64,000 nt of DNA from Chloranthus sessilifolius (lineage: Eukaryota > Streptophyta > Magnoliopsida > Chloranthales > Chloranthaceae): the NCBI GenBank assembly GCA_021018995.1, contig CM037584.1, forward strand, positions 145,965,317-146,029,316. The letters are read 5' to 3'. Below the pieces are notes generated by a model. It did no database searches. It saw only the letters and a list, made by a program, of their open reading frames with translations, and was not told the origin of the DNA. The position numbers and the translations under genes were made by a program. Below, in pieces: positions 1 to 64,000 of this stretch (position 1 is its first letter; each line of letters opens with the position of its first letter).

Positions 1-1
1 C

Positions 2-1125
2 ATGGAGACCATGGCAGCTGCTATGGCTCAACAGGCAACATCTTTGGCAGCTCACACGGCTCATGAGCATCAGCAGCCACCGACACCTCCAGTAGCTCCG
101 ACACCGCCACCATCATCTGCTTTTACTGAGTTTAGGAGGATGAGACCTCCTAGCTTTTCTGGACAGGGAGAGCCCATAGTGAGCCTTTGGTTGAGTGAGA
201 TGGAGAAGGTGTTCAGTGTGCTCACCTGTACTGAGGATGAGAGCGTCCGTTGGGCAGCCTATATGTTGGATGGGGAGGCTGGGCCTTAGTGGAAGTCCGT
301 TTCTAGGACTAAGGCTCAGGAGACCCCAGACATGCCATGGACTTGGGATGAATTCGTTGAGGAATTCAATAAACAATACTTCCCTGAAGTGGTGAGGAAC
401 CAAATGGAAATCCAATTTCTACAGCTTACTCAGAGGAAGATGACAGTGAGAGATTATGGAGTGGAGTTCATGCGACTCGCTCGCTTTGCGCCTGACTACG
501 TCATCACAGAGATGATGAGAGCAAAACAATTTCAACAAGGGTTAAGATCAGACGTGAGGGGAGGAGTAGCACCATTCCAGCTGAGGACCTATGGAGAGGT
601 CATGAGTAAGGCCTTGGTAGTGGAAGAGGAGAATAATAATAGATATCGCCAGAGGGAGCAACAAGGAAGGTGGAACTCTGATCAGGGCAGAACGGGTAAT
701 TATGAACCAGTGAACAAAAAGCTGAGGTTCATACCAAATAATCAGAAGCCACCGTTTCAAGGAGGCTATGGAAGACCGACGCAGTAGAGCAACCAACAGA
801 GATTTCCATTGCTCGCGTCGGGGAGACCGATACGCTACGAGAGCCCTGCTATTTCTATCGGAGCCACACGTCCACAGGGGCTTCTTTCTTCCACGTGCCA
901 AGTGTGGCAAGCCTCACAAGACGCCTGACTGTAGGGTAGGCACTCAGGGTTGCTTCCGATGTGGCAAGGTGGGCCACTTGATCAGGGAATGCCCCGAGGT
1001 GAACAAAGGGAAGACGGCTTCAGTACCTATTCCACGACCTATACAAGCAAGGAAGCCGATCGTCCAAGGAAGAGCCTACTCAGTCACAGCTCAGGAGGCT
1101 CAGAACACAAATGATGTCATTCAAG
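2..1125 (+). pseudogene. gag: gag of element A (5' truncated by window, broken)
   Basis: Gag capsid and nucleocapsid polyprotein, which would form the cytoplasmic particle for reverse transcription. The visible start is internal: the same METMxxAMAQ segment lies well inside gag of element B. The capsid region includes RRMRPPSFSG, WLSEMEKVFSVL and the TPDMPWTWDEFVEEFNKQYFP block. A CCHC zinc knuckle, CFRCGKVGHLIREC, lies near 955-995, preceded by a second Cys/His stretch (CGKPHKTPDC) near 903-930. A TAG replaces the second Trp of the GPWW motif at about 286-288, and frame changes near 780-900 break the chain. Exon 1 ends at CAAG in front of the proposed splice donor; reading through it adds about seven residues before a stop. 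Confidence 0.85.
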
Positions 1126-1286
1126 GTGAGCTTTCTTTTAAATAAAGAATTTCAATTCTTGAAATGTTTAAATAGTAAAGGTACATCTATATTAAGAAAA
1201 CACAAGAAAAAGCTCGCATGTGATAAATTTTAGTATAATGAGAATAAACAATATATATATATATATATATGTGTATGTATAATTAG
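1126..1286 (+). other. Putative gag-protease intron of element A (161 bp)
   Basis: The donor is CAAG|GTGAG and the acceptor is AATTAG|GTGG. Removing the segment joins the gag frame to the protease frame in phase 1 (CAA G|GT). The unspliced frame meets TAA within 20 bases of the donor. The segment is AT-rich and has an AT/GT microsatellite near 1249-1280. Equivalent segments occur in B, C and F at the same codon. Splicing is inferred, not shown. Confidence 0.7.
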
Positions 1287-4200
1287 GTGGATTATACATC
1301 TATAAGAAGGGGAGCGACGTGTCATACGAAGCTCGAGTGTTGATAGACCCGGAGTCTACCCACTCAATTGTTACACCTCGTTTCACAAAGAAGATGAAAG
1401 TCGACCCAGAGGAGTTAGACTTCGTTTTGACCGTTACGGTTCCTACTGGGAAAGCGGTTGATACCGAGAAGGGTTGCAACTCCGTGATCGTGAGGGTCAT
1501 GGATGGAGGCGATTTTGAACTACCCGTGAACCTAATTTTGTTAGACATGCAAGAATTCGACGTGATCCTTGGCATGGATTGGCTATCGACTCACTGTGCG
1601 ACAGTTGATTGTAAGAACAAGGTTGTCACGTTTAGACCGAATACAAGGAGATCGTTTCGATTTCGAGGAGAAAGGTCGAAGCACCTACCACTTATCTCGG
1701 CAGTCAGGGCCGAGCGATTGATCAGAAAGGGGTGTAGTGGATACTTAGCATTCCTGAAGGAGCACAAAGAGGAGAAGAATGTGATCTCGGAGATAGCGAT
1801 GATGCGAGACTTCGCCGATGTATTTCGGAGGAGTTACGGATTACCTCGAGAGAGAAATAGAATTCGCCATCGACTTAGCACCGAGAAGCAGACTGTTTCT
1901 AAAGCACCATACCGAATGGCTCCTGCTGAGTTGAAGGAGTTGAAAGAACAGCTACAAGAGTTAATGGACAAAGGTTTCGTTAGACCGAGTGTGTCTCCAT
2001 GGGGAGCACCGGTCTTATTTGTAAAGAAGAAAGATGGGTCAATGCGTCTGTGCATTGACTATCGACAATTAAACAAACTCACTATTAAGAACCGATACCC
2101 TTTGCCTAGGATAGATGACTTGTTCGATCAGCTGTAAGGAGCAAAATATTTCTCAAAGATCGATCTGAGATCGGGATATCATCAGTTGAGAGTCAAGGCA
2201 GAGGATATTCAGATTCGCATTCAGACTCGTCAGAATTCCTAGTGATGTCGTTTGGGTTAACAAATGCCCCGACGTCATTCATGGATTTGATGAATAGGGT
2301 GTTTAAACCACACCTAGATACTTGTGTCATAGTGTTTGTTGACGACATCCTGATCTATTCAAAGTTAGAAGAAGAGCATGAGAAACACTTGAGAATAGCC
2401 CTACAAACTCTACGTGAACACCAGTTATATGCCAAGCTCAGCAAATGTGAGTTTTGGTTAGAAGAAGTTAGCTTTTTGGGACATGTCATCTCGAAGCTTG
2501 GTGTCACTATAGATCCAACAAAGATCGAAGCAGTAGTGAATTGGGAGCAACCAAAGACCGTAACCGACATCCGCAGTTTCCTTAGATTGGCGGGTTACTA
2601 CCGATGTTTCATTGAGGGTTTTTCAAAGATATCAGGACCACTCACGAGACTCACACGGAAAGATGCAAGGTTTGAATGGAGTGAGGCATGCGAGAAGAGT
2701 TTTCAAGAACTCAAAAAGAGACTCACTTCAGCCCCAGTGTTAGCTATACCTTCAGGCAGTGGAGGGTTTGCGGTGTATTGCGATGCTTTGTATACTGGTT
2801 TGGGCTGTGTGCTTAATCAGCACAAACAAGTGATAGCGTATGGGTCGAGACAGTTGAAAGAGCATGAGAAGAATTACCCGACACATGACCAGGAATTAGC
2901 AGCGGTCATTTTCGCGCTTAAGATTTGGAGATATTATTTATACGGTGAGACTTTCAAGATTTTCACCGACCACAAGAGCCTTAGATATCTGTTTACGCAG
3001 AAGGAATTAAATATGAGGTAGCGCAGATGGATGGAGTTTCTTAAGGACTATGACTGTTCTATACAGTACCATCTAGGCAAGGCTAATGTAGTAGCGGATG
3101 CCTTGAGTCGGAAAAGTTCAGCTCAGTTAGCTAGTCTCATTTTGGGTATACACCAATGGAAGTTGTTGGAAGATTTGGCACTATATGATGCAAACATTGA
3201 GTCGCAAGCTACAGGAGCCTTCTTGGCTAATATATCAATGAGACCGATGATATTTGAGCATATCCATGAACTACAGATGAAAGACCCGGCGCTAACAAAG
3301 ATTCGTCAAGATGTGACTGAAGGCATTACATCTTATTTTTCAATCAAAGAGGATGGTTCCTTATTGTTCAAAGGACGTCTCTGTATTTCGAACAATGCCG
3401 ATCTACGATGAACAATTCTGGATGAATCACACAAATCGAGCTATGCTATCCACCCGAGAAGTACAAAGATGTATCAAGATTTGAAAAAGAGCTATTGGTG
3501 GAGAGGCTTGAAACAAGATGTGGCAGAGTACGTCTCGCAGTGTTTGACGTGTCAACAAGTGAAGATCGATCATAGACATCCCCCAGGCTTATTGCAGCCT
3601 CTACCTATACCGGAATGGAAGTGAGAATCGATCTCTATGGACTTCATCGTTGGACTTTCGCGTACTGCAAAGAAGTACAATGCCATTTGGGTAGTGGTTG
3701 ATCGATTGACCAAAACAGCGCACTTCTTGCCCTACAACACGATGTACACGATGGGAAGATTGGCAGAACTTTATATGAAAGAAATTGTCCGTTTGCATGG
3801 GATTTCGAGTAGTATTGTTTTAGATCGTGACCCATTGTATACATCAAAGTTTTGGAAGAAATTTCAAGAAGGAATGGGAACGCGACTAGATTTCAGTACG
3901 ACATTCCATCCGCAAACTGACGGACAGACTGAGAGGGTCAATCAGATCATTGAGGACATGCTTAGGGCATGTATGTTGGAATTGCAAGGATCGTGGGATC
4001 AGCACCTAGCCTTGATTGAGTTTGCATATAACAACAGTTTTCAAACGAGCATTAGGATGGCACCATATGAAGCACTTTACGGACGGCGATGTAGATCACC
4101 CATAAATTGGGAAGAAACGGGTGAGAAATTTGTTTTGGGACCTGAAATACTTGAAGACAATGCCACCTATGTTCATATGATAAGGACAAAACTCAAAGCG

Positions 4201-4683
4201 GCGCAGAGAAGACAGAAAAGCTACGCCGATATCAAGCGAACGAGTGTAGACTTCAAAGTGGGGGAACACGTGTTTGTGAAAGTGTCACCTATGAAGGGAG
4301 TCACGAGATTTGGAAAGAGAGGGAAGCTAAGTCCCCGCTATCTTGGACCGTTCGAAGTTTTGGGTCGAGGCGGGGAGGTTGCTTACCGCATCGGATTACC
4401 ACCGTTATTCGATCCAGTACACAATATCTCCCATGTATCTATGCTCAAGAAGTACATTAACGACCCTGACCACATGTTGAGCGGTCAAGCTTTTGAAATG
4501 CATGAGGACATGACCATGATCGAAGAGCCGGTAGAGATTTTGGACCGAGAGGAACAAGTGTTGCGAACAAAAGTGATTCCATTGGTACTTGTCCGATGGA
4601 AACATCATCCGGCCGAGGAAGCTACATGGGAACGAGAGGCCGATGTGAAAGAACAATATCCAGCCTTGTTTCCGACGGCTTGA
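1287..4683 (+). pseudogene. pol: pol of element A: protease, RT, RNase H, integrase, chromodomain
   Basis: Polyprotein for cDNA synthesis and integration. The protease region begins LIDPESTHS, where the usual Gly after the catalytic Asp-Pro is Glu. RT shows [14 protein letters not shown] and the catalytic FVDD box near 2335. RNase H follows, with the [14 protein letters not shown] block. Integrase has an HHCC-type region (CLTCQQVK near 3541), MDFIVGL with the first Asp near 3637, DRDPLYTSKFWKKF with the second, and GQTERVNQIIEDML with the Glu. The C terminus carries a chromodomain (VLVRWKHHPAEEATWERE near 4590-4640), typical of elements that target heterochromatin. In-frame stops lie near 2135, 2240, 3019, 3409 and 3622, and a local frameshift near 1825-1890 scrambles the protease-RT linker. 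Stop is at 4681. Confidence 0.93.
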
Positions 4684-4882
4684 GAATTCAAATTGTATTA
4701 CCGCAAGCATGTTTGTGGATTTTAACGACGCTTGTAATTCAATGGAAATTTTGATCAAAGTATGATAAGGAAACAACATTTTTATGCACACATGATCTTG
4801 AGGATGTGTTTTGTATCATAAATTACCAATGGAAATCAAGGAAACAAATCACTTTGAAAGTTTAAAGAACCTGATCAAAACC

Positions 4883-5560
4883 GATTAATCGAATTCCAAC
4901 TCGATTAATCGATTTGGAATTTCGATTAATCGATTTTGGTCAATTAGTCGACTGGCATGTGCCAGTGACTGGAAAGTTGAATGTGGATTCAGGAAATAAA
5001 AGAAAGGAAATTTCGATTAATCGATATAGATTTTGATTAATCGATTTTGGATTTCGATTAATCGATCTGGAGGTTCGACTAATCGAATAAACTTAAGAAA
5101 TTATGGAAAAACTTGAAGAATTTAGGTGATTTCGATTAATCGAAGAACAATTCGATTAATCGATTTGGAATTTCGATTAATCGAACTGGAAGTTCGATTA
5201 ATAGAATAACTTAAGGAAATTAGAAAATTTTGAAGTATAAAATACGATTTCGATTAATCGAAGTGAAATTCGATTACTCGATTTGGAAATTCGACTAATC
5301 GAACTGGAACTTCGATTAATCGAGTTACTTAAAGATGTTTGAAAAAAAAAAAAAATACTGAAGGGTTACACGATTTCAATTAATCGAAGCAAATCTCGAT
5401 TAATCGATTTTGTAATTTCAATTAATCGAACTGGATTTCGATTAATCGACTGGCTCCTACCAATGAGCTCAAAATTTGAAATTTTTAACTGCTACGATTT
5501 ATATATATAGGCTCCGACTCGATTAATCGACTTTGAATTTTGATTAATCGAATCGGAGCC
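4883..5560 (+). repeat. TTCGATTAATCGAA palindrome array, pol-ORF3 spacer of element A
   Basis: About twenty full or degenerate copies of a 14-bp perfect palindrome with core CGATTAATCG, irregularly spaced in AT-rich DNA with no ORF. Variants such as CGACTAATCGA and CGATTAGTCGA keep the symmetry. The array ends just before a TATA-like run and the ORF3 leader. The rest of the 4684-4882 gap holds nothing recognisable. Confidence 0.9.
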
Positions 5561-5575
5561 TATATATATAAATCG
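5495..5575. repeat. 34-bp inverted repeat enclosing two TATA runs
   Basis: The left arm (5495-5528) and right arm (5542-5575) are reverse complements with a single mismatch, separated by 13 bases. Each arm contains TATATATATA, GGCTCCGA or its complement, and one CGATTAATC palindrome half. Element B has only the right-hand version, so the left arm looks like an inverted duplication private to A. Confidence 0.85.
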
Positions 5576-5828
5576 AAGGAAATTTTTCCCCCATTCGAAA
5601 TCATTTGGGATTTTTCATTTTGCTCATCTTCTTCTCCTTCTTCTCCAACTGACCGAGCTACCAAGGGTTTGCGATTTCAGATCGTTTTTGGATCGGGATC
5701 GCATAGCATTGGATCAAAACCTAAGGTAAACCCTAGTTTTGTTACATTTGAGCCATTAAACCCTAGATTTGAGTTATTTTTCATCAATTCAAGCATATAA
5801 ACCCTAGTTGTTTAGATTTTCTCCAAAA
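5561..5828 (+). promoter_or_regulatory. Candidate internal promoter and leader of ORF3 (element A)
   Basis: A TATA-like run at 5561-5572 directly follows the palindrome array. It is followed by about 260 bases of leader rich in CT runs and AAACCCTAG repeats, up to the ORF3 ATG at 5829. The same order (array, TATA, leader, ATG) is seen in B and C on the minus strand, and in weaker form in F. Activity is inferred from position only. Confidence 0.5.
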
Positions 5829-7402
5829 ATGCCACCTAAAACCCGATTGTCTTCGGCAAAGGCGACCTCTAAACTCCCGGTCCGGCGTAAGAACGCTGCA
5901 CCGCCACCACCCACCCCATCACCCGTGAGGACTCGGTCACCATCAACATGACCACCTCCGGTTACAACGCGTCTTCAGCAGAGTCTTCTGTGAGTCCACA
6001 CATCATACCACCCACCAATGTAATGCTAATGATGAGTGGTGGGACCAGAAGCGATCGAGGTCAGTGACACATCGTCCCCAACCTATTACCTGCGTCCGAT
6101 ATGTGCCCGAGACCCAATGTGCTCGTAACTACCTTACCAATGCCAGTCTCGGCAATATCTTAAAGCCAATCTGGGGTTCCTACTACCCTAGATTAGTTCG
6201 ATTGTTTTACCAAGGGCTTGTGGACGGCCCGACTGACGACATGATCAAGACCACCATAGAGGGTCGGGAGTACATAATCACCCGTCACCACATACACGAG
6301 GTACTCGAGTGTTACCTCGATTTCACCCTAGAGACCACCCTCTTTCCACCCTTCGAGGAAGAGGTTAAATTTGAGGAGATCATGACCCGCATGACCAACG
6401 AGAAAAAGGGGTCGGGATCCTCCATCAAGAGGGTCGACCTTCCCCACTATATGTGGATGCTTGATTCAATAATCAAGTGCAACCTATATCCACTGCGCCA
6501 CAACACAGAGCACGTAGAGAAAGTGCAACAGGCACTTTACGCGGCATTTTATGGCCGGTGGTTTGACGCCACAATGCTCATCCTAGAGGGGATGAGATAC
6601 ATTAAGGGGAAGCTAATGAAGGGCAATCTAAGGCCCAAGGAGAAGATGTCGTATGCTCGGCTCATCTCGAGCATGTTGGAGTGTTACTCCAACGCTCCTG
6701 AGTATGCGGTATCGCCCCACGAGGTGAGGGGTACGGACCAGGTGAAGACGTTTTCAAGGTCTTCCTGGAGCCGTAGTTACAATTTGTTGAAGCGGACCCT
6801 ACCGGCTCCGGGTCTTGCACCAGCAGCAGCAGTAGCACCGCCACCACCCCCACCACCACAACAGGACCCACCTGAGGGTGGGGCACACCCGGTTGAGCCA
6901 CTAGTGGAGGGGGCGCCCTCCCATGCCACCGCTTCACCTACGCCGCCAACACAATCTGTCGTGACTACACCTACTTCTTCCTACCGCCGGCGAGCAGCTC
7001 GCCAGGCTCCGACGATCGAGGACGTCTTGGCCCGGATGGAGGCCAACAACGAGAGGATGAACCAGAGGATAACTTTCTGATGTTCCATACCCTCCACTAT
7101 ATCTACCCATCCGACTACCAGCGGTAACTCGCTCAGGAGGAGGAGTGGACCGCGGGACGGACCGCCTTCCACAGGGGTCCCGTCTTCCGTCCGACTACCG
7201 CGCCTACCGATGCTGGTACTTCCACTTCTACATCAGTTCCACCGGCCGAGACACTATAGCCACCAGAGGAGCCGTCGCTACCTCAGACCAGCCAGCCAGC
7301 TCCAACAGTCCAGTCAGCCCCCACACATCCGCCAGTCCACATAGAGCAGCCTGCTCTTACACCAGATCAGCCAGGCGAGGGGACGGCGTGAGGCCGAGAT
7401 AG
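5829..7402 (+). pseudogene. ORF3 of element A: putative plant transposon protein (Transposase_32-like), broken
   Basis: The start ATG (MPPKTRLSS) matches ORF3 of element B. The central region contains YYPRLVRLFYQGL, TTIEGREY, HIHEVLECYLDF, MWMLDSIIKCNLYPLRH and YARLISSMLECYS, which resemble from memory the family catalogued as putative plant transposon protein (Transposase_32); no search was run. A Pro-rich linker and an IEDVLARMEANNERMN coiled-coil-like segment follow. Its sense-strand position after the chromodomain is that of env-like genes in other plant gypsy elements, but no signal peptide or membrane segment is seen. Stops or frameshifts occur between about 5945 and 6110 and near 7078. 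The function is unknown; a DNA-binding role at the flanking palindromes is my inference. Confidence 0.75.
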
Positions 7403-7618
7403 AGATGTTTCTTTTTGTATGCCTATTTTGGCACTGTTGATGTACTAGAAACGATGTAGATAAAGTTGTAAATTTTGCAAATTAATGAAATATATTACGT
7501 TTTTGAGTATCTGCGTCAATTATTGTGTCTAATTGCCTTGGTGTATGGGTACGCGACACCCAGTGTTTGGGGTACCCAAGCGCACACCTTTGGGTTATTC
7601 TCGGGGACAAAAATTCTC

Positions 7619-7631
7619 AAGGTGGGGAGGA
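7619..7631 (+). other. Polypurine tract of element A
   Basis: AAGGTGGGGAGGA lies directly before the 3' LTR and would prime plus-strand synthesis. Upstream TCGGGGACAAAAATTCTC matches the conserved pre-PPT box (GAGGACGAAAATTC type) of B, C and F. The interval 7403-7618 has no ORF of note. Confidence 0.85.
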
Positions 7632-7838
7632 TGTAATAACCCGAAAAATTGCATTAAACGGTGACCTCGAGATCCATGCCCGACTGGTCATAGGTTTGAC
7701 TAAATAGGAGTCCATTAGTCAACTCGAGGAGTGATGAATGGATGTGATGAGAAATTTATGCAAGTATGTGGAGTGTAGGGAAGATCTAGAGTCACATACA
7801 CCTACCTAGGTGTATGTGCTTAACACGTAGAAAACAAG

Positions 7839-7846
7839 TATAAAAG
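7839..7846 (+). promoter_or_regulatory. LTR TATA box, element A
   Basis: TATAAAAG about 207 bases into the LTR, followed by AAGAACCCTAAC and a GA-rich leader. Related TATA motifs occupy the same place in the solo LTR at 32583 (GATATAAGG) and in the 5' LTR of B. Confidence 0.6.
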
Positions 7847-8223
7847 GGTTAAAGAACCCTAACTTACTCTTGTTTGGTTGTTAAAAGAGTTAAGAAGAGA
7901 GAGAGAGAGGGAGAGAGAAGTAAAGAGGGTTGCTAAGCAAGGAGTAAATGCAAGCCAAGGGAGATGGATTCGAGTATTAAAGTCGAATTCAACGCGGAAG
8001 ATCCTTTAGAGCTAAAGCTGGAACCCTAGCCATTCTAACTTTAAGATCCAATCAAATTGAGGCTTGATTGAGGTAAATTTTATGGGAATTAAATGGATAG
8101 ATTGTAGAAGTTTAAGTATGGTTAAGAATGCTTAAAAGCATAGGATAAAGGCTTAGAAAAAGAAAGAAAAATAGGTTGACAAAGATTTGGAAGATCAGCC
8201 CGAGAGGGGGCTGCATCTAACCA

Positions 8224-8692
8224 AATCGATTAATCAAAATTGGAGTTCGATTAATCGATTTGATCTGAGAAGTTAAAAAGTCATGGAATCCCGATTTCGA
8301 TTAATCAAAATGAATTTCGATTAATCGATTTGGAATTCGATTAGTCGATTTGGAAATCGACTAATCGACTGGGAAGCTCCAGCCACTGGAGAAATGAAAC
8401 CTGGGGAAATCGACTAATCGAATTGGGATTTCGATTAATCGATTTGGGATTTTGATTAATCGATTTGGGATCGATTAATCGATTTTGAGACCTCGACTAC
8501 TCGATTTAAGAATCGACTGCCTTATGTTGTAAACTCGATTAATCGATTTGGGATCGATTAATCGAATTTGAATCTCGATTAATCGATTTTGAGAATCGAT
8601 TAGTCAATTTGGGTTTCGATTAATCGATTTTGGAAATCGATTAATCGAATTGCATTTCGATTAATCGATTTTGGGAATCGATTAATCGACTT
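8224..8692 (+). repeat. TTCGATTAATCGAA palindrome array in LTR of element A
   Basis: By eye 19 full or degenerate copies, roughly a dozen with the exact core CGATTAATCG. Spacing is irregular, often about 20 bases. It is the same motif as in the pol-ORF3 spacer of A, and it lies inside the predicted leader intron. Confidence 0.92.
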
Positions 8693-9005
8693 TGACAGTT
8701 TTGCTTGACTTCTTAGTTTTGACTTTGAGATTCACGGAGGGTCTTGGACCTTCTTTATTACATCTTTAGTGATGAGTTACATGTGTTATGTTGTACCATA
8801 GGTGGTACGTGAGATCATTAGCACAAGGAGCCACGTGGGACCTTGTTGCTAGGAAATTCAGAGAATTGAGGTAGGGAACACCTTTAACATGTACTTTAAT
8901 TTTAAGAGCATGTATGTAGTGATATAATTATCTAATTAAAGCTGTTTTAAATGTGAAAAGCTTTATAAAAATGGGTGCGTGTGTGACACCAAAAATGTGA
9001 TAAGG

Positions 9006-9427
9006 GCATCTGTGTGATGCAAGTAACTAAGAACAAGTAATCAAATGAAATTGAGACATCCCCAGGAGATGAGAAAGTAATAAAGGCATCAGGTGTGATG
9101 CGGGTGTGTATACGTCCCAGGGATGTATACATAGGATTGAATAATTACTGTTGAGGCCTAACTGATATAAGATATCACACTTACACGGTGAACAACTATA
9201 TGTAATGCACATGATATTTTTATTATTTGAGGTTTGGAGGATACCCCACCGACGTGGCGGGATACCCACGACTGACGCGGCAGGATATCCGTGACCGGTA
9301 CGGCGGCGAATCCGTACACCATCACGGAGGTTTATCCGTGACCGTAAGGACATCCCAGGGATGTTCTGTAATATTTAACCCCGCCGCCTAGTGAGAAAGG
9401 GGCTTGGGTCGTATTCCCAGGGAATAC
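9006..9427 (+). repeat. Cluster of distinct short palindromes (TCCCAGGGA-centred) in LTR
   Basis: Successive inverted repeats: GCATCTGTGTGATGC (9006-9020), an imperfect CATCC...GATG (9057-9071), GCATCAGGTGTGATGC (9086-9101), GTATACGTCCCAGGGATGTATAC type (9108-9130), CATCCCAGGGATG (9351-9363) and GTATTCCCAGGGAATAC (9411-9427). Several share the centre but have different arms. Equivalents occur in C (19348-19705) and in the solo LTRs. RNA hairpins or protein sites are both possible. Confidence 0.7.
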
Positions 9428-9758
9428 ATGTTTTTACAACTGTCTAATTAGATGACGATGAAGGGTATCTCATCGGGGCTCGATGCTATATTGCTCGGGG
9501 ATTACTTAAGTTGAAGATTTAAGTTTTGCTTTAGGCCTGTTCAGTGTCATTCATGATTAAATCAACAGTAAAGTGATACATGCAACTTACCAGTGAATTG
9601 AGTATAAGACATCTGTTTTTAATTGGTTTTCTAGCAAATGCATAGATTCATCATGCTCTGAATATCATGGAATATATGTGAGTTTTAACTTATATGTTCA
9701 TTGTGCTTGTTCCCTATTGAGCTAGGATGTAGCTCACCCTTTTAGACTATACGTCGCA

Positions 9759-9863
9759 GGTCCTTTGATAGCAGCAGCTGAGGCTTCGGGGGGCGTAGAT
9801 CCGGGTGATTCGGATTTCGCGCCAGGAGACGAGTTGGAGCCTCCACCCGAGGACTTCTTCTAG
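9759..9863 (+). other. Conserved acidic tail frame in LTR of element A
   Basis: Reading from the last G of the predicted acceptor gives 34 codons and TAG, rich in Asp, Glu, Pro and Gly, with the DPGDSD motif and the ending EPPPEDFF. The frame has no ATG and would need an upstream exon ending in phase 1. The same frame is kept in solo LTR 1 (34667-34771), solo LTR 2 (36545-36649), the B 5' LTR (57076-57180) and the C 3' LTR (18922-19026), where only substitutions are seen. Confidence 0.6.
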
Positions 9864-10229
9864 GTGACTCTGCTGAGCACTTTGATAGAGAGTCAGTTTT
9901 GTGAGCAGAGTTGTGCGGCTTGGTATGTCAAGCCTTTATTTTGAAGCAATGTAATTAAACTAGATATTCTTTTGGCGAACCATCTGGGGTGATCTGTGTA
10001 TCATCGATGGTTCGGGTTGGTTCTCTATTCATGCAGTGGCATGAAGGTAGAACTGTCTTTTGAATATGCCAGTTGGGCATATTTACATTTTCTGCTTTAA
10101 ATGAAATTATTTGCTTTATTTATCATGTGGTGCTTGTTATACCAATGTTCCGTGTTATGTTTTGGGGCACGGTCTGGAGGATCGTGCTGATGGCACAGGT
10201 TTCAGGGTGCCGAGATCCGGGCTGTCACA

Positions 10230-12114
10230 GTCTATTGTGGTGATGTGGGACACTGGCCCTTGGTTGTGATTCCGCATGGGGTTGTTAACAATCTCGAGGT
10301 TTTGCAGTGGCTGGTTGTGAGAATTCCTGAGAGCCTCCCAATTGATCTGGTTTCTATCACTAATATCATAGATTACGTCCTAGAGAACCCAGCAGTCTTC
10401 CAAATTATGTCCTGCATATCGATGAAATGTGCAAAACTTCCAAATTATGTTCTGCATATCGATGAAATGCGCAAAACTTTCAAATTATGTCCTGCATATC
10501 GATGAAATGCGCAAAACTTCCAAATTATGGTCCAAATTTTTCAGTCATGGCCACGGTCGTTCTGATGGGAATCTAAGAAGGTTTTGGTTACTAAGGAGGC
10601 GGAAGATATTCGGGATAGTGTCGGGTAGCGGAGGGTAGTGCTCTCTTCTTGGCTGGTAGGGTCCTCTAGTTTGTTGATTAAAATTTTATGGAAGAGGTAC
10701 GTTATTATAATTCTAGGTGTTGATTAGCCTATTTCAAGTGGCATTCTGGTTCTGAGTAATATGATTAGGGTATTAGTTTCAGTTTTAGTGTTGGTTCTGA
10801 TTCTGATTGGGATACCGCTGCTGATTCTGATACTGATTCTAACCGAAATTCCTTGGCTAGTAGTTTCCATTGTCAGAGTTTTGACCCTGGTTGGTGACGG
10901 TATTGACTTGCTCTGAGTCAGAGGCTTTCTTATTGTTCTTCTACTTTGAATCACTGAAAGTAGCAGTCTTCAAGGTTACTATTGAAAAGGTGAGATCTCC
11001 TCCCTTTTATATGTTGTTGGATGCGGCTGGTGCGTGAGTGAAGAGTAGCGAAGTCCAAACAATCACTTATGACAAGAGCGCTTCGGAGAGGCTCTTTGAC
11101 ATTATTTACAATGATGCCAATCGCATCCTTCTCCTTCATCTGGCTTTCGGTGTGGGCAGCCAACTTTCTCAAGCGTGCTACGAAATCCGTGAAGTCTTCC
11201 TCGGATTCTTGCTTAGTTGTCATCAAATCACTGAGACTAATTGTTTCTTGTATCAGATGCTTATACTAGTCTAGGAATTGTCCGGCCAAATTATCGAACA
11301 TATCGATCTTGTGAAGTGGGAGTCCGACGAACCAGTTGAAAGCTTCTCCTTCTAGCGATCTCTGAAAATAATATATCAGGAGCCCTTGATTGTCGCGGAT
11401 GGGTCGACAGGCGTTGCAGAAAAGTGCCAAATGGTGGTTTGGGTTTCCCGCACCACTGTATTTGTTAAACTTGGGTGGTTTGAATCCTGCAGATAAGGTG
11501 AACTCCAGGTCTTGACATAACTTATCGAACTCGAATGAGTAACCATAGCGTTCTCTCTTAGCCATGTATTCGTCGAGCATTTTGGGGAAATCCTCTACTC
11601 TTATAGTGGCATTTTTTTGGGTAGCCCAGGGGTAAGTTTGGTCTTGGCGATTGTTGTTGGCGAGGGCACGAGCGGCCCAACATAATGGCGACATGTAGGC
11701 TGAGACTGTGCTTGGTGTGGGTGGTGATGCTTCTTGCCTTAGTTGTTCTTTCTCTTGTCTATCTTACAGCTCCTTAATGGTCTCGTATGCGGCTGCTAGG
11801 CCTCGGAGTAGTTCTTCGACGTCATCGCCTCCCTTCTGTAGCTTCTGGACACTGAGTTCCACAAGTTGTTGAGCTGTGAAATTTTGTCCGGTGTTGTCGT
11901 CTCTTCCATCGTGGTTATTGTTAGTGCTTGGAGGAGTGAATGGGTTTTCCTGATCACCTGTCATGTTAATCTCGGGGTTGTACTGAGCGGACTCGTTAGA
12001 CAGATCCTCGCAGTATACAGGGTTGCCATGGTAATTCCATAACGGAGGATCATTACAGTCAGTGAGATTTATTCTTCGTATTCCCGCCATCTTGAGCCTT
12101 TGATGAATGCTCAT
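10230..12114 (-). pseudogene. gag: gag of element D (Ogre/Tat-like Ty3/gypsy), interrupted
   Basis: Minus-strand Gag remnant with start ATG at 12114 (MSIHQRLKMAGIRRINL). Recognisable blocks are FEFDKLCQDLEFTLSAGFKP, FNKYSGAGNPNHHLALFCNA, YYFQRSLEGEAFNWFVGLP, EDFTDFVARLRKLA and, near 10400-10530, the Cys/His motif FCAFHRYAGHNLEDC. This arrangement, large and with a CxFHxxxGHxxEDC finger, is typical of Ogre/Tat Gag rather than chromovirus Gag. Frames break near 11760, 11265 and 10950, and a 40-bp tandem duplication disrupts the finger. Element A is inserted at 10229/10230, so the rest of D, including pol, should lie beyond A, left of the window. Confidence 0.82.
10397..10530 (-). repeat. 40-bp tandem repeat within gag finger of element D (3.35 units)
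   Basis: Units at 10397-10436, 10437-10476 and 10477-10516, plus a partial unit at 10517-10530; the copies differ at only a few positions. On the minus strand each unit encodes the FCAFHRYAGHNLE finger. As 40 is not a multiple of 3, each copy shifts the frame. Confidence 0.92.
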
Positions 12115-12242
12115 GCACGTTTTGGAAATCCTCGGTAGTCGAGTGGATGCAGGAAAGAAATAGAGCGGGAAAGAGAAATAAAAGCAAATTAACTAAACAG
12201 AGGAGACTTTGGCGACAAGAAATCTCATCGCGATCGCCAGTC
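12115..12242 (-). promoter_or_regulatory. Leader and candidate PBS of element D
   Basis: On the minus strand the LTR ends CCAACA and is followed after GA by CTGGCGATCGCG near 12229-12240, compatible with the TGGCGA-type tRNA-Arg primer sites of Ogre/Tat elements. A second CTGGCGATCGC occurs near 12388-12398, so the junction is not certain. The rest is gag leader. Confidence 0.45.
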
Positions 12243-13946
12243 TGTTGGAACCTTTTTCTGGGTTCCTTTCAGTCCCCGGAAAGAGTGGCTCAATTCGGTC
12301 TATGTGGACTCTGGCGGAAGGCGATTGATGGTAAGCTAAAAATATAGAAATAAAAGGTAAATTTTAAGAGGAAAATACCTGATTCGTTGCGATCGCCAGC
12401 TATAGATTTTTATGGACGCTGTAGCACATCACTGATCATGCCTTTTGGGGGTATGGGTTCGACTTCTTTACTGAATCGTCGGCTTGCCGACGTCAGCAGC
12501 ACTGGGTCACTTGGGTGTTTAGTTTATAATTTTCCTAATCCTGCTCTTAGCCTGATTATTTTAATTTTCCTAGTCCTACCGAGAGTATAATTATTCTAAA
12601 AGTTTTAATTATTCTAGAAGTTTAATTGAACTAGTCTCCTAATCCTACTAGGAGTTTGACTAAGTTAAGAGTCCTAATCTTATTAGAAGTCCAATTGATA
12701 TTAGTCTCCTAATTCTATTAAAAGTCTAGTTATTCTATGTATCCTGATTAACTCAAGTATCCTAACTCTATCAGAATACTAATTAATTTAGGTATCCTAA
12801 TTCTATTAAAACTCTAATTAATTTAAGTGTCCCAACTCTATTAGAATTCTAATTAATTTAAGTATCCTAATTCTATTAAAACTCTAATTAATTTAAGTGT
12901 CCTAACTCTATTAGAATTCTAATTAATTTAAGTATCTTAATTCCATTAGAACTCTAACTGACTTAGGTGTCCTAATTCTATTAAAAGTTTAATTATTTTA
13001 ACTGTCCTATTTTTACTAGAAGTCTAATTAACTTAAATGTTCTGATTCTATTAAAAGTCTAATTAACTTAGATATCCTAATTTTATTAGAAGTCTTATTA
13101 TTTTAAATATTCTATTTCTACTGGAAATCTAATTATTTTAGGTTTCCTACTTCTACTAAGAATCTAAAAAAAAGGGGGCGTTTGGGCCCACTATGCTAAG
13201 GAGGATCGGTCCCGTTCCCGGGTATCCTCCATAGGCTCCCTTGGGCAAATCAATTGGCTAAGGATCATTAAAAATAGTATTGATTGAGAAACTGGTTTTT
13301 GCATTGAAAAGTTGAGGTTTTGAGGATTAAAATTAAGGGGTTTTTATGAGAAAATTGTAAATTAAAAGATGTTAAGACTAGAATTTGAAAATAGAGGCTA
13401 CGATTTAGAATAATCAAAGATTGGGAACTGGTTCTAGAGATTAAGAATCAAAACCATAAATTTAAGGACTAAGATTAAGAACTGGTTCTAGAAGTTAAGA
13501 TCTAGAACCAGAGGTGAGAATATTACGTATTTGAATTTAAAGAGTAAGAATTAAAATTGAAGATATGAAAAATTGAAAGATTATGAATTGAAAGAGAAAA
13601 ACTAGGAATTAGGAAGAGAACTAAAACTAAAATCTAGAACAGAAATTTAAGGATCAAAGAAAAACTAAGAACTGGTTCTAGAAGCTAAGAACCATAGATT
13701 AAGAACTAGAATTAAAAACTAGAATTAAAGCCTAAAATCTAGACTAGAAATTAAAATCTAAGATCTATGCAATTAAGAACTAAAAATTAGAACTTAAGAA
13801 CTAGAACCTATAATTAGAAAAGGAAATTAAAAACTAGAGCTAAGAAGTTACCTAGGCGCCGGAGAGAATCTCGAAATCCCTAAGCTCGGAGGGAAGGAAT
13901 TCGAAAACTCGATTGCTTGATGTGTTGAAGTGTGGGATAGGGGGGT

Positions 13947-13956
13947 CTATTTATAG
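13947..13956 (-). promoter_or_regulatory. TATA box of element D LTR
   Basis: CTATAAATAG on the minus strand, a near-consensus plant TATA box, placed between the inverted-repeat cluster on its upstream side and the U5/gag on its downstream side. Confidence 0.65.
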
Positions 13957-13959
13957 ATA

Positions 13960-14420
13960 TTCAGGTAATTGCACGCCCTGTGGGATGCGCACAATTAGCC
14001 GGTCAAATCCGATTATGCGCCCTGTCTGGTGCGCTTAATCGGATTATGCGCCCTATCTCAGGCGCATAATCACTTTGAGTCGGTGACCGACTCAGTGAGT
14101 GACCAGCTGACTAGCTCAGTCCGGTGTCCAAGTTCTAATCAATTTAAAAATTATTGCGCGACTTGTTGGGATCATGCAATTCGATTAAGCGATAGCTCAG
14201 CTGCGCTTATTCTAGGAGGTCAAGGGAACTAGAGTCCAAGTCCAAAGTGGACCAATTACGCGTGGGTGGTGGGACGCGTAATCGATTGCGCGCCCTTTCC
14301 TAGGCGCGGAATCGGATCCTAAGGCAGACCGCGAGAAGAGTAGCCTGGTCTGAGCTAGACCAATTGCGTGCCATCTGTGTGGCACCCAATCAAATTGTGC
14401 GCACTATATAGGGCACGGAA
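13960..14420 (-). repeat. GCGC-type inverted-repeat cluster in U3 of element D
   Basis: Repeated imperfect palindromes with arms such as GATTATGCGCCC / GGCGCATAATC and AATTGCGCG / GCGCGGAATC. At least six copies are seen, immediately upstream of the TATA box, an enhancer-like position. The motif differs from all chromovirus palindromes in the window. Confidence 0.65.
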
Positions 14421-14634
14421 TTCGAGATTCTCCTCGGGCTAAATCGGGTTCGAATCATAATGCTATTATTTCAGCCTGTGCTTTGACTATATACTATTGT
14501 TTCAGTATATAGTCACCGTATTATAGTTTTAAAGCTTTCAGAGAAGGTAAGTCCCTTCCGAAAGTCATGGGTAAGGTCAAAGGTTGACCGAATAGGTTTG
14601 TATACTCTGAGAGGGTAAAATTGGAGTGTCTACA

Positions 14635-16846
14635 GCACCGACTCGCGGTGTGCCGCTCAACACCGAAATTGAACCCTAAGTCAAATTGATAGAATTTGGG
14701 GTAAATATCAAAGATTTTTGTTTTGGGATTTTTGGGTTATAAGAGAGAGGAGAGGGGTTGCTTCACGGGTAAGACATTGCTCGCTTGCAAACTTGGAGGG
14801 CTTGGAATTCTAGAAAGAGAAAGAAAAGAAAGCTTCCACCCTCTTCCTTGGATTTCAACCGTGTGATTGCCGCAATCTCTGCACGCTTTGCAAAATACTT
14901 GATCCCGAGCTTTGGGAGGATTGAAATCAATCTGTAATCGTGAACGATGTTGCCTTGTGCCTTGCTTTGATCAATCGTTGTGGATTTGCCGTAGAAATTT
15001 GGAAGTTTCGCTTCGGAACCCTCTTCGGCAACACTTATAATAAACCACGGATTCAATCGGTGAAAGGTATGATCGAGTTGATTTTAAATAATCTAAATGA
15101 TAGATGTGTTCCTTATATTGATTGTTATAAGTTTAGATGATTGTATGGGTGGAGTAGGAATCAAATTCGGTAAATTTTGTGGAGAAAACCCGAAAGGCAA
15201 AAGAATCTGAATAAATCGAATGTTCGAATTCTAAATCAAACGATCGAATTGTGAATCGACCGATCGATTTTGACAGAACAGAGGTGTGCCAGATTTCTGA
15301 AGAAATCAAACGTTCGAATTGGGAATCAAACATTCGAATCTGATATCGAACGATCGATTTTGGAATCAATTGATCGATTTTAGCATAGCCTGATGAGTGA
15401 AATTTCTGAGGAAATCGAACGTTCATATTTGAAACAAACATTCGAAATTGAAATCGATCGATCAAAAAACTCTGAGAAGCTTTGAGCTATTCTATTTTTG
15501 ACACTATTGACACATAGTACGATGTTAATGTGATCTAGGTTATGAACGAGAAGCTGTATGTGAGGACCATTGGATCGCTTTGAACGACTCTGAATCTGAG
15601 GTAGGGGAAACTCAATGAAAAATTACATTTTATGAATTTGGTTCATAGATTCCTTGATGTATGCTTTGTTTCCATTATGATATGTTTTGTTTTCGTCCTG
15701 TTTTCGCATATGATCTGATCGTTCTGTTTTTCCACTTTTGATCTTATTCGTTCCATTTAGTTATACTTTGAAGCCTATCGCACTGTGTTCTCATTACTAT
15801 TAAGACAATATTGAAAATGAATATGTAAAGAGCTTTTGTTTAGGATGAAGGTTATCCATAGACTTGAACACTACTTGATGAATTTTTGAGGACGAGGTGA
15901 AAGGTGAAAGAGTGGATGATTGGACCTATACTTCGGAAACGAGATGGACTTAGTGTTGAGTCATTACATTATGTATGAACCTTGAACTCCGTACTTGAAA
16001 GTGGATGTGAACACTGAGAAAATATTTTGAAAGATAAGACAGTGAGTGGACATAGGAAAGTGGACCGGTATGGCGGTTATCTGTACACAGTGTACAGTGC
16101 ATAGCATATATAGTGAGCCGGTACGACGGCTATCCATACGCATTGCATAGCATACATAGTGGACCAGTACGGCGGCTATCCATATGCATTGCATAGCATA
16201 CATACGTGATAATAGTGAGTGAGTGAAGTGAACACAGTCAGTGAAGTAAACATAGTGAGTGAGTGAAGTGAACACTGAAATCTGGGGTTTGAATTAGTGA
16301 ATTGAGTATAATGAATAAGAAATACGAGCTTTTGTTTCTGTTATCGAATATCTACTATGTTATCGCTTATGTTCTGTCGTTGAATATCTGATCTACTTTT
16401 GCTTTAAACTCTGTCATCAATAAGATGTAACTGCAATTGATATTCTTTTACTGAGCTTAGACTGTTAGCTCACCCCGACTATACGTCACAGGTGTAGTTC
16501 TTGATCGGGACCTTGGACTTGAGGGGAATCCAAGTTACCTACTGGAGGGAGAAGATCAATTGGATTGGGCACAGTGACTTCAGTAATTTGAGCTTGGTAC
16601 ATAATTGATATTCAGTCTTTATACCTGTTTGTGTACCACTATTTTGGATGATGGTCGGCCATCATCTGTGGTTTATTTTAATTCTTCCGGTTAATCGTCC
16701 GTACAGAAATGAAAGAATTAGTTACATCAAATATGCTATAACTGCTTTGATTTTCTGCAATATATGTGAAAGTACCAAGTAATTTCTATATTTAGATTGT
16801 GTTCTGCGATTTGGCGGCCTGGGTTTTCCCATTCGATTTGGTTAAA
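14635..16846 (+). repeat. LTR fragment G, chromovirus LTR of a further family (5' end missing)
   Basis: The sequence has the same internal order as the LTR of A: TATA-like GTTATAAGAG (14736-14745), a predicted donor GAAAG|GTATGA (15066/15067), a palindrome array, TTAGCTCACCCCGACTATACGTCACAG as conserved acceptor region (ending 16491), and a 28-codon acidic tail frame ending at 16577. The left end is cut at the boundary with D, suggesting that D inserted into its U3. No gag or pol of this family is visible. The right boundary is approximate. Confidence 0.65.
15205..15465 (+). repeat. Two-motif palindrome array in LTR G
   Basis: About ten sites of two kinds: TTCGAACGTTCGAA-like and AATCGATCGATT-like, in AT-rich DNA inside the predicted leader intron. 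This is the same position as the arrays in A, B and C but different sequences. Confidence 0.75.
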
Positions 16847-16864
16847 GATATATATATATATCTC

Positions 16865-18469
16865 AGAAAATTAGGTTGGGAAAAATCCAGGCTTTCATAC
16901 TTGGAGACTCCAATCCTCCTTGCCCATATTTTGAAAATCAGAACACTTCGTATCGAAGTTCAAAGGTTCGGACATAATGATCGAAGACTCAATAATTTAA
17001 ATAGACATATAGATCAAGATTTGAAATGCAATTGCTCATGCTCATGTTCTAACAAATCAGTTAACAACCATTGAAAACTAATTCAAATATATAAATCTAT
17101 AGATTTTCTGAAACCACGGCTTAGGTAAAATATGAAAACATCATCAATGGTCATGAAACAGTATTAAAACATAATCTTGCAAATAGAATTTCCCTACCTC
17201 AGTTACGGAGGCGTGCTAACACAAAATGGAAATCGAAACGGAGATCCCTTCTATGGTTTCTCATACTCGACCTTGATCATGGTGGGTTCACAAAACACAC
17301 ATTAGTGGTAAAAGATTTCATGACCCGAGGCTCTCGTAGCCTTCCCATGTGCAGGGCATAGAGTAGTCATAGGCTGGCAGGGTCACCCGGTCGAGGTCCA
17401 GGGTCACCAGGGCGAGGCCTTCAGATTCTTTGGCGCACACACAGGTTTGCTCGGCGAGAGTTGCCCAAAAAATTTAGCCTGAAAACTCACCCGAGCGAGT
17501 TCCATTTCTTTGTATTCTGATGAAATCTTGCCCGGGCGAGTCTAACAATTTCAGAACTCGATCTGTCTTCTTCTTTGACTCCATGGTTTCAAAAAATTTC
17601 ATGTATTAGCCCTCAAATCACAAGCAATCTACACATAGTCTATTCCTAATTCATCCAACAGCAACTCTACCTCGAAGATTCACACATGCAAATCAATTCC
17701 ATGTAGAATTTTGAGATTCAGATATCAGAAACATCTTTATTTGCGTTTCTCATGCAGCTATTGTCCGAATCTTCGCATGCGATTTAATCATGCATGATTC
17801 TAAACCTAATTTATGAAATTAAGATGCGTAAGATAAGGCAAAAGCATTTACCTTCGTAGATTTCGCGCGCGCGAGACTCACAGAATTTGGTGTCGGAGAT
17901 CGGTGTTAGAATGCCATTTCTCTCGCGAGAGCTCAATTCTCACTTTTGATGGCGTTGTCGATCAGTGTTTCTTGTGATCGAAATCGTTGCGAAGTTTCTC
18001 GTGGAGAGAAAGAAAGTGAGATCAAGGATTTCTAATGGTTCCACTTCAAGGGAATTAAGAGAGCTCACGTCCTCTCGTGGATTCTTTCTTCTCAAACTCA
18101 AATGAAATGCATGCAAGGCTATGTGTGTGAATTAGCTTTTATAGTCATGAGTACAAATCTAGTGTGCAGCCTACACACCCAAGACTGTGTATGATCCATA
18201 TATATAATTTTCTTCTAAAATAAAATCAGAATAGGGAACTTAGCCCCCATTTGATCTCTAGACCTTTCACTTAACGACTCAAGTCTTTAATCGGGTGTTC
18301 TCACGGGGTCCACATAACTAATCATGTAATTTAATACGTATATTGTATTTCAAAGTGCTCCACACACTTTAATGATTGGTTTTAACATTTGAAGGCGCAG
18401 ATCGCCCTTGGCATTGGACACGTGTACATTGCATGACATACTCGGGCTCGGAATTTCTATGGTGTTACA
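16865..18469 (-). repeat. LTR fragment H, minus-strand chromovirus LTR (rearranged)
   Basis: The right end reads TGTAACACC on the minus strand. TATA-like TATAAAAG complements 18136-18143 and a donor AAG|GTAAAT lies at 17851/17852. TTCCCTACCTC at about 17190 matches the equivalent segment of the other LTRs. Palindromes are of CTCGCCCGGGCGAG type. The conserved acceptor and acidic tail were not found, so the 3' part is deleted or diverged. The left boundary is approximate. Confidence 0.5.
17370..17560 (-). repeat. CTCGCCCGGGCGAG-type palindromes in LTR H
   Basis: A handful of degenerate copies, such as CTCACCCGAGCGAG and CTTGCCCGGGCGAG, downstream of the predicted donor. The GC-rich motif differs from that of C at the central bases. 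Confidence 0.55.
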
Positions 18470-18579
18470 ATCATGCATCACATCTTATTATGTTAATGCC
18501 AAAATTAGTAATCACTATTATTCAGTTGGAGACTTGAAATCCGTTCATAAAAGTTAGCCACTTCAAATTCATCAATAAG
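18470..18579. other. Short unassigned DNA flanking element C
   Basis: 110 bases with no recognisable feature. The last five, ATAAG (18575-18579), are the left target-site copy of element C; its continuation resumes at 30343. Confidence 0.6.
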
Positions 18580-18921
18580 TGTGACAGCCCGAATTTTGGC
18601 ACCTTGAAACCCGTGCCATCAGAACGACCCTCAAGGTCGTGCCCTATAAATCTATACGAAGCATTAGTATGTACAAGCCAAATCTGCGATTAAGGCACAT
18701 GTGTCTACTCTAACAAGTACTCATATAGGGTCTCTAAAGGCAGTTCTTATCCCATGCCAATTCATGGGCATAAGAACTTACCCAACCGTTGGTGATATCA
18801 GTTCATTCCAGACAGTTTGTCAAGAGAATAACGGTATTTAATTACATTCAAAGAAAGAGGCTTAGCATACCAAGCCGTACCAAATACTCTCAACTCACTC
18901 TCAAAGTACGCAATGGGTCTC

Positions 18922-19026
18922 CTAGAAGAATTCCTCAGGAGGAGGCTCTGACTCCTCTGTGGGCATGAAATCTGAATCCCCTGGATCAAAGTCTCCAGAA
19001 GTCTTCGCTGCCGCTAGTCCTGGACC
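18922..19026 (-). other. Conserved acidic tail frame in 3' LTR of element C
   Basis: 34 codons plus TAG following the predicted acceptor GTCGCAG, with DPGDSD in the middle and the ending EPPPEEFF. It aligns without gaps to the tail of A and B although the LTR families differ. The copy in the 5' LTR (28493-28597) keeps the frame but its acceptor reads CAA instead of CAG. Confidence 0.6.
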
Positions 19027-19989
19027 TGCGACGTATAGTCTAAGGGGTGAGCTACATCCTAGCTCCGTAGGGAAACAAAATGAACATATAGATTAACCTT
19101 CACATATATGTCAGTAATTTTAAAAGCTTAAATTATCGGATAACACTTATGAAAAACAATTGAAATAACTGGAATAAAATAATGATTTCAACTGTTACTT
19201 TGCATGGTTTTGTTTATTCTCCTTTCTGGTTTAGTTGTGAAATTAGCCTAATCACTTAAATCTTAACTTAAGTAGTCCCCGAGCAATATAGCATCGAGCC
19301 CCGATGGAATACCCACCATCGTCGTCTAACTAGACAGTTATTATGTGTACTCCCTGGGAATACAACCCAAGCCCCTTTCTCGTAGGTGGCGGGATCTATT
19401 ATCAAATTTACATCCCTGGGATGTGCTATGAATATACGGATTGGCCGCCGTACCGGTCACGGATATCCTGTCGAGTCAGTCGTGGGTATCCCGCCATGTC
19501 GGTGGGGTATTCTAGTCAAACCTTAAATAATAAAAATATCGAACATGCTGTACATATAGTTATTCACCGTGATTGTGCTAATTTTATTACATTAGGCCTT
19601 ATCACTTCACTTTCTTTTCACTGTTAGTTTTCATCTGCATCCCTGGGATGCCACTGGTTCAATGTACCATCTAGATGTCCACTTTACAATTCTTACGTCC
19701 CCTGGGGACCTCATGACTATCACATTTGAAACTTACTTGCATACCCTTTTTTCATAATGATCATGCAATACTTGCCTATTTAATTGAAATACACTACATA
19801 TATGAGTTGACAAAATAATGCACATGTTTCAAGAATATTCCCTACCTCAATGTAATTCCAATGTACACTTTTCTCGTAGAGGTTTACACGTCACGATCTT
19901 GTGTCAACCTACATTTCATGTGTTTAGAATATGTTTAGAAAGGTCACTAGAATCATTGGAGCACATAGCCTCCATGTATTACACTAAAC

Positions 19990-20275
19990 TATCAAAATCT
20001 GTGTGGTGCCTCACGCGAGTGAGCACAACTCCTCGCTCGAGCGGTCACTTGACCTCGCTCGAGCGGTCAATTGACCTCGCTCAAGCGGTTAAATCGAGAT
20101 CGCTCGAGCGGTTATAGCGAGCCATCTGAAGCTTTACTGGAGGCCTCGCTCGAGCGAGCTTCCCCTTTGTTTTGGGTCTCGCTCGGGCAAGCCCAAAACT
20201 AAATTTGTTTTCTCAGGTTTTATATCCTGTCCTCGCTCGAGCGAGCCAATTAGATCACTCGAGCGAGCCACGATG
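19990..20275 (-). repeat. CTCGCTCGAGCGAG palindrome array in 3' LTR of element C
   Basis: About ten copies of CTCGCTCGAGCGAG or the half-degenerate CTCGCTCGAGCGGT, inside the predicted leader intron. The array corresponds in position to the CGATTAATCG array of A and B. Confidence 0.92.
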
Positions 20276-20767
20276 GACGTAATTGCTGATAGTTCGAAGA
20301 CTATTTCCCTTATTCGTCTAAAGTCTTATTAGCATTAATTAACCTAAAAAACATTTCAGTTAATGCTTCCTACGTTATCTAATCACCCATATACGTATTT
20401 AAAAATCATACCTCGATCGATGTATTTGATGTAAATGTGATCCAAGTTCTAACTAGATGAGAAACTCATCAAGGTTCCTCATCTAGCCCTCTTCCAATCT
20501 ATCGGCCTAGAACAACGAGTCTTTATTCTCTTTTCTGATTCCCTCTCTTCTCTTTCTCTTTTCCTTCTCTCTATCTAGAGTTAATTAGGTCACGTATTGG
20601 GGAAACCCTCTCCCCCCTCATTCACATATATATAACTTAGTGAAAGTTAGTGTGTTTTATACACACACACAAAGTGTATACCTATTAGTTTTGGTTCCCT
20701 TGTGAACCACACATACCCGTGCATGGTTCATGACATGTACGGTTCCCAAAAATCTGGGGTTATGACA

Positions 20768-21196
20768 TTCAGCCCATCTTATAAGATTTTCGTCCTCGAA
20801 AATCGACGATACTCGCGTAACTAGGTACTACTACTACTACTACTAGGCCATGAATAGGCTAGCTTCATACATCATCAGGTAATTGAACAAATGGTCTAAT
20901 CTCGCAACGACTTGCATTAAACCATGTCAACTTATACCCATATAGTCAAGAATGATGATGATATCAAGAATAATGATGATAAAATTTTATACTATCAGGT
21001 ATTTCCATCACCATGACACTAATTGATCATATGATAACACTAAAGAGCTATACAATCATGACGTTAACCATCCACAAAAATTATGGCATTCATGTCACGA
21101 TAGTTTGTAAATAAACTGTCCAAAAACCACCTCACCACGAAATGTCCTAACAAAATATTACATTTCCATTTTTCAAAAGAAAAAATATATGACTAC
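20768..21196 (-). other. PPT and 3' untranslated region of element C
   Basis: Contains the conserved pre-PPT box TTTTCGAGGACGAAAATC (complement of about 20790-20808) and a purine-rich AAGATGGGCTGAA at the LTR border. An ACT microsatellite lies near 20826-20846. No ORF is supported in this stretch. Confidence 0.7.
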
Positions 21197-22460
21197 CTAG
21201 TCATCATCCTCCTCATACTCGTCGTCGTCGTCGCCGAAGCCATCATCATCATCGTAGTCCTCGTCATCCTCATCCTCGTCAACCACCCTGGCGGTAGTGG
21301 TACCCCCCGTAGTGCTCCTGGTAGGTGGCCGAGCTAGACGCCCAAAAAATAGCGCTCTCATAGCACCGACGCTCCATGTAAGATGCAAGTAAGCATGCCC
21401 ATGAGATCTATGAGGAGTGCCTCCAAACCTCCTGTGCTCGATCTCGCCTCAAGGATCTCGCATCATGCGCAGTCGGTGGTAGGTATGTGAAGATGAAGTA
21501 GAGGAGCTTGGTCCACGGAGCTTGTTGCGTGGCTTGTCGGGAAATTTGGCGATCTCTTTTCTTGTTGACGCTAGTTTGAAGGCTCTTTAAGTTTCGGCTC
21601 CAGTCTTGGGCTAAATAGGAGAACACGTTATCGGTAAGAGATAACTCATCGGTTCGAATCTTGAATCCTCCTTTTCCATTTCGTGAGTTGAGGAGTCGGG
21701 AAATCAACCGAGCATAAGGTAGCCTATTGATGGGTGGAGGAATAGCACCTCTTACATTTCGTTTATAGGCATGCGCCATGCCCTTAATGACTACCATAGG
21801 CGCGCTAATCCACCTATTATGAAATGCGGCGTGTAAAGGCCGCAGAAATGCATCACGGCATTCTTGGTCATGGCCGGCCGGGTGTAAGTTCTTCTTAAAA
21901 ATGATATCCAAAAGCCACATGCGTGGCGGTAGCTGCGATCGGGTGATAGATTGACCCGAAGCGGACGTGCAGCCAGTGATATTGAAAATAATCGTTGGGA
22001 ATTCTACGTTCCCAGAAAAAGGTGGTTGTATGAGTGGGCTCGGGGCATAGGTGTGTGGGCAATTCATGACTGACGAAATCTTGACACAATTAAAAATTAA
22101 TTCCTTTCCTTCGATCGTGACGAGGATGGCGTCCTCATTCATGTTCATGTTAAGGGTTTGGTAAAATAGCTTCACGAGTCTCAGATAATACCGATCTCCG
22201 AAGGGGGTAAGTAATGATCTAAGGTTGTTGTTGGTGAGGAAATCCGATGTCCGTTGGGTAGACGTCGGATCCCCAAAACAAGAGGGATGTATATCCCATT
22301 CAGTTTCAAATATTTTGCCCCCCCACCAATCGTCTAGTGCGATTGGGGTAGGAGATGGGGTTGGTGGTGGTTGTGGAGCTTGCGGCGCTTTGTTGCACAC
22401 CGACGGCAATCGAATCGCCATCCTTTTCTTTGGTTGGGGATTTGGGCTTGAAGAAGCCAT
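21197..22460 (-). pseudogene. ORF3 of element C: divergent putative plant transposon protein
   Basis: Start MASSSPNPQPKK at 22460. Conserved with A, B and F are a WW..K.F/ME.EW segment (DDWWGGKIFETEWDI), YYLRLVKLFYQTL, VTIEGKELIF, MWLLDIIFKKNLHP and LPYARLISRLLN. Identity to B ORF3 is only about a third by eye, far below that of pol. The first 350 codons are open; a frameshift near 21400 separates the last part, whose final 25 residues are almost all Asp and Glu (ending DDDDEYEEDDD). No signal peptide or membrane helix is seen. It resembles Transposase_32 from memory. Cognate binding to the CTCGCTCGAGCGAG arrays is inferred, not shown. Confidence 0.75.
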
Positions 22461-22675
22461 AAGATGTCTTTAGAGCTTTTGAATGCAAAAACTTTGGAAA
22501 AGGGGGTAGATTTTACCTTTAAGAATGTTTTTGACGGATATAATCGTTCGAATACGGCTCGAATAGGACGGAAAAGCTTGGAAGTCGAAAACCCTAAACC
22601 CCCCCTTCCTCGCTTGGACTCTCGCTTGAAGATGAAATGGATGTTTAACATTCTGTCTGTAATATATAATCTGTC
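22461..22675 (-). promoter_or_regulatory. Candidate ORF3 promoter and leader, element C
   Basis: TATA-like ATTATATATTAC complements about 22660-22671 and directly abuts the palindrome array on its upstream side. About 200 bases of leader separate it from the ORF3 ATG. The same arrangement is seen in A and B. Confidence 0.5.
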
Positions 22676-22895
22676 CTCGCTCGAGCGGTCGCTAGACCTC
22701 GCTTGAGCGGTTAAAAGACCTCGCTCGAGCGGTTAAAAGATCTCGCTCGAGCAGTTAAAAAGGCCTCGCTCGAGCGGTTAAAAAGGCCTCGCTCGAGCGG
22801 TCACTAGCCCTCGCTCGAGCGGTCCAGAATGATTTGAAAGTATTATTTTATGTAGCTTCACGCGAGCGAGCATAAGTGTTCACTCGAGCGAGCCC
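22676..22895 (-). repeat. CTCGCTCGAGCGAG palindrome array, pol-ORF3 spacer of element C
   Basis: Seven copies of CTCGCTCGAGCGGT-type units at spacings near 20-25 bases and two degenerate CGAGCGAG copies. Same motif as in the LTRs of C and same genomic position as the array of A and B. The rest, 22896-23121, holds nothing recognisable. Confidence 0.92.
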
Positions 22896-23121
22896 ATAAA
22901 TATTTTTCTAGTTCTTCCAAGCTCGTATTTCCTCTAGTCTCTTCTATTATTAGGACATCTTCACATGATTTCCTATGTTAGGCAATTGAGATTTTATTCA
23001 CACGAACCGATCTTTCTGGCCAAAGTTTAAGCTAAATGTTCAGATTTTTAATCTCATTCGTTTACTTGTTTCAAAATAGGAATCGATGCACTGTCAAAAT
23101 ATTACATATTATCAAGAACAA

Positions 23122-26100
23122 CTAGTTAACGTTCTCAAACAAATTGGGGTATTGTTCTTTGACATCCGCCTCTTGCTCCCACATTGCTTCCTCAGTCGGA
23201 TGGTTATTCCAGCATACAAGCACCAAAGGAATGACTTTGGTGCGTAGCACTTGTTCCTTTCGATCCAAAATCTCTGCTGGTTCTTCGATCATGCTCATAT
23301 CTTCATGCATCTCGAATGATTTACCGCTCAACACATGATCAGGGTCATTAAGATACTTCCTGAGCATAAATACATGGAATACATTGTGTACCTGATCAAA
23401 TAATGGTGGCAATCTAACACGGTAAGCTACTTCCCCTACTCGACCCAAAACTTCAAACGGTCCAAGATAGCGGGGACTTAGCTTCCCTCTCTTTCCGAAT
23501 CTCATTACGCCCTTCATAGGTGATACCTTCACGAAAACATGTTCTCCCACCTTAAAGTCCACGCTCGTCTGCTTGATATCAGCGTAGCTTTTCTGTCTGC
23601 TTTGAGTCGTCTTTAGTTTTTCTCTGATCATGCGGACAATAGTTGCGTTATCTTCAAGTAACTCGGGTCCCAAAATGAATTTCTCGCCAGTTTCCTCCCA
23701 ATTGATTGGCGATTTGCATCGTCTTCCATACAAGGCTTCATACGGTGCCATCCCAATGCTCGTCTGAAAACTATTGTTATATGCAAACTCAATCAGTGGT
23801 AGGTGTTGATCCCACGATCCCTGTAGTTCCAACATACATGCCCTAAGCATGTCTTCAATGATTTGATTGACCCTCTCAGTTTGTCCATCGGTTTGTGGAT
23901 GAAACGCCGTACTGAAATCCAGCCGCGTTCCCATTCCTTCTTGAAATTTCTTCCAAAACTTTGATGTATACAATGGGTCACGGTCTGAAACAATGCTACT
24001 CGAAATCCCATGTAAACGGACAATCTCTTTCATATAGAGCTCTGCCAGTCTTCTCGCCGTGTACATTTTGTTGTAAGGCAAGAAGTGCGCTGACTTAGTC
24101 AATTGATCGACCACTACCCAAATGGCATTGTACTTCTTTGTAGTTCGCGGTAGACCGACTATGAAGTCCATGGAGATCGATTCCCACTTCCATTCTGGTA
24201 TAGGTAGGGGTTGTAATAGGCCTGCGAGGTGTCTATGATCAATCTTCACTTGTTGGCACGTCAAACACCGCGACACGTACTCTGCCACGTCTTGCTTCAA
24301 ACCTCTCCACCAGTAATTCTTTTTCAGATCTTGATACATCTTCGTGCTTCCCGGGTGGATAGCATAGCTTGACTTGTGGGATTCATCAAGAATCGTCCGT
24401 CATAAATCGGCATTATCCGGAATACAGAGACGGCCCTTGAACAGTAAGGAGCCATCCTCCTTGATTGAAAACTCTGATCTAATGCCTTCAGTTACATCTT
24501 GACATATCTTGGTTAGTATTGGGTCTTTCATCTGTAGTTCTCGTATATGTTCGAATATCACCGATTTCACTGATACGTTGGCTAAAAAGTTTCCTGTAGC
24601 TTGTGGTTGGATGTCTGCACCACATAGTGCTAGATCTTTCAACAGCTTCCATCGGTGTATACCCAAAATTAGACTAGCCAACTGGGTTGAACTCTTTCGA
24701 CTCAAGGCATCGGCCACCACATTAGCTTTGCCTGGATGGTACTGTATGGAACAGTCATAGTCCTTGAGGAACTCTATCCATCTGCGCTGCCTCATATTTA
24801 GTTCCTTCTGTGTAAACAGATATCTGAGGCTCTTATGGTCAGTAAAGATTTCAAACGTTTCTCCGTATAAATAATGTCGCCATATCTTTAATGTGAATAC
24901 GACCGCTACTAGTTCCAGATCATGTGTTGGATAGTTCTTCTCGTGCTCTTTCAATTGTCTTGACCCATAAGCTATTACCTTTTTATGTTGGTTTAGTACA
25001 CAACCCAAACCGTTATACGAAGCATCACTGTAGTCCGCGAATCCTCCACTGCCTGATGGAATGGCTAACACTAGAGCTGAGGTGAGTCTCTTCTTGAGTT
25101 CTTGAAAAATCTTCTCGCACGCCTCACTCCACTCAAATCTTGAATCCTTTCTTGTAAGCCTCGTAAGAGGTCCCGATATCTTTGAAAACCCCTCAACGAA
25201 ACATCGATAATAACCTGCCAGTCCAAGGAAACTTCGGACATCTGTCATGGTCTTTGGTTGCTCCTAGTTCACTACTGCCTCGATCTTAGCAGGATCTACT
25301 GTGACACCATGCTTTGAGACGACATGTCCCAAAAAGTTCACCTCTTCTAGCCAGAATTCACATTTGTTGAGCTTGGCGTATAATTGGTGTTCACGCAAAG
25401 TTTGTAGAGCGACCCATAAGTGTTCTTCATGCTCCGTCCTCGATTTTGAGTAAATCAGGATGTCGTCAACAAACACGACAACGCAAGAGTATAGGTGTGG
25501 TTTAAACACCTGATTCATTAAGTCCATAAACGATGTCGGTGTGTTTGTCAATCCGAATGGCATCACCAAAAATTCATAGTATCCATACCGTGTTCTGAAT
25601 GTCGACTTCTGGAAGTCCTCAGCCTTGACTCTTAACTAATGGTATCCAGATCTCAGATCGATCTTGGAAAAGTACTTCGCTCCTTGCAACTGATCAAACA
25701 AGTTATCTATTCTTGGCAACGGGTATCGATTCTTCACAGTGAGTTTGTTCAATTGTCGATAGTCAATGCACAACCGCATCGACCCATCTTTCTTTTTCAC
25801 AAACAAAATTGGTGCTCCCCACAGAGACACGCTTGGTCTTATGAACCCTTTATCTATGAGCTCTTGCAACTATTCTTTCAACTCTGCAGGAACCATCCTG
25901 TAAGGTGCCTTTGAAACAGGCTCCGTTCCTGGTGCTAAGTCGATAACGAATTCCACTTCTCTCTCTGGAGGTAATCCTGGCAATTCTTCTGGAAATATGT
26001 CTTCGAATTCTCTCACTACTGCTATCTCAGAGATAACATTCTTTTCTTCTTTGTCTTCCTTTAGAAATGTCAGATAGCCGCTGCATCCCTTTTTGATTAA

Positions 26101-26531
26101 ACGTTCTGCTCTGACTGCAAAGATGAGTGGCACTTACGTTGATCTCTCTCCTCGAAATCGAAACGATCTTCTCATGTTAGGTTGGAAAATAACTACCTTG
26201 TTCTTGCAATCTACTGTAGCACAATGACGGGACAGCCAATCCATGCCAAGGATCACGTCGAATCCTTACATGTCCAACAATATTAATTTCGCGTCTAATT
26301 CATAGACAACGTCATCCCGAACGCTTACTACTACTGATTTGCAGACTAATTCTGTGTTCGCTAATTCTCCCGTTGGAATAGACACTGATAACACAAAGTC
26401 CAGTGTCTCCGGAACAATCTTCATTTTCTTTGCAAATCTAGGGGTGATGAAGGAGTGGGTAGACCCTGGGTCTATCAATACTCATGCGTCATGTGCTACA
26501 TAGCACCCTTTCTCATAGACTCGTAACATAC
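23122..26531 (-). pseudogene. pol: pol of element C: protease to chromodomain
   Basis: The integrase-chromodomain segment (23122-24339) is open for 405 codons, with CLTCQQVK, MDFIVGLPRT, DRDPLYTSKFWKKF, GQTERVNQIIEDML and a C-terminal VLVCWNNHPTEEAMWEQE chromodomain. The catalytic D, D and E of integrase are present. RNase H and the RT end lie in 24400-25248; the RT core with [10 protein letters not shown] is in 25264-25569 and [15 protein letters not shown] in 25636-25869. Protease DPGSTHSF lies near 26450. Stops or frameshifts separate these pieces, including a TGA just before the protease motif. Sequence is close to A and B throughout, in contrast with ORF3. Confidence 0.93.
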
Positions 26532-26671
26532 CTATAACACACACACATGCATACATAGTACATACTTTATTTAGAATTATCTAATGTACAACACGGTTCT
26601 ACACACTGTTCTAATGAATGCACATTCTCTATTGTATTAAATTGAAATTCTTTATTTAAAAGAAATCTCAC
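26532..26671 (-). other. Putative gag-protease intron of element C (140 bp)
   Basis: Donor CAAG|GTGAGA, acceptor GTTATAG|GTATG; phase 1 as in A, B and F. Unspliced translation ends GEISFK then stop, matching GELSFK-stop of A and B. Confidence 0.7.
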
Positions 26672-28053
26672 CTTGAATGACGTCGTGTACACTCCCTGCT
26701 TCTTGGGCGGTAACTGCGTAGGCTCTCCCTTGAACAACTGGCTTTCGAGATTGAATAGGTCGTGGCATGGAAGCTGAGGCCATCTTTTCCTTAATTGCTT
26801 CAGGGCAATCTCTAATTACGTGGCCTATCTTGCCACATTTAAAATAGCCTCGCATTCCTTGCTTGCAATCCGCCGTTTAGTGAGACTTACCACACTTGGC
26901 ACACGTCTCCCTTGGTGTTGAAGAAGCAGCTCTTGAAAAACCATGTGTAGTCAGAATTCGCTGGAAATAGCAGACTTCATACCTCATCGGTCTCCCCGAT
27001 GCCAGCAATGGGAAACTTTGATGAGTAGTTTGTTGTGCGGCTCTCCCATACCTTGTCTAGAGCTGTTGCCTCTGATTCGGTGCTACGAACCTCGACTTCT
27101 TATTTACTGATTCATAACTCCCAGTCCTGCTTGGATCTATGCTTCCTCTTCCCTGTTGTTCCCTCTGACGGTATCGATTATTGTTTTCTTCTTCGACCAC
27201 TAATGCCTTACTCATGACCTCTCCGTAGGTCTTTAGCTGAAAGGACGCAACCCCTCCTCGAATGTCCGACCTTAAACCCTGTTGGAACCTCTTCACTTTC
27301 ATCACATCCGAAATTACGTAGTCTGGAGCGAAGCAAGCCAGTCTCATTAATTCTACTCCGTACTCTCTCACGGTCATCCTTCCTTGCATTAGTTGCAAGA
27401 ATTGAGTCTCCATCTGATTTCTCACAACCTCTGGAAAATACTATTTATTGAACTCTTCAACTAATTCATCCTAAGTCTAAGGCATATCTGGAGTTTCTTG
27501 AGCTCTAGTCTGCGAAACAAATTTCCACCAAGGTCCAGCTTCTCCATCTAGCATATACGCTGCCCAACGGACGCTCTCGTTCTCTGTGCATGTTAGTACA
27601 CTAAATACCTTCTCCATTTCACCCAGCCAATTTTCAGCTGCCATGGTGTCTGCCTGTCCTGAAAAGCTAGGAGGTCTCATCCTCCTGAATTCGGTAAATG
27701 CTGAAGCCATCGGTAGTGTAGGTCCTACTGTAGGCGTAGGTGTCTGATGTGGTTCTAGGGCTGCATGTGCTGCCAAGGATGCTGCTTTCTGTGCCATGGC
27801 AGTTGCCATGGTTTCCATTGTGTGCATCATCCTCTGACGCTCCTCTCTTTCTTCATTTCTCTCCCTCACTCTATCTTGTTCCCTTTGATCTCGATCCTAA
27901 TTTTCTGCTTTATTTTGGTTTTCTCCTTGGCCACTACTCTCGGGAATCTCTCTATTTCCTAATGGTACCCTGTTGGAAGGCGAGACGCCCATCTCTACTG
28001 CACAGATTCCTATCGTGACCACCCCTGGGTCAGCCTCTTCCTCTAGGAAACAT
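26672..28053 (-). pseudogene. gag: gag of element C
   Basis: The start is taken at 28053 (MHTVMFPRGRG, aligning with MHTVMSSRGRG of B). Blocks in order are a charged N-terminal region with MRERNEEREERQRMM, FRRMRPPSFSGQ, NWLGEMEKVFSVLTC, GPWWKFVSQTRAQETPDMP, the FAPDYVISDVMKVKRFQQGL capsid segment and a zinc knuckle YFKCGKIGHVIRDC, whose first Cys is replaced by Tyr. A preceding Cys/His stretch is also seen. Stops occur shortly after the start, near 27475 and near 26880. Confidence 0.85.
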
Positions 28054-28134
28054 AACGGTCTGCATGAGAAACCACGGTTTCGTTAGCAGAAGCCCCTATG
28101 TTCTGACAAGATGATTGCCAAAACAAAAAAGAAA

Positions 28135-28148
28135 GGCTCTGATACCAA
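28135..28148 (-). promoter_or_regulatory. Primer binding site of element C
   Basis: TTGGTATCAGAGCC on the minus strand, one base after the LTR end, complementary to the 3' end of plant initiator tRNA-Met; the classic plant gypsy/copia primer site. Confidence 0.92.
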
Positions 28149-28149
28149 C

Positions 28150-30342
28150 TGTGACAGCCCAAATATCAGCACCCCGAAACCCGTGCCATCAGAATGACCC
28201 TCAAGGGCATGCCCTATAAATCTATACGAAGCATTAGTATGCACAAGCCAAAAACTACGATTAAGGCACATGTGTCTACTCTAACAAGTACTCATATAGG
28301 GTCTCTAAAGGCAGTTCTTGTCCCATGCCAATACATGGGCATAAGAACTTACCCAACCGTTGGTGATATCAGTTCATTCCAGACAGTTTGTCAAGAAAAT
28401 AACAGTATTTAATTACATTCAAAGAAAGAGGTTTGACATACCAAGCCGTACCTAATATTCTCAACTCACTCTCAAAGTATGCAATGGGTCTCCTAGAAGA
28501 ATTCCTCAGGAGGAGGCTCTGACTCCTCTGTGGGCACGAAATCTGAATCCCCTGGATCAAAGTCACCAGAAGTCTTCGTTGTCGCTAGTCCTGGACTTGC
28601 GACGTATATTCTAAGGGGTGAGCTACATCCTAGCTCCGTAGGAAAACAAAATGAACATATAGATTAACCTTCACATATATGTCAGCAGTTTTAAAAGCAT
28701 AAATTATCGGATAACACTTATGGAAAATAATTGAAATAACTGGAATAAAATAATGACTTCAACTGTTACTTTGCATGGTTTTATTTATTCTCCTTTCTAG
28801 TTTAGTTGTGAAATTGGCCTAATCACTTAAATCTTAACTTAAGTAGTCCCTGAGCAATATAGCATCGAGCCCCGATGGAATACCCACCATCATCGTCTAA
28901 CTAGACAGTTATTATGTGTACTCCCTGGGAATACAGCCCAAGCCCCTTTCTCGTAGGTGGCGAGATCTATTCTCAAATTTGCATCCCTGGGATGTGCTAT
29001 GAATATACGGATTGGCCGCCATACCGGTCACGGATATCCTGTCGAGTCAGTCGTGGGTATCCCGCCACGTCGGCGGGGTATTCTAGTCAAACCTTAAATA
29101 ATAAAAATATCGAACGTGCTGTACATATAGTTATTCACTGTGATTGTGCTAATTTTATTACATTAGGACTTATCACTTCACTTTCATTTGACTGTTAGTT
29201 TTCATCTGCATCCCTGGGATGCCACTGGTTCAATGTACCATCTAGATGTCCACTTTACAATTTTTACGTCCCCTGGGGACCTCATGACTATCACATTTGA
29301 AACTTACTCACATACCCTTTTTTCATAATGATCATGCAATACTTGCCTATTTAATTGAAATATACTACATATATGAGTTGACGAAATAATGCACATGTTT
29401 CAAGAATATTCCCTACCTCAACGCAATTCCAATGTACACTTTTCTCGTAGAGGTTTACACGCCACGATCTTGTGTCAACCTATATTTCATGTGTTTAGAA
29501 TATGTTTATAAAGGTCACTAGAATCATTGGAGCACATAGCCTCCATGTATTACACTAAACTATCAAAATCTATGTGGTGCCTCGCGCGAGCGAGCACAAC
29601 TCCTCGCTCGAGCGGTCACTAGACCTCGCTCGAGCGGTCACTTGACCTCGCTCGAGCGGTTAAATTGAGATCGCTCGAGTGGTTAAAGCGAGCCGTCTAA
29701 AGCTTTACTGGAGGCCTCGCTCGAGCGAGCTTCCCATTTGTTTTGGGTCTCGCTCGGGCGAGCCCAGAACTAAATTTTTTTTCTCAGGTTTTATATCCTG
29801 TCCTTGCTCGAGCGAGCCAATTAGACCACTCGAGCGAGCCACGATGGACGTAATTGTTGATCAGTTCGAAGACTATTTCCCTTCTTCGTCTAAAGTCTTA
29901 TTAGCATTAATTAACCTAAAAAATATTTCAGTTAATGCTTCCTACGTTATCTAATCACCCATATACGTATTTAAAAATCATACCTCGATCGATGTATTTG
30001 ATGTAAACGTGATCCAAGTTCTAACTAGATGAGAAACTCATCAAGGTTCCTCATCTAGCCCTCTTCCAATCTTCTATCGGCCTAGAACAACGAGTCTCTA
30101 TTCTCTTTTCTGATTCCCTCTCTTCTCTTTCTCTTTTCCTTCTCTCTATCTCGAGTTAATTAGGTCACGTATTGGGGAAACCCTTTCCCCCCTCATTCAC
30201 ATATATATAACTTAGTGAAAGTTAGTGTGTTTCATACACACACACAAAGTGTATACCTATTAGTTTTGGTTCCCTTGTGAACCACACATACCCGTGCATG
30301 GTTCATGACGTGTACGGTTCCCAAAAATCTGGGGTTATGACA
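28150..30342 (-). repeat. 5' LTR of element C (2193 bp), with palindrome array at about 29580-29845
   Basis: Same termini and content as the LTR at 18580-20767. It contains the CTCGCTCGAGCGAG array, TATA-like ATATATATAAC, and the acidic tail frame at 28493-28597. The predicted acceptor is mutated (CAA for CAG) and the GTATAAAAC TATA variant reads GTATGAAAC. Confidence 0.95.
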
Positions 30343-31002
30343 ATAAGAAATTATTTTCATATTCTTATTTAGCTACTTCTTTCAACGGCATATTTTATTT
30401 TTCTTTTCTTTTTTCAAATTTTCCCTCTTTAAAAGCTTTAAGGCCTCGTTCAGGTGTTTTATGATTTTTCCCATAAAAGCTCACTCTTGAAAACTCAAAT
30501 TCTTGCAGATTTCTGTCAGGCTCAGATTTTTTATTTTTTCCAAAATAACTTAGAGTCCTATCATTCCTAAGTTCATCTCAGAAAAGCTTATTACTTGTGC
30601 TCGGACCATAGACACATTATCGAGTCATCGGTATATGAGGGGAACTTGGATTTGGTCAAACTTTTACGAGCTGTCAATCCATGCGAGGTTGAACATAGTA
30701 GCCGGTGGTTTTTTTTGTAATACGACCTCTAGAAGGACAATACCAAAAAATTCCTATACATATATCTAATAAAAAGTCTCCAACGTCCTTCTTCAATTAG
30801 ATCATACATAGTCTGAATTTGTAAAACATATTATGAGTTACAAACAATACTCTTATCTATATTTGGTCATCGAGTTTTGGAATTTTTTCCTTGGGACAAC
30901 ATTGCTATAACTCCCAAACTATGAGTCACACATACAATGGTTCCTCATTCATTAGGCCATACAAGTCCAAAAGTGACATAGTGCAAAAGAAAACTGAGTT
31001 TC
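30343..31002. other. Unassigned DNA between element C and the copia element
   Basis: 660 AT-rich bases with no supported ORF or repeat family. Begins with ATAAG (right target copy of C) and ends with GTTTC (left target copy of the copia element, 30998-31002). It could be host intergenic DNA or an older unrecognised element. Confidence 0.5.
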
Positions 31003-31727
31003 TGCTAGAAAAATGATTGGAAGATGGAAGCAAAAATGAAGGAGATGAAATCAAGGGTAGAATTTAGAGATACATTAAGATAAATGATTTCTCTAAATAT
31101 TATTAGTCTCCTTCCAGTTAAAATCGCGATAGCAAAAGAGGAGAATAGCAAACACGTTCCCGGGATACAATCAAGCCTAACCCTCTATAATTCCCTTTGT
31201 GTTTGCACTGACAAAAGAGAATTTTGAACACTACGTAATATACCCAAAAAAGAAAGAAATAAATTCTTATTTTCTTGTATCTTTCTAACAGAGATCTTAT
31301 CCCTATTTATAGAGAAAATTTTGAACCATTGTGTCTTTTCAGATTATGGTGAAAAGATTTCAGATCTGTGTCTTTTCACATAACGTAAAAAGATTATCGA
31401 TTTCACTTGTGTCTTTTCAGAGAGTTGTCTTTTCAGATAAAGATAAACTATAAGGCATCTTTTCATAAGAAAAGATAACCATTAAAACCCTTTTCATAAA
31501 ATTATCCGTTAAAGCATATTTTCATAGAAAAAGATACTAGCCGTTAAGACACCTTTTCGGAGAGAAAAATTCTTTAAAAATTGTCACGCTTATTTTTACC
31601 ACAAGAAAAGTGTATCTTGAAATAAATCAAGAAAGAAAGTTATTTAAAACTCTTTACAAAAAGAAAAAATATATCTTGAAATAAATAAATAAGGAAAGTT
31701 ATTTAAGACTCTTTAAAATATACAACA
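31003..31727 (-). repeat. 3' LTR of copia element (725 bp)
   Basis: TGCTAG at the left and ATACAACA at the right on the plus strand. Contains repeated CTTTTCA(T/G)A blocks. A GTGGGGGAT purine tract borders it on the internal side (31728 onwards). Confidence 0.92.
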
Positions 31728-32253
31728 ATCCCCCACTATTTTTAAAAGTTTTTAAAAAATAATATTTTTGGGCATAAGAAAATTATAATGCATAAATGAA
31801 AGTATCTAAAAGATTTGACCTTTCATTTAGTGTAAGTATATCAAAGTTTATCGAGCTGTTTAGTGACTTATAGTCTTGAACTAAGGACCTTATCCAACAA
31901 ACCGAATATACTACACATATTATAATTTATAAAACTTAGTGTTCTTAAAAAGCCATCACATTTATGGTCATGTGCTTTACCCCAATTTCTTGAGTGCTCT
32001 AGGAGAGTCTATTGCTCCATAGGAAGCGGCCCATCTTCCACACTCAAATAGATAAATCTATCAGAGTGGCTCCTGTATACAACTCCAACTTAAAATAAGG
32101 CTAAGATTCATTCAGAGAATCAATCTCATCCTCTCTCACAGAAATAATACTAGTTTGGTAGACATATGAGAATGAGTTATTTTTGAACATATAGTTCGTT
32201 CTAGTGACAGTATAATCACTCGTTCAATTTATTTTTCCCATTGAAGGTGACTT

Positions 32254-32577
32254 TTATTTTATAGATCTCAACCCCATTCCATTAGACATCTTATATAAGT
32301 ATTCTCTTACAAGGCCCTTCGTAAGAGAATCGGCTAAATTCTCTTTTGGCCTTACAGAATCTAAAGTCACTACTCTACCCTTGAGTAAACTTTTGACATA
32401 GTTATGTCTCAAACTTATATATCTATTTTTACCGTTATACATTTTATGATTTGCTTGTTTAAGAATCACTTCATTACCGCAGTATTTAGTAATTGCAGTG
32501 ATAGGTTTATCCCCTATAGGTACATCTACCAATAGATCTTTAAGTCATTTTACTTCTTTACATGTTGCATCAAGTGT
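32254..32577 (-). pseudogene. pol: Copia RNase H, C-terminal part
   Basis: Encodes the end of the copia polyprotein: EAEFITLDATCKE..., HKMYNGKNRYISLRHNYVKS and VRPKENLADSLTKGL, ending with stop at 32254. It is separated from the first part of RNase H (35141 onwards) by a solo LTR; the split falls within the EAEFI motif. The interval 31728-32253 is 3' untranslated DNA. Confidence 0.88.
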
Positions 32578-32582
32578 AATAA

Positions 32583-35135
32583 TTGAACATCTCAAAAAAT
32601 TACAGTTTAACTTTGACCTTGAGATCCGTGCCCGATTGGTCATAAGTTTGACCAAGAAGGAGTTCACTATTTGACTTAAGAAGTGATGAACGGATGTGAT
32701 GTGAATATGAGGTAAGTGCGTGGAGTATAATGTAAATCTGGAGTCACATACACCTATTATGGGTGTATGTGCTTAGCACCAAGACAAGAGGGATATAAGG
32801 GTTGTTTTGGGTTGAATGACCCTAAATTCATTGTTTTGGGTTGTTGAAGAGAATTAAGAAGAGAGAGAGAGAGAGAGAGAAGTAAAGAGGGTTGTTGAGC
32901 AAGGAGTGAATGCAAGCCAAGAAGGGATTCGAGTATTTAAGGTTGGAATCAACGCGTTAGGATCATTGAAACGAAAAGTTGGAGCCCTAGCCATTCCAAC
33001 CTAGATCTTGATCAGTTTGAGGATTGATTGAAGGTGAGTTTTAAATTAATGTAATGTGTAGATGCATGATGATTTAATTCAGTCAAATATGCTTAGAAGA
33101 GTAGATTCAAGGCTTAGAAAAGAAAAGATAAAGATTTGGAAGAATAGCCAGAAAGGGGGCTGAATCGGACCAAATCGATTAATCGAAATTGGGATTCGAT
33201 TAATCAATTTTGGTCTGGAAGTTGAAAAGTCAAGTGAGCCCGATTTTGATTAATCGAATTGGATTTCGATTAATCGATTTGGATTTCGATTAGTCGATTT
33301 GGAAATCGACTAATCGACTGGGTACCTCCAGTGGCTGGAGAAATGAGACCTGAGGAAATCGACTAATTGAGTTGGGAAATCAATTAATCGATTTTGGTTT
33401 TCGATTAATCGATTTGGGATCGACTAATCGATTTCAGACTTTTGATCACTCGATTTGAGAATCGACCTTATTATGTTAGAGACCTCGATTAATCAATTTG
33501 AGATCGATTAGTCGAATTTGAATCTCGATTAATCGATTTTGAGAATCGATTAATCGATTTGGGTTTCGATTAATCAATTTTGGGAATCAATTAATCGACT
33601 TTGATAGTTTTGCTTAATTTTCTAAGTTTTCTTTGAGATTCATTGAGGGTCCAGGACCTTCTTCATTACATCTTTAGTGATGTATTGCATGTGTTGTAAT
33701 GTACCATAGGTGGTACGTGTGAAAGCGAGCACAAGGAGCCGCGTAAGACCTTGATGCTTGGACCATCAGAGAATTGAGGTAGGGAAGACCTTGAACATGT
33801 ACTTTATTTTCAAGAGCATGTATGTAGTGATATAATCATCAAATTTAAAGTTGTTTTAACCATGAAAAACTTTGTGAAAATGGGTGCGTGTGTGACACCA
33901 AGAATGTGAAAAAGGCATCAGTGTGATGCAAGTAATTCAGAACAAGTAATCTAATGAGATTGAGACATCCCCAGGGGATGAGAAAGTAATAAAGGCATCA
34001 GGTGTGATGCGGGTATGTATACATCCCAGGGATATATACATAGGATTGAATAATTACTGTTGAGGCCTAACTGATATAAGATAGCACACTTACACAGTGA
34101 ACAACTATATGTAAAGCACATGTTATTTTTTTTATTTGAGGTTTAATAGGATACCCCACCGACGTGGCGGGATACCCACGACTGACGCGACAGGATATCC
34201 GTGACCGGTACGGTGGCGAATCCATGCACCAGTATGAAGGTTTATCTGTAACCGTAAGTACATCCTAGGGATGTTGTGTGATATTTAATCCCGCCACCTA
34301 GTGAGAAAGGGGCTTGGGTCGTATTCCCAGGGAATATATTTTTACAACTGTCTAATTAGATGATGATAAAGGGTATCTCATCGAGGCTCGATGCTATATT
34401 GCTCGGGGATTACTTAAGTTGAAGATTTAAGTTTTTACTTTAGGCCTGTTCAGTGTCATTCATGATAAATCAACAGTAAAGTAAGATATGCTAACTACCA
34501 GTAAACTTGAATTCAATTCATCAGATTTAAACTATTTTTCTAGCAAAAGTATAGACACATCATGCTTAGAGTATCATGGAATATATGTGAGTTTTAACTT
34601 ATATGTTCATTGTGTTTGTTCCCTATTGAGCTAGGATGTAGCTCACCCTTTAGACTATACGTCGCAGGTCCTTTGATAGTAGCAGCTGAGGCTTTGGGGG
34701 GCGTAGATCCGGGTGATTCGGATTACGCTTCTGGAGACGAGTTGGAGCCTCCACCCGAGGACTTCTTCTAGGAGACTCTGTTGTGTACTTTGACAGAGTA
34801 GTTTTTGAGAGCAGATTTGTACGGCTTGGTATGTCAAGCCTTTTCTTTTAAAATATATAATTAAACTAAATTATTCTTTTGGCGAACCGTCTGGGGTGAT
34901 CCGTTTATCACCGATGGTTCGGGTCGGTTCTCTTTTCATGCAGTGGCATGAAAGTAGAACTGCCTTTTTGCGTATGCTAGTTGGGCATATTAACTTTTTT
35001 TCGTTTTATGAGATTATTTGCTTATTTATTGAATTGTGCTTGTTATACCAATGTTCTCTGCATAGTTTTGGGGCACGGTCTGGAGGATCATACTAATGGC
35101 ACGGGTTTCAGGGTGCTAAAATTCGGGCTGTCACA
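32583..35135 (+). mobile_element. Solo LTR 1 (chromovirus, A/B family) inserted in copia RNase H
   Basis: Flanked by the perfect TSD AATAA (32578-32582; 35136-35140). Starts TTGAACATCTC, a decayed TGTAATATCCC, and ends GGGCTGTCACA. Contains TATA-like GATATAAGG (32792-32800), donor GAAG|GTGAGT (33033/33034), a CGATTAATCG array (33170-33605), an acceptor ending at 34667 and the acidic tail frame (34667-34771). The internal region was presumably lost by recombination between the two LTRs. Confidence 0.95.
33170..33605 (+). repeat. TTCGATTAATCGAA palindrome array in solo LTR 1
   Basis: Same motif, spacing and intron position as in the LTR of element A; many copies carry single transitions such as CAATTAATCGA. 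Confidence 0.9.
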
Positions 35136-35140
35136 AATAA

Positions 35141-35760
35141 ACTCAGCTTCCATAGTGGTATGAATTATGCATGTTTGCTTCTTAGATCCCTAAGAAATAG
35201 CTCCACTTGCTATAGTGAAAATCCAATCAGTTGTAGACTTTGATTCTTCACTATCTGTATTCCAATTGGCATCACTATATCCTTCTAGAACAATAGGAGA
35301 GTCAATATAATGCAAGGGGGTAAGTCGACTAACACCCAAGTGTTACTAGATAAGATTGAGTTCATTTCATCATCGATGACTTCTTTCAAAAAAATGAATC
35401 AATTGATGATAATGCACCCTTAAGGGTTGTAAGGTCGCCCTCAACATTAAAAATACAATATTCCCTCTTAATATTATTTCTATTTCTCTCTACGAGAAAA
35501 ACATAAAAGTCAAGTCCAAAAGTGGTATGATGTCTCGTTCTTTTACTCCTTTCAAGTTCTATGGATTCAAAAATAGGATTATTACTCACAACAATATCAT
35601 TGTTGGAAGTAATAATATCATTGCTAGAAGAAACAATATCATTATTAGAAGAACTAGAGATACTCAAATCTTGATTTGATTTATGGCGATCGAAATAGAG
35701 TATATTCTAAAAAAATTCCACAGCTCTAATTTCAATAATGACATTATTTTCTAAATTTCA
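35141..35760 (-). pseudogene. pol: Copia integrase tail, RT remnant and first part of RNase H
   Basis: On the minus strand: the Ser/Asn-rich integrase-RT linker with RSKRTRHHTTF, the RT N-terminal EVIDDEMNSILSSNTWVLVDLPP, then directly the RNase H segment GYSDANWNTDSEESKSTTDWIFT. The RT palm with its YVDD box is absent, so some 200 residues are missing; the join falls near 35290-35310. The element could only have moved with RT supplied in trans or before the deletion. Confidence 0.8.
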
Positions 35761-35943
35761 AAACCTACATGATTTGCTATGTTATGCATAACCAATAAAT
35801 ATGCATTTCACAGGTTTAGCCCCTAACTTAGGTCTCTTAATGTCGGAAATTCTCACATAAGCAAGACACCCCCAAACTTTAAAGTATCCTAAGTGAGGTT
35901 TATGATTGAACGAAAGTTCATCTAGGGTTATATTCTGATTTTT

Positions 35944-36179
35944 TTAAGGTACTCTATTCAATATATAACAAGATGTAAGTAAAGATTCACCCCCCCTATT
36001 CTTCGGTAAATCAGAATTTAACAACATAATAATTATCATATCGACAAGAATACGATTCTTCCTTTCTGTAATTCCGCTTTGCTGAGGTGTATAAGGGGCG
36101 GTAACTTGAAAGATAATACCATGAGATTCACAAAACTTATCAAAGTATTGTGATAAATATTCTCGACCTCTATTGCTCC
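35944..36179 (-). pseudogene. pol: Copia integrase core, second half
   Basis: RSNRGREYLSQYFDKFCESHGI carries the second catalytic Asp position as Asn (RSDRG to RSNRG), then APYTPQQSGITERKNRIL with the Glu. It is separated from the first half (38736 onwards) by solo LTR 2. A frameshift follows near 35945. Confidence 0.85.
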
Positions 36180-36184
36180 GTAAG

Positions 36185-38730
36185 TGTGACAGCCCGGATT
36201 TCGGCACCCCGAAACCCGTGCCAACGACACGATCATCTTGACCGTGCCCCTTAGCTATGCACGAAACTTTGGTATATCAAGCAACAATAATGAACTGAAA
36301 TGACAACAATAACTGTGGAAATAATACCATCATCACATGTCAAAAGACAGTTCTACCATCATGCCCCTGCATGAATTGTAGAACCGATCCGAACCATCGA
36401 TGATAGCTAATTATCACTGATGGTTCGCCCAAAAGAATATCTCAATACTTAATTACATGATTTAAACAAAAATCAAGACTTGACATACCAAGCCGTACCG
36501 ATAATCTCTCAAAACAAAACCCTCAAAGTGCACAGCAGAGTCCTCTAAAAGAAGTCCTCTGGAGGCGGCTCTAACTCTTCACCAGGTGCTGGGTCTGACT
36601 CACCAGGGTCAATGTCCCCTGAAGTGTCAATAGCTGCTACCAATGGACCTGCGACGTATAGTCTAAAGGGTGAGCTACATCCTAGCTCAATAGGGAACAA
36701 AACACAGTGAACATATAAGTTAAAACTCACATATATTCCATGATATGCTTATGCATGATGTGTCTATGCAGTTACTGAGAAAACAGTTGAAAAGAATCAC
36801 ATTTTACTGGTAGTTTACACATGTCTTTTAATTAATCATGAATGACACTGAATAGGCTTAAAGCAAAACTTAACTTTTTAACTTAAGTAATCCCCGAGTA
36901 ATATAGCATCGAGCTCCGATGAGATACCCTTCATCGTCATCTATATAGACAGTTTTAAACGTATTCCCTGGGAATTCCATTAGTACCCAAGCCCCTTTCC
37001 CCTGTAGATCGGTGGCGGGGTTTCAACTTATCTCAATTCAACACCCCTGGGGTGTGCTTACTGTGTACGGATAAGCCTCCGCACTGGCTTACGGTTTCGC
37101 CGCCGTATCGGTCACGGATATCCTGCCGCGTCAGTCATGGGTATCCCGCCACGTAGGTGGGGTATCCTATCAAACCTCAAATAACAAAAATATCATGTGC
37201 TTTACATATAGTTATTCACTGTGTAAGTGTGGTATCTTATATCAGTTAGGCCTTATCAGACATTATTCAATCTTGGATACATCCCTGGGATGTATCCATT
37301 CAGTTGCATCACACCTGATGCTCTTATTACTTTACTTCCTCATCCCTTGGGGATTGCTCATTATGATTACTCCTATAGATGTCACACACACACCCTTTTC
37401 ACAAAACTTTAAGAATAAACAGTTGTCAATTTGAATTTATATCACTACATACATGCTCTTGCAATTTAAAGTACATGTTCAAGGTGTTCCCTACCTCAAG
37501 TCTCCGCTAAATCATGCATCAAGGTCCCACGTGGCTCCTTGTGCTCTTGATCACACGTACCACCTATGGTACAACATAACATATGCAATGCATCACTAAA
37601 GATGTAACAAAGAAGGTCCAAGACCCTCCAAGAATCTTAAAGTCAAACTCAAAAGTCAACAAAAACTGGCACAGTCGATTAATCGAACTCCGAAGTCGAT
37701 TAATCGAATATGATTCGATTAATCGATTCCCAAAATCGATTAATCGAAATTCAAAGTCGATTAATTGATTCTCAAAATCGATTAATCGAGATTCGCATTC
37801 GATTAATCGAATCCCAATTCGATAAATCAAAATTCTCTACTTTATCCATTCGATTCTCAATTCGAGTAATCGAATTCCCAAAATCGATTAATCGATCCCA
37901 AATCGATTAATCGAAATTCGAAATCGATTAATCGAAATCCCATTTCGATTAGTCGATTTCCCCAGGTCTTTTTCCTCCATCCACTAGAGGTTCTCAGTCG
38001 ATTAATCGACACCAAAATCGATTAATCGAAAATCAAAGTCGATTAATCGAAACACAGTTCGATTAATCGAATTCGAGTTCTTTGACTTTTCAACTTCTTG
38101 GCGAAAATCGATTAATCAAATCTCAATTTTGATTAATCGAATTGGCCAGATTCAGCCCCATTTTGGCTGTTCTTCCTAATCTTTTCCTACTCTTTTTCCT
38201 TCATTTTTTTCGAAGCCTTTATCCTATAATTTAACCATTATTAACCACAATTTACTCATATAACTTATGCATTGAATTTACAAGGATTTTACCTTCAATC
38301 AATCTCAAATTGATTAGATCTAATGGTTGGAAAGGCTAGGGTTCCAGCTTTTGGCTCTAACGAAATCACTCGCTTTGAATCCGGCCTTAAATGCTCGAAT
38401 CCCCCCCTTCCAATCCGCTGCAATAACTCCTCTATTTACTCCTCTCTCTCTCTCTCTCTTCTTTACTCTCCTTCAACAACCAAAACAATTGATTTTAGGG
38501 TTATTAACCCTTTTTATCTCCCTTCTAACTTGTGTATTGAGCACATACACCAGAATAGGTGTATGTGACTCCAGATTTATCTCACTCTCCATACATTCAC
38601 TTAAATTCTTACATCTCATTCATTTATTACACCCTATGTCAACTATTGAACTCCCATTTGGTCAAACCTATGACCAGTCAGGAATGAATCCCGAGGTCAC
38701 TGTTTAACGCGAAATTTTTGGGATATTACA
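36185..38730 (-). mobile_element. Solo LTR 2 (chromovirus, A/B family) inserted in copia integrase
   Basis: Perfect TSD GTAAG (36180-36184; 38731-38735). Minus-strand orientation: TGTAATATCCCAAAAATTTCG to GGGCTGTCACA. The predicted leader intron is 36649-38292 and the acidic tail frame 36545-36649 is intact. The CGATTAATCG array is at 37672-38140. Opposite orientation to solo LTR 1. Confidence 0.96.
37672..38140 (-). repeat. TTCGATTAATCGAA palindrome array in solo LTR 2
   Basis: About twenty copies, many with the perfect core; the best preserved array of this motif in an LTR in the window. Confidence 0.92.
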
Positions 38731-38735
38731 GTAAG

Positions 38736-39093
38736 ACCTTAATTGAAGCTTTCAATTGATTCTTAACCTCTGTTTTATAAATCTTAAATTTGTCAAGTGT
38801 TTCATCCTTTGATCTCAATAAATATATGTATGTAAACTTAGAAAAATCATCAATGAAGGTAATAAAATATTTCTTATCCCCATGAGTTCAGTATTTTTTA
38901 AGTCACATACATCGAAATGGATGAGGCCTTATTTTTCAGAACTCCTTTCCACACTTGGAAAAGGTTTCCGAGCAATCTTCTCTTGTGCACAAATTTCACA
39001 TTTATCCATGACAGAAGTAACACATTTAGGAATTAAATTTAAAGTTATCATACTCTTCATAGAACTAGAATTTAGATGTCCTAATCTACCATG
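38736..39093 (-). pseudogene. pol: Copia integrase, first half
   Basis: Contains the minus-strand segment KFKIYKTEVKNQLKASIKVL immediately before the solo LTR, preceded by weakly preserved integrase sequence with the CDKCEICAQEKIARK-like zinc region in the 38940-39010 stretch. Frames are broken. Confidence 0.7.
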
Positions 39094-39858
39094 TCACAAA
39101 TTAAAAGAATCAACGATATAAGCAGAACTAAAAATTTTATTCATAATGATAAGTTTGATCATCCCATTACAAGAGTAACCCTTGCCCAGAAACATCCCAT
39201 TCTTTGATAAGATTAACTTATCGGACTCATAAACCATCTTCATGCCACTTTTATTCAAGATGTCACCTGATACAAGATTTGTACACCTATCAGGTACATA
39301 ATGAACCTTAGTAAGAGTGACTTCTTTGCCTGAAGTGAACTTGAGATCCACTATGTCAATTCCAAGAACCTTTGTTATAACATGAGTACCAAGTTGTATT
39401 GCACCATCATTCATAGGTGTGTATGTTTTGAACATGTTGTGGTCATTGGAGATGTGAATTGTAGTACTGGTATCAAACCACCATCTTTCATCTTTCGTCA
39501 CAAAGTTGGCTTCACTGATCATGACTATGATCTTCTCTTCAGTGAGATTCGCTTGAGATAATGCTTCTTGCTTTTTGCGAAAGCGACAATCTCTAGAAAA
39601 ATGACCAGATTTATCATAAATATAACGAACTCCAGATCTTTTCTTGGATTTGTCCTGGTCATTTTGATTGCCATTAGGTTTCCTCTTTAACTGGTTTTTA
39701 TTCTTATTTAGCTTCAAATTCTTATTTGGTTTGGAATCATTTGATTTAATGTTCCCAACCAAATTTGCCTTGAGATCAACTCCTTTATCATCTTTAGAAT
39801 ATCGAAGTCTTGATTCTTTCTCAATTCGTAGATGACATAAAAGTTGAGTCATCGACAA
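39094..39858 (-). pseudogene. Copia gag zinc finger and protease
   Basis: A 254-codon open segment. A Lys/Asn-rich nucleocapsid precedes a CCHC remnant, YIYDKSGHFSRDC, with the first two Cys lost. Protease follows: WWFDTSTTIHISN, where the expected Gly of D-T-G is Ser, then the pre-integrase segment VHYVPDRCTNLVSGDILNKSG. The active-site change would be expected to inactivate the protease. Confidence 0.8.
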
Positions 39859-40427
39859 AGATTCATTCTCTTGTCAATGATTTATCTTCTTTTTATAATC
39901 ATTCCAAGAAGGCGGTAATTTAGAAATTATAGCGTATCTTGAAATTCCTCAGGAAGTTTAATCCCAATAGAACTAAGATGATTAATGACAAGTTGTAAAT
40001 TGTACACTTGCACAATAATAGACTTATCATTTTTCATCTTAAAATTAAATAAATTGCTAATAAAGAAAGTACGATTTATAGATTCTTCTACTTTATATTT
40101 CTCATCAAGTGCATACTAGATTTCTTTTGCAGTGGGCACGCTAATGTAGATATCATAAATAGAATCAGTGAGCGCATTCAATATATGACCCTTACATATA
40201 TAATCATCATCTTTATATTTCTTTTACGCAGTAATGACCTCCGAAGTGTTGTCTGATTTTACAGACAACAAGTCAGCAAGATCCTTGTCTAAAATATATG
40301 TAACATTCAAGGTGGTGAAAAAGAACAAAAATTTTTGCAGCCAATGGGTAAAGTTCGTTCCACCAAATTATTTCAATCGTACGAAATTTTGATTCATCAC
40401 TTTGATTGACGACATAGATGCTTCCAT
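39859..40427 (-). pseudogene. gag: Copia gag, N-terminal part
   Basis: ATG at 40427 (MEASMSSIKVMNQNFVRLK, then a stop, FGGTNFTHWLQKFLFFFTTL), the usual copia Gag opening. Further blocks are YALDEKYKVEESINRTFF and LVINHLSSIGIKLPEEFQ. Three in-frame stops. Confidence 0.8.
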
Positions 40428-40449
40428 GTCGCTAAATAACGTTTAGAAT

Positions 40450-41149
40450 TGTTGAAAAAATTATTGGAAGATGGAAGTAAAAATAAAAGAGATAAAATCA
40501 AGGGTAGAACTTAGAGGCACATTAAGATAAATGCTTTCTCTAAACGTTATTTGCCTCAAACCGCGATAGTAAAAGAGGAGAATAGCAAACACGTTCTTGG
40601 GATACCACTAAGCCCAGTCCTCTTTAATTCTTTTTATATTTGCACTCACAAAAGAGAATTCTGAACTCTGCGTAATATGCCTAAAAAAGAAAGAAAGAAA
40701 TTTTTATTTTCTTGTATCTTTCTAACGGAGATCTTATCTCTATTTATAGAGAAAATTCCGAACCATTGTGTCTTTTCATATTACGGTGAAAAGATTTCAA
40801 GTTTGTATTTTTTCACATAACATAAAAAGATAAATCGATTTCACTTGTGTCTTTTCAGATAAAGATAAATGATAAAACATCTTTTCATAAGAAAAGAAAA
40901 CCGTTAAAACCCTTTTTACAAAACTATTCGTTAAAGCATCTTTTCATAGAAAAAAATACTAGTCGTTAAGACATCTTTTCAGAGAGAAATTTTTTTTAAA
41001 AATTGTCACACTTATTTTTACCACAAGAAAAGTGTATCTTGAAATAAATCAAGAAAGAAAGTTATTTAAAACTCTTTACAAAAAGAAAACATGTATCTTA
41101 AAATAAATCAAGAAAGAACATTATTTAAAACTCTTTAAAATATACAGCA
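40450..41149 (-). repeat. 5' LTR of copia element (700 bp)
   Basis: TGTTGAAAAAATTATTGG at the left, ATACAGCA at the right. It diverges clearly from the 3' LTR (several differences per 50 bases), indicating an old insertion. Confidence 0.92.
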
Positions 41150-41810
41150 GTTTCACCCCATTTATTTTTATCCAACTGTAATATTTAACACACTTTATTC
41201 AAAATGACAATGGTGTTTGTGTTTTACCAGAGGTGGTGTCAAATTCCTAGGCTAATCCGAGTCCAAACAAGTGTTTGATCATCCCACCCAAGTAAAAAAA
41301 GGGCATACAAAAGGTGCTTGTTAGCAACTATTGCATACTTGTGTACCAATTTACTGTTATGATCACAAACATAACAGTAAAAGCAAAATAGCTCTCTCAT
41401 ATGATCATTACCCAACAACATGAATGGAGCAGCTCTGCTACATAAACAAAACACTGAAAAATATATTTCCAAAAAATTGCCCCATTTCTTTAGTAAAACA
41501 CTCCGAAGATGGTTCTCCAGCATAACACACACAAATTGTATATTGCCCTTAGTATTAGAGCTTCAATTAAAGGACAAAAAAAATAAAATTTCCTAAAATC
41601 TATACTTTCTAAAAGGGATCCGATACTTGCTCCATTTTGCATATAAAAATTGGGTGTTTACAACCATGGAGAATGTTGAGTTCTCATGTGCAAGTAGTAA
41701 CTCGCTTTCTAAAGTCTTGTTGTTATGTAGGATTAGAAATCCTAGTTTTTACTAGGTTGAAAGATCATCATCAATAAAATCTTATTTTAGAAATTTAATT
41801 TTAAAATTAT
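41150..41810. other. Unassigned DNA between copia element and element F
   Basis: Starts with the right TSD copy GTTTC and ends ATTAT, the expected left target copy of F. A minus-strand ORF of 97 codons (41239-41532) has no recognised motif and may be chance. No other feature seen. Joined to 30343-31002 it represents the target of the copia insertion. Confidence 0.5.
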
Positions 41811-42180
41811 TGTGACAGCCCGACATTTTCCCGTCTCTGAACTGGGAAAGGCCGCGCCATCGGATCACCTGACATGATCCTTTCATCAAGGGGCTACTTC
41901 TTTAACTTAAAGTGACGCAATTGTGGAAGCAATGTGTTTTAACTCTGACAGATAGATAATATGGCAATAAACTGATAGATAGCAAACTACCAACAATATA
42001 AACAAGTGACCTGATGTATAGCTTTCCACCGATGACGACCACCCATCATCTAAACAGTGGAAGGAAAACCTATACATCCAAATATGTCTGAAACTATTAT
42101 ATCTTTTATACATGCCCAATATTTATCTTTCCTTTTTCTCTCTCTCTCTACCCTTTTTCTCACATTCCTAAGCTACAAAC

Positions 42181-42297
42181 CTATTTTGGGAAGAACTCTT
42201 CAGGGAAATCGTCTTCCTCATCTTCGTCGTCGTCGTCTTCCCCTTCTTCCTCGTCAGGCACGTAGGTGGGATCAGCAACGCGCTCTGGGTCAAGCTC
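42181..42297 (-). other. Acidic tail frame in LTR of element F
   Basis: After acceptor-like TTAGCTGCAG the phase-1 frame runs 38 codons to TAG, with a stretch of more than ten consecutive Asp/Glu and the ending DDFPEEFFPK. It matches the tails of A, B and C in position, phase, acidity and the final E/D-FF, though the sequence is otherwise diverged. Confidence 0.55.
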
Positions 42298-43271
42298 TGC
42301 AGCTAAGACATTTAAGTCGGGGAATGAGCTATCATCAAAGCTCAGTAGAGAATATCACATTGTTATTCTATATTGAAAGTTTATCACTTTTTCATAGAGA
42401 AGCATATATAAAATAAGAATATGAATAACATGCTGATATGCTGAATTTATGATGTATCAATTATGAGAAAACAACTGAACTCAAAGACATAAGCAAGCGA
42501 TATCCGAAGAACAACAAAGTCAAGCTCCCGAGTTAGCGGGATCACTTGCTTCGAGAATCTCAAGCTCCCGAGTTAGCGGGATCACTTGATTTAAACTAGA
42601 GCAATAACGTATCAAGAACATTGAAATTGACAACATCTGAGTATTGAATCACGTAGAATGACCAAGAATATGCATTTGCATGTATGGTTTTATGATGCGA
42701 TGTGTACTAAACTACTATAAATATATAATAGCATTAATTTACAAAACTGATTTATGCTCATAAACTAGTAAAAGAATTTCTTTCTTACTAAGGTCAAGCT
42801 ACTAGATGCTCTTAATGCTCATTGATGATATATATTCATATTTTGTTTCTCATCAGCTTAATGACTAATCAAGTCTATTTATTTCATAGCTAATCAGGTT
42901 CATCAGTTCCAATAACAAATCAGATTTTACTTCTACTATGCTTATCAGTGCGTACATGCATAGTCATCAAAGCTTCTATGAAAAACTAAGTGACATGCTT
43001 ATACCATTATAAAATACCAACACAGATTCCCTACCTGTGTGCGTCAAGTCTTACGATTATCGTCATCAATGTACGTTCCAGCATCCTGCAGTCCTATTTC
43101 ACCAAAGTTGTCTCAGTGCACCATATGGCACCAATCTAGGATAAAATAAATAGCTTTCTATTAAGGGCCAGATTAAGACCGTGTTTTAGTTGACAAAAAA
43201 TGGCCAAGACCCATAGATAGATCCATCTGGACCTCACATGGACCCAAGGTCCGAATGCACAACAACACAGC

Positions 43272-43372
43272 TCAACACCTTGCCGCGGCAACCCTATGAG
43301 GTTATCGCGGCAAGCCACTCAACAGAGTGTCTTGCCACGGCAACCCCTTGAGGTTGCCGCGGCAAGCTTGGC
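43272..43372 (-). repeat. CTTGCCGCGGCAAG palindromes in LTR of element F
   Basis: Four full or near-full copies (variants GCCACGGC and ATCGCGGC) in about 100 bases. The same motif recurs in the pol-ORF3 spacer of F. Confidence 0.85.
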
Positions 43373-43423
43373 TTGCTGGGGTTTTAGGTGAGCTTCTTCT
43401 CTATCTTTGGTTGCTGTTATACC

Positions 43424-43469
43424 CCCCCCCCCCCCCTTGCTCTTTTATATAACTATATTATTATCTATA

Positions 43470-43506
<37 letters not shown>

Positions 43507-43528
43507 TCATCTTCATCTATATATATAA

Positions 43529-43574
<46 letters not shown>

Positions 43575-43610
43575 ATAAACTTTGTATTTAGATATATATA
43601 TATATATATA
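43424..43610. repeat. Poly-C run and TA microsatellites
   Basis: About 14 C followed by CT-rich DNA and three blocks of TA dinucleotides interrupted by ATCTTCATC and TTTGTATAAAC. Probably length-variable. Confidence 0.9.
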
Positions 43611-45075
43611 TATTATTCCATCCATCCACAGATCTTTAATGAAGATCTGGAGTGCAGCAAGCTGCTTCCTATTCTTTATGCTGAGGTTAACACTGTATTA
43701 TTTCATCTTATAATCACTCTATTGCACAAGAACGAATCGCTTACCTTCTTGTGTTTATGAGAGTACTTTCATGCTGACTGGGTAGTATCTTTTACTGGTT
43801 CGACTGGTTTGACAAATGAGAACCGAATTACGTGACCGTAATCTTGAACATCGGGAGCATAACAGCAATGCCTCCCTATAATTTCTGATATGCTGGTCAG
43901 ATTCTAAGGTTTTATTTTTCAAGATTGGATAGCTATAATTCCATCCAATTTTGAAGGCAAACAGATGCAGGTTCCTTGGTGAAAGTCTTATAGTGGTTAC
44001 TCTACCTTGCATGCATGCGCATATACTATGACTCAATTGAGTCGTGTAAGCAATAAGCCATGCAAGTAGCTTACAAGCTGCTTTTACTTAAACTACCATG
44101 TAGGTCACTAATACATAGGGAGTGTATTATAGAAAACGAAGCATATAAAACAAAACAAGAAAACTCTTGTATATTTTACAGATAAACCAAGTAGGGAATC
44201 CAACAAAAAGGTTATACAATAGCCCTCTCCCCCACTCTTGGTTATTTTAAGACTAGTTAATGTTATATGCCCGTTGTTTAGTTTAGGCTAAATTTTGGGC
44301 TGGCTACCATGCAACATTCACATGATTTTTGGTCTTGTATAGGCAAATAAAGCCCAAAGATTTTGGCTTGAGTAGAAAATATATACAGCATTACCTGTGT
44401 ATAGGAACATTATTGCTGATAAAATAATTCTTTAAATTTTATTTTAATATGCCTGTGTCTAGCTTGCAGTCAAATTTTAGGGCTTCACATTTTGCACAGA
44501 TTTAAAGGCTAACATAGTGAGGTCCTTAGGGTGTCGTGGTGAAAACTTGCATATAACCTGACAGGACTCTCATCACTACAGTGCTAAATCTGGGGATCGT
44601 TATATTCTCCCCTATTTTAGGAATTTTCGTCCTCGAAAATAAATCGAGACAGTATGAGTAGCAAATGAATGCCGAAATCATGAACATAAATGTTGTAAAG
44701 CTCACACAACATGTGGTGCTTACTAACAAACTTTTTAATACAAGAACAAGATTAAAATCAACCAGATGGAACCAAAATCCAAAATCTATATTTAACAGGT
44801 AGAATTGCAACATTAGCACTAACAGCACTCATCAATGATTTTAGTCCTACTACATGTGGCACATGACTAGGATTATAAATCTTTTAATGAAAAATATTAA
44901 TTTAAACAAAACATGTAGGACCTCAAACATCAAAACCACCACAATCATTTATCATCAATCAAGACAAAATTTAAACGAATCAATAGAACCGCACTTTAAA
45001 ATTTACATACACCAAAGAGAATTGCCATATCATGAACAACAACACTCCTTATTCATAAATCATTGACATGTTGTA

Positions 45076-46492
45076 TCAAATTTTCAATTTATCATAAATA
45101 AACAATTGAGATAAACTCAATTTAAACAACAAGTTTGTGGGGTTATAATTTACCAGGCTGGGGGCTTGGTTGTTGTTGGCCCGTTGAGGAAGGACCAGCT
45201 TCTTGTTGTTGGAAGTCTTGATGGAACTTCGGGACCAATAACGCGGCATTGCGAGTGCATTAGGAGACATAGTTGCGTGCCCGCCCAATGTAAGGGTTTG
45301 CAGCAGTTTGGAAAGTATGCTCCATCATGATGTTAGTTGCTTCTTCAATATAATCTATACGTTGATGGAGCATGTAATGGTTTCGATATAAATTATCGAA
45401 TTGAATGAGGGTTTGCTCATGGTTTTCACGCATGAGTTGGACAAGATCAGCGTTTGTATAAGTCCCTTGTGTCGAAGGAATCGACTTGGTTTGGGTTTGT
45501 GGTTGAGAGGGAATGGGGATCTCTTGGGTTGGGACGGAAGGTATTTCTTGTTGGGGTTGTGGAGGACGACGAACTTGTTTGGCTTGGCGGTTGCTCACCG
45601 CTTGAGATGATCTTTAACATATATTTCTCCATATGGCTAGGCTCAAGACCCGCATATTATCGGTGTGGACCTCTTCACCCACTGGAATCTAGTATGGAAC
45701 TAGATTGACACTATCCGAGTGCCCTCCTAACATGCGAAAAATTAAATGAGGGTAGGGGCAGGATGGCATGGGATTTGAGAAGTTGCTTTGTAGATGAAGG
45801 TTGGCATATTTAATGCCTTCTCAGACTACCTTTGGGGTATTGACCCATCGGTTTTCATGAACGGCAAAGAGAGCTTGTAAGAAAGCATCTCGGCGCTCTC
45901 TCTCATGCTGCATGGGATACAAGTTGCATCGAAAAACACAATCCAAAAACCACATTTTCTGTGATAGTTGGCTATGATGGACTGAAAGGTTGTGATCAAA
46001 AGCGGTCTGTCCATCAGTCATCTTAGTGATGATGTGATGGAACTTCACATCCCGCTGTCTAGGCATTTGCAGTCAGGAAGTCACATCAAAAGTAGGACTA
46101 CAGTCTATAGCTTGGGCTATGTGCTGTAAATTGAAATAAAATTTCCGATTATCTATTTCGGTCTCCAGCTGTCCGACAGTTGGGGAGACTTTAAGATTTT
46201 AGTAGAATAGACAGATTAAACGGGGATAAAATTGAGTGTGAAATGGTTGATATAAGGCGCCTAGTTGTGCCTGTTCCATAAATTTAATAGACCAAGCGGT
46301 CTGATCGTTTGGGGTTAAGAGTCGATCATCAATGATCCACTCGGGTTCCATCGCCTTCGCAGCCCACCATGGGACGGGCTGTTCGTGCTTAACGGGTGGG
46401 TCAATCGATTCATGTGAAGGAGCAGGGCCCTTGCCCTTTGCTCGAGCCGAGGCCTTTGGAGGTTTAGAAACTCCAATTTTTTTAGGAGGCAG
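45076..46492 (-). pseudogene. ORF3 of element F: putative plant transposon protein, start codon lost
   Basis: The frame begins PPKKIGVSKPPKASARAKGK; the codon where A and B have ATG reads CTG (46490-46492). Conserved segments are VPWWAAKAMEPEWIIDDRLL, FYPRLICLFY, KMWFLDCVFRCNLYPMQHERE and FAVHENRWVNTPKVV, followed by a Gln/Pro-rich linker and LVQLMRENHEQTLIQFDNLY, equivalent to the coiled-coil-like segment of A and B. Stops or frameshifts occur near 46200, 46080, 45820 and 45600. It is more diverged from A/B than C is in the linker, but keeps the N-terminal WW motif. 44605-45075 is 3' untranslated DNA with the PPT at its left end. Confidence 0.72.
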
Positions 46493-46730
46493 TTTAAAAA
46501 ATCAAAAAGACAAGAAAAGAACAAATGGAAGCTAGAGTTCTGATGTTTTTACCTCACAAAGAACCAAGAATCTGCCTGAAATGAAGACAATAACAGGAAA
46601 TAGAGGGTTTCCTAGAGTAGATCAGTGGCATGCAACAGTTGTAGGCTTGATTTGAAGGAGTGCATGCATGTATACAAGAGCTTGGGAGGTTGAAGAAACC
46701 GGGAGGTGCACACTATAACAGAAAAAAACC

Positions 46731-46860
46731 AACTAAATATAGTTTGAAATGGGTTTCGGACCCACAAAATCCAACAGAGTTGCCATGGCAACACTAAAGG
46801 CTTGCCGCGGCAAGTTACTTGTCGCGGTCAGCACTATTCCTTGCCGCAGCAAGGTGGTCC
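46731..46860 (-). repeat. CTTGCCGCGGCAAG palindromes and TATA-like site upstream of F ORF3
   Basis: Four copies (GTTGCCATGGCAAC, CTTGCCGCGGCAAG and two degenerate ones) at 46780-46860, followed in transcription direction by AAACTATATTTAG (complement of about 46731-46745) and the ORF3 leader. This matches the array-TATA-ORF3 order of A, B and C. The flanking 46861-47436 is AT-rich with a TA microsatellite (47265-47296) and no ORF. Confidence 0.7.
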
Positions 46861-47266
46861 AGATCTTGCTGGCCCGGATTTCGAGGTTCCTTATTTGTGG
46901 TGTAAAATCTCTTTGTACCTAGAGGTTCTTAATAGCTATTGGGTTTATAAAAAAATATTTATTGATATTTTTGATGTATATTGCTATGCTAAAACTTTTT
47001 ATTTCAATGGAATTTGATCTATTTTACAATATTTTTTTATTTTAATGAAAAATATAATATTGGCCCATAGATGGCCTTGTATTGTTAGATTGGGACATGT
47101 AGCAACAAGTTGGGATATGTCCTTGCTTAAGTGTCACTATTTCACAATGTTTGCATTTTGTATTATTTATTATTCAATTTATCTTGAATATTCTCAAAAT
47201 TTTAATTTTTATAATTATTTTATATCAGAATTGTATAATGCTAAGTAAAATCATGTTATTTCAAGT

Positions 47267-47298
<32 letters not shown>

Positions 47299-47436
47299 TT
47301 TTTTTTATCAAGGTCTATAAGACTTAATTAATATATTCTATTGGATATAATTTCTTGTCTATTGGTGCAGGGTGTATTAACAATATATTTAAAATAACAT
47401 TATAAAGAAGCAAATTGAATTTATTTAACTAAGTGT

Positions 47437-47639
47437 AATTATAGTGTAGTGTAAGTGGATTTTAAGTACGTACCATATGTAAATAATCGAGGGTACTAAA
47501 CACGAATATCAGCTTCGCGCTCCCAGGTAGCCTCATGCGACCCACGATTCTAACATTGTACCAAAACGAGTGGAATTCGTTTTATTCTCAACATTTGATC
47601 TCTTCGATCTAGAATTTGACCTGGTTCTTCGGCAGATGT
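47437..47639 (-). pseudogene. pol: Chromodomain end of element F pol (3' fragment)
   Basis: Minus-strand frame ETSAEEPGQILDRRDQM, then IKRIPLVLVQC, NRGSHEATWEREADIRV and a degraded end. This is the C-terminal chromodomain and continues the segment LTMTE that ends at 59257, so B splits the gene here. Sequence TTCGT (47640-47644) versus TTCAG (59257-59261) is a decayed target-site pair matching at three of five positions. Confidence 0.85.
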
Positions 47640-47644
47640 TTCGT

Positions 47645-48767
47645 ATTTCTAAGACTCAAACCCGTACATCAAGACGATCCTCCGCATCGCGTGCCCCAAA
47701 GCTATGCACGGAATATTGGTATAACAAGCAATAATAAAGAGATAAAGCAAATAATTGTATAAAGCAGAAAAAGTTAATATGCCCAACTGGCACATTCAAA
47801 AGACAATTCTACTTTCATGCCACTGCATGAACAGAGAACCGACCCGAACCATCGGTGATAAACAGATCACCCCAGATGGTTCGCCAAAAGAATAATTCAA
47901 TTTAATTACATTATTTATCAAAAACAAAGGTTTGACATACCAAGCCGTACAATCTGCTCTCAAAAACTAGTCTTTGTCAAAGTACACAGCAGAGTCTCCT
48001 AGAAGAAGTCCTCGGGAGGAGGCTTCAACTCGTCTCCAGGCACGTAATCCGAATCACCCGGATCTACGTCTCCCGAAGCCTCAGCTGCTGCTAACAAAGG
48101 ACCTGCGACGTATAGTCTAAAAGGGTGAGCTACATCCTAGCTCAATAGGGAACAGTCACAATGAACATATAAATTAGCTAATCGATTTGGCCCGATTCAG
48201 CTCCCTTTCGGGCTGTTCTTCCAAATCTTTTCCCTTTCCTTTTGTAAGCCTTTAATCTATCCTTTTAACCCTACTTGACTGAATTTAATCATCTACAATC
48301 TATGCATTAACTTTAATTAAAACTCACCTCAATAAATCCCTTAAAGGATTGATTTGTTGGGTTTGGTGGTTAGGGTTCCAGCTTTTGCTTCAACGATCCT
48401 AACGTGTTGAATCTGGCAATCAATGCTAACTCCTCCTCTTGATTTGCATTAACATCTAGCTTCCATAACTCCTCTCTACTCCCTCTCTCTCTCTCTTCTT
48501 AATTTCTTCACCAACCAAGATAAAAGGGTTTCTAGGGTTATTAAAACCCTTATATCCTTTCTCTTGCTTGCGTGTTAAACACATACACCAGAGATAGGTG
48601 TACATGACCACTAACTCACACTATACATCACACTTAGGTTATATTTGTACTATGTCAGCTCATCACTCCATCAGTTCATTGTTTGACCATCACTTGGTCA
48701 ACCCTACGACCAATCGGGCACGGATCCCGAGGTTAAAGTTAAACGCTTAATTTTTTGAGATATTACA
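47645..48767 (-). repeat. 3' LTR of element B with internal deletion of about 1.4 kb
   Basis: Matches the 5' LTR from GTGCCCCAAAGC through GAACATATAAATTA, then jumps near 48175 to ATCGATTTGGCC, which in the 5' LTR lies about 1430 bases further on. The lost part is most of the leader intron with the palindrome array. The acidic tail frame (about 48000-48105) is retained. The terminal 20 bases at 47645 are decayed. Confidence 0.9.
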
Positions 48768-49090
48768 TTCTCCCCACCTTGGGAATTTTTATCCTTGAAA
48801 ATAACCCAAAGGTGCTCTGGTGTGGTACCCCACACACAGCGGTGTCACGTACCCACTTACGAAAACGAGTTACACATCACACAGTGCGAGAAACAAAAAT
48901 AATGCAAGTACATCCATAAAAAATTGATTTGTATTTTATTATCAAAATTTTCAACATTTACAAGTTTCTTTAACTATTGTCAATAATTACAATTGGGAAG
49001 TTTAAATACAACAGTACTAAAATATCCAAAAAGTGATCACAAAATGAAAGCATCGTCAGACGCTCACGCCGTCCCCTCTCCTGGCTGATC
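48768..49090 (-). other. PPT and 3' untranslated region of element B
   Basis: AAGGTGGGGAGAA on the minus strand borders the LTR; the preceding pre-PPT box reads TTTCAAGGATAAAAATTCCC. Otherwise no feature to 49090. Confidence 0.8.
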
Positions 49091-50577
49091 TTATGCAGGG
49101 GCGGGCAGCTCTGACGGAACTGGCGGCTCAGGTAGTGGCTGGGTCGTCATAGCAGGCTGCTCAGTCTGCTGAGGTGCCGAGCCAGATGCATCGGCCGCAG
49201 AGGTACTCGCGTGGAAAACGGTACCCGTGTAAAAAGCTGTCCGACTCGCAGTCCACGCCTCCTCCTGCACGAGGCGCTGTTGGTAATCCAACGGATAGAT
49301 GTATCGTAGAGTGTGGTACATCAAAAAGTCCATCCGCCGATTCATCCTCTCGTTGTTGGCCTCCATTCGGGCCAACACATCTTCTATCGTGGGCGTCGAG
49401 AGAGCCACTCGTCGGCGGTATGAAGAAGTCGATGTGGCTGCCGCAGACTGCGCTGGCGGTGTAGGTGAGGCAGTGGTGTGGGAGGGTGCCCCCTCCGCTG
49501 GTGGCTCAACTGGGTGTGCATCCCTCACAGGTGGGTCCTGGTGTGGCGGTGGGAGTGGTGTGGTGCTATTGGTGCTGCTGCATCTGGACCCTGAGCTGGT
49601 ATGGTCCGCTTGAGTAAGTTGTAGCTATGACTCCATGAAGCAATGGAGAATTGCTTGACGCGATCTGTAGCCCTCTCCTCGTGGGGCGAGATAGCGTACT
49701 CAGGAGTGTCTGAGTAACACTCTAGCATGCTCGAAATGAGGCGAGCATATGGCATCTTTTCTTTGGGCCTCAAATTGCCCTTCATCAACTTCCCCTTTAT
49801 GTAGACCATCCCCTCTAGGATGATCATCGTAGCATCAAACCAATGGCCATAGAAGGCCGCATAGAGTGCCTGCTGCACTTTTTCCACCCACTCGGTGTCG
49901 TGACGCATCGGGTAGAGGTTGCACTTGATTATGGAATCAAGCATCCACATGTAATGTGGGAGATCAACCCTCCAAATGGACGATCCCGACCCCTTTTTCC
50001 CTTTGGTCATACGGGTCATTATTTCTTCAAATTTCACCTCTTCCACAAAGGGTGGGAAGAGGGTGGTCTTAGGCCCGAAGTCTAAGTAGCATTCGAGGAC
50101 CTCGTGGATGTGGCGACGAGTGAAGGTATAGTCGCGACCCTCAATGGTGGTCGTGACTATGTCGTCGGTAGGCCCCTCCGTCAACTCTTGGTAAAACAAG
50201 CGGACCAATCTAGGGTAGTAGGATCTGCGTAGTGGTTTTAAAAGGTTGTCGAGGCCGGCCTTTACCAAGTAGTTTCGAGCCCATTGGATCTCGCTCAATA
50301 CATCAGGGTTAGTGAACAACTCTACGTCAATGATATACTCAATTTCGAAGCTCTTCGCCGCCCACCATTCGTTTGGTTGGAGTACATTATGGGGCGGTGG
50401 TGGCATTGGTGAAGACTCTCGTGAAGACAAGCTTGTCGAACCGGATGTGGTATCCGATGCCGACGGTGATGGAGTCCTCACCGGTGATGGGGTAGGTGGT
50501 GGCGGTGCGGCGTTCTTACGCCGAATCGGGAGTTTAGACGTTGCCTTCTTCGAAGACAAACGTATTTTAGGCGGCAT
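49091..50577 (-). pseudogene. ORF3 of element B: putative plant transposon protein, one frameshift
   Basis: The best preserved ORF3: 350 codons from MPPKIRLSSKKATSKL at 50577, then one frameshift near 49527 and a further 145 codons. Order: basic N terminus, Pro/Ser linker, NEWWAAKSFEIEYIID, YYPRLVRLFYQELTEGPTDD, TTIEGRDYTFTRRHIHEVLE, MWMLDSIIKCNLYPMRH, FYGHWFDATMIILEGM, MPYARLISSMLECYS, Pro-rich linker, IEDVLARMEANNERMNRRMD, and an Ala/Pro/Thr-rich tail. About 490 residues if continuous. It resembles Transposase_32 from memory. The basic start and lack of a signal peptide suit a nuclear protein better than an envelope. Function unknown. Confidence 0.8.
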
Positions 50578-50825
50578 TTTGTGACAATATTGTAAAAACT
50601 AGGGTTTTTATAGCTTGAAATAGAAAGAAGAAAGAAAACTAGGGTTTTACCTTAGGTTTTTGATTCGAATGTAGGTGGTTTTAATCCAATCTCGAACCCA
50701 AATCGTGAAAACCCTAGGTCTCCAAGTTTCTCGAAGAAGAAAATTGCAAGGCACGCAAAAACCAAAAATCAATTTGATTTCGAATGGGGAGAAATCCCCC
50801 TCGATTTATATATATATATATAGGC
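50578..50825 (-). promoter_or_regulatory. Candidate ORF3 promoter and leader, element B
   Basis: TATA-like run (complement of about 50806-50822) directly downstream of the palindrome array, then about 230 bases of leader with AAACCCTAG motifs to the ATG at 50577. It matches the right arm of the inverted repeat in A, without the left arm. Confidence 0.5.
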
Positions 50826-50829
50826 CCCG

Positions 50830-51413
50830 ATTCGATTAATCGATTTCCAAAATTGATTAATCGAGTTTCAAAATTAGACTCAGCCACGCGAAATCGATTA
50901 ATCGATTCTCCAAATCGATTAATCGAGACTCAACATCGATTAATCAAAACTATTTCGATTAATCAAAACCATTTCGATTAATCGAAATTGTGGTCATTTA
51001 AATTTTTAACCTTTCGAGCTCACTAGCATGAGCCAGTTGATTAATCAAATTTCGCTTCAATTAATCGAAATCGTGAAGTCCTTCAAATTTTTCCTAAAAT
51101 TTTCAAGTGACTCGATTAATCGAAATCTCCAAATCGATTAATCGAAATCCCAAATCGATTAATCGATATCGTAAAATTCTTCAAGTTTTTTTGCAATTCT
51201 TAAGTTACTCGATTAATCGAATCTCCAGATCGATTAATCGAAATCTAAAATCGATTAATCGAAACCCAAATCGATTAATCTAAATTTCTCTTCTTTCATT
51301 TCCTTAATCCTTATTAAATTTCTATTCACTGGCGCATGCCAGTCGACTAATCGAGCAAAATTGATTAATCGAATTCCCAAATCAATTAATCGATATGAAA
51401 TTGATTAATCAAT
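50830..51413 (-). repeat. TTCGATTAATCGAA palindrome array, pol-ORF3 spacer of element B
   Basis: About twenty full or degenerate copies, same motif and position as in A. The remainder to 51647 has no ORF. Confidence 0.92.
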
Positions 51414-51647
51414 TTTGATCAGATTCTTCAGATTTTAAAATTTTTCTGTCTCCTTTGGTTCCTTGATAAAGCATGACCAGTTGGTCATTGGTTCTGCGAA
51501 ACACGTCATCATGGCATTTAACATTACATTAGGAACGCTATGTGGATAAAATTGTTTCTCTTGAATGAATTGATCAAAAGGTCGACATTGAATTACAACA
51601 TATAATTTAAATCCACAACCATGCTTGCGGTGATACAATTTTGACTC

Positions 51648-54600
51648 TCAAGCTGTCGCAAACAAGCTCGGATACTGTTCTTTCATGTCGGCCTCTCGTT
51701 CCCACGTAGCTTCTTCGGCCGGATGATACTTCCATCGAATAAGTACTAATGGAATCACTTTTTTCCGCAACACTTGTTCTTTTCGATCCAAAATCTCCGT
51801 CGGCTCTTCGATCATATCATGTCCTCATGCATCTCAAATGATTGACCGCTCAACACATGATCAGGGTCGTTAAGGTACTTCCTGAGCATAGATACATGGA
51901 ACACATTGTGTACCTAATCAAATAACTGTGGCAATCCAATGTGGTAAGCAACTTCCCCTACTCGACCTAGAACCTCAAATGGTCCAAGATAGCAGGGACT
52001 TAACTTCCCTCTCTTTCCAAATCTCATCACCACTTTCATAGGTGACACTTTCACGAACACATGTTTACCCACCTTGAAGTCTATACTTGTCCGCTTGATA
52101 TCAGCGTAGCTTTTCTGTCTGCTCTGAGCCGTTTTGAGTTTTGCCCTTATCATACAAACATAGGTGGCATTATCTTCAAGTACCTTGGGTCCTAAAACAA
52201 ATTTTTTACCCATTTCCTCCCAATTGATGGGCGATCTACATCATCGTCCATAAAGTGCTTCATATGGTGCCATCCCAATGCTCATCTGAAAGCTGTTGTT
52301 ATATGCGAACTCAATCAAGGGTAGCTGCTGATACCACGATCCTTGCAATTCTAATAGACATGCCCTAAGCATGTCCTCAATGATCTGATTGACCCTCTCA
52401 CCGTCTCGGTTTGCATGGATGGAATGTCAGATCAAATCTAGTCGCGTTCCCATTCCTTCTTAAAATTTCTTCCAAAACTTTGATGTATACAATGGGTCAT
52501 GGTCTGAAACAATGCTACTCGAAATCCCATGCAAACGGACAATCTCCTTCATATACAGCTCTGCCAGTCTTCCCATCGTGTACATCGTGTTGTAAGGCAA
52601 GAAGTGCGCTGACTTGGTCAATTGATTGACTACTACCCAAATGGCATTATACTTCTTTGCAGTACGCGGTAGTCTAACGATGAAGTCCATAGAGATCGAT
52701 TCACACTTCCATTCCGGTATAGGTAGAGGATGCAATAACCCTGCAGGGTGTCTATGATCAATCTTGACTTGCTGACACGTCAAACACCGCGACACGTACG
52801 CTATCACATCTTGCTTCAAGCCTCTCCACCAGTAATTCTTTTTCAGATCTTGATACATCTTCGTGCTTCCCGAGTGGATAGCATAGCTTGACTTGTGAGA
52901 TTCATCAAGAATTGTTTGCCGTAAATCGGTATTGTCCGGAATATAGAGGCGGCCCTTGAACAATAAGGAACCATCCTCCTTGATCGAAAACTCAAATGTA
53001 ATGCCTTCAGTTACATCTTGACGAATCTTTGTTAGTGCCGGGTCTTTCATCTGTGGTTCATGGATATGCTCAAATATTATCGGTCTCACTGAGATGTTAG
53101 CCAAAAAGGCTCCTGTAGCTTGCGACTCGATGTTCACATCATATAGTGCCAGATCTTCAAATAACTTCCATCGGTGCATACCCAAAATTAGACTAGCCAA
53201 CTGAGCTGAACTCTTCCAACTCAAGGCGCACTACTACATTAGCCTTGCTCGGATGGTAATCAGTTGTATAGAATACCATAGTCCTTGAGGAACTCCATCC
53301 ATCTGCGCTGCCTCATATTTAGTTCCTTCTGTGTAAACAGATATCTGAGGCTCTTGTGGTCAGTAAAAATCTCAAAAGTCTCACCGTACAAATAATGTCT
53401 CCAAATCTTCAGCGCAAAAATGACCACTGTTAATTCTAGATTATGTGTCGGATAATTCTTTTCGTGCTCTTTCAACTGTCTCGATTCATATGCTAACACC
53501 TTTTTGTGTTGAATAAGCACACAGCCCAAACCAGTATACGAAGCATCACTGTATACTGCGAACCCTCCACTCTCTAAAGGAATCGCCAATACTGGAGTTG
53601 AAGTGAGTCTCTTCTTGAGTTCTTGAAAACTCTTCTCGCATGCCTCACTCCATTCGAACCTTGCATCTTTCCGTGTGAGTCTCGTGAGTGGTCCTGATAT
53701 CTTTGAAAAACCCTCTACAAAGCGCCGATAGTAACCTGCTAATCTAAGGAAACTACGGATGTCGGTCACGGTCTTTGGTTGCTCCCAATTCACTACTACT
53801 TTGATCTTTGCTGGATCTACAGTGACACCAAGCTTTGAGATGACATGTCCTAAAAAGCTAGCTTCTTCTAACCAAAACTCACATTTGCTGAGCTTGGCGT
53901 ATAACTGGTGTTCACGTAGAGTCTGTAGGGCTATTCTCAAATGCTTCTCATGCTCTTCTTCTGATTTTGAATAGATCAGGATGTCATCAACAAACACTAT
54001 GATACAAGAGTCTAGATGTGGTTTAAACACCCTATTCATCATATCCATGAATGACGTTGGGGCATTTGTTAACCCAAACGGCATCACTAGGAACTCATAG
54101 TGTCCGTATCGAGTCCTGAATGCAGTCTTTTGAATATCCTCTGCCTTGACTCTCAACTAACGGTATCCAGATCTCAGATCGATCTTGGAAAAGTACCTTG
54201 CTCCTTGAAGATGATCAAACAGGTCATCTATCCTAGGCAAAGGGTATCGATTCTTAATAGTAAGTTTGTTCAATTGTCGATAGTCAATGCACAGACGCAT
54301 TGACCCATCCTTCTTCTTTACAAACAAGACCGGTGCTCCCCATGGAGACACACTCGGTCTAACAAACCCCTTGTCCATTAACTCTTGCAACTGCTCTTTC
54401 AATTCCTTCAACTCAACAGGAGCCATTTTGTATGGTGCTTTAGAAACAAGCTCCGTTCCTGGTGCTAAGTCGATGGCGAATTCTACTTCTCTCTCTGGAG
54501 GTAATCCAAGTAACTCCTCCGGAAATACATTGGCGAAGTCTCACACTACGGCTATTTCGGAGATAACATTCTTCTCCTCCTTATCTTCCTTCAAGAACGC

Positions 54601-55061
54601 CAAGTATCCACTGCACCCCTTTCTGATCAAGCGCTTGGCCCTGACTGCCGAGATAAGTGACATGTGTGCCGACCTCTCTCCTCGAAATCTAAATGATCTC
54701 CTCGTGTTTAGTCTGAAGATGACGACCTTGTTCTTACAATCTACCATCGCACAATGAGTCGATAACCAATCGATGCCAAGGATCACGTCGAATCCTTGCA
54801 TGTCAAACAGAATTAGGTTCGCCGGTAGCTCAAAGACGTCTCCATCCATGACCCTCACGATCACGGAGTTGCAACCCTTTTCGGTATCAACCGATTTCCC
54901 AGTAGGAATGGTCACGATTAACACAAAGTCTAACTCTTTTGGGTTAACTTTCATCCTTTTTGTGAAGCTAGGGGTAACAAATGAGTGGGTAGACCCCGGG
55001 TCTATCAACACTCGAGCTTCGTATGTCACGTCGCTTCCCTTCTTATAAATTTGTAATGTAC
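51648..55061 (-). pseudogene. pol: pol of element B: protease to chromodomain
   Basis: Protease begins [13 protein letters not shown] (near 55000) and the frame is open to 54541. RT includes [15 protein letters not shown] and [10 protein letters not shown] in the open frames 54157-54426 and 53260-54156; the latter reaches into RNase H with [20 protein letters not shown]. Integrase has CLTCQQVK and MDFIVRLPRT in 52460-53224, but the DRDP motif reads DHDP. Between 52210 and 52460 the GQTERVNQ block is disrupted by a small deletion. The chromodomain end has frame lesions near 51915 and 51820. Stop at 51648. Confidence 0.92.
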
Positions 55062-55206
55062 CTAATCATACATACACATATATATAATGTTTATCATCAC
55101 ACTAGGATTTATTACATGCAAGTTCTCTTATATTTTTCTATATGGATGCACCTTCTCTATCTAAAATTTTTAAGAATTGAAATTCTTTATTTAAAAGAAA
55201 GCTCAC
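55062..55206 (-). other. Putative gag-protease intron of element B (145 bp)
   Basis: Donor CAAG|GTGAGC, acceptor TGATTAG|GTACA, phase 1. Joining gives VIQGTLQIYKK leading into protease. Retention gives GELSFK and a stop as in A. Confidence 0.72.
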
Positions 55207-56605
55207 CTTGAATTACATCGTTTATATTTTGAGCCTCTTGAGCTGTGACTGCGTAGGCTCTCCCTTGGACCATTGGCTTCCTTGCTTGTATCGGTCGTGG
55301 AATAGGAGCTGAAGTCGTCTTCCCTTTGTTCATCTCAGGGCACTCCTTGATCAAGTGGCCCACCTTGCCACATCTAAAACAGCCCCGAGTTCCCTATCTA
55401 TAGTCAGCTGTCCTATGAGACTTGCCACACTTGGCACAAGTCTCACGAGGTGTGGAAGAAGCTGCTCGCGAGAACCCTTGAGTAACTGTAGCTCCGGTAG
55501 TAATAGCAGGGCTCCCGTAGCGTATTGGTCTCCCCGACGCGAGCAATGGAAATCTCTGGTGGCTGCTCTGCTGCGCCGGTCTCCCATAACCTCCCTGGAA
55601 TGGTGGTTTCTATTTGTTTGGTATGAATCTTGGCTTGTTGTTCACCGGTTCATAATTCTTCGTTCTGCTCTGGTCTGTATTCCACCTTCCTTGCTGCTCT
55701 CTCTAGCAGTATTTATTATTATTTTCTTCCTCCACTATGAATGCATTGCTCATGACCTCACCATAGGTCCTCAGTTGGAATGGTGCTACTCCTCCCCTCA
55801 CGTCTGACTTCAAACCTTGCTGAAACCTCTTTGCTTTCATCATCTCTATGATGACGTAGTCGAGCGCAAAGAGAGCGAGTCGCATGAACTCCACTCTGTG
55901 TTCTCTCACAGTCATCTTCCCTTGTACTAACTATAAAAATTGAACTTCCATCTGGTTTCTCACCACCTCCGGGAAATACTGCTTGTTGAATTCCTCGACG
56001 AACTCGTCCCATGTCCAAGGCATGTCTGGGGTCTCCTGAGCCCTAGTCCTAGAAACGGACTTCCACCAAGGCCCAGCCTCCCCGTCTAACATGTAGGCTA
56101 CCCAACGGACGCTATCGTCCTCTGTACAAGTGAGCACACTAAACACCTTCTCCATCTCACTTAACCAGTTCTCGGCTGCCATAGTGTCTGCCTATCCTGA
56201 AAAGCTAGGAGGCCTCATCCTCCTAAACTCGATAAAAGCAGAAGATACTGGCTGTGTTAGAGCCACTAGAGGTGTCGGTGGCTGATGCTACACGTGGGCA
56301 GTATGAGCTGCCAAGGATGCTGCCTGTTGGGCCATAGCAGCCACCATGGTCTCCATGGTGTGCATCATCCTCTGACGCTCCTCTCTATCCTCATTCCTTT
56401 CTCTAACTCTTTCCTGTTCTCTTTGATCTTGATCCTGACGATCTCGATCTCGCTTCTCTCCCTGATCTTGGCTCCCTTGGCCACCACTGCCAGAAGCCCC
56501 TCCATCTCCTATAGGCTCTCTATTCGCGTCTGAGATAAAATCATCTCTACTATGCAAGCTCCTACTGTGGCCGCCCCTGGGTCGGCCCCTTCCTCTAGAA
56601 GACAT
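55207..56605 (-). pseudogene. gag: gag of element B
   Basis: Start MSSRGRGRPRGGHSRSLH at 56605 (an upstream in-frame Met lies at 56617). A charged Asp/Arg/Gln-rich stretch follows (KRDRDRQDQDQREQERVRER), then capsid blocks FRRMRPPSFSG, NWLSEMEKVFSVLTC, GPWWKSVSRTRAQETPDMPW and FNKQYFPEVVRNQMEVQF, and the zinc knuckle FRCGKVGHLIKEC near 55340-55385. Stops or shifts near 56288, 56190, 55930, 55700 and 55400. Confidence 0.87.
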
Positions 56606-56693
56606 AACGGTATGCACGAAAAAATAAAGTTTTCATTAGCAAAAATCCCTATGCTCTGACAAAAGAATGATTGTCAGAATTTCTAAAAGAAAA

Positions 56694-56707
56694 TGCTTTG
56701 ATACCAA
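56694..56707 (-). promoter_or_regulatory. Primer binding site of element B
   Basis: TTGGTATCAAAGCA on the minus strand, one base from the LTR end; complementary to initiator tRNA-Met with one or two mismatches relative to the site of C. Confidence 0.88.
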
Positions 56708-56708
56708 C

Positions 56709-59256
56709 TGTGACAGCCCAGATTTTGGCACCCCGAAACCCATGCCATCAGCATGATCCTCTAGACCGTGCCCCAAAGCTATGCACGGAACATTGGTATA
56801 ACAAGCAATAATAAAGAGATAAAGCAAATAATTGCATAAAGCGGAAAAAGTTAATATGCCCAACTGGCACATTCAAAAGACAGTTCTACTTTCATGCCAC
56901 TGCATGAGCAGAGAACCGACCCGAACCATCGGTGATAAACAGATCACCCCAGATGGTTTGCCAAAAGAATAATTCAATTTAATTACATTGTTTATCAAAA
57001 ACAAAGGCTTGACATACCAAGCCGCACAATCTGCTCTCAAAAACTACTCTCTGTCAAAGTACATAGCAGAGTCTTCTAGAAGAAGTCCTCGGGAGGAGGC
57101 TCCAACTCGTCTCCAGGCACGTAATCCAAATCACTCGGATCTACATCTCCCGAAGCCTCAGCTACTGCTAACAAAGGACCTGCGACGTATAGTCTAAAAG
57201 GGTGAGCTACATCCTAGCTCAATAGGGAACAATCACAATGAACATATAAATTAAAATCTCACATATATTCCATGATATTCTAAGCATGATGAGTCTATGC
57301 ATTTGCTAGAAAAATAGTTTAAAAGTTGATGATTTGCATTCAAGTTTACTGATACTTTGCATGTCTTACTTTACTAATTGATTTATCATGAATGAGACAC
57401 TGAACAGGCCTAAAGCAAAACTTAAATATTCAACTTAAGTAATCCCCGAGCAATATAGCATCGAGCCCCGATGGAATACCCACCATCGTCGTCTAAATAG
57501 ACAGTTGTAAAAATATATTCCCTGGAAATACTACCCAAGCCCCTTTCTCACTAGGCGGCGGGGTTAAATCTCAACTCAACATCCTTGGGATGTGCTTACT
57601 GTGTACGGATAGACCTCCGCACTGGTGTACGGATTGGCCGCTGTACCGGTCACGAATATCCTGCCGCATCAGTCGTGGTTATCCCGCCACGTCGGTGGGG
57701 TATTCTAAACAAACCTCAAATAATAAAAATAACATGTGCTTTACATATAGTTGTTCACCGTGTAAAGTGCTATCTTATATCAGTTAGGCCTCAACAGTAA
57801 TTATTCAATCATATATGTATATATATATATAACGTACTCGCATCACACTGATGCCTTTATTACTTTCTCATCCCCTGGGGATGTCTCATTCATTTTAGAT
57901 TACTTAATCTTAGTTACTCGCATCACACAGATGCCTTTATCACATTCTTGGTGTCACACACGCACCCTTTTTCACAAAAATTTACATAGATAAAATATTT
58001 TCAATTTGATTTCTATATCACTATATACATGCTCTTGCAATTAAAGTACATGTTCAAGGTGTTCCCTACCTCAATTCTCTGAAGGTCCAAGCATCAAAGT
58101 CCCACGCAGCTCCTTGTGCTCGCTTTCACACGTACCACCTATGGTACATCACAACACATGCAATACATCACTAAAGATGTAATGAAGACGATTCTAGACC
58201 CTCCATGAATCTCAAAGTAAAACTAAAAAGTTAAGTAAAACTGCCAAAGTCAATTAATCGATTCCCAAAATCGATTAATCAAAACACAAATGATTAATCG
58301 ATTCCCAAAATTGATTAATCGAAACCCAAATCGATTAATCGATTCCCAAAATCGATTAATCGAGATTCAAATTCGATTAATCGATCCCAAATCGATTAAT
58401 CGAAGTCTCTAACATAATAAGGTCGATTCTCAAATCGAGTGGTCGAAATTTTGAAATCGATTAATCGATTTCCCAACTCGATTAGTCGATTTCCCCTGAT
58501 CTTGTTTCTCTAGCCACTGGAGGTACCCAGTCGATTAGTCGATTTCTAAATCGATTAATCGACCTTCCAAATCGATTAAACAAAATCCAATTCGATTAAT
58601 CGAAATCGGGCATCCTTGACTTTTCAACTTCTTGGCCAAAATCAATTAATCGAACCTCAATTTCAATTAATCGATTTGGCCAGATTCAGCCCCCTTTCGG
58701 GTTGTTCTTCCAAATCTTTTCCCTTTCCTTTTCTAAGCTTTTAATCTATTCTTTTAACCCTACTTGACTGAATTTAATCATTTACAATCTATGCATTAAC
58801 TTCAATTAAAACTCACCTCAATAAATCCCTTAAAGGATTGATTTGTTGGGTTTGGTGGTTAGGGTTCCAGCTTTTGCTTCAACGATCTTAACGCGTTGAA
58901 TCCGGTAATCAATGCTAACTCTTCCTCTTGATTTGCATTAACATCTAGCTTCCATAACTCCTCTCTACTCCCTCTCTCTCTCTCTTCTTAATTCCTTCAC
59001 CAACCAAGACAAAAGGGTTTCTAGGGTTATTAAAACCCTTATATCCTTTCTCCTGCTTGTGTGATAAACACATACACCAGAGATAGGTGTACGTGACCAC
59101 TAACTCACACTATACATCACGCTTAGGTCACATTTGTACTATGTCAGCTCATCACTCCATGAGTTCATTGTTTGACCATCACTTGGTCAACCCTACGACC
59201 AATCGGGTACGGATCCCGAGGTCAAAGTTAAACGCTCAATTTTTTGGGATATTACA
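56709..59256 (-). repeat. 5' LTR of element B (2548 bp)
   Basis: TGTGACAGCCCAG at the left and GGGATATTACA at the right on the plus strand. Element-sense landmarks: TATA-like GGATATAAGG (59037-59046), donor TTGAG|GTGAGT (58816/58817), palindrome array (58250-58680), hairpin block, acceptor GTCGCAG (57180) and acidic tail frame (57076-57180) ending EPPPEDFF. Confidence 0.95.
58250..58680 (-). repeat. TTCGATTAATCGAA palindrome array in 5' LTR of element B
   Basis: Around eighteen full or degenerate copies inside the predicted leader intron; absent from the deleted 3' LTR of the same element. Confidence 0.9.
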
Positions 59257-62200
59257 TTCAGTCATTGTTAAATCTTCTTGAATATCCAACGGTTGATAAT
59301 CCAACACATGCATTGGATCATTAACGTAATTCCTCAGCATCGATACGTGAGATACGTCATGAATACTTGCTAGGTGCGGAGGTAACGCGAGTCGATACAC
59401 TACTTCTCCTACTCTGCCTAATACAGGAAATGGTCCAACGTAACGAGGACTCAACTTGCCTCATTTCTCAAATCGCATCACGCCTTTTGTTGGAGAGATT
59501 TTGATAAAGACGTGTTCTCCAATCTGTATACCATTCAATCTGAATGAATGACCATATAAATCTAATGAATTTACAAAAGGACGTATTAGTCTAGGGTATT
59601 ACCTGAAAATCAACACTTGTTCTCTTGAGATCGGCGTAACTCTTTTGTCGACTCTGAGCACTCTTCAATCATTCCTGAATAACGTGCACAACTGCATTGG
59701 TGCTTTCTATCAAGTCAAGGCCTAAAATTAACCGCTCTCCAGCTTCTTCCCAGTTAATCGGAGATTTACATTGGCGTCCATACAATGCTTCGAACGGTGC
59801 CATACCGATGCTTGACTGGAAGTTATTATTGTATGCGAATTCGATCAAGGGTAAGTGTTTATCCCATGATCCTTGAAAATCTAGCATACAAGCCCTTAAC
59901 ATATCTTCAATTACTTGATTTACCCTCTCCGTCTACCCGTTAGTCTAAGGATGAAATGCAGTACTGAAGTCTAACTTGGAACCCATACCTTCTTGAAAAC
60001 TTTGTCAAAATCTGGAAGTGTATAAAGGATAGCGATTTGACATGATGCTTACAGGTATCCCATGTAATCGTACAATCTCCCTCAAATAGATTTCAGCCAA
60101 TTTCGACGTTGTATATCGCGTACTATAGGGTAAGAAATGCGCCGATTTGGTGAGACGGTCAATAATCACCCAAATGGCATTGTAACCCTTCAGAGTACGG
60201 GGCAAACCGAGAATGAAATCCATGGAAATATTTTCCCATTTCTACTTTGGAATAGGCAATGGCTGTAGCAAACCAGCAGGATGTTTGTGCTCGACCTTGA
60301 CTTGTTGACAGGTCAAACACTTTGCAACATATTCTGCTACATCGCGTTTTAACCTGTTCCACCAAAATGTCTGTTTTAGATCCTGGTACATCTTGGTACT
60401 ACCAGGGTAAATAACATATGTTGACTTGTGAGCTTCTTTGAGGATTTCTTGACGTAAGGCATGATCATCAGGTATGTCTACTCGTCCTCGAAATAATACC
60501 GACCCATTGTCCTTTATTGAGAATTCTGGATGTAGCCCACTTTGTACCCCCTATTGGATGGAAATAAGCTCTGCATCTAACATCTGGAGCTCTCTGATCC
60601 TATCGAATAGTGGAGCTCGGATCATTATTGTAGCAAGTAAACCTCCAGTTGACGTTGCTCGTAGAGTGACACTCGATGATACAATATCATTGAGTAGTTT
60701 CCATCTTTGTAGTCGTGTCACAAGATGAGATAGCTGAGCGGAGGATTTGCGACTAAGCGCATCAGCTACAACGTTGGCTTTACTGAGGTGGTACTGAATA
60801 GAACAGTCATAGTCTTTCAAGAATTCCATCCACCTTCTTTGTCTCAAATTTAACTCTTTCTGAGTGAAGAGATATTTAAGACTCTTGTGATCGGTAAAAT
60901 TCTCGAAGGTTTCACTGTACAGATAGTGTCTCCAGATTTTCAATGCGAAAATAACTGCTACTAGTTCTAGGTCATGAGTGGGATAGTTCTTCTCGTGGTC
61001 TTTCAACTGACGAGAACCATATGCAATTACACGTTCCCATTGATTTAACACACACCCTAACCCACTGTATGAGGCATCACTGAAGACAACCAAACCACCA
61101 CTACCGGATGGTAATGCTAGAACAGGTGCGAAAGTGAGTCTCCTTTTTAATTCTTAGAAACCCTATTCACATGCTTCAGTCCATTCGAATTTAATATTCT
61201 TTCAAGTGAGCTACGTGAGTGGTCCAGCAAGTCGTGAAAATCCTTCCACAAAACGTTGGTAGTAGCTTGCAAGACCTAGAAAACTTTGAATCTCGGTTAC
61301 TATCTGTGGCTCCTTCCACTGTACTACAGCTTCAATCTTTGCAGGATCGACGATAATACCTGCTTCAGAAATAATATGACCTAGAAAACTAACTTGATTC
61401 AACCAGAAGTCGCATTTACTGAATTTAGCATATAACTACGAATCTCTCAATGTTTGTAATGCCAGACGTAGATGATCCTCATGCTTTATCTCTGTCTTTG
61501 AATAAATGAGTATATCGTCGATGAATACTACGATACACTGATCGAGATAAGGTTTGAAGACTCAATTCATCAAGTCCATAAATACAGCAGGTGCATTGGT
61601 CAATCCGAAGGGCATGACGAGAAACTCGTAGTGATCGTAGCGTGTTCGGAAAGGTGTCTTCGAAATATCTTTACCTTTCACCTTCATTTGATGATAACCC
61701 GATCGTAGGTCAATTTTTGAAAAGAACCGCGCTCCTTGTAACTGATCAAAGAGATCGTCGATTCGAGGAAGCGGATATCAATTCTTGATCGTCAGTTTAT
61801 TGAGTTGGCGATAATCAATGCAAAGACGCATTGAACCGTCCTTCTTTTTAACAAATAACACCGGTGCGCCCCACGGAGACACACTCGGTCTGATAAAGCT
61901 TTTGTCAAGAAGCTCTTGTAATTGCTCCTTGAGCTCTTTCAACTCTGTCGGTGCCATTCTGTATGGTGCTTTCGATACTGGATCGGTACTTTGAGCTAAT
62001 CCAATAGAAAATTCTACTTCCCTATCAGGTGGTAGTCCTGGCAGCTCATCAGGAAACACATCAGGAAATTCACAAACGATTGGTACATCAGAAAGTGACA
62101 TTTTATTCACTTTTTGTTCATCACTTTGTATGAAAGCAATATACCCTTGAGCACCTTCATCAAGTAATTTCCGTGCTCGAATTGCAGATATCAACGAAAG

Positions 62201-62607
62201 ATTAGTTGACGGTACACCATAAAATTTAGCTGATATCTTCTTTTGGGGATGAAAAAAGACAATCTTCTTGCGACAGTCAACGTTCGCATGGTGAGTGAAC
62301 AACCAATCCATGCCAAGGATCACGTCGTATCCTTGCATCAGTAACAAGATCAAATCAGCTACTGCTTCATATCCCCAGTAATCCTTGATTGAAATGATAA
62401 TCGATCGGTATACTTTATCAGTCGTGAGGGATTGTCCAGTCGGAAGTGTAACATCGGGAATAAAGTCGAGAGGTTCTGGAATACCTCCTAACTTCTTTAA
62501 CTTTTTAGCAAACTGGGGTGTGACAAACGAATGTGTAGATCCGGGATCTATCAAGACTTGTGCGTCATAACACAGATAAGTATCTTTTGGATATAATTGT
62601 AAGATAC
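59257..62607 (-). pseudogene. pol: pol of element F, main part (protease to chromodomain start)
   Basis: Protease [15 protein letters not shown] (near 62535) and the RT start [17 protein letters not shown] lie in one 282-codon frame (61778-62626). RT has [10 protein letters not shown] near 61500. RNase H is in 60551-61093 ([33 protein letters not shown]). Integrase has FILGLPRTLKGYNAIW (60005-60223) and DRYPLYT with a changed DRDP motif; then GSWDKHLPLIEFAYNNNFQ and the SPRYVGPFPVLGRVGEVVYRL segment, broken off at LTMTE by element B. At least eight stops or frameshifts, plus the 79-bp intron-like insertion. Confidence 0.88.
59524..59602 (-). other. Intron-like 79-bp insertion in integrase region of element F
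   Basis: On the minus strand TTTTCAG|GTAATACCC to GGTATACAG|ATTGG. Removing it restores VDFQ-IGEHVF in frame (phase 0), matching the uninterrupted VDFKVGEHVF of A and C. AT-rich, near the lower size limit for plant introns. Confidence 0.5.
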
Positions 62608-62776
62608 CTAAAGCATACAGACTCATGTTAACTAAAGTACTTTTTACTTACTCAATTATTAAAATAATAATATATCAATGTATAATATAGTGTTTATATT
62701 TTACTAGATGCACCTTCTCTATCTAAAATGATGATTAATTATAAATTTTAATGTAAACATTAATGGACAACCATAC
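62608..62776 (-). other. Putative gag-protease intron of element F (169 bp)
   Basis: Donor CAAG|GTATGG, acceptor GCTTTAG|GTATC, phase 1 at the same codon as A, B and C although the intron sequence is different. Retention gives GMVVH and a stop. Confidence 0.7.
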
Positions 62777-63973
62777 CTTGAATGATATCATGGCTAGTCC
62801 TCGCATCTTTTGTAGTGACAGCATAAGCTCGGCCTTGTATCGTAGGCCGTGCCGATCGTAACACTGGTCCTGCCTTTGTTGTTATTCCTACCGTTTTCGA
62901 GCATTCTCTAATCCGATGTCCCATTTTGCCACATCGAAAGGCACTCATCGGTTTTGTGTGCCTTTCCGCATTTCTCACAAATCTCTTTTTGAGGCAACTG
63001 ATGAGGCCGTATAAGATCCCGTGCAAGAACCTATCGGCCGTGCTTGAGAAAACCCAGATGTACTTCTAGCCGCTGGTGAAAAGGATTGATTATGAACACG
63101 TGGAATCCGTGGTGGTAATGGAAATGTCGATGAACCATATGGTCGTGCATAAGCTCCTGCAGCTGGTGGAAATGCTGCTTGTCCTTGAAATCGCGGTCCC
63201 TTGCTAATTTGATCGGTACTATAGGACTGAGATGGAGCTTTTCTGGCTTTCTATTTTTCTTCTCTCCTTTTGAACATGGTATCCACATCGGTTTCCGCTA
63301 TTAGGGCTAATTTCATCACATTGGCATAAGTCGTTGCCTGAAACAAAGAAATGCGTTCTTTGATCAGGGGTTTCAAACCTTGCTCGAACTTTTGGGTTTT
63401 CATCAACTCGGTGGCGACCAACAAAGGTGCAAAACAAGAGAGACGTGTGAATTCTGCCTCATATTCTCGAACCGTCATCTGACCTTGGACCAAGGTTGCA
63501 AACTGTACTTCGAGTTTATATCTCTCGGGCACTGGGAAATATTTTTCATTAAATGCCTCGGAGAACTCTGCCCATGTCCATGGTACTCCGGGCATCCTTG
63601 TTCTTTCGACAGACTGCCACCATGGCTCTACATCACTCTCCAGTTTGTACGCCGCCCAACTTACTTTTTCTTCCTCGGTGCGTGTGACTCTTTGCAGTAC
63701 TTTCTCAATTTGTGTTAACCACTTCTCTGCTTCTATCGGGTCATGTTGACCATGGAAACTCGGTGGTCAAAGTCGGATAAATTTCGCAAAACCTTCGAGA
63801 CGTCGAACAGCAAGCATGGCCATAGTGTTGACCATAGTTTCTATCAACTGCGGATTGTGTCCCGTATTTTGTTCAACACCAGGAGCACTTCCCATCGGTG
63901 GAGTATTTACACCTGGCGGAGTTTGCTCTTGCGGAGTTTGCTCTGGCGGAGTATGCTCTGCAACATTCCCCAT
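62777..63973 (-). pseudogene. gag: gag of element F (5' end near window edge)
   Basis: A Met at 63973 starts MGNVAEHTPPEQTPQEQTPPG; the true start may lie a little upstream. Capsid blocks: VPWTWAEFSEAFNEKYFPVPE, VQGQMTVREYEAEFTRLSCF and LMKTQKFEQGLKPLIKERIS. Zinc-knuckle remnant FRCGKMGHRIREC near 62905-62945, with its first Cys changed. Frames break near 63765, 63600, 63250 and 63030. Clearly more diverged than the A, B, C gag set. Confidence 0.85.
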
Positions 63974-64000
63974 CGTCGTTCGACTTTCAGCCAGATGGAC

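Follow-up and report, generated by a model that had tools for sequence, protein, structure and literature searches.

Palindromic repeats have been described in the Sireviruses, Ty1/copia retrotransposons in which 13 elements carry a repeated motif (RM) in their LTRs; the nine with an env-like gene also carry palindromes before that gene, and internal copies are given as absent from the four RM-bearing elements without one (PMC2829016). The same account describes the motif as Sirevirus-specific relative to classic Ty1/copia elements. The VANDAL/VANC system of Mutator-like DNA transposons combines arrays of short motifs in non-coding parts, differing among related families, with an extra element gene, and VANC binding and demethylation have been shown by ChIP-seq, EMSA and bisulfite sequencing (PMC5735166, PMC10398659). 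In sunflower Athila elements, a sense open reading frame (aORF) between pol and the 3′ LTR has partial similarity to PF20167 and a product predicted to be nuclear (PMC11728184, PMC7264820), and Retand elements have an extra gene with possible DNA binding and family-specific repeats between pol and the 3′ LTR (PMC11963269).

The chromoviruses analysed here resemble the Sireviruses in carrying family-specific, high-copy, CpG-rich and sometimes gapped palindromes both in the LTR and upstream of an extra gene, env-like in the Sireviruses (PMC2829016). The backbone here is Ty3/gypsy, however, the extra gene (ORF3) is PF20167-like and the half-site is T-Y-G-M, not CGG-CCG; the CGG-CCG core is absent from all five ORF3-linked motif classes, as it also is from the Sirevirus motif Tnd-1 (PMC2829016). 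Sirevirus LTR motifs are placed upstream of the TATA box (PMC2829016), whereas those of our elements A, C and F, in which a TATA-like box was found, lie downstream. As in VANDAL transposons, arrays of short family-specific motifs occupy non-coding regions, but the VANC motifs quoted are non-palindromic (PMC5735166) and VANC function is experimentally demonstrated, (PMC5735166, PMC10398659), whereas protein binding to the chromovirus arrays is predicted from sequence. The aORF, a sense frame like ORF3, belongs to the Athila lineage and not to chromoviruses, and the accounts consulted make no mention of palindrome arrays there (PMC11728184, PMC7264820); Retand, also a non-chromovirus, differs in its antisense TRP28 ORF and in that a matched LTR motif goes unreported in its description (PMC11963269). 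In the openly licensed literature we found no report of LTR and pre-gene palindromes in Ty3/gypsy chromoviruses, and among the matches listed for the motif letters all were unrelated by title. The overall plan, palindromes in the LTR and before an extra gene, is thus already known from Sireviruses; new relative to them are the superfamily, the family to which the extra gene belongs, the half-site and the proposed cassette exchange.

Nested chromoviruses with matched palindrome arrays

The window, a stretch of 64,000 nucleotides of the Chloranthus sessilifolius genome (2.17 Gb, 32 contigs), sits on contig C1 and consists mostly of nested LTR retrotransposons. By sequence comparison, the pol genes of elements A (plus strand, 3′ part), B, C and F (all minus strand) are mutually related, and two solo LTRs group with A and B. 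Pfam was run on the pol of A and C. Element A has a chromodomain after its integrase, as chromoviruses do (Chromo, PF00385, E 1.4e-05, 25.3 bits against a cut-off of 25.1), and an SH3_Tf2-1 domain (E 2.8e-20), which with the relatedness of the four pol genes places the backbone outside Ty1/copia. Element C gave rve and SH3_Tf2-1 with no chromodomain listed, and its integrase is 86-88% identical to that of A. The first-pass annotation lists F among the elements; its array coordinates fit, but the part so named is only the 3′ portion of an element, with its pol at 62350-59257, separated from it by the insertion of B. Residues 1-352 of the C integrase align to 60391-59257 and residues ~341-401 to 47663-47481, with B between.

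7631-10231, plus strand: element A 3′ LTR, about 2.6 kb
59257-62350, minus strand: F-element pol, split by the B insertion; its integrase end resumes at 47663-47481

Five-base target duplications flank element C (ATAAG) and solo LTR 2 (GTAAG). The 5′ LTR of B is whole, and its 3′ LTR (47655-48770) has suffered a deletion of ~1.4 kb that took the array and about 25 bp of the outer end. Both solo LTRs are enclosed by what is, judged by eye, probably a Ty1/copia-like element (31009-41170, minus strand) with ~740-bp repeats at 31009-31744 and 40456-41170 that are 85% identical, and a gag-like stretch near 39600.

We located palindrome arrays in the LTRs and in the spacers between the pol stop and ORF3 as follows.

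4881-5551, plus strand: element A spacer array of TCGATTAATCGA, pol stop to ORF3; about 22 sites, groups at 20-21 bp
8226-8689, plus strand: element A LTR array of TCGATTAATCGA; 19 sites, with a donor-like AGGTAAAT about 155 bp earlier
33175-33598, plus strand: solo LTR 1 array of TCGATTAATCGA; 16-17 sites
37675-38140, minus strand: solo LTR 2 array of TCGATTAATCGA; 19 sites
50832-51412, minus strand: element B spacer array of TCGATTAATCGA; about 20 sites
58250-58674, minus strand: element B 5′ LTR array of TCGATTAATCGA; 16-17 sites
22677-22891, minus strand: element C spacer array of (T/C)CGCTCGAGCGA; 9 sites, mostly 22-23 bp apart
29582-29837, minus strand: element C 5′ LTR array; 9 sites
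20011-20266, minus strand: element C 3′ LTR array; 9 sites
46780-46852, minus strand: element F spacer array of TTGCCGCGGCAA; 3-4 sites
43280-43365, minus strand: element F LTR array of TTGCCGCGGCAA; 4 sites
15216-15465, plus strand: LTR G, TCGAACGTTCGA; 9 sites at up to 3 mismatches, ~20 bp apart, not above the largest shuffle
17383-17874, minus strand: LTR H, five loose TCGCCCGGGCGA matches, not above chance

Counted on both strands with at most two mismatches, TTCGATTAATCGAA occurs 92 times in the window against a shuffle expectation of 0.70, CTCGCTCGAGCGAG 20 times against 0.04 and CTTGCCGCGGCAAG five times against 0.07. An unsupervised scan of every 12-bp palindrome, blind to the earlier motifs and with 20 shuffles per region, returned TCGATTAATCGA as the top word in the A LTR (19 sites), A spacer (22), B 5′ LTR (16-17), B spacer (20) and solo LTRs 1 (16-17) and 2 (19), regions in which the shuffle maximum for any palindrome was 4-6. 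Element C shows a single CTCG-type word in each LTR and in the spacer; which 12-mer comes top depends on the register, and TCGCTCGAGCGA scores 9, 8 and 9 across the three. The motif of F was hidden by TA microsatellites until these were masked, after which TTGCCGCGGCAA came top in the spacer (3-4 sites) and in the LTR, at 4 sites, tied for top with two others. Five of seven control regions had no palindrome clearly exceeding their shuffles; in the A pol control TA-rich words reached 8 sites against a shuffle maximum of 5, and in the control at 12000-14600 the commonest palindrome, TTAGAATTCTAA, reached 10 against 6. Degenerate tandem repeats lie at 12552-13167, and no ORF3 relative is close by.

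A chance origin of the arrays is ruled out by the shuffle counts together with the blind scan. The first-pass annotation had placed arrays of one motif in both the LTR and the pre-ORF3 spacer of A, B, C and F; its coordinates agree with our site lists, and the blind scan returns the same pairing, for F after masking. Its palindromes in LTR G are suggestive, in that TCGAACGTTCGA has 7 sites against a shuffle mean of 3.5, although this stays below the shuffle maximum of 8. The motif type assigned to LTR H fell away: an array is not established there because the 5 sites only equal the shuffle maximum of 5. The motif length of 14 bp also needs revision, the well-defined core being 12 bp, and the motifs are not all perfect inverted repeats, since one class found outside the window (L017b) is gapped and most single copies are imperfect as 14-mers.

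Matched arrays recur beyond the window

The AB 14-mer TTCGATTAATCGAA has 60,765 exact occurrences in the genome (2.17 Gb), against 5 for a reversed control. We analysed 31 further stretches: L001-L009 were picked by AB motif hits, so that the sample leans towards AB elements; L010-L029 were taken at even distances along C1; and L030-L031 were added as extensions of L017 and L026. ORF3 relatives were found by tblastn (E up to 1e-4) in L002, L004, L007, L017 (two, a and b), L018 and L028, and spacer sites are present in all 11 ORF3-bearing elements detected in the window and the 31 stretches.

In each of the nine ORF3 elements readable in both places (B through its 5′ LTR) the LTR and spacer words match, across five classes, weakly in L002 and post hoc in L017b; the proposal of one family-specific palindrome per family in both places therefore extends beyond the window on those terms. 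L007, whose stretch ends inside ORF3, and L017a, whose 3′ side is interrupted by element b, contribute spacers only, and for L002 and L028 the 'LTR' is the region up to about 3 kb past ORF3, with approximate borders. Among elements with an AB-like ORF3, L004 has 16 spacer sites of TCGATTAATCGA and 21 after ORF3 (tied with near variants), and L018 has 22 and 18; L028 has 6 spacer sites of TTGATCGATCAA and 14 after ORF3, with ties to same-core words. In all three the class word is top or tied top at both sites in the blind scan. The AB-type L007 has 18 spacer sites. L017a has 14, of a word that it has in common with L028; the C-terminal pieces of their ORF3s are 80% identical (69 aa) and the N-terminal pieces 40% (142 aligned), the latter barely exceeding the identity to AB-type L007 (37%).

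The ORF3 of L002 is 45-53% identical to that of C, and a C-like word (majority TCGCTCGCGCGA) has few and imperfect sites at either position in L002; it is top in the spacer at 3 sites and has 3 sites after ORF3 versus 4 for another word. L017b at first appeared to be an ORF3 element free of arrays, a reading overturned by a gapped palindrome that was spotted by eye and then counted, post hoc: TCGANGGTCGA has two copies in the spacer and two in the 3′ LTR, and the 5′ LTR holds an exact copy and another with a single mismatch, the two LTRs being 98.9% identical over 1504 bp. Exact TCGANGGTCGA is confined to L017b across the window and L001-L029 (353 kb). We conclude that the matched palindrome arrays are real and recur beyond the window.

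Other stretches add single observations. L019, with a chromovirus-like pol, has neither ORF3 nor an array of at least 5 sites; at a lower bar it has four AGCCCATGGGCT sites in a weak cluster at 6378-6521 of the reverse strand. L025 has a pol without ORF3 as well, in a stretch too short for a judgement. Arrays of TCAATCGATTGA, often in 22-bp steps, lie in L003 (6239-6567), L005 (8655-9301) and L027 (9044-9287), where no ORF3 relative was detected. Possible further array types, CTTTTCGCAAAG in L020 (9354-9550), CCTSTCGACAGG in L024 (241-882) and TTTCGGCCGAAA in L029 (578-1536), suggest additional motif classes in the genome. Two TTGATCGATCAA arrays ~7 kb apart (L026 7648-8100 and L031 4611-4986), where no ORF3 relative was found, possibly mark a non-autonomous element.

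ORF3 and its promoter context

The gene downstream of the spacer array is present in all four elements, in varying states of preservation.

6064-7080, plus strand: element A ORF3 frame, weak PF20167 match; its 5′ part is in a different frame
49525-50577, minus strand: element B ORF3, 350 aa, weak PF20167 match
21408-22460, minus strand: element C ORF3, 350 aa, weak PF20167 match
45260-46501, minus strand: element F ORF3 pieces, degenerate with stop codons, 29-35% identical to the C and B ORF3s
5561-5573, plus strand: putative ORF3 promoter of element A, a TATA box whose start is 9 bp past the final palindrome

Pfam matches to PF20167 (Transposase_32) were 1.8e-07 and 31.7 bits for A, 4.2e-08 and 33.7 bits for B, and 1.1e-05 and 25.9 bits for C, all under the curated cut-off of 45 bits; by the cut-off rule ORF3 is a distant PF20167 relative and not a member. 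Between A and B, ORF3 has a dN/dS of 0.13 (dS 0.97, 244 codons) and is therefore under purifying selection. Two AlphaFold runs gave pLDDT values of 37 and 42, too low for fold comparison. By eye, the protein begins with a Pro/Ser-rich part bearing basic patches and ends in a helix-like C-terminal segment, whose heptad periodicity reaches at most borderline significance (p 0.04-0.61 over six pieces). Homologue searches in a protein database, in the PDB by sequence and in IMG/VR and GTDB contigs returned nothing informative.

The spacer array usually ends just before a TATA box, which lies 8-9 bp past the last palindrome in the window (A 9, B 9, C 8) and 7-16 bp past the last spacer site in L002, L004, L007, L018 and L028. 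A TATA box at 7-16 bp thus follows the array in 8 of 11 elements, five of the eight AB-type, versus 3.7% at random points; in F (TATA at 38 bp), L017a and L017b none lies within 22 bp. In A, B, C and F a donor-like AGGTAAA comes next, ahead of where ORF3 begins, and outside the window such a site precedes ORF3 in L002, L007 and L017b but not in L004, L018, L017a or L028. Telobox words (AAACCCTA or its complement) lie between array and ORF3, three in A (5728-5806), three in B (50600-50716) and one in C.

The LTRs of A and B and the two solo LTRs have a donor-like AGGT at offset 431-446; its counterpart is at offset 354-357 in C and near position 15065 in G, and in all of these the array begins 143-155 bp further on. 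A TATA-like box upstream of the LTR array is present in A, C and F but not in B, the two solo LTRs or G, so the position of the array relative to the LTR start site is uncertain. The splice and transcription start positions in LTR and spacer are putative.

A shared half-site among ORF3-linked arrays

We propose, at a probability of roughly one half, that a dimeric protein with sequence-specific DNA binding docks on the arrays, the best candidate being the PF20167-like product of ORF3. Having no loop, a 12-bp palindrome would form an RNA hairpin only poorly and is thus most naturally read as DNA recognised by a dimer. The factor would have to serve the LTR and the ORF3 promoter alike, and ORF3 is the economical candidate because it is adjacent to the array, is passed on together with it and is under constraint. 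Counted against the docking proposal, inherited arrays would follow the ORF3 clade under any model.

Five motif classes are linked to ORF3: TCGATTAATCGA, TCGCTCGAGCGA, TTGCCGCGGCAA, TTGATCGATCAA and the gapped TCGA-NGG-TCGA of L017b. The ungapped words (AB, C, F and L028) follow T-Y-G-M-NN/NN-K-C-R-A, and the outer half-site T-Y-G-M is kept in all five classes while the centre varies and the dyad symmetry stays. The agreement of the four ungapped classes is reached in 0.23% of within-half-site letter shuffles (p about 0.002), in a test on few classes whose 12-bp frame was chosen after looking. The words TCAATCGATTGA, CCTSTCGACAGG, CTTTTCGCAAAG and TTTCGGCCGAAA, from arrays without a linked ORF3, do not fit. 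A half-site common to all arrays is therefore broken by at least four classes, and in our sample the T-Y-G-M frame is confined to the ORF3-linked ones. Such a shared frame is what would be left by a single family of dimeric proteins whose contacts close to the dyad can change. The earlier view that positions are conserved while the sequence is replaced wholesale accordingly went too far: in this small sample the half-site persists through five classes, and the linkers of G resemble those of AB (a comparison using 24 nine-base AB linkers of 59). Linker similarity between C and F was not significant (55 of 300 shuffles, using 4 of 5 F linkers).

The half-site also bears on the proteins that might bind. 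Host transcription factors could occupy the arrays, each family having captured a high-affinity palindrome of a different host dimer that drives its LTR and its extra gene, with ORF3 serving another role, for example as an env-like or accessory protein. Comparison of the Sirevirus palindromes with PLACE mainly recovered stress-related host factor sites, according to that report (PMC2829016), and Pfam recognises no DNA-binding domain in ORF3, both of which would suit this account. We nevertheless consider it doubtful, since a T-Y-G-M common to all five ORF3-linked classes suggests one protein family and not unrelated factors, and since every ORF3 copy detected has spacer sites.

Spacing and constraint within the arrays

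Sites recur at regular intervals. Of the 105 AB intervals shorter than 60 bp, 86 measure 18-22 bp; in C, 17 of 24 measure 22-23 bp, in F, 4 of 6 measure 22 bp, and in G, 6 of 7 measure 19-20 bp. These counts include stray sites (one in the A LTR, one in each C LTR and, at the end of the A and B spacer lists, sequences resembling a TATA box) that are excluded from the coordinates listed above. Spacing near two helical turns would be expected if proteins occupied one face of the DNA. The spacing pattern is nearly identical among the LTR arrays of A, B, solo LTR 1 and solo LTR 2, and likewise between the spacer arrays of A and B, but the two patterns are unlike each other; the LTR and spacer arrays were therefore inherited separately and yet share their word.

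We then compared motif and linker conservation, setting motif columns on one AB-type LTR and measuring identity among the other three, in 12 comparisons that overlap and are not independent. Motif columns were identical at 2130 of 2302 positions (92.5%) and linkers at 2158 of 2774 (77.8%); without CpG columns, motif identity rose to 96.1% (1476 of 1536). The LTR copies are 80-89% identical downstream of the array and 67-76% upstream. Because motif columns outlast linkers, plain satellite drift is ruled out. Of 78 deviations from the AB motif, 39 are transitions at its two CpGs, the sort of mark that methylation decay leaves.

That mark would also be expected if host silencing were aimed at the palindromes or set off by them (as small-RNA hotspots or methylation nuclei); they might otherwise be insulators that do not serve the element, and LTR palindromes of three maize Copia (Sirevirus) families are reported as small-RNA mapping hotspots (PMC5311732). 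A pure liability would not, however, be expected to be kept better than its linkers, and we hold this account to be improbable. Still less probable is that tandem repeats spread between LTR and spacer by recombination or template switching and were homogenised without being binding sites, for although AB and C each have similar linkers in both places by eye, motif columns are far better kept than linkers, palindromic symmetry persists while the centre differs by class, and the TATA-adjacent position recurs.

Proposed exchange of an ORF3 cassette between pol backbones

The pol genes of A and C are 76-90% identical in 250-bp windows up to the stop codon. Beyond it identity is 0.37-0.57 until the LTR, where it reaches 0.65 and 0.85 past about 9.0 kb, and between the pol stop and this rise there is no blastn match. 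At fourfold sites of identical residues, A and C keep 141 of 239 in pol versus 9 of 32 in ORF3 (Fisher p 0.001), B and C 120 of 187 versus 8 of 40 (Fisher p 3.5e-07), and A and B 150 of 185 versus 45 of 79 (p 1e-04; dS 0.37-0.40 in pol versus 0.97 in ORF3). In F both genes are saturated (43 of 146 versus 8 of 31, p 0.83) and the contrast is invisible. ORF3 and the arrays thus diverge together, and pol does not.

The simplest reading is a joint exchange between backbones of three parts that adjoin in the RNA, namely the spacer array, ORF3 and the portion of the LTR that holds the array; an alternative reading is that pol was homogenised between families. Fast evolution in place was rejected as the main cause of the difference between AB and C: ORF3 synonymous sites are saturated and pol sites are not, so exchange of a cassette of ORF3 plus arrays explains the difference better. 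The binding factor had earlier been described as element-encoded or rapidly co-evolving. Between A and B, though, ORF3 is under ordinary purifying selection, as its dN/dS indicates, and the gap between AB and C fits cassette exchange better.

A possible address system and its implications

If the ORF3 product does dock on the arrays, each family would keep a variant of the site specific to it at two points of control, one within the LTR, ~0.5-0.6 kb from the LTR start in the AB and C types, and one upstream of ORF3, usually just before the TATA box. The ORF3 protein would recognise the promoter of its gene as well as the LTRs of its family and would activate them or shield them from silencing, and only elements carrying the matching address would profit. 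In this scheme we infer protein binding, the dimeric state, ORF3 as the binder and the activating or anti-silencing effect. An anti-silencing role like that of VANC is attractive because the arrays are non-coding and, in A and C, lie downstream of the likely LTR TATA box, where chromatin effects independent of position would make sense.

More tentatively, these parts may form a portable self-recognition cassette, in which a PF20167-like dimer reads TYGM-N(3-4)-KCRA through two arrays, at its own gene and in the LTR, and relieves silencing only at the matching address. Such a cassette would move between backbones with the palindrome centre as its changeable address, and would be an independently reached counterpart of VANC in LTR retrotransposons.

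The role of extra genes in plant LTR retrotransposons is an old open question, and the matched arrays predict that each ORF3 protein reads the palindrome of its own family. If this is true, LTR retrotransposons would have an element-encoded, address-specific control like that of the VANDAL DNA transposons, PF20167-like proteins would be natural DNA readers of differing specificity, and the cassette reading might also explain the Sirevirus palindromes. In Chloranthus sessilifolius, the 60,765 exact TTCGATTAATCGAA sites suggest that such a factor could act at very many loci.
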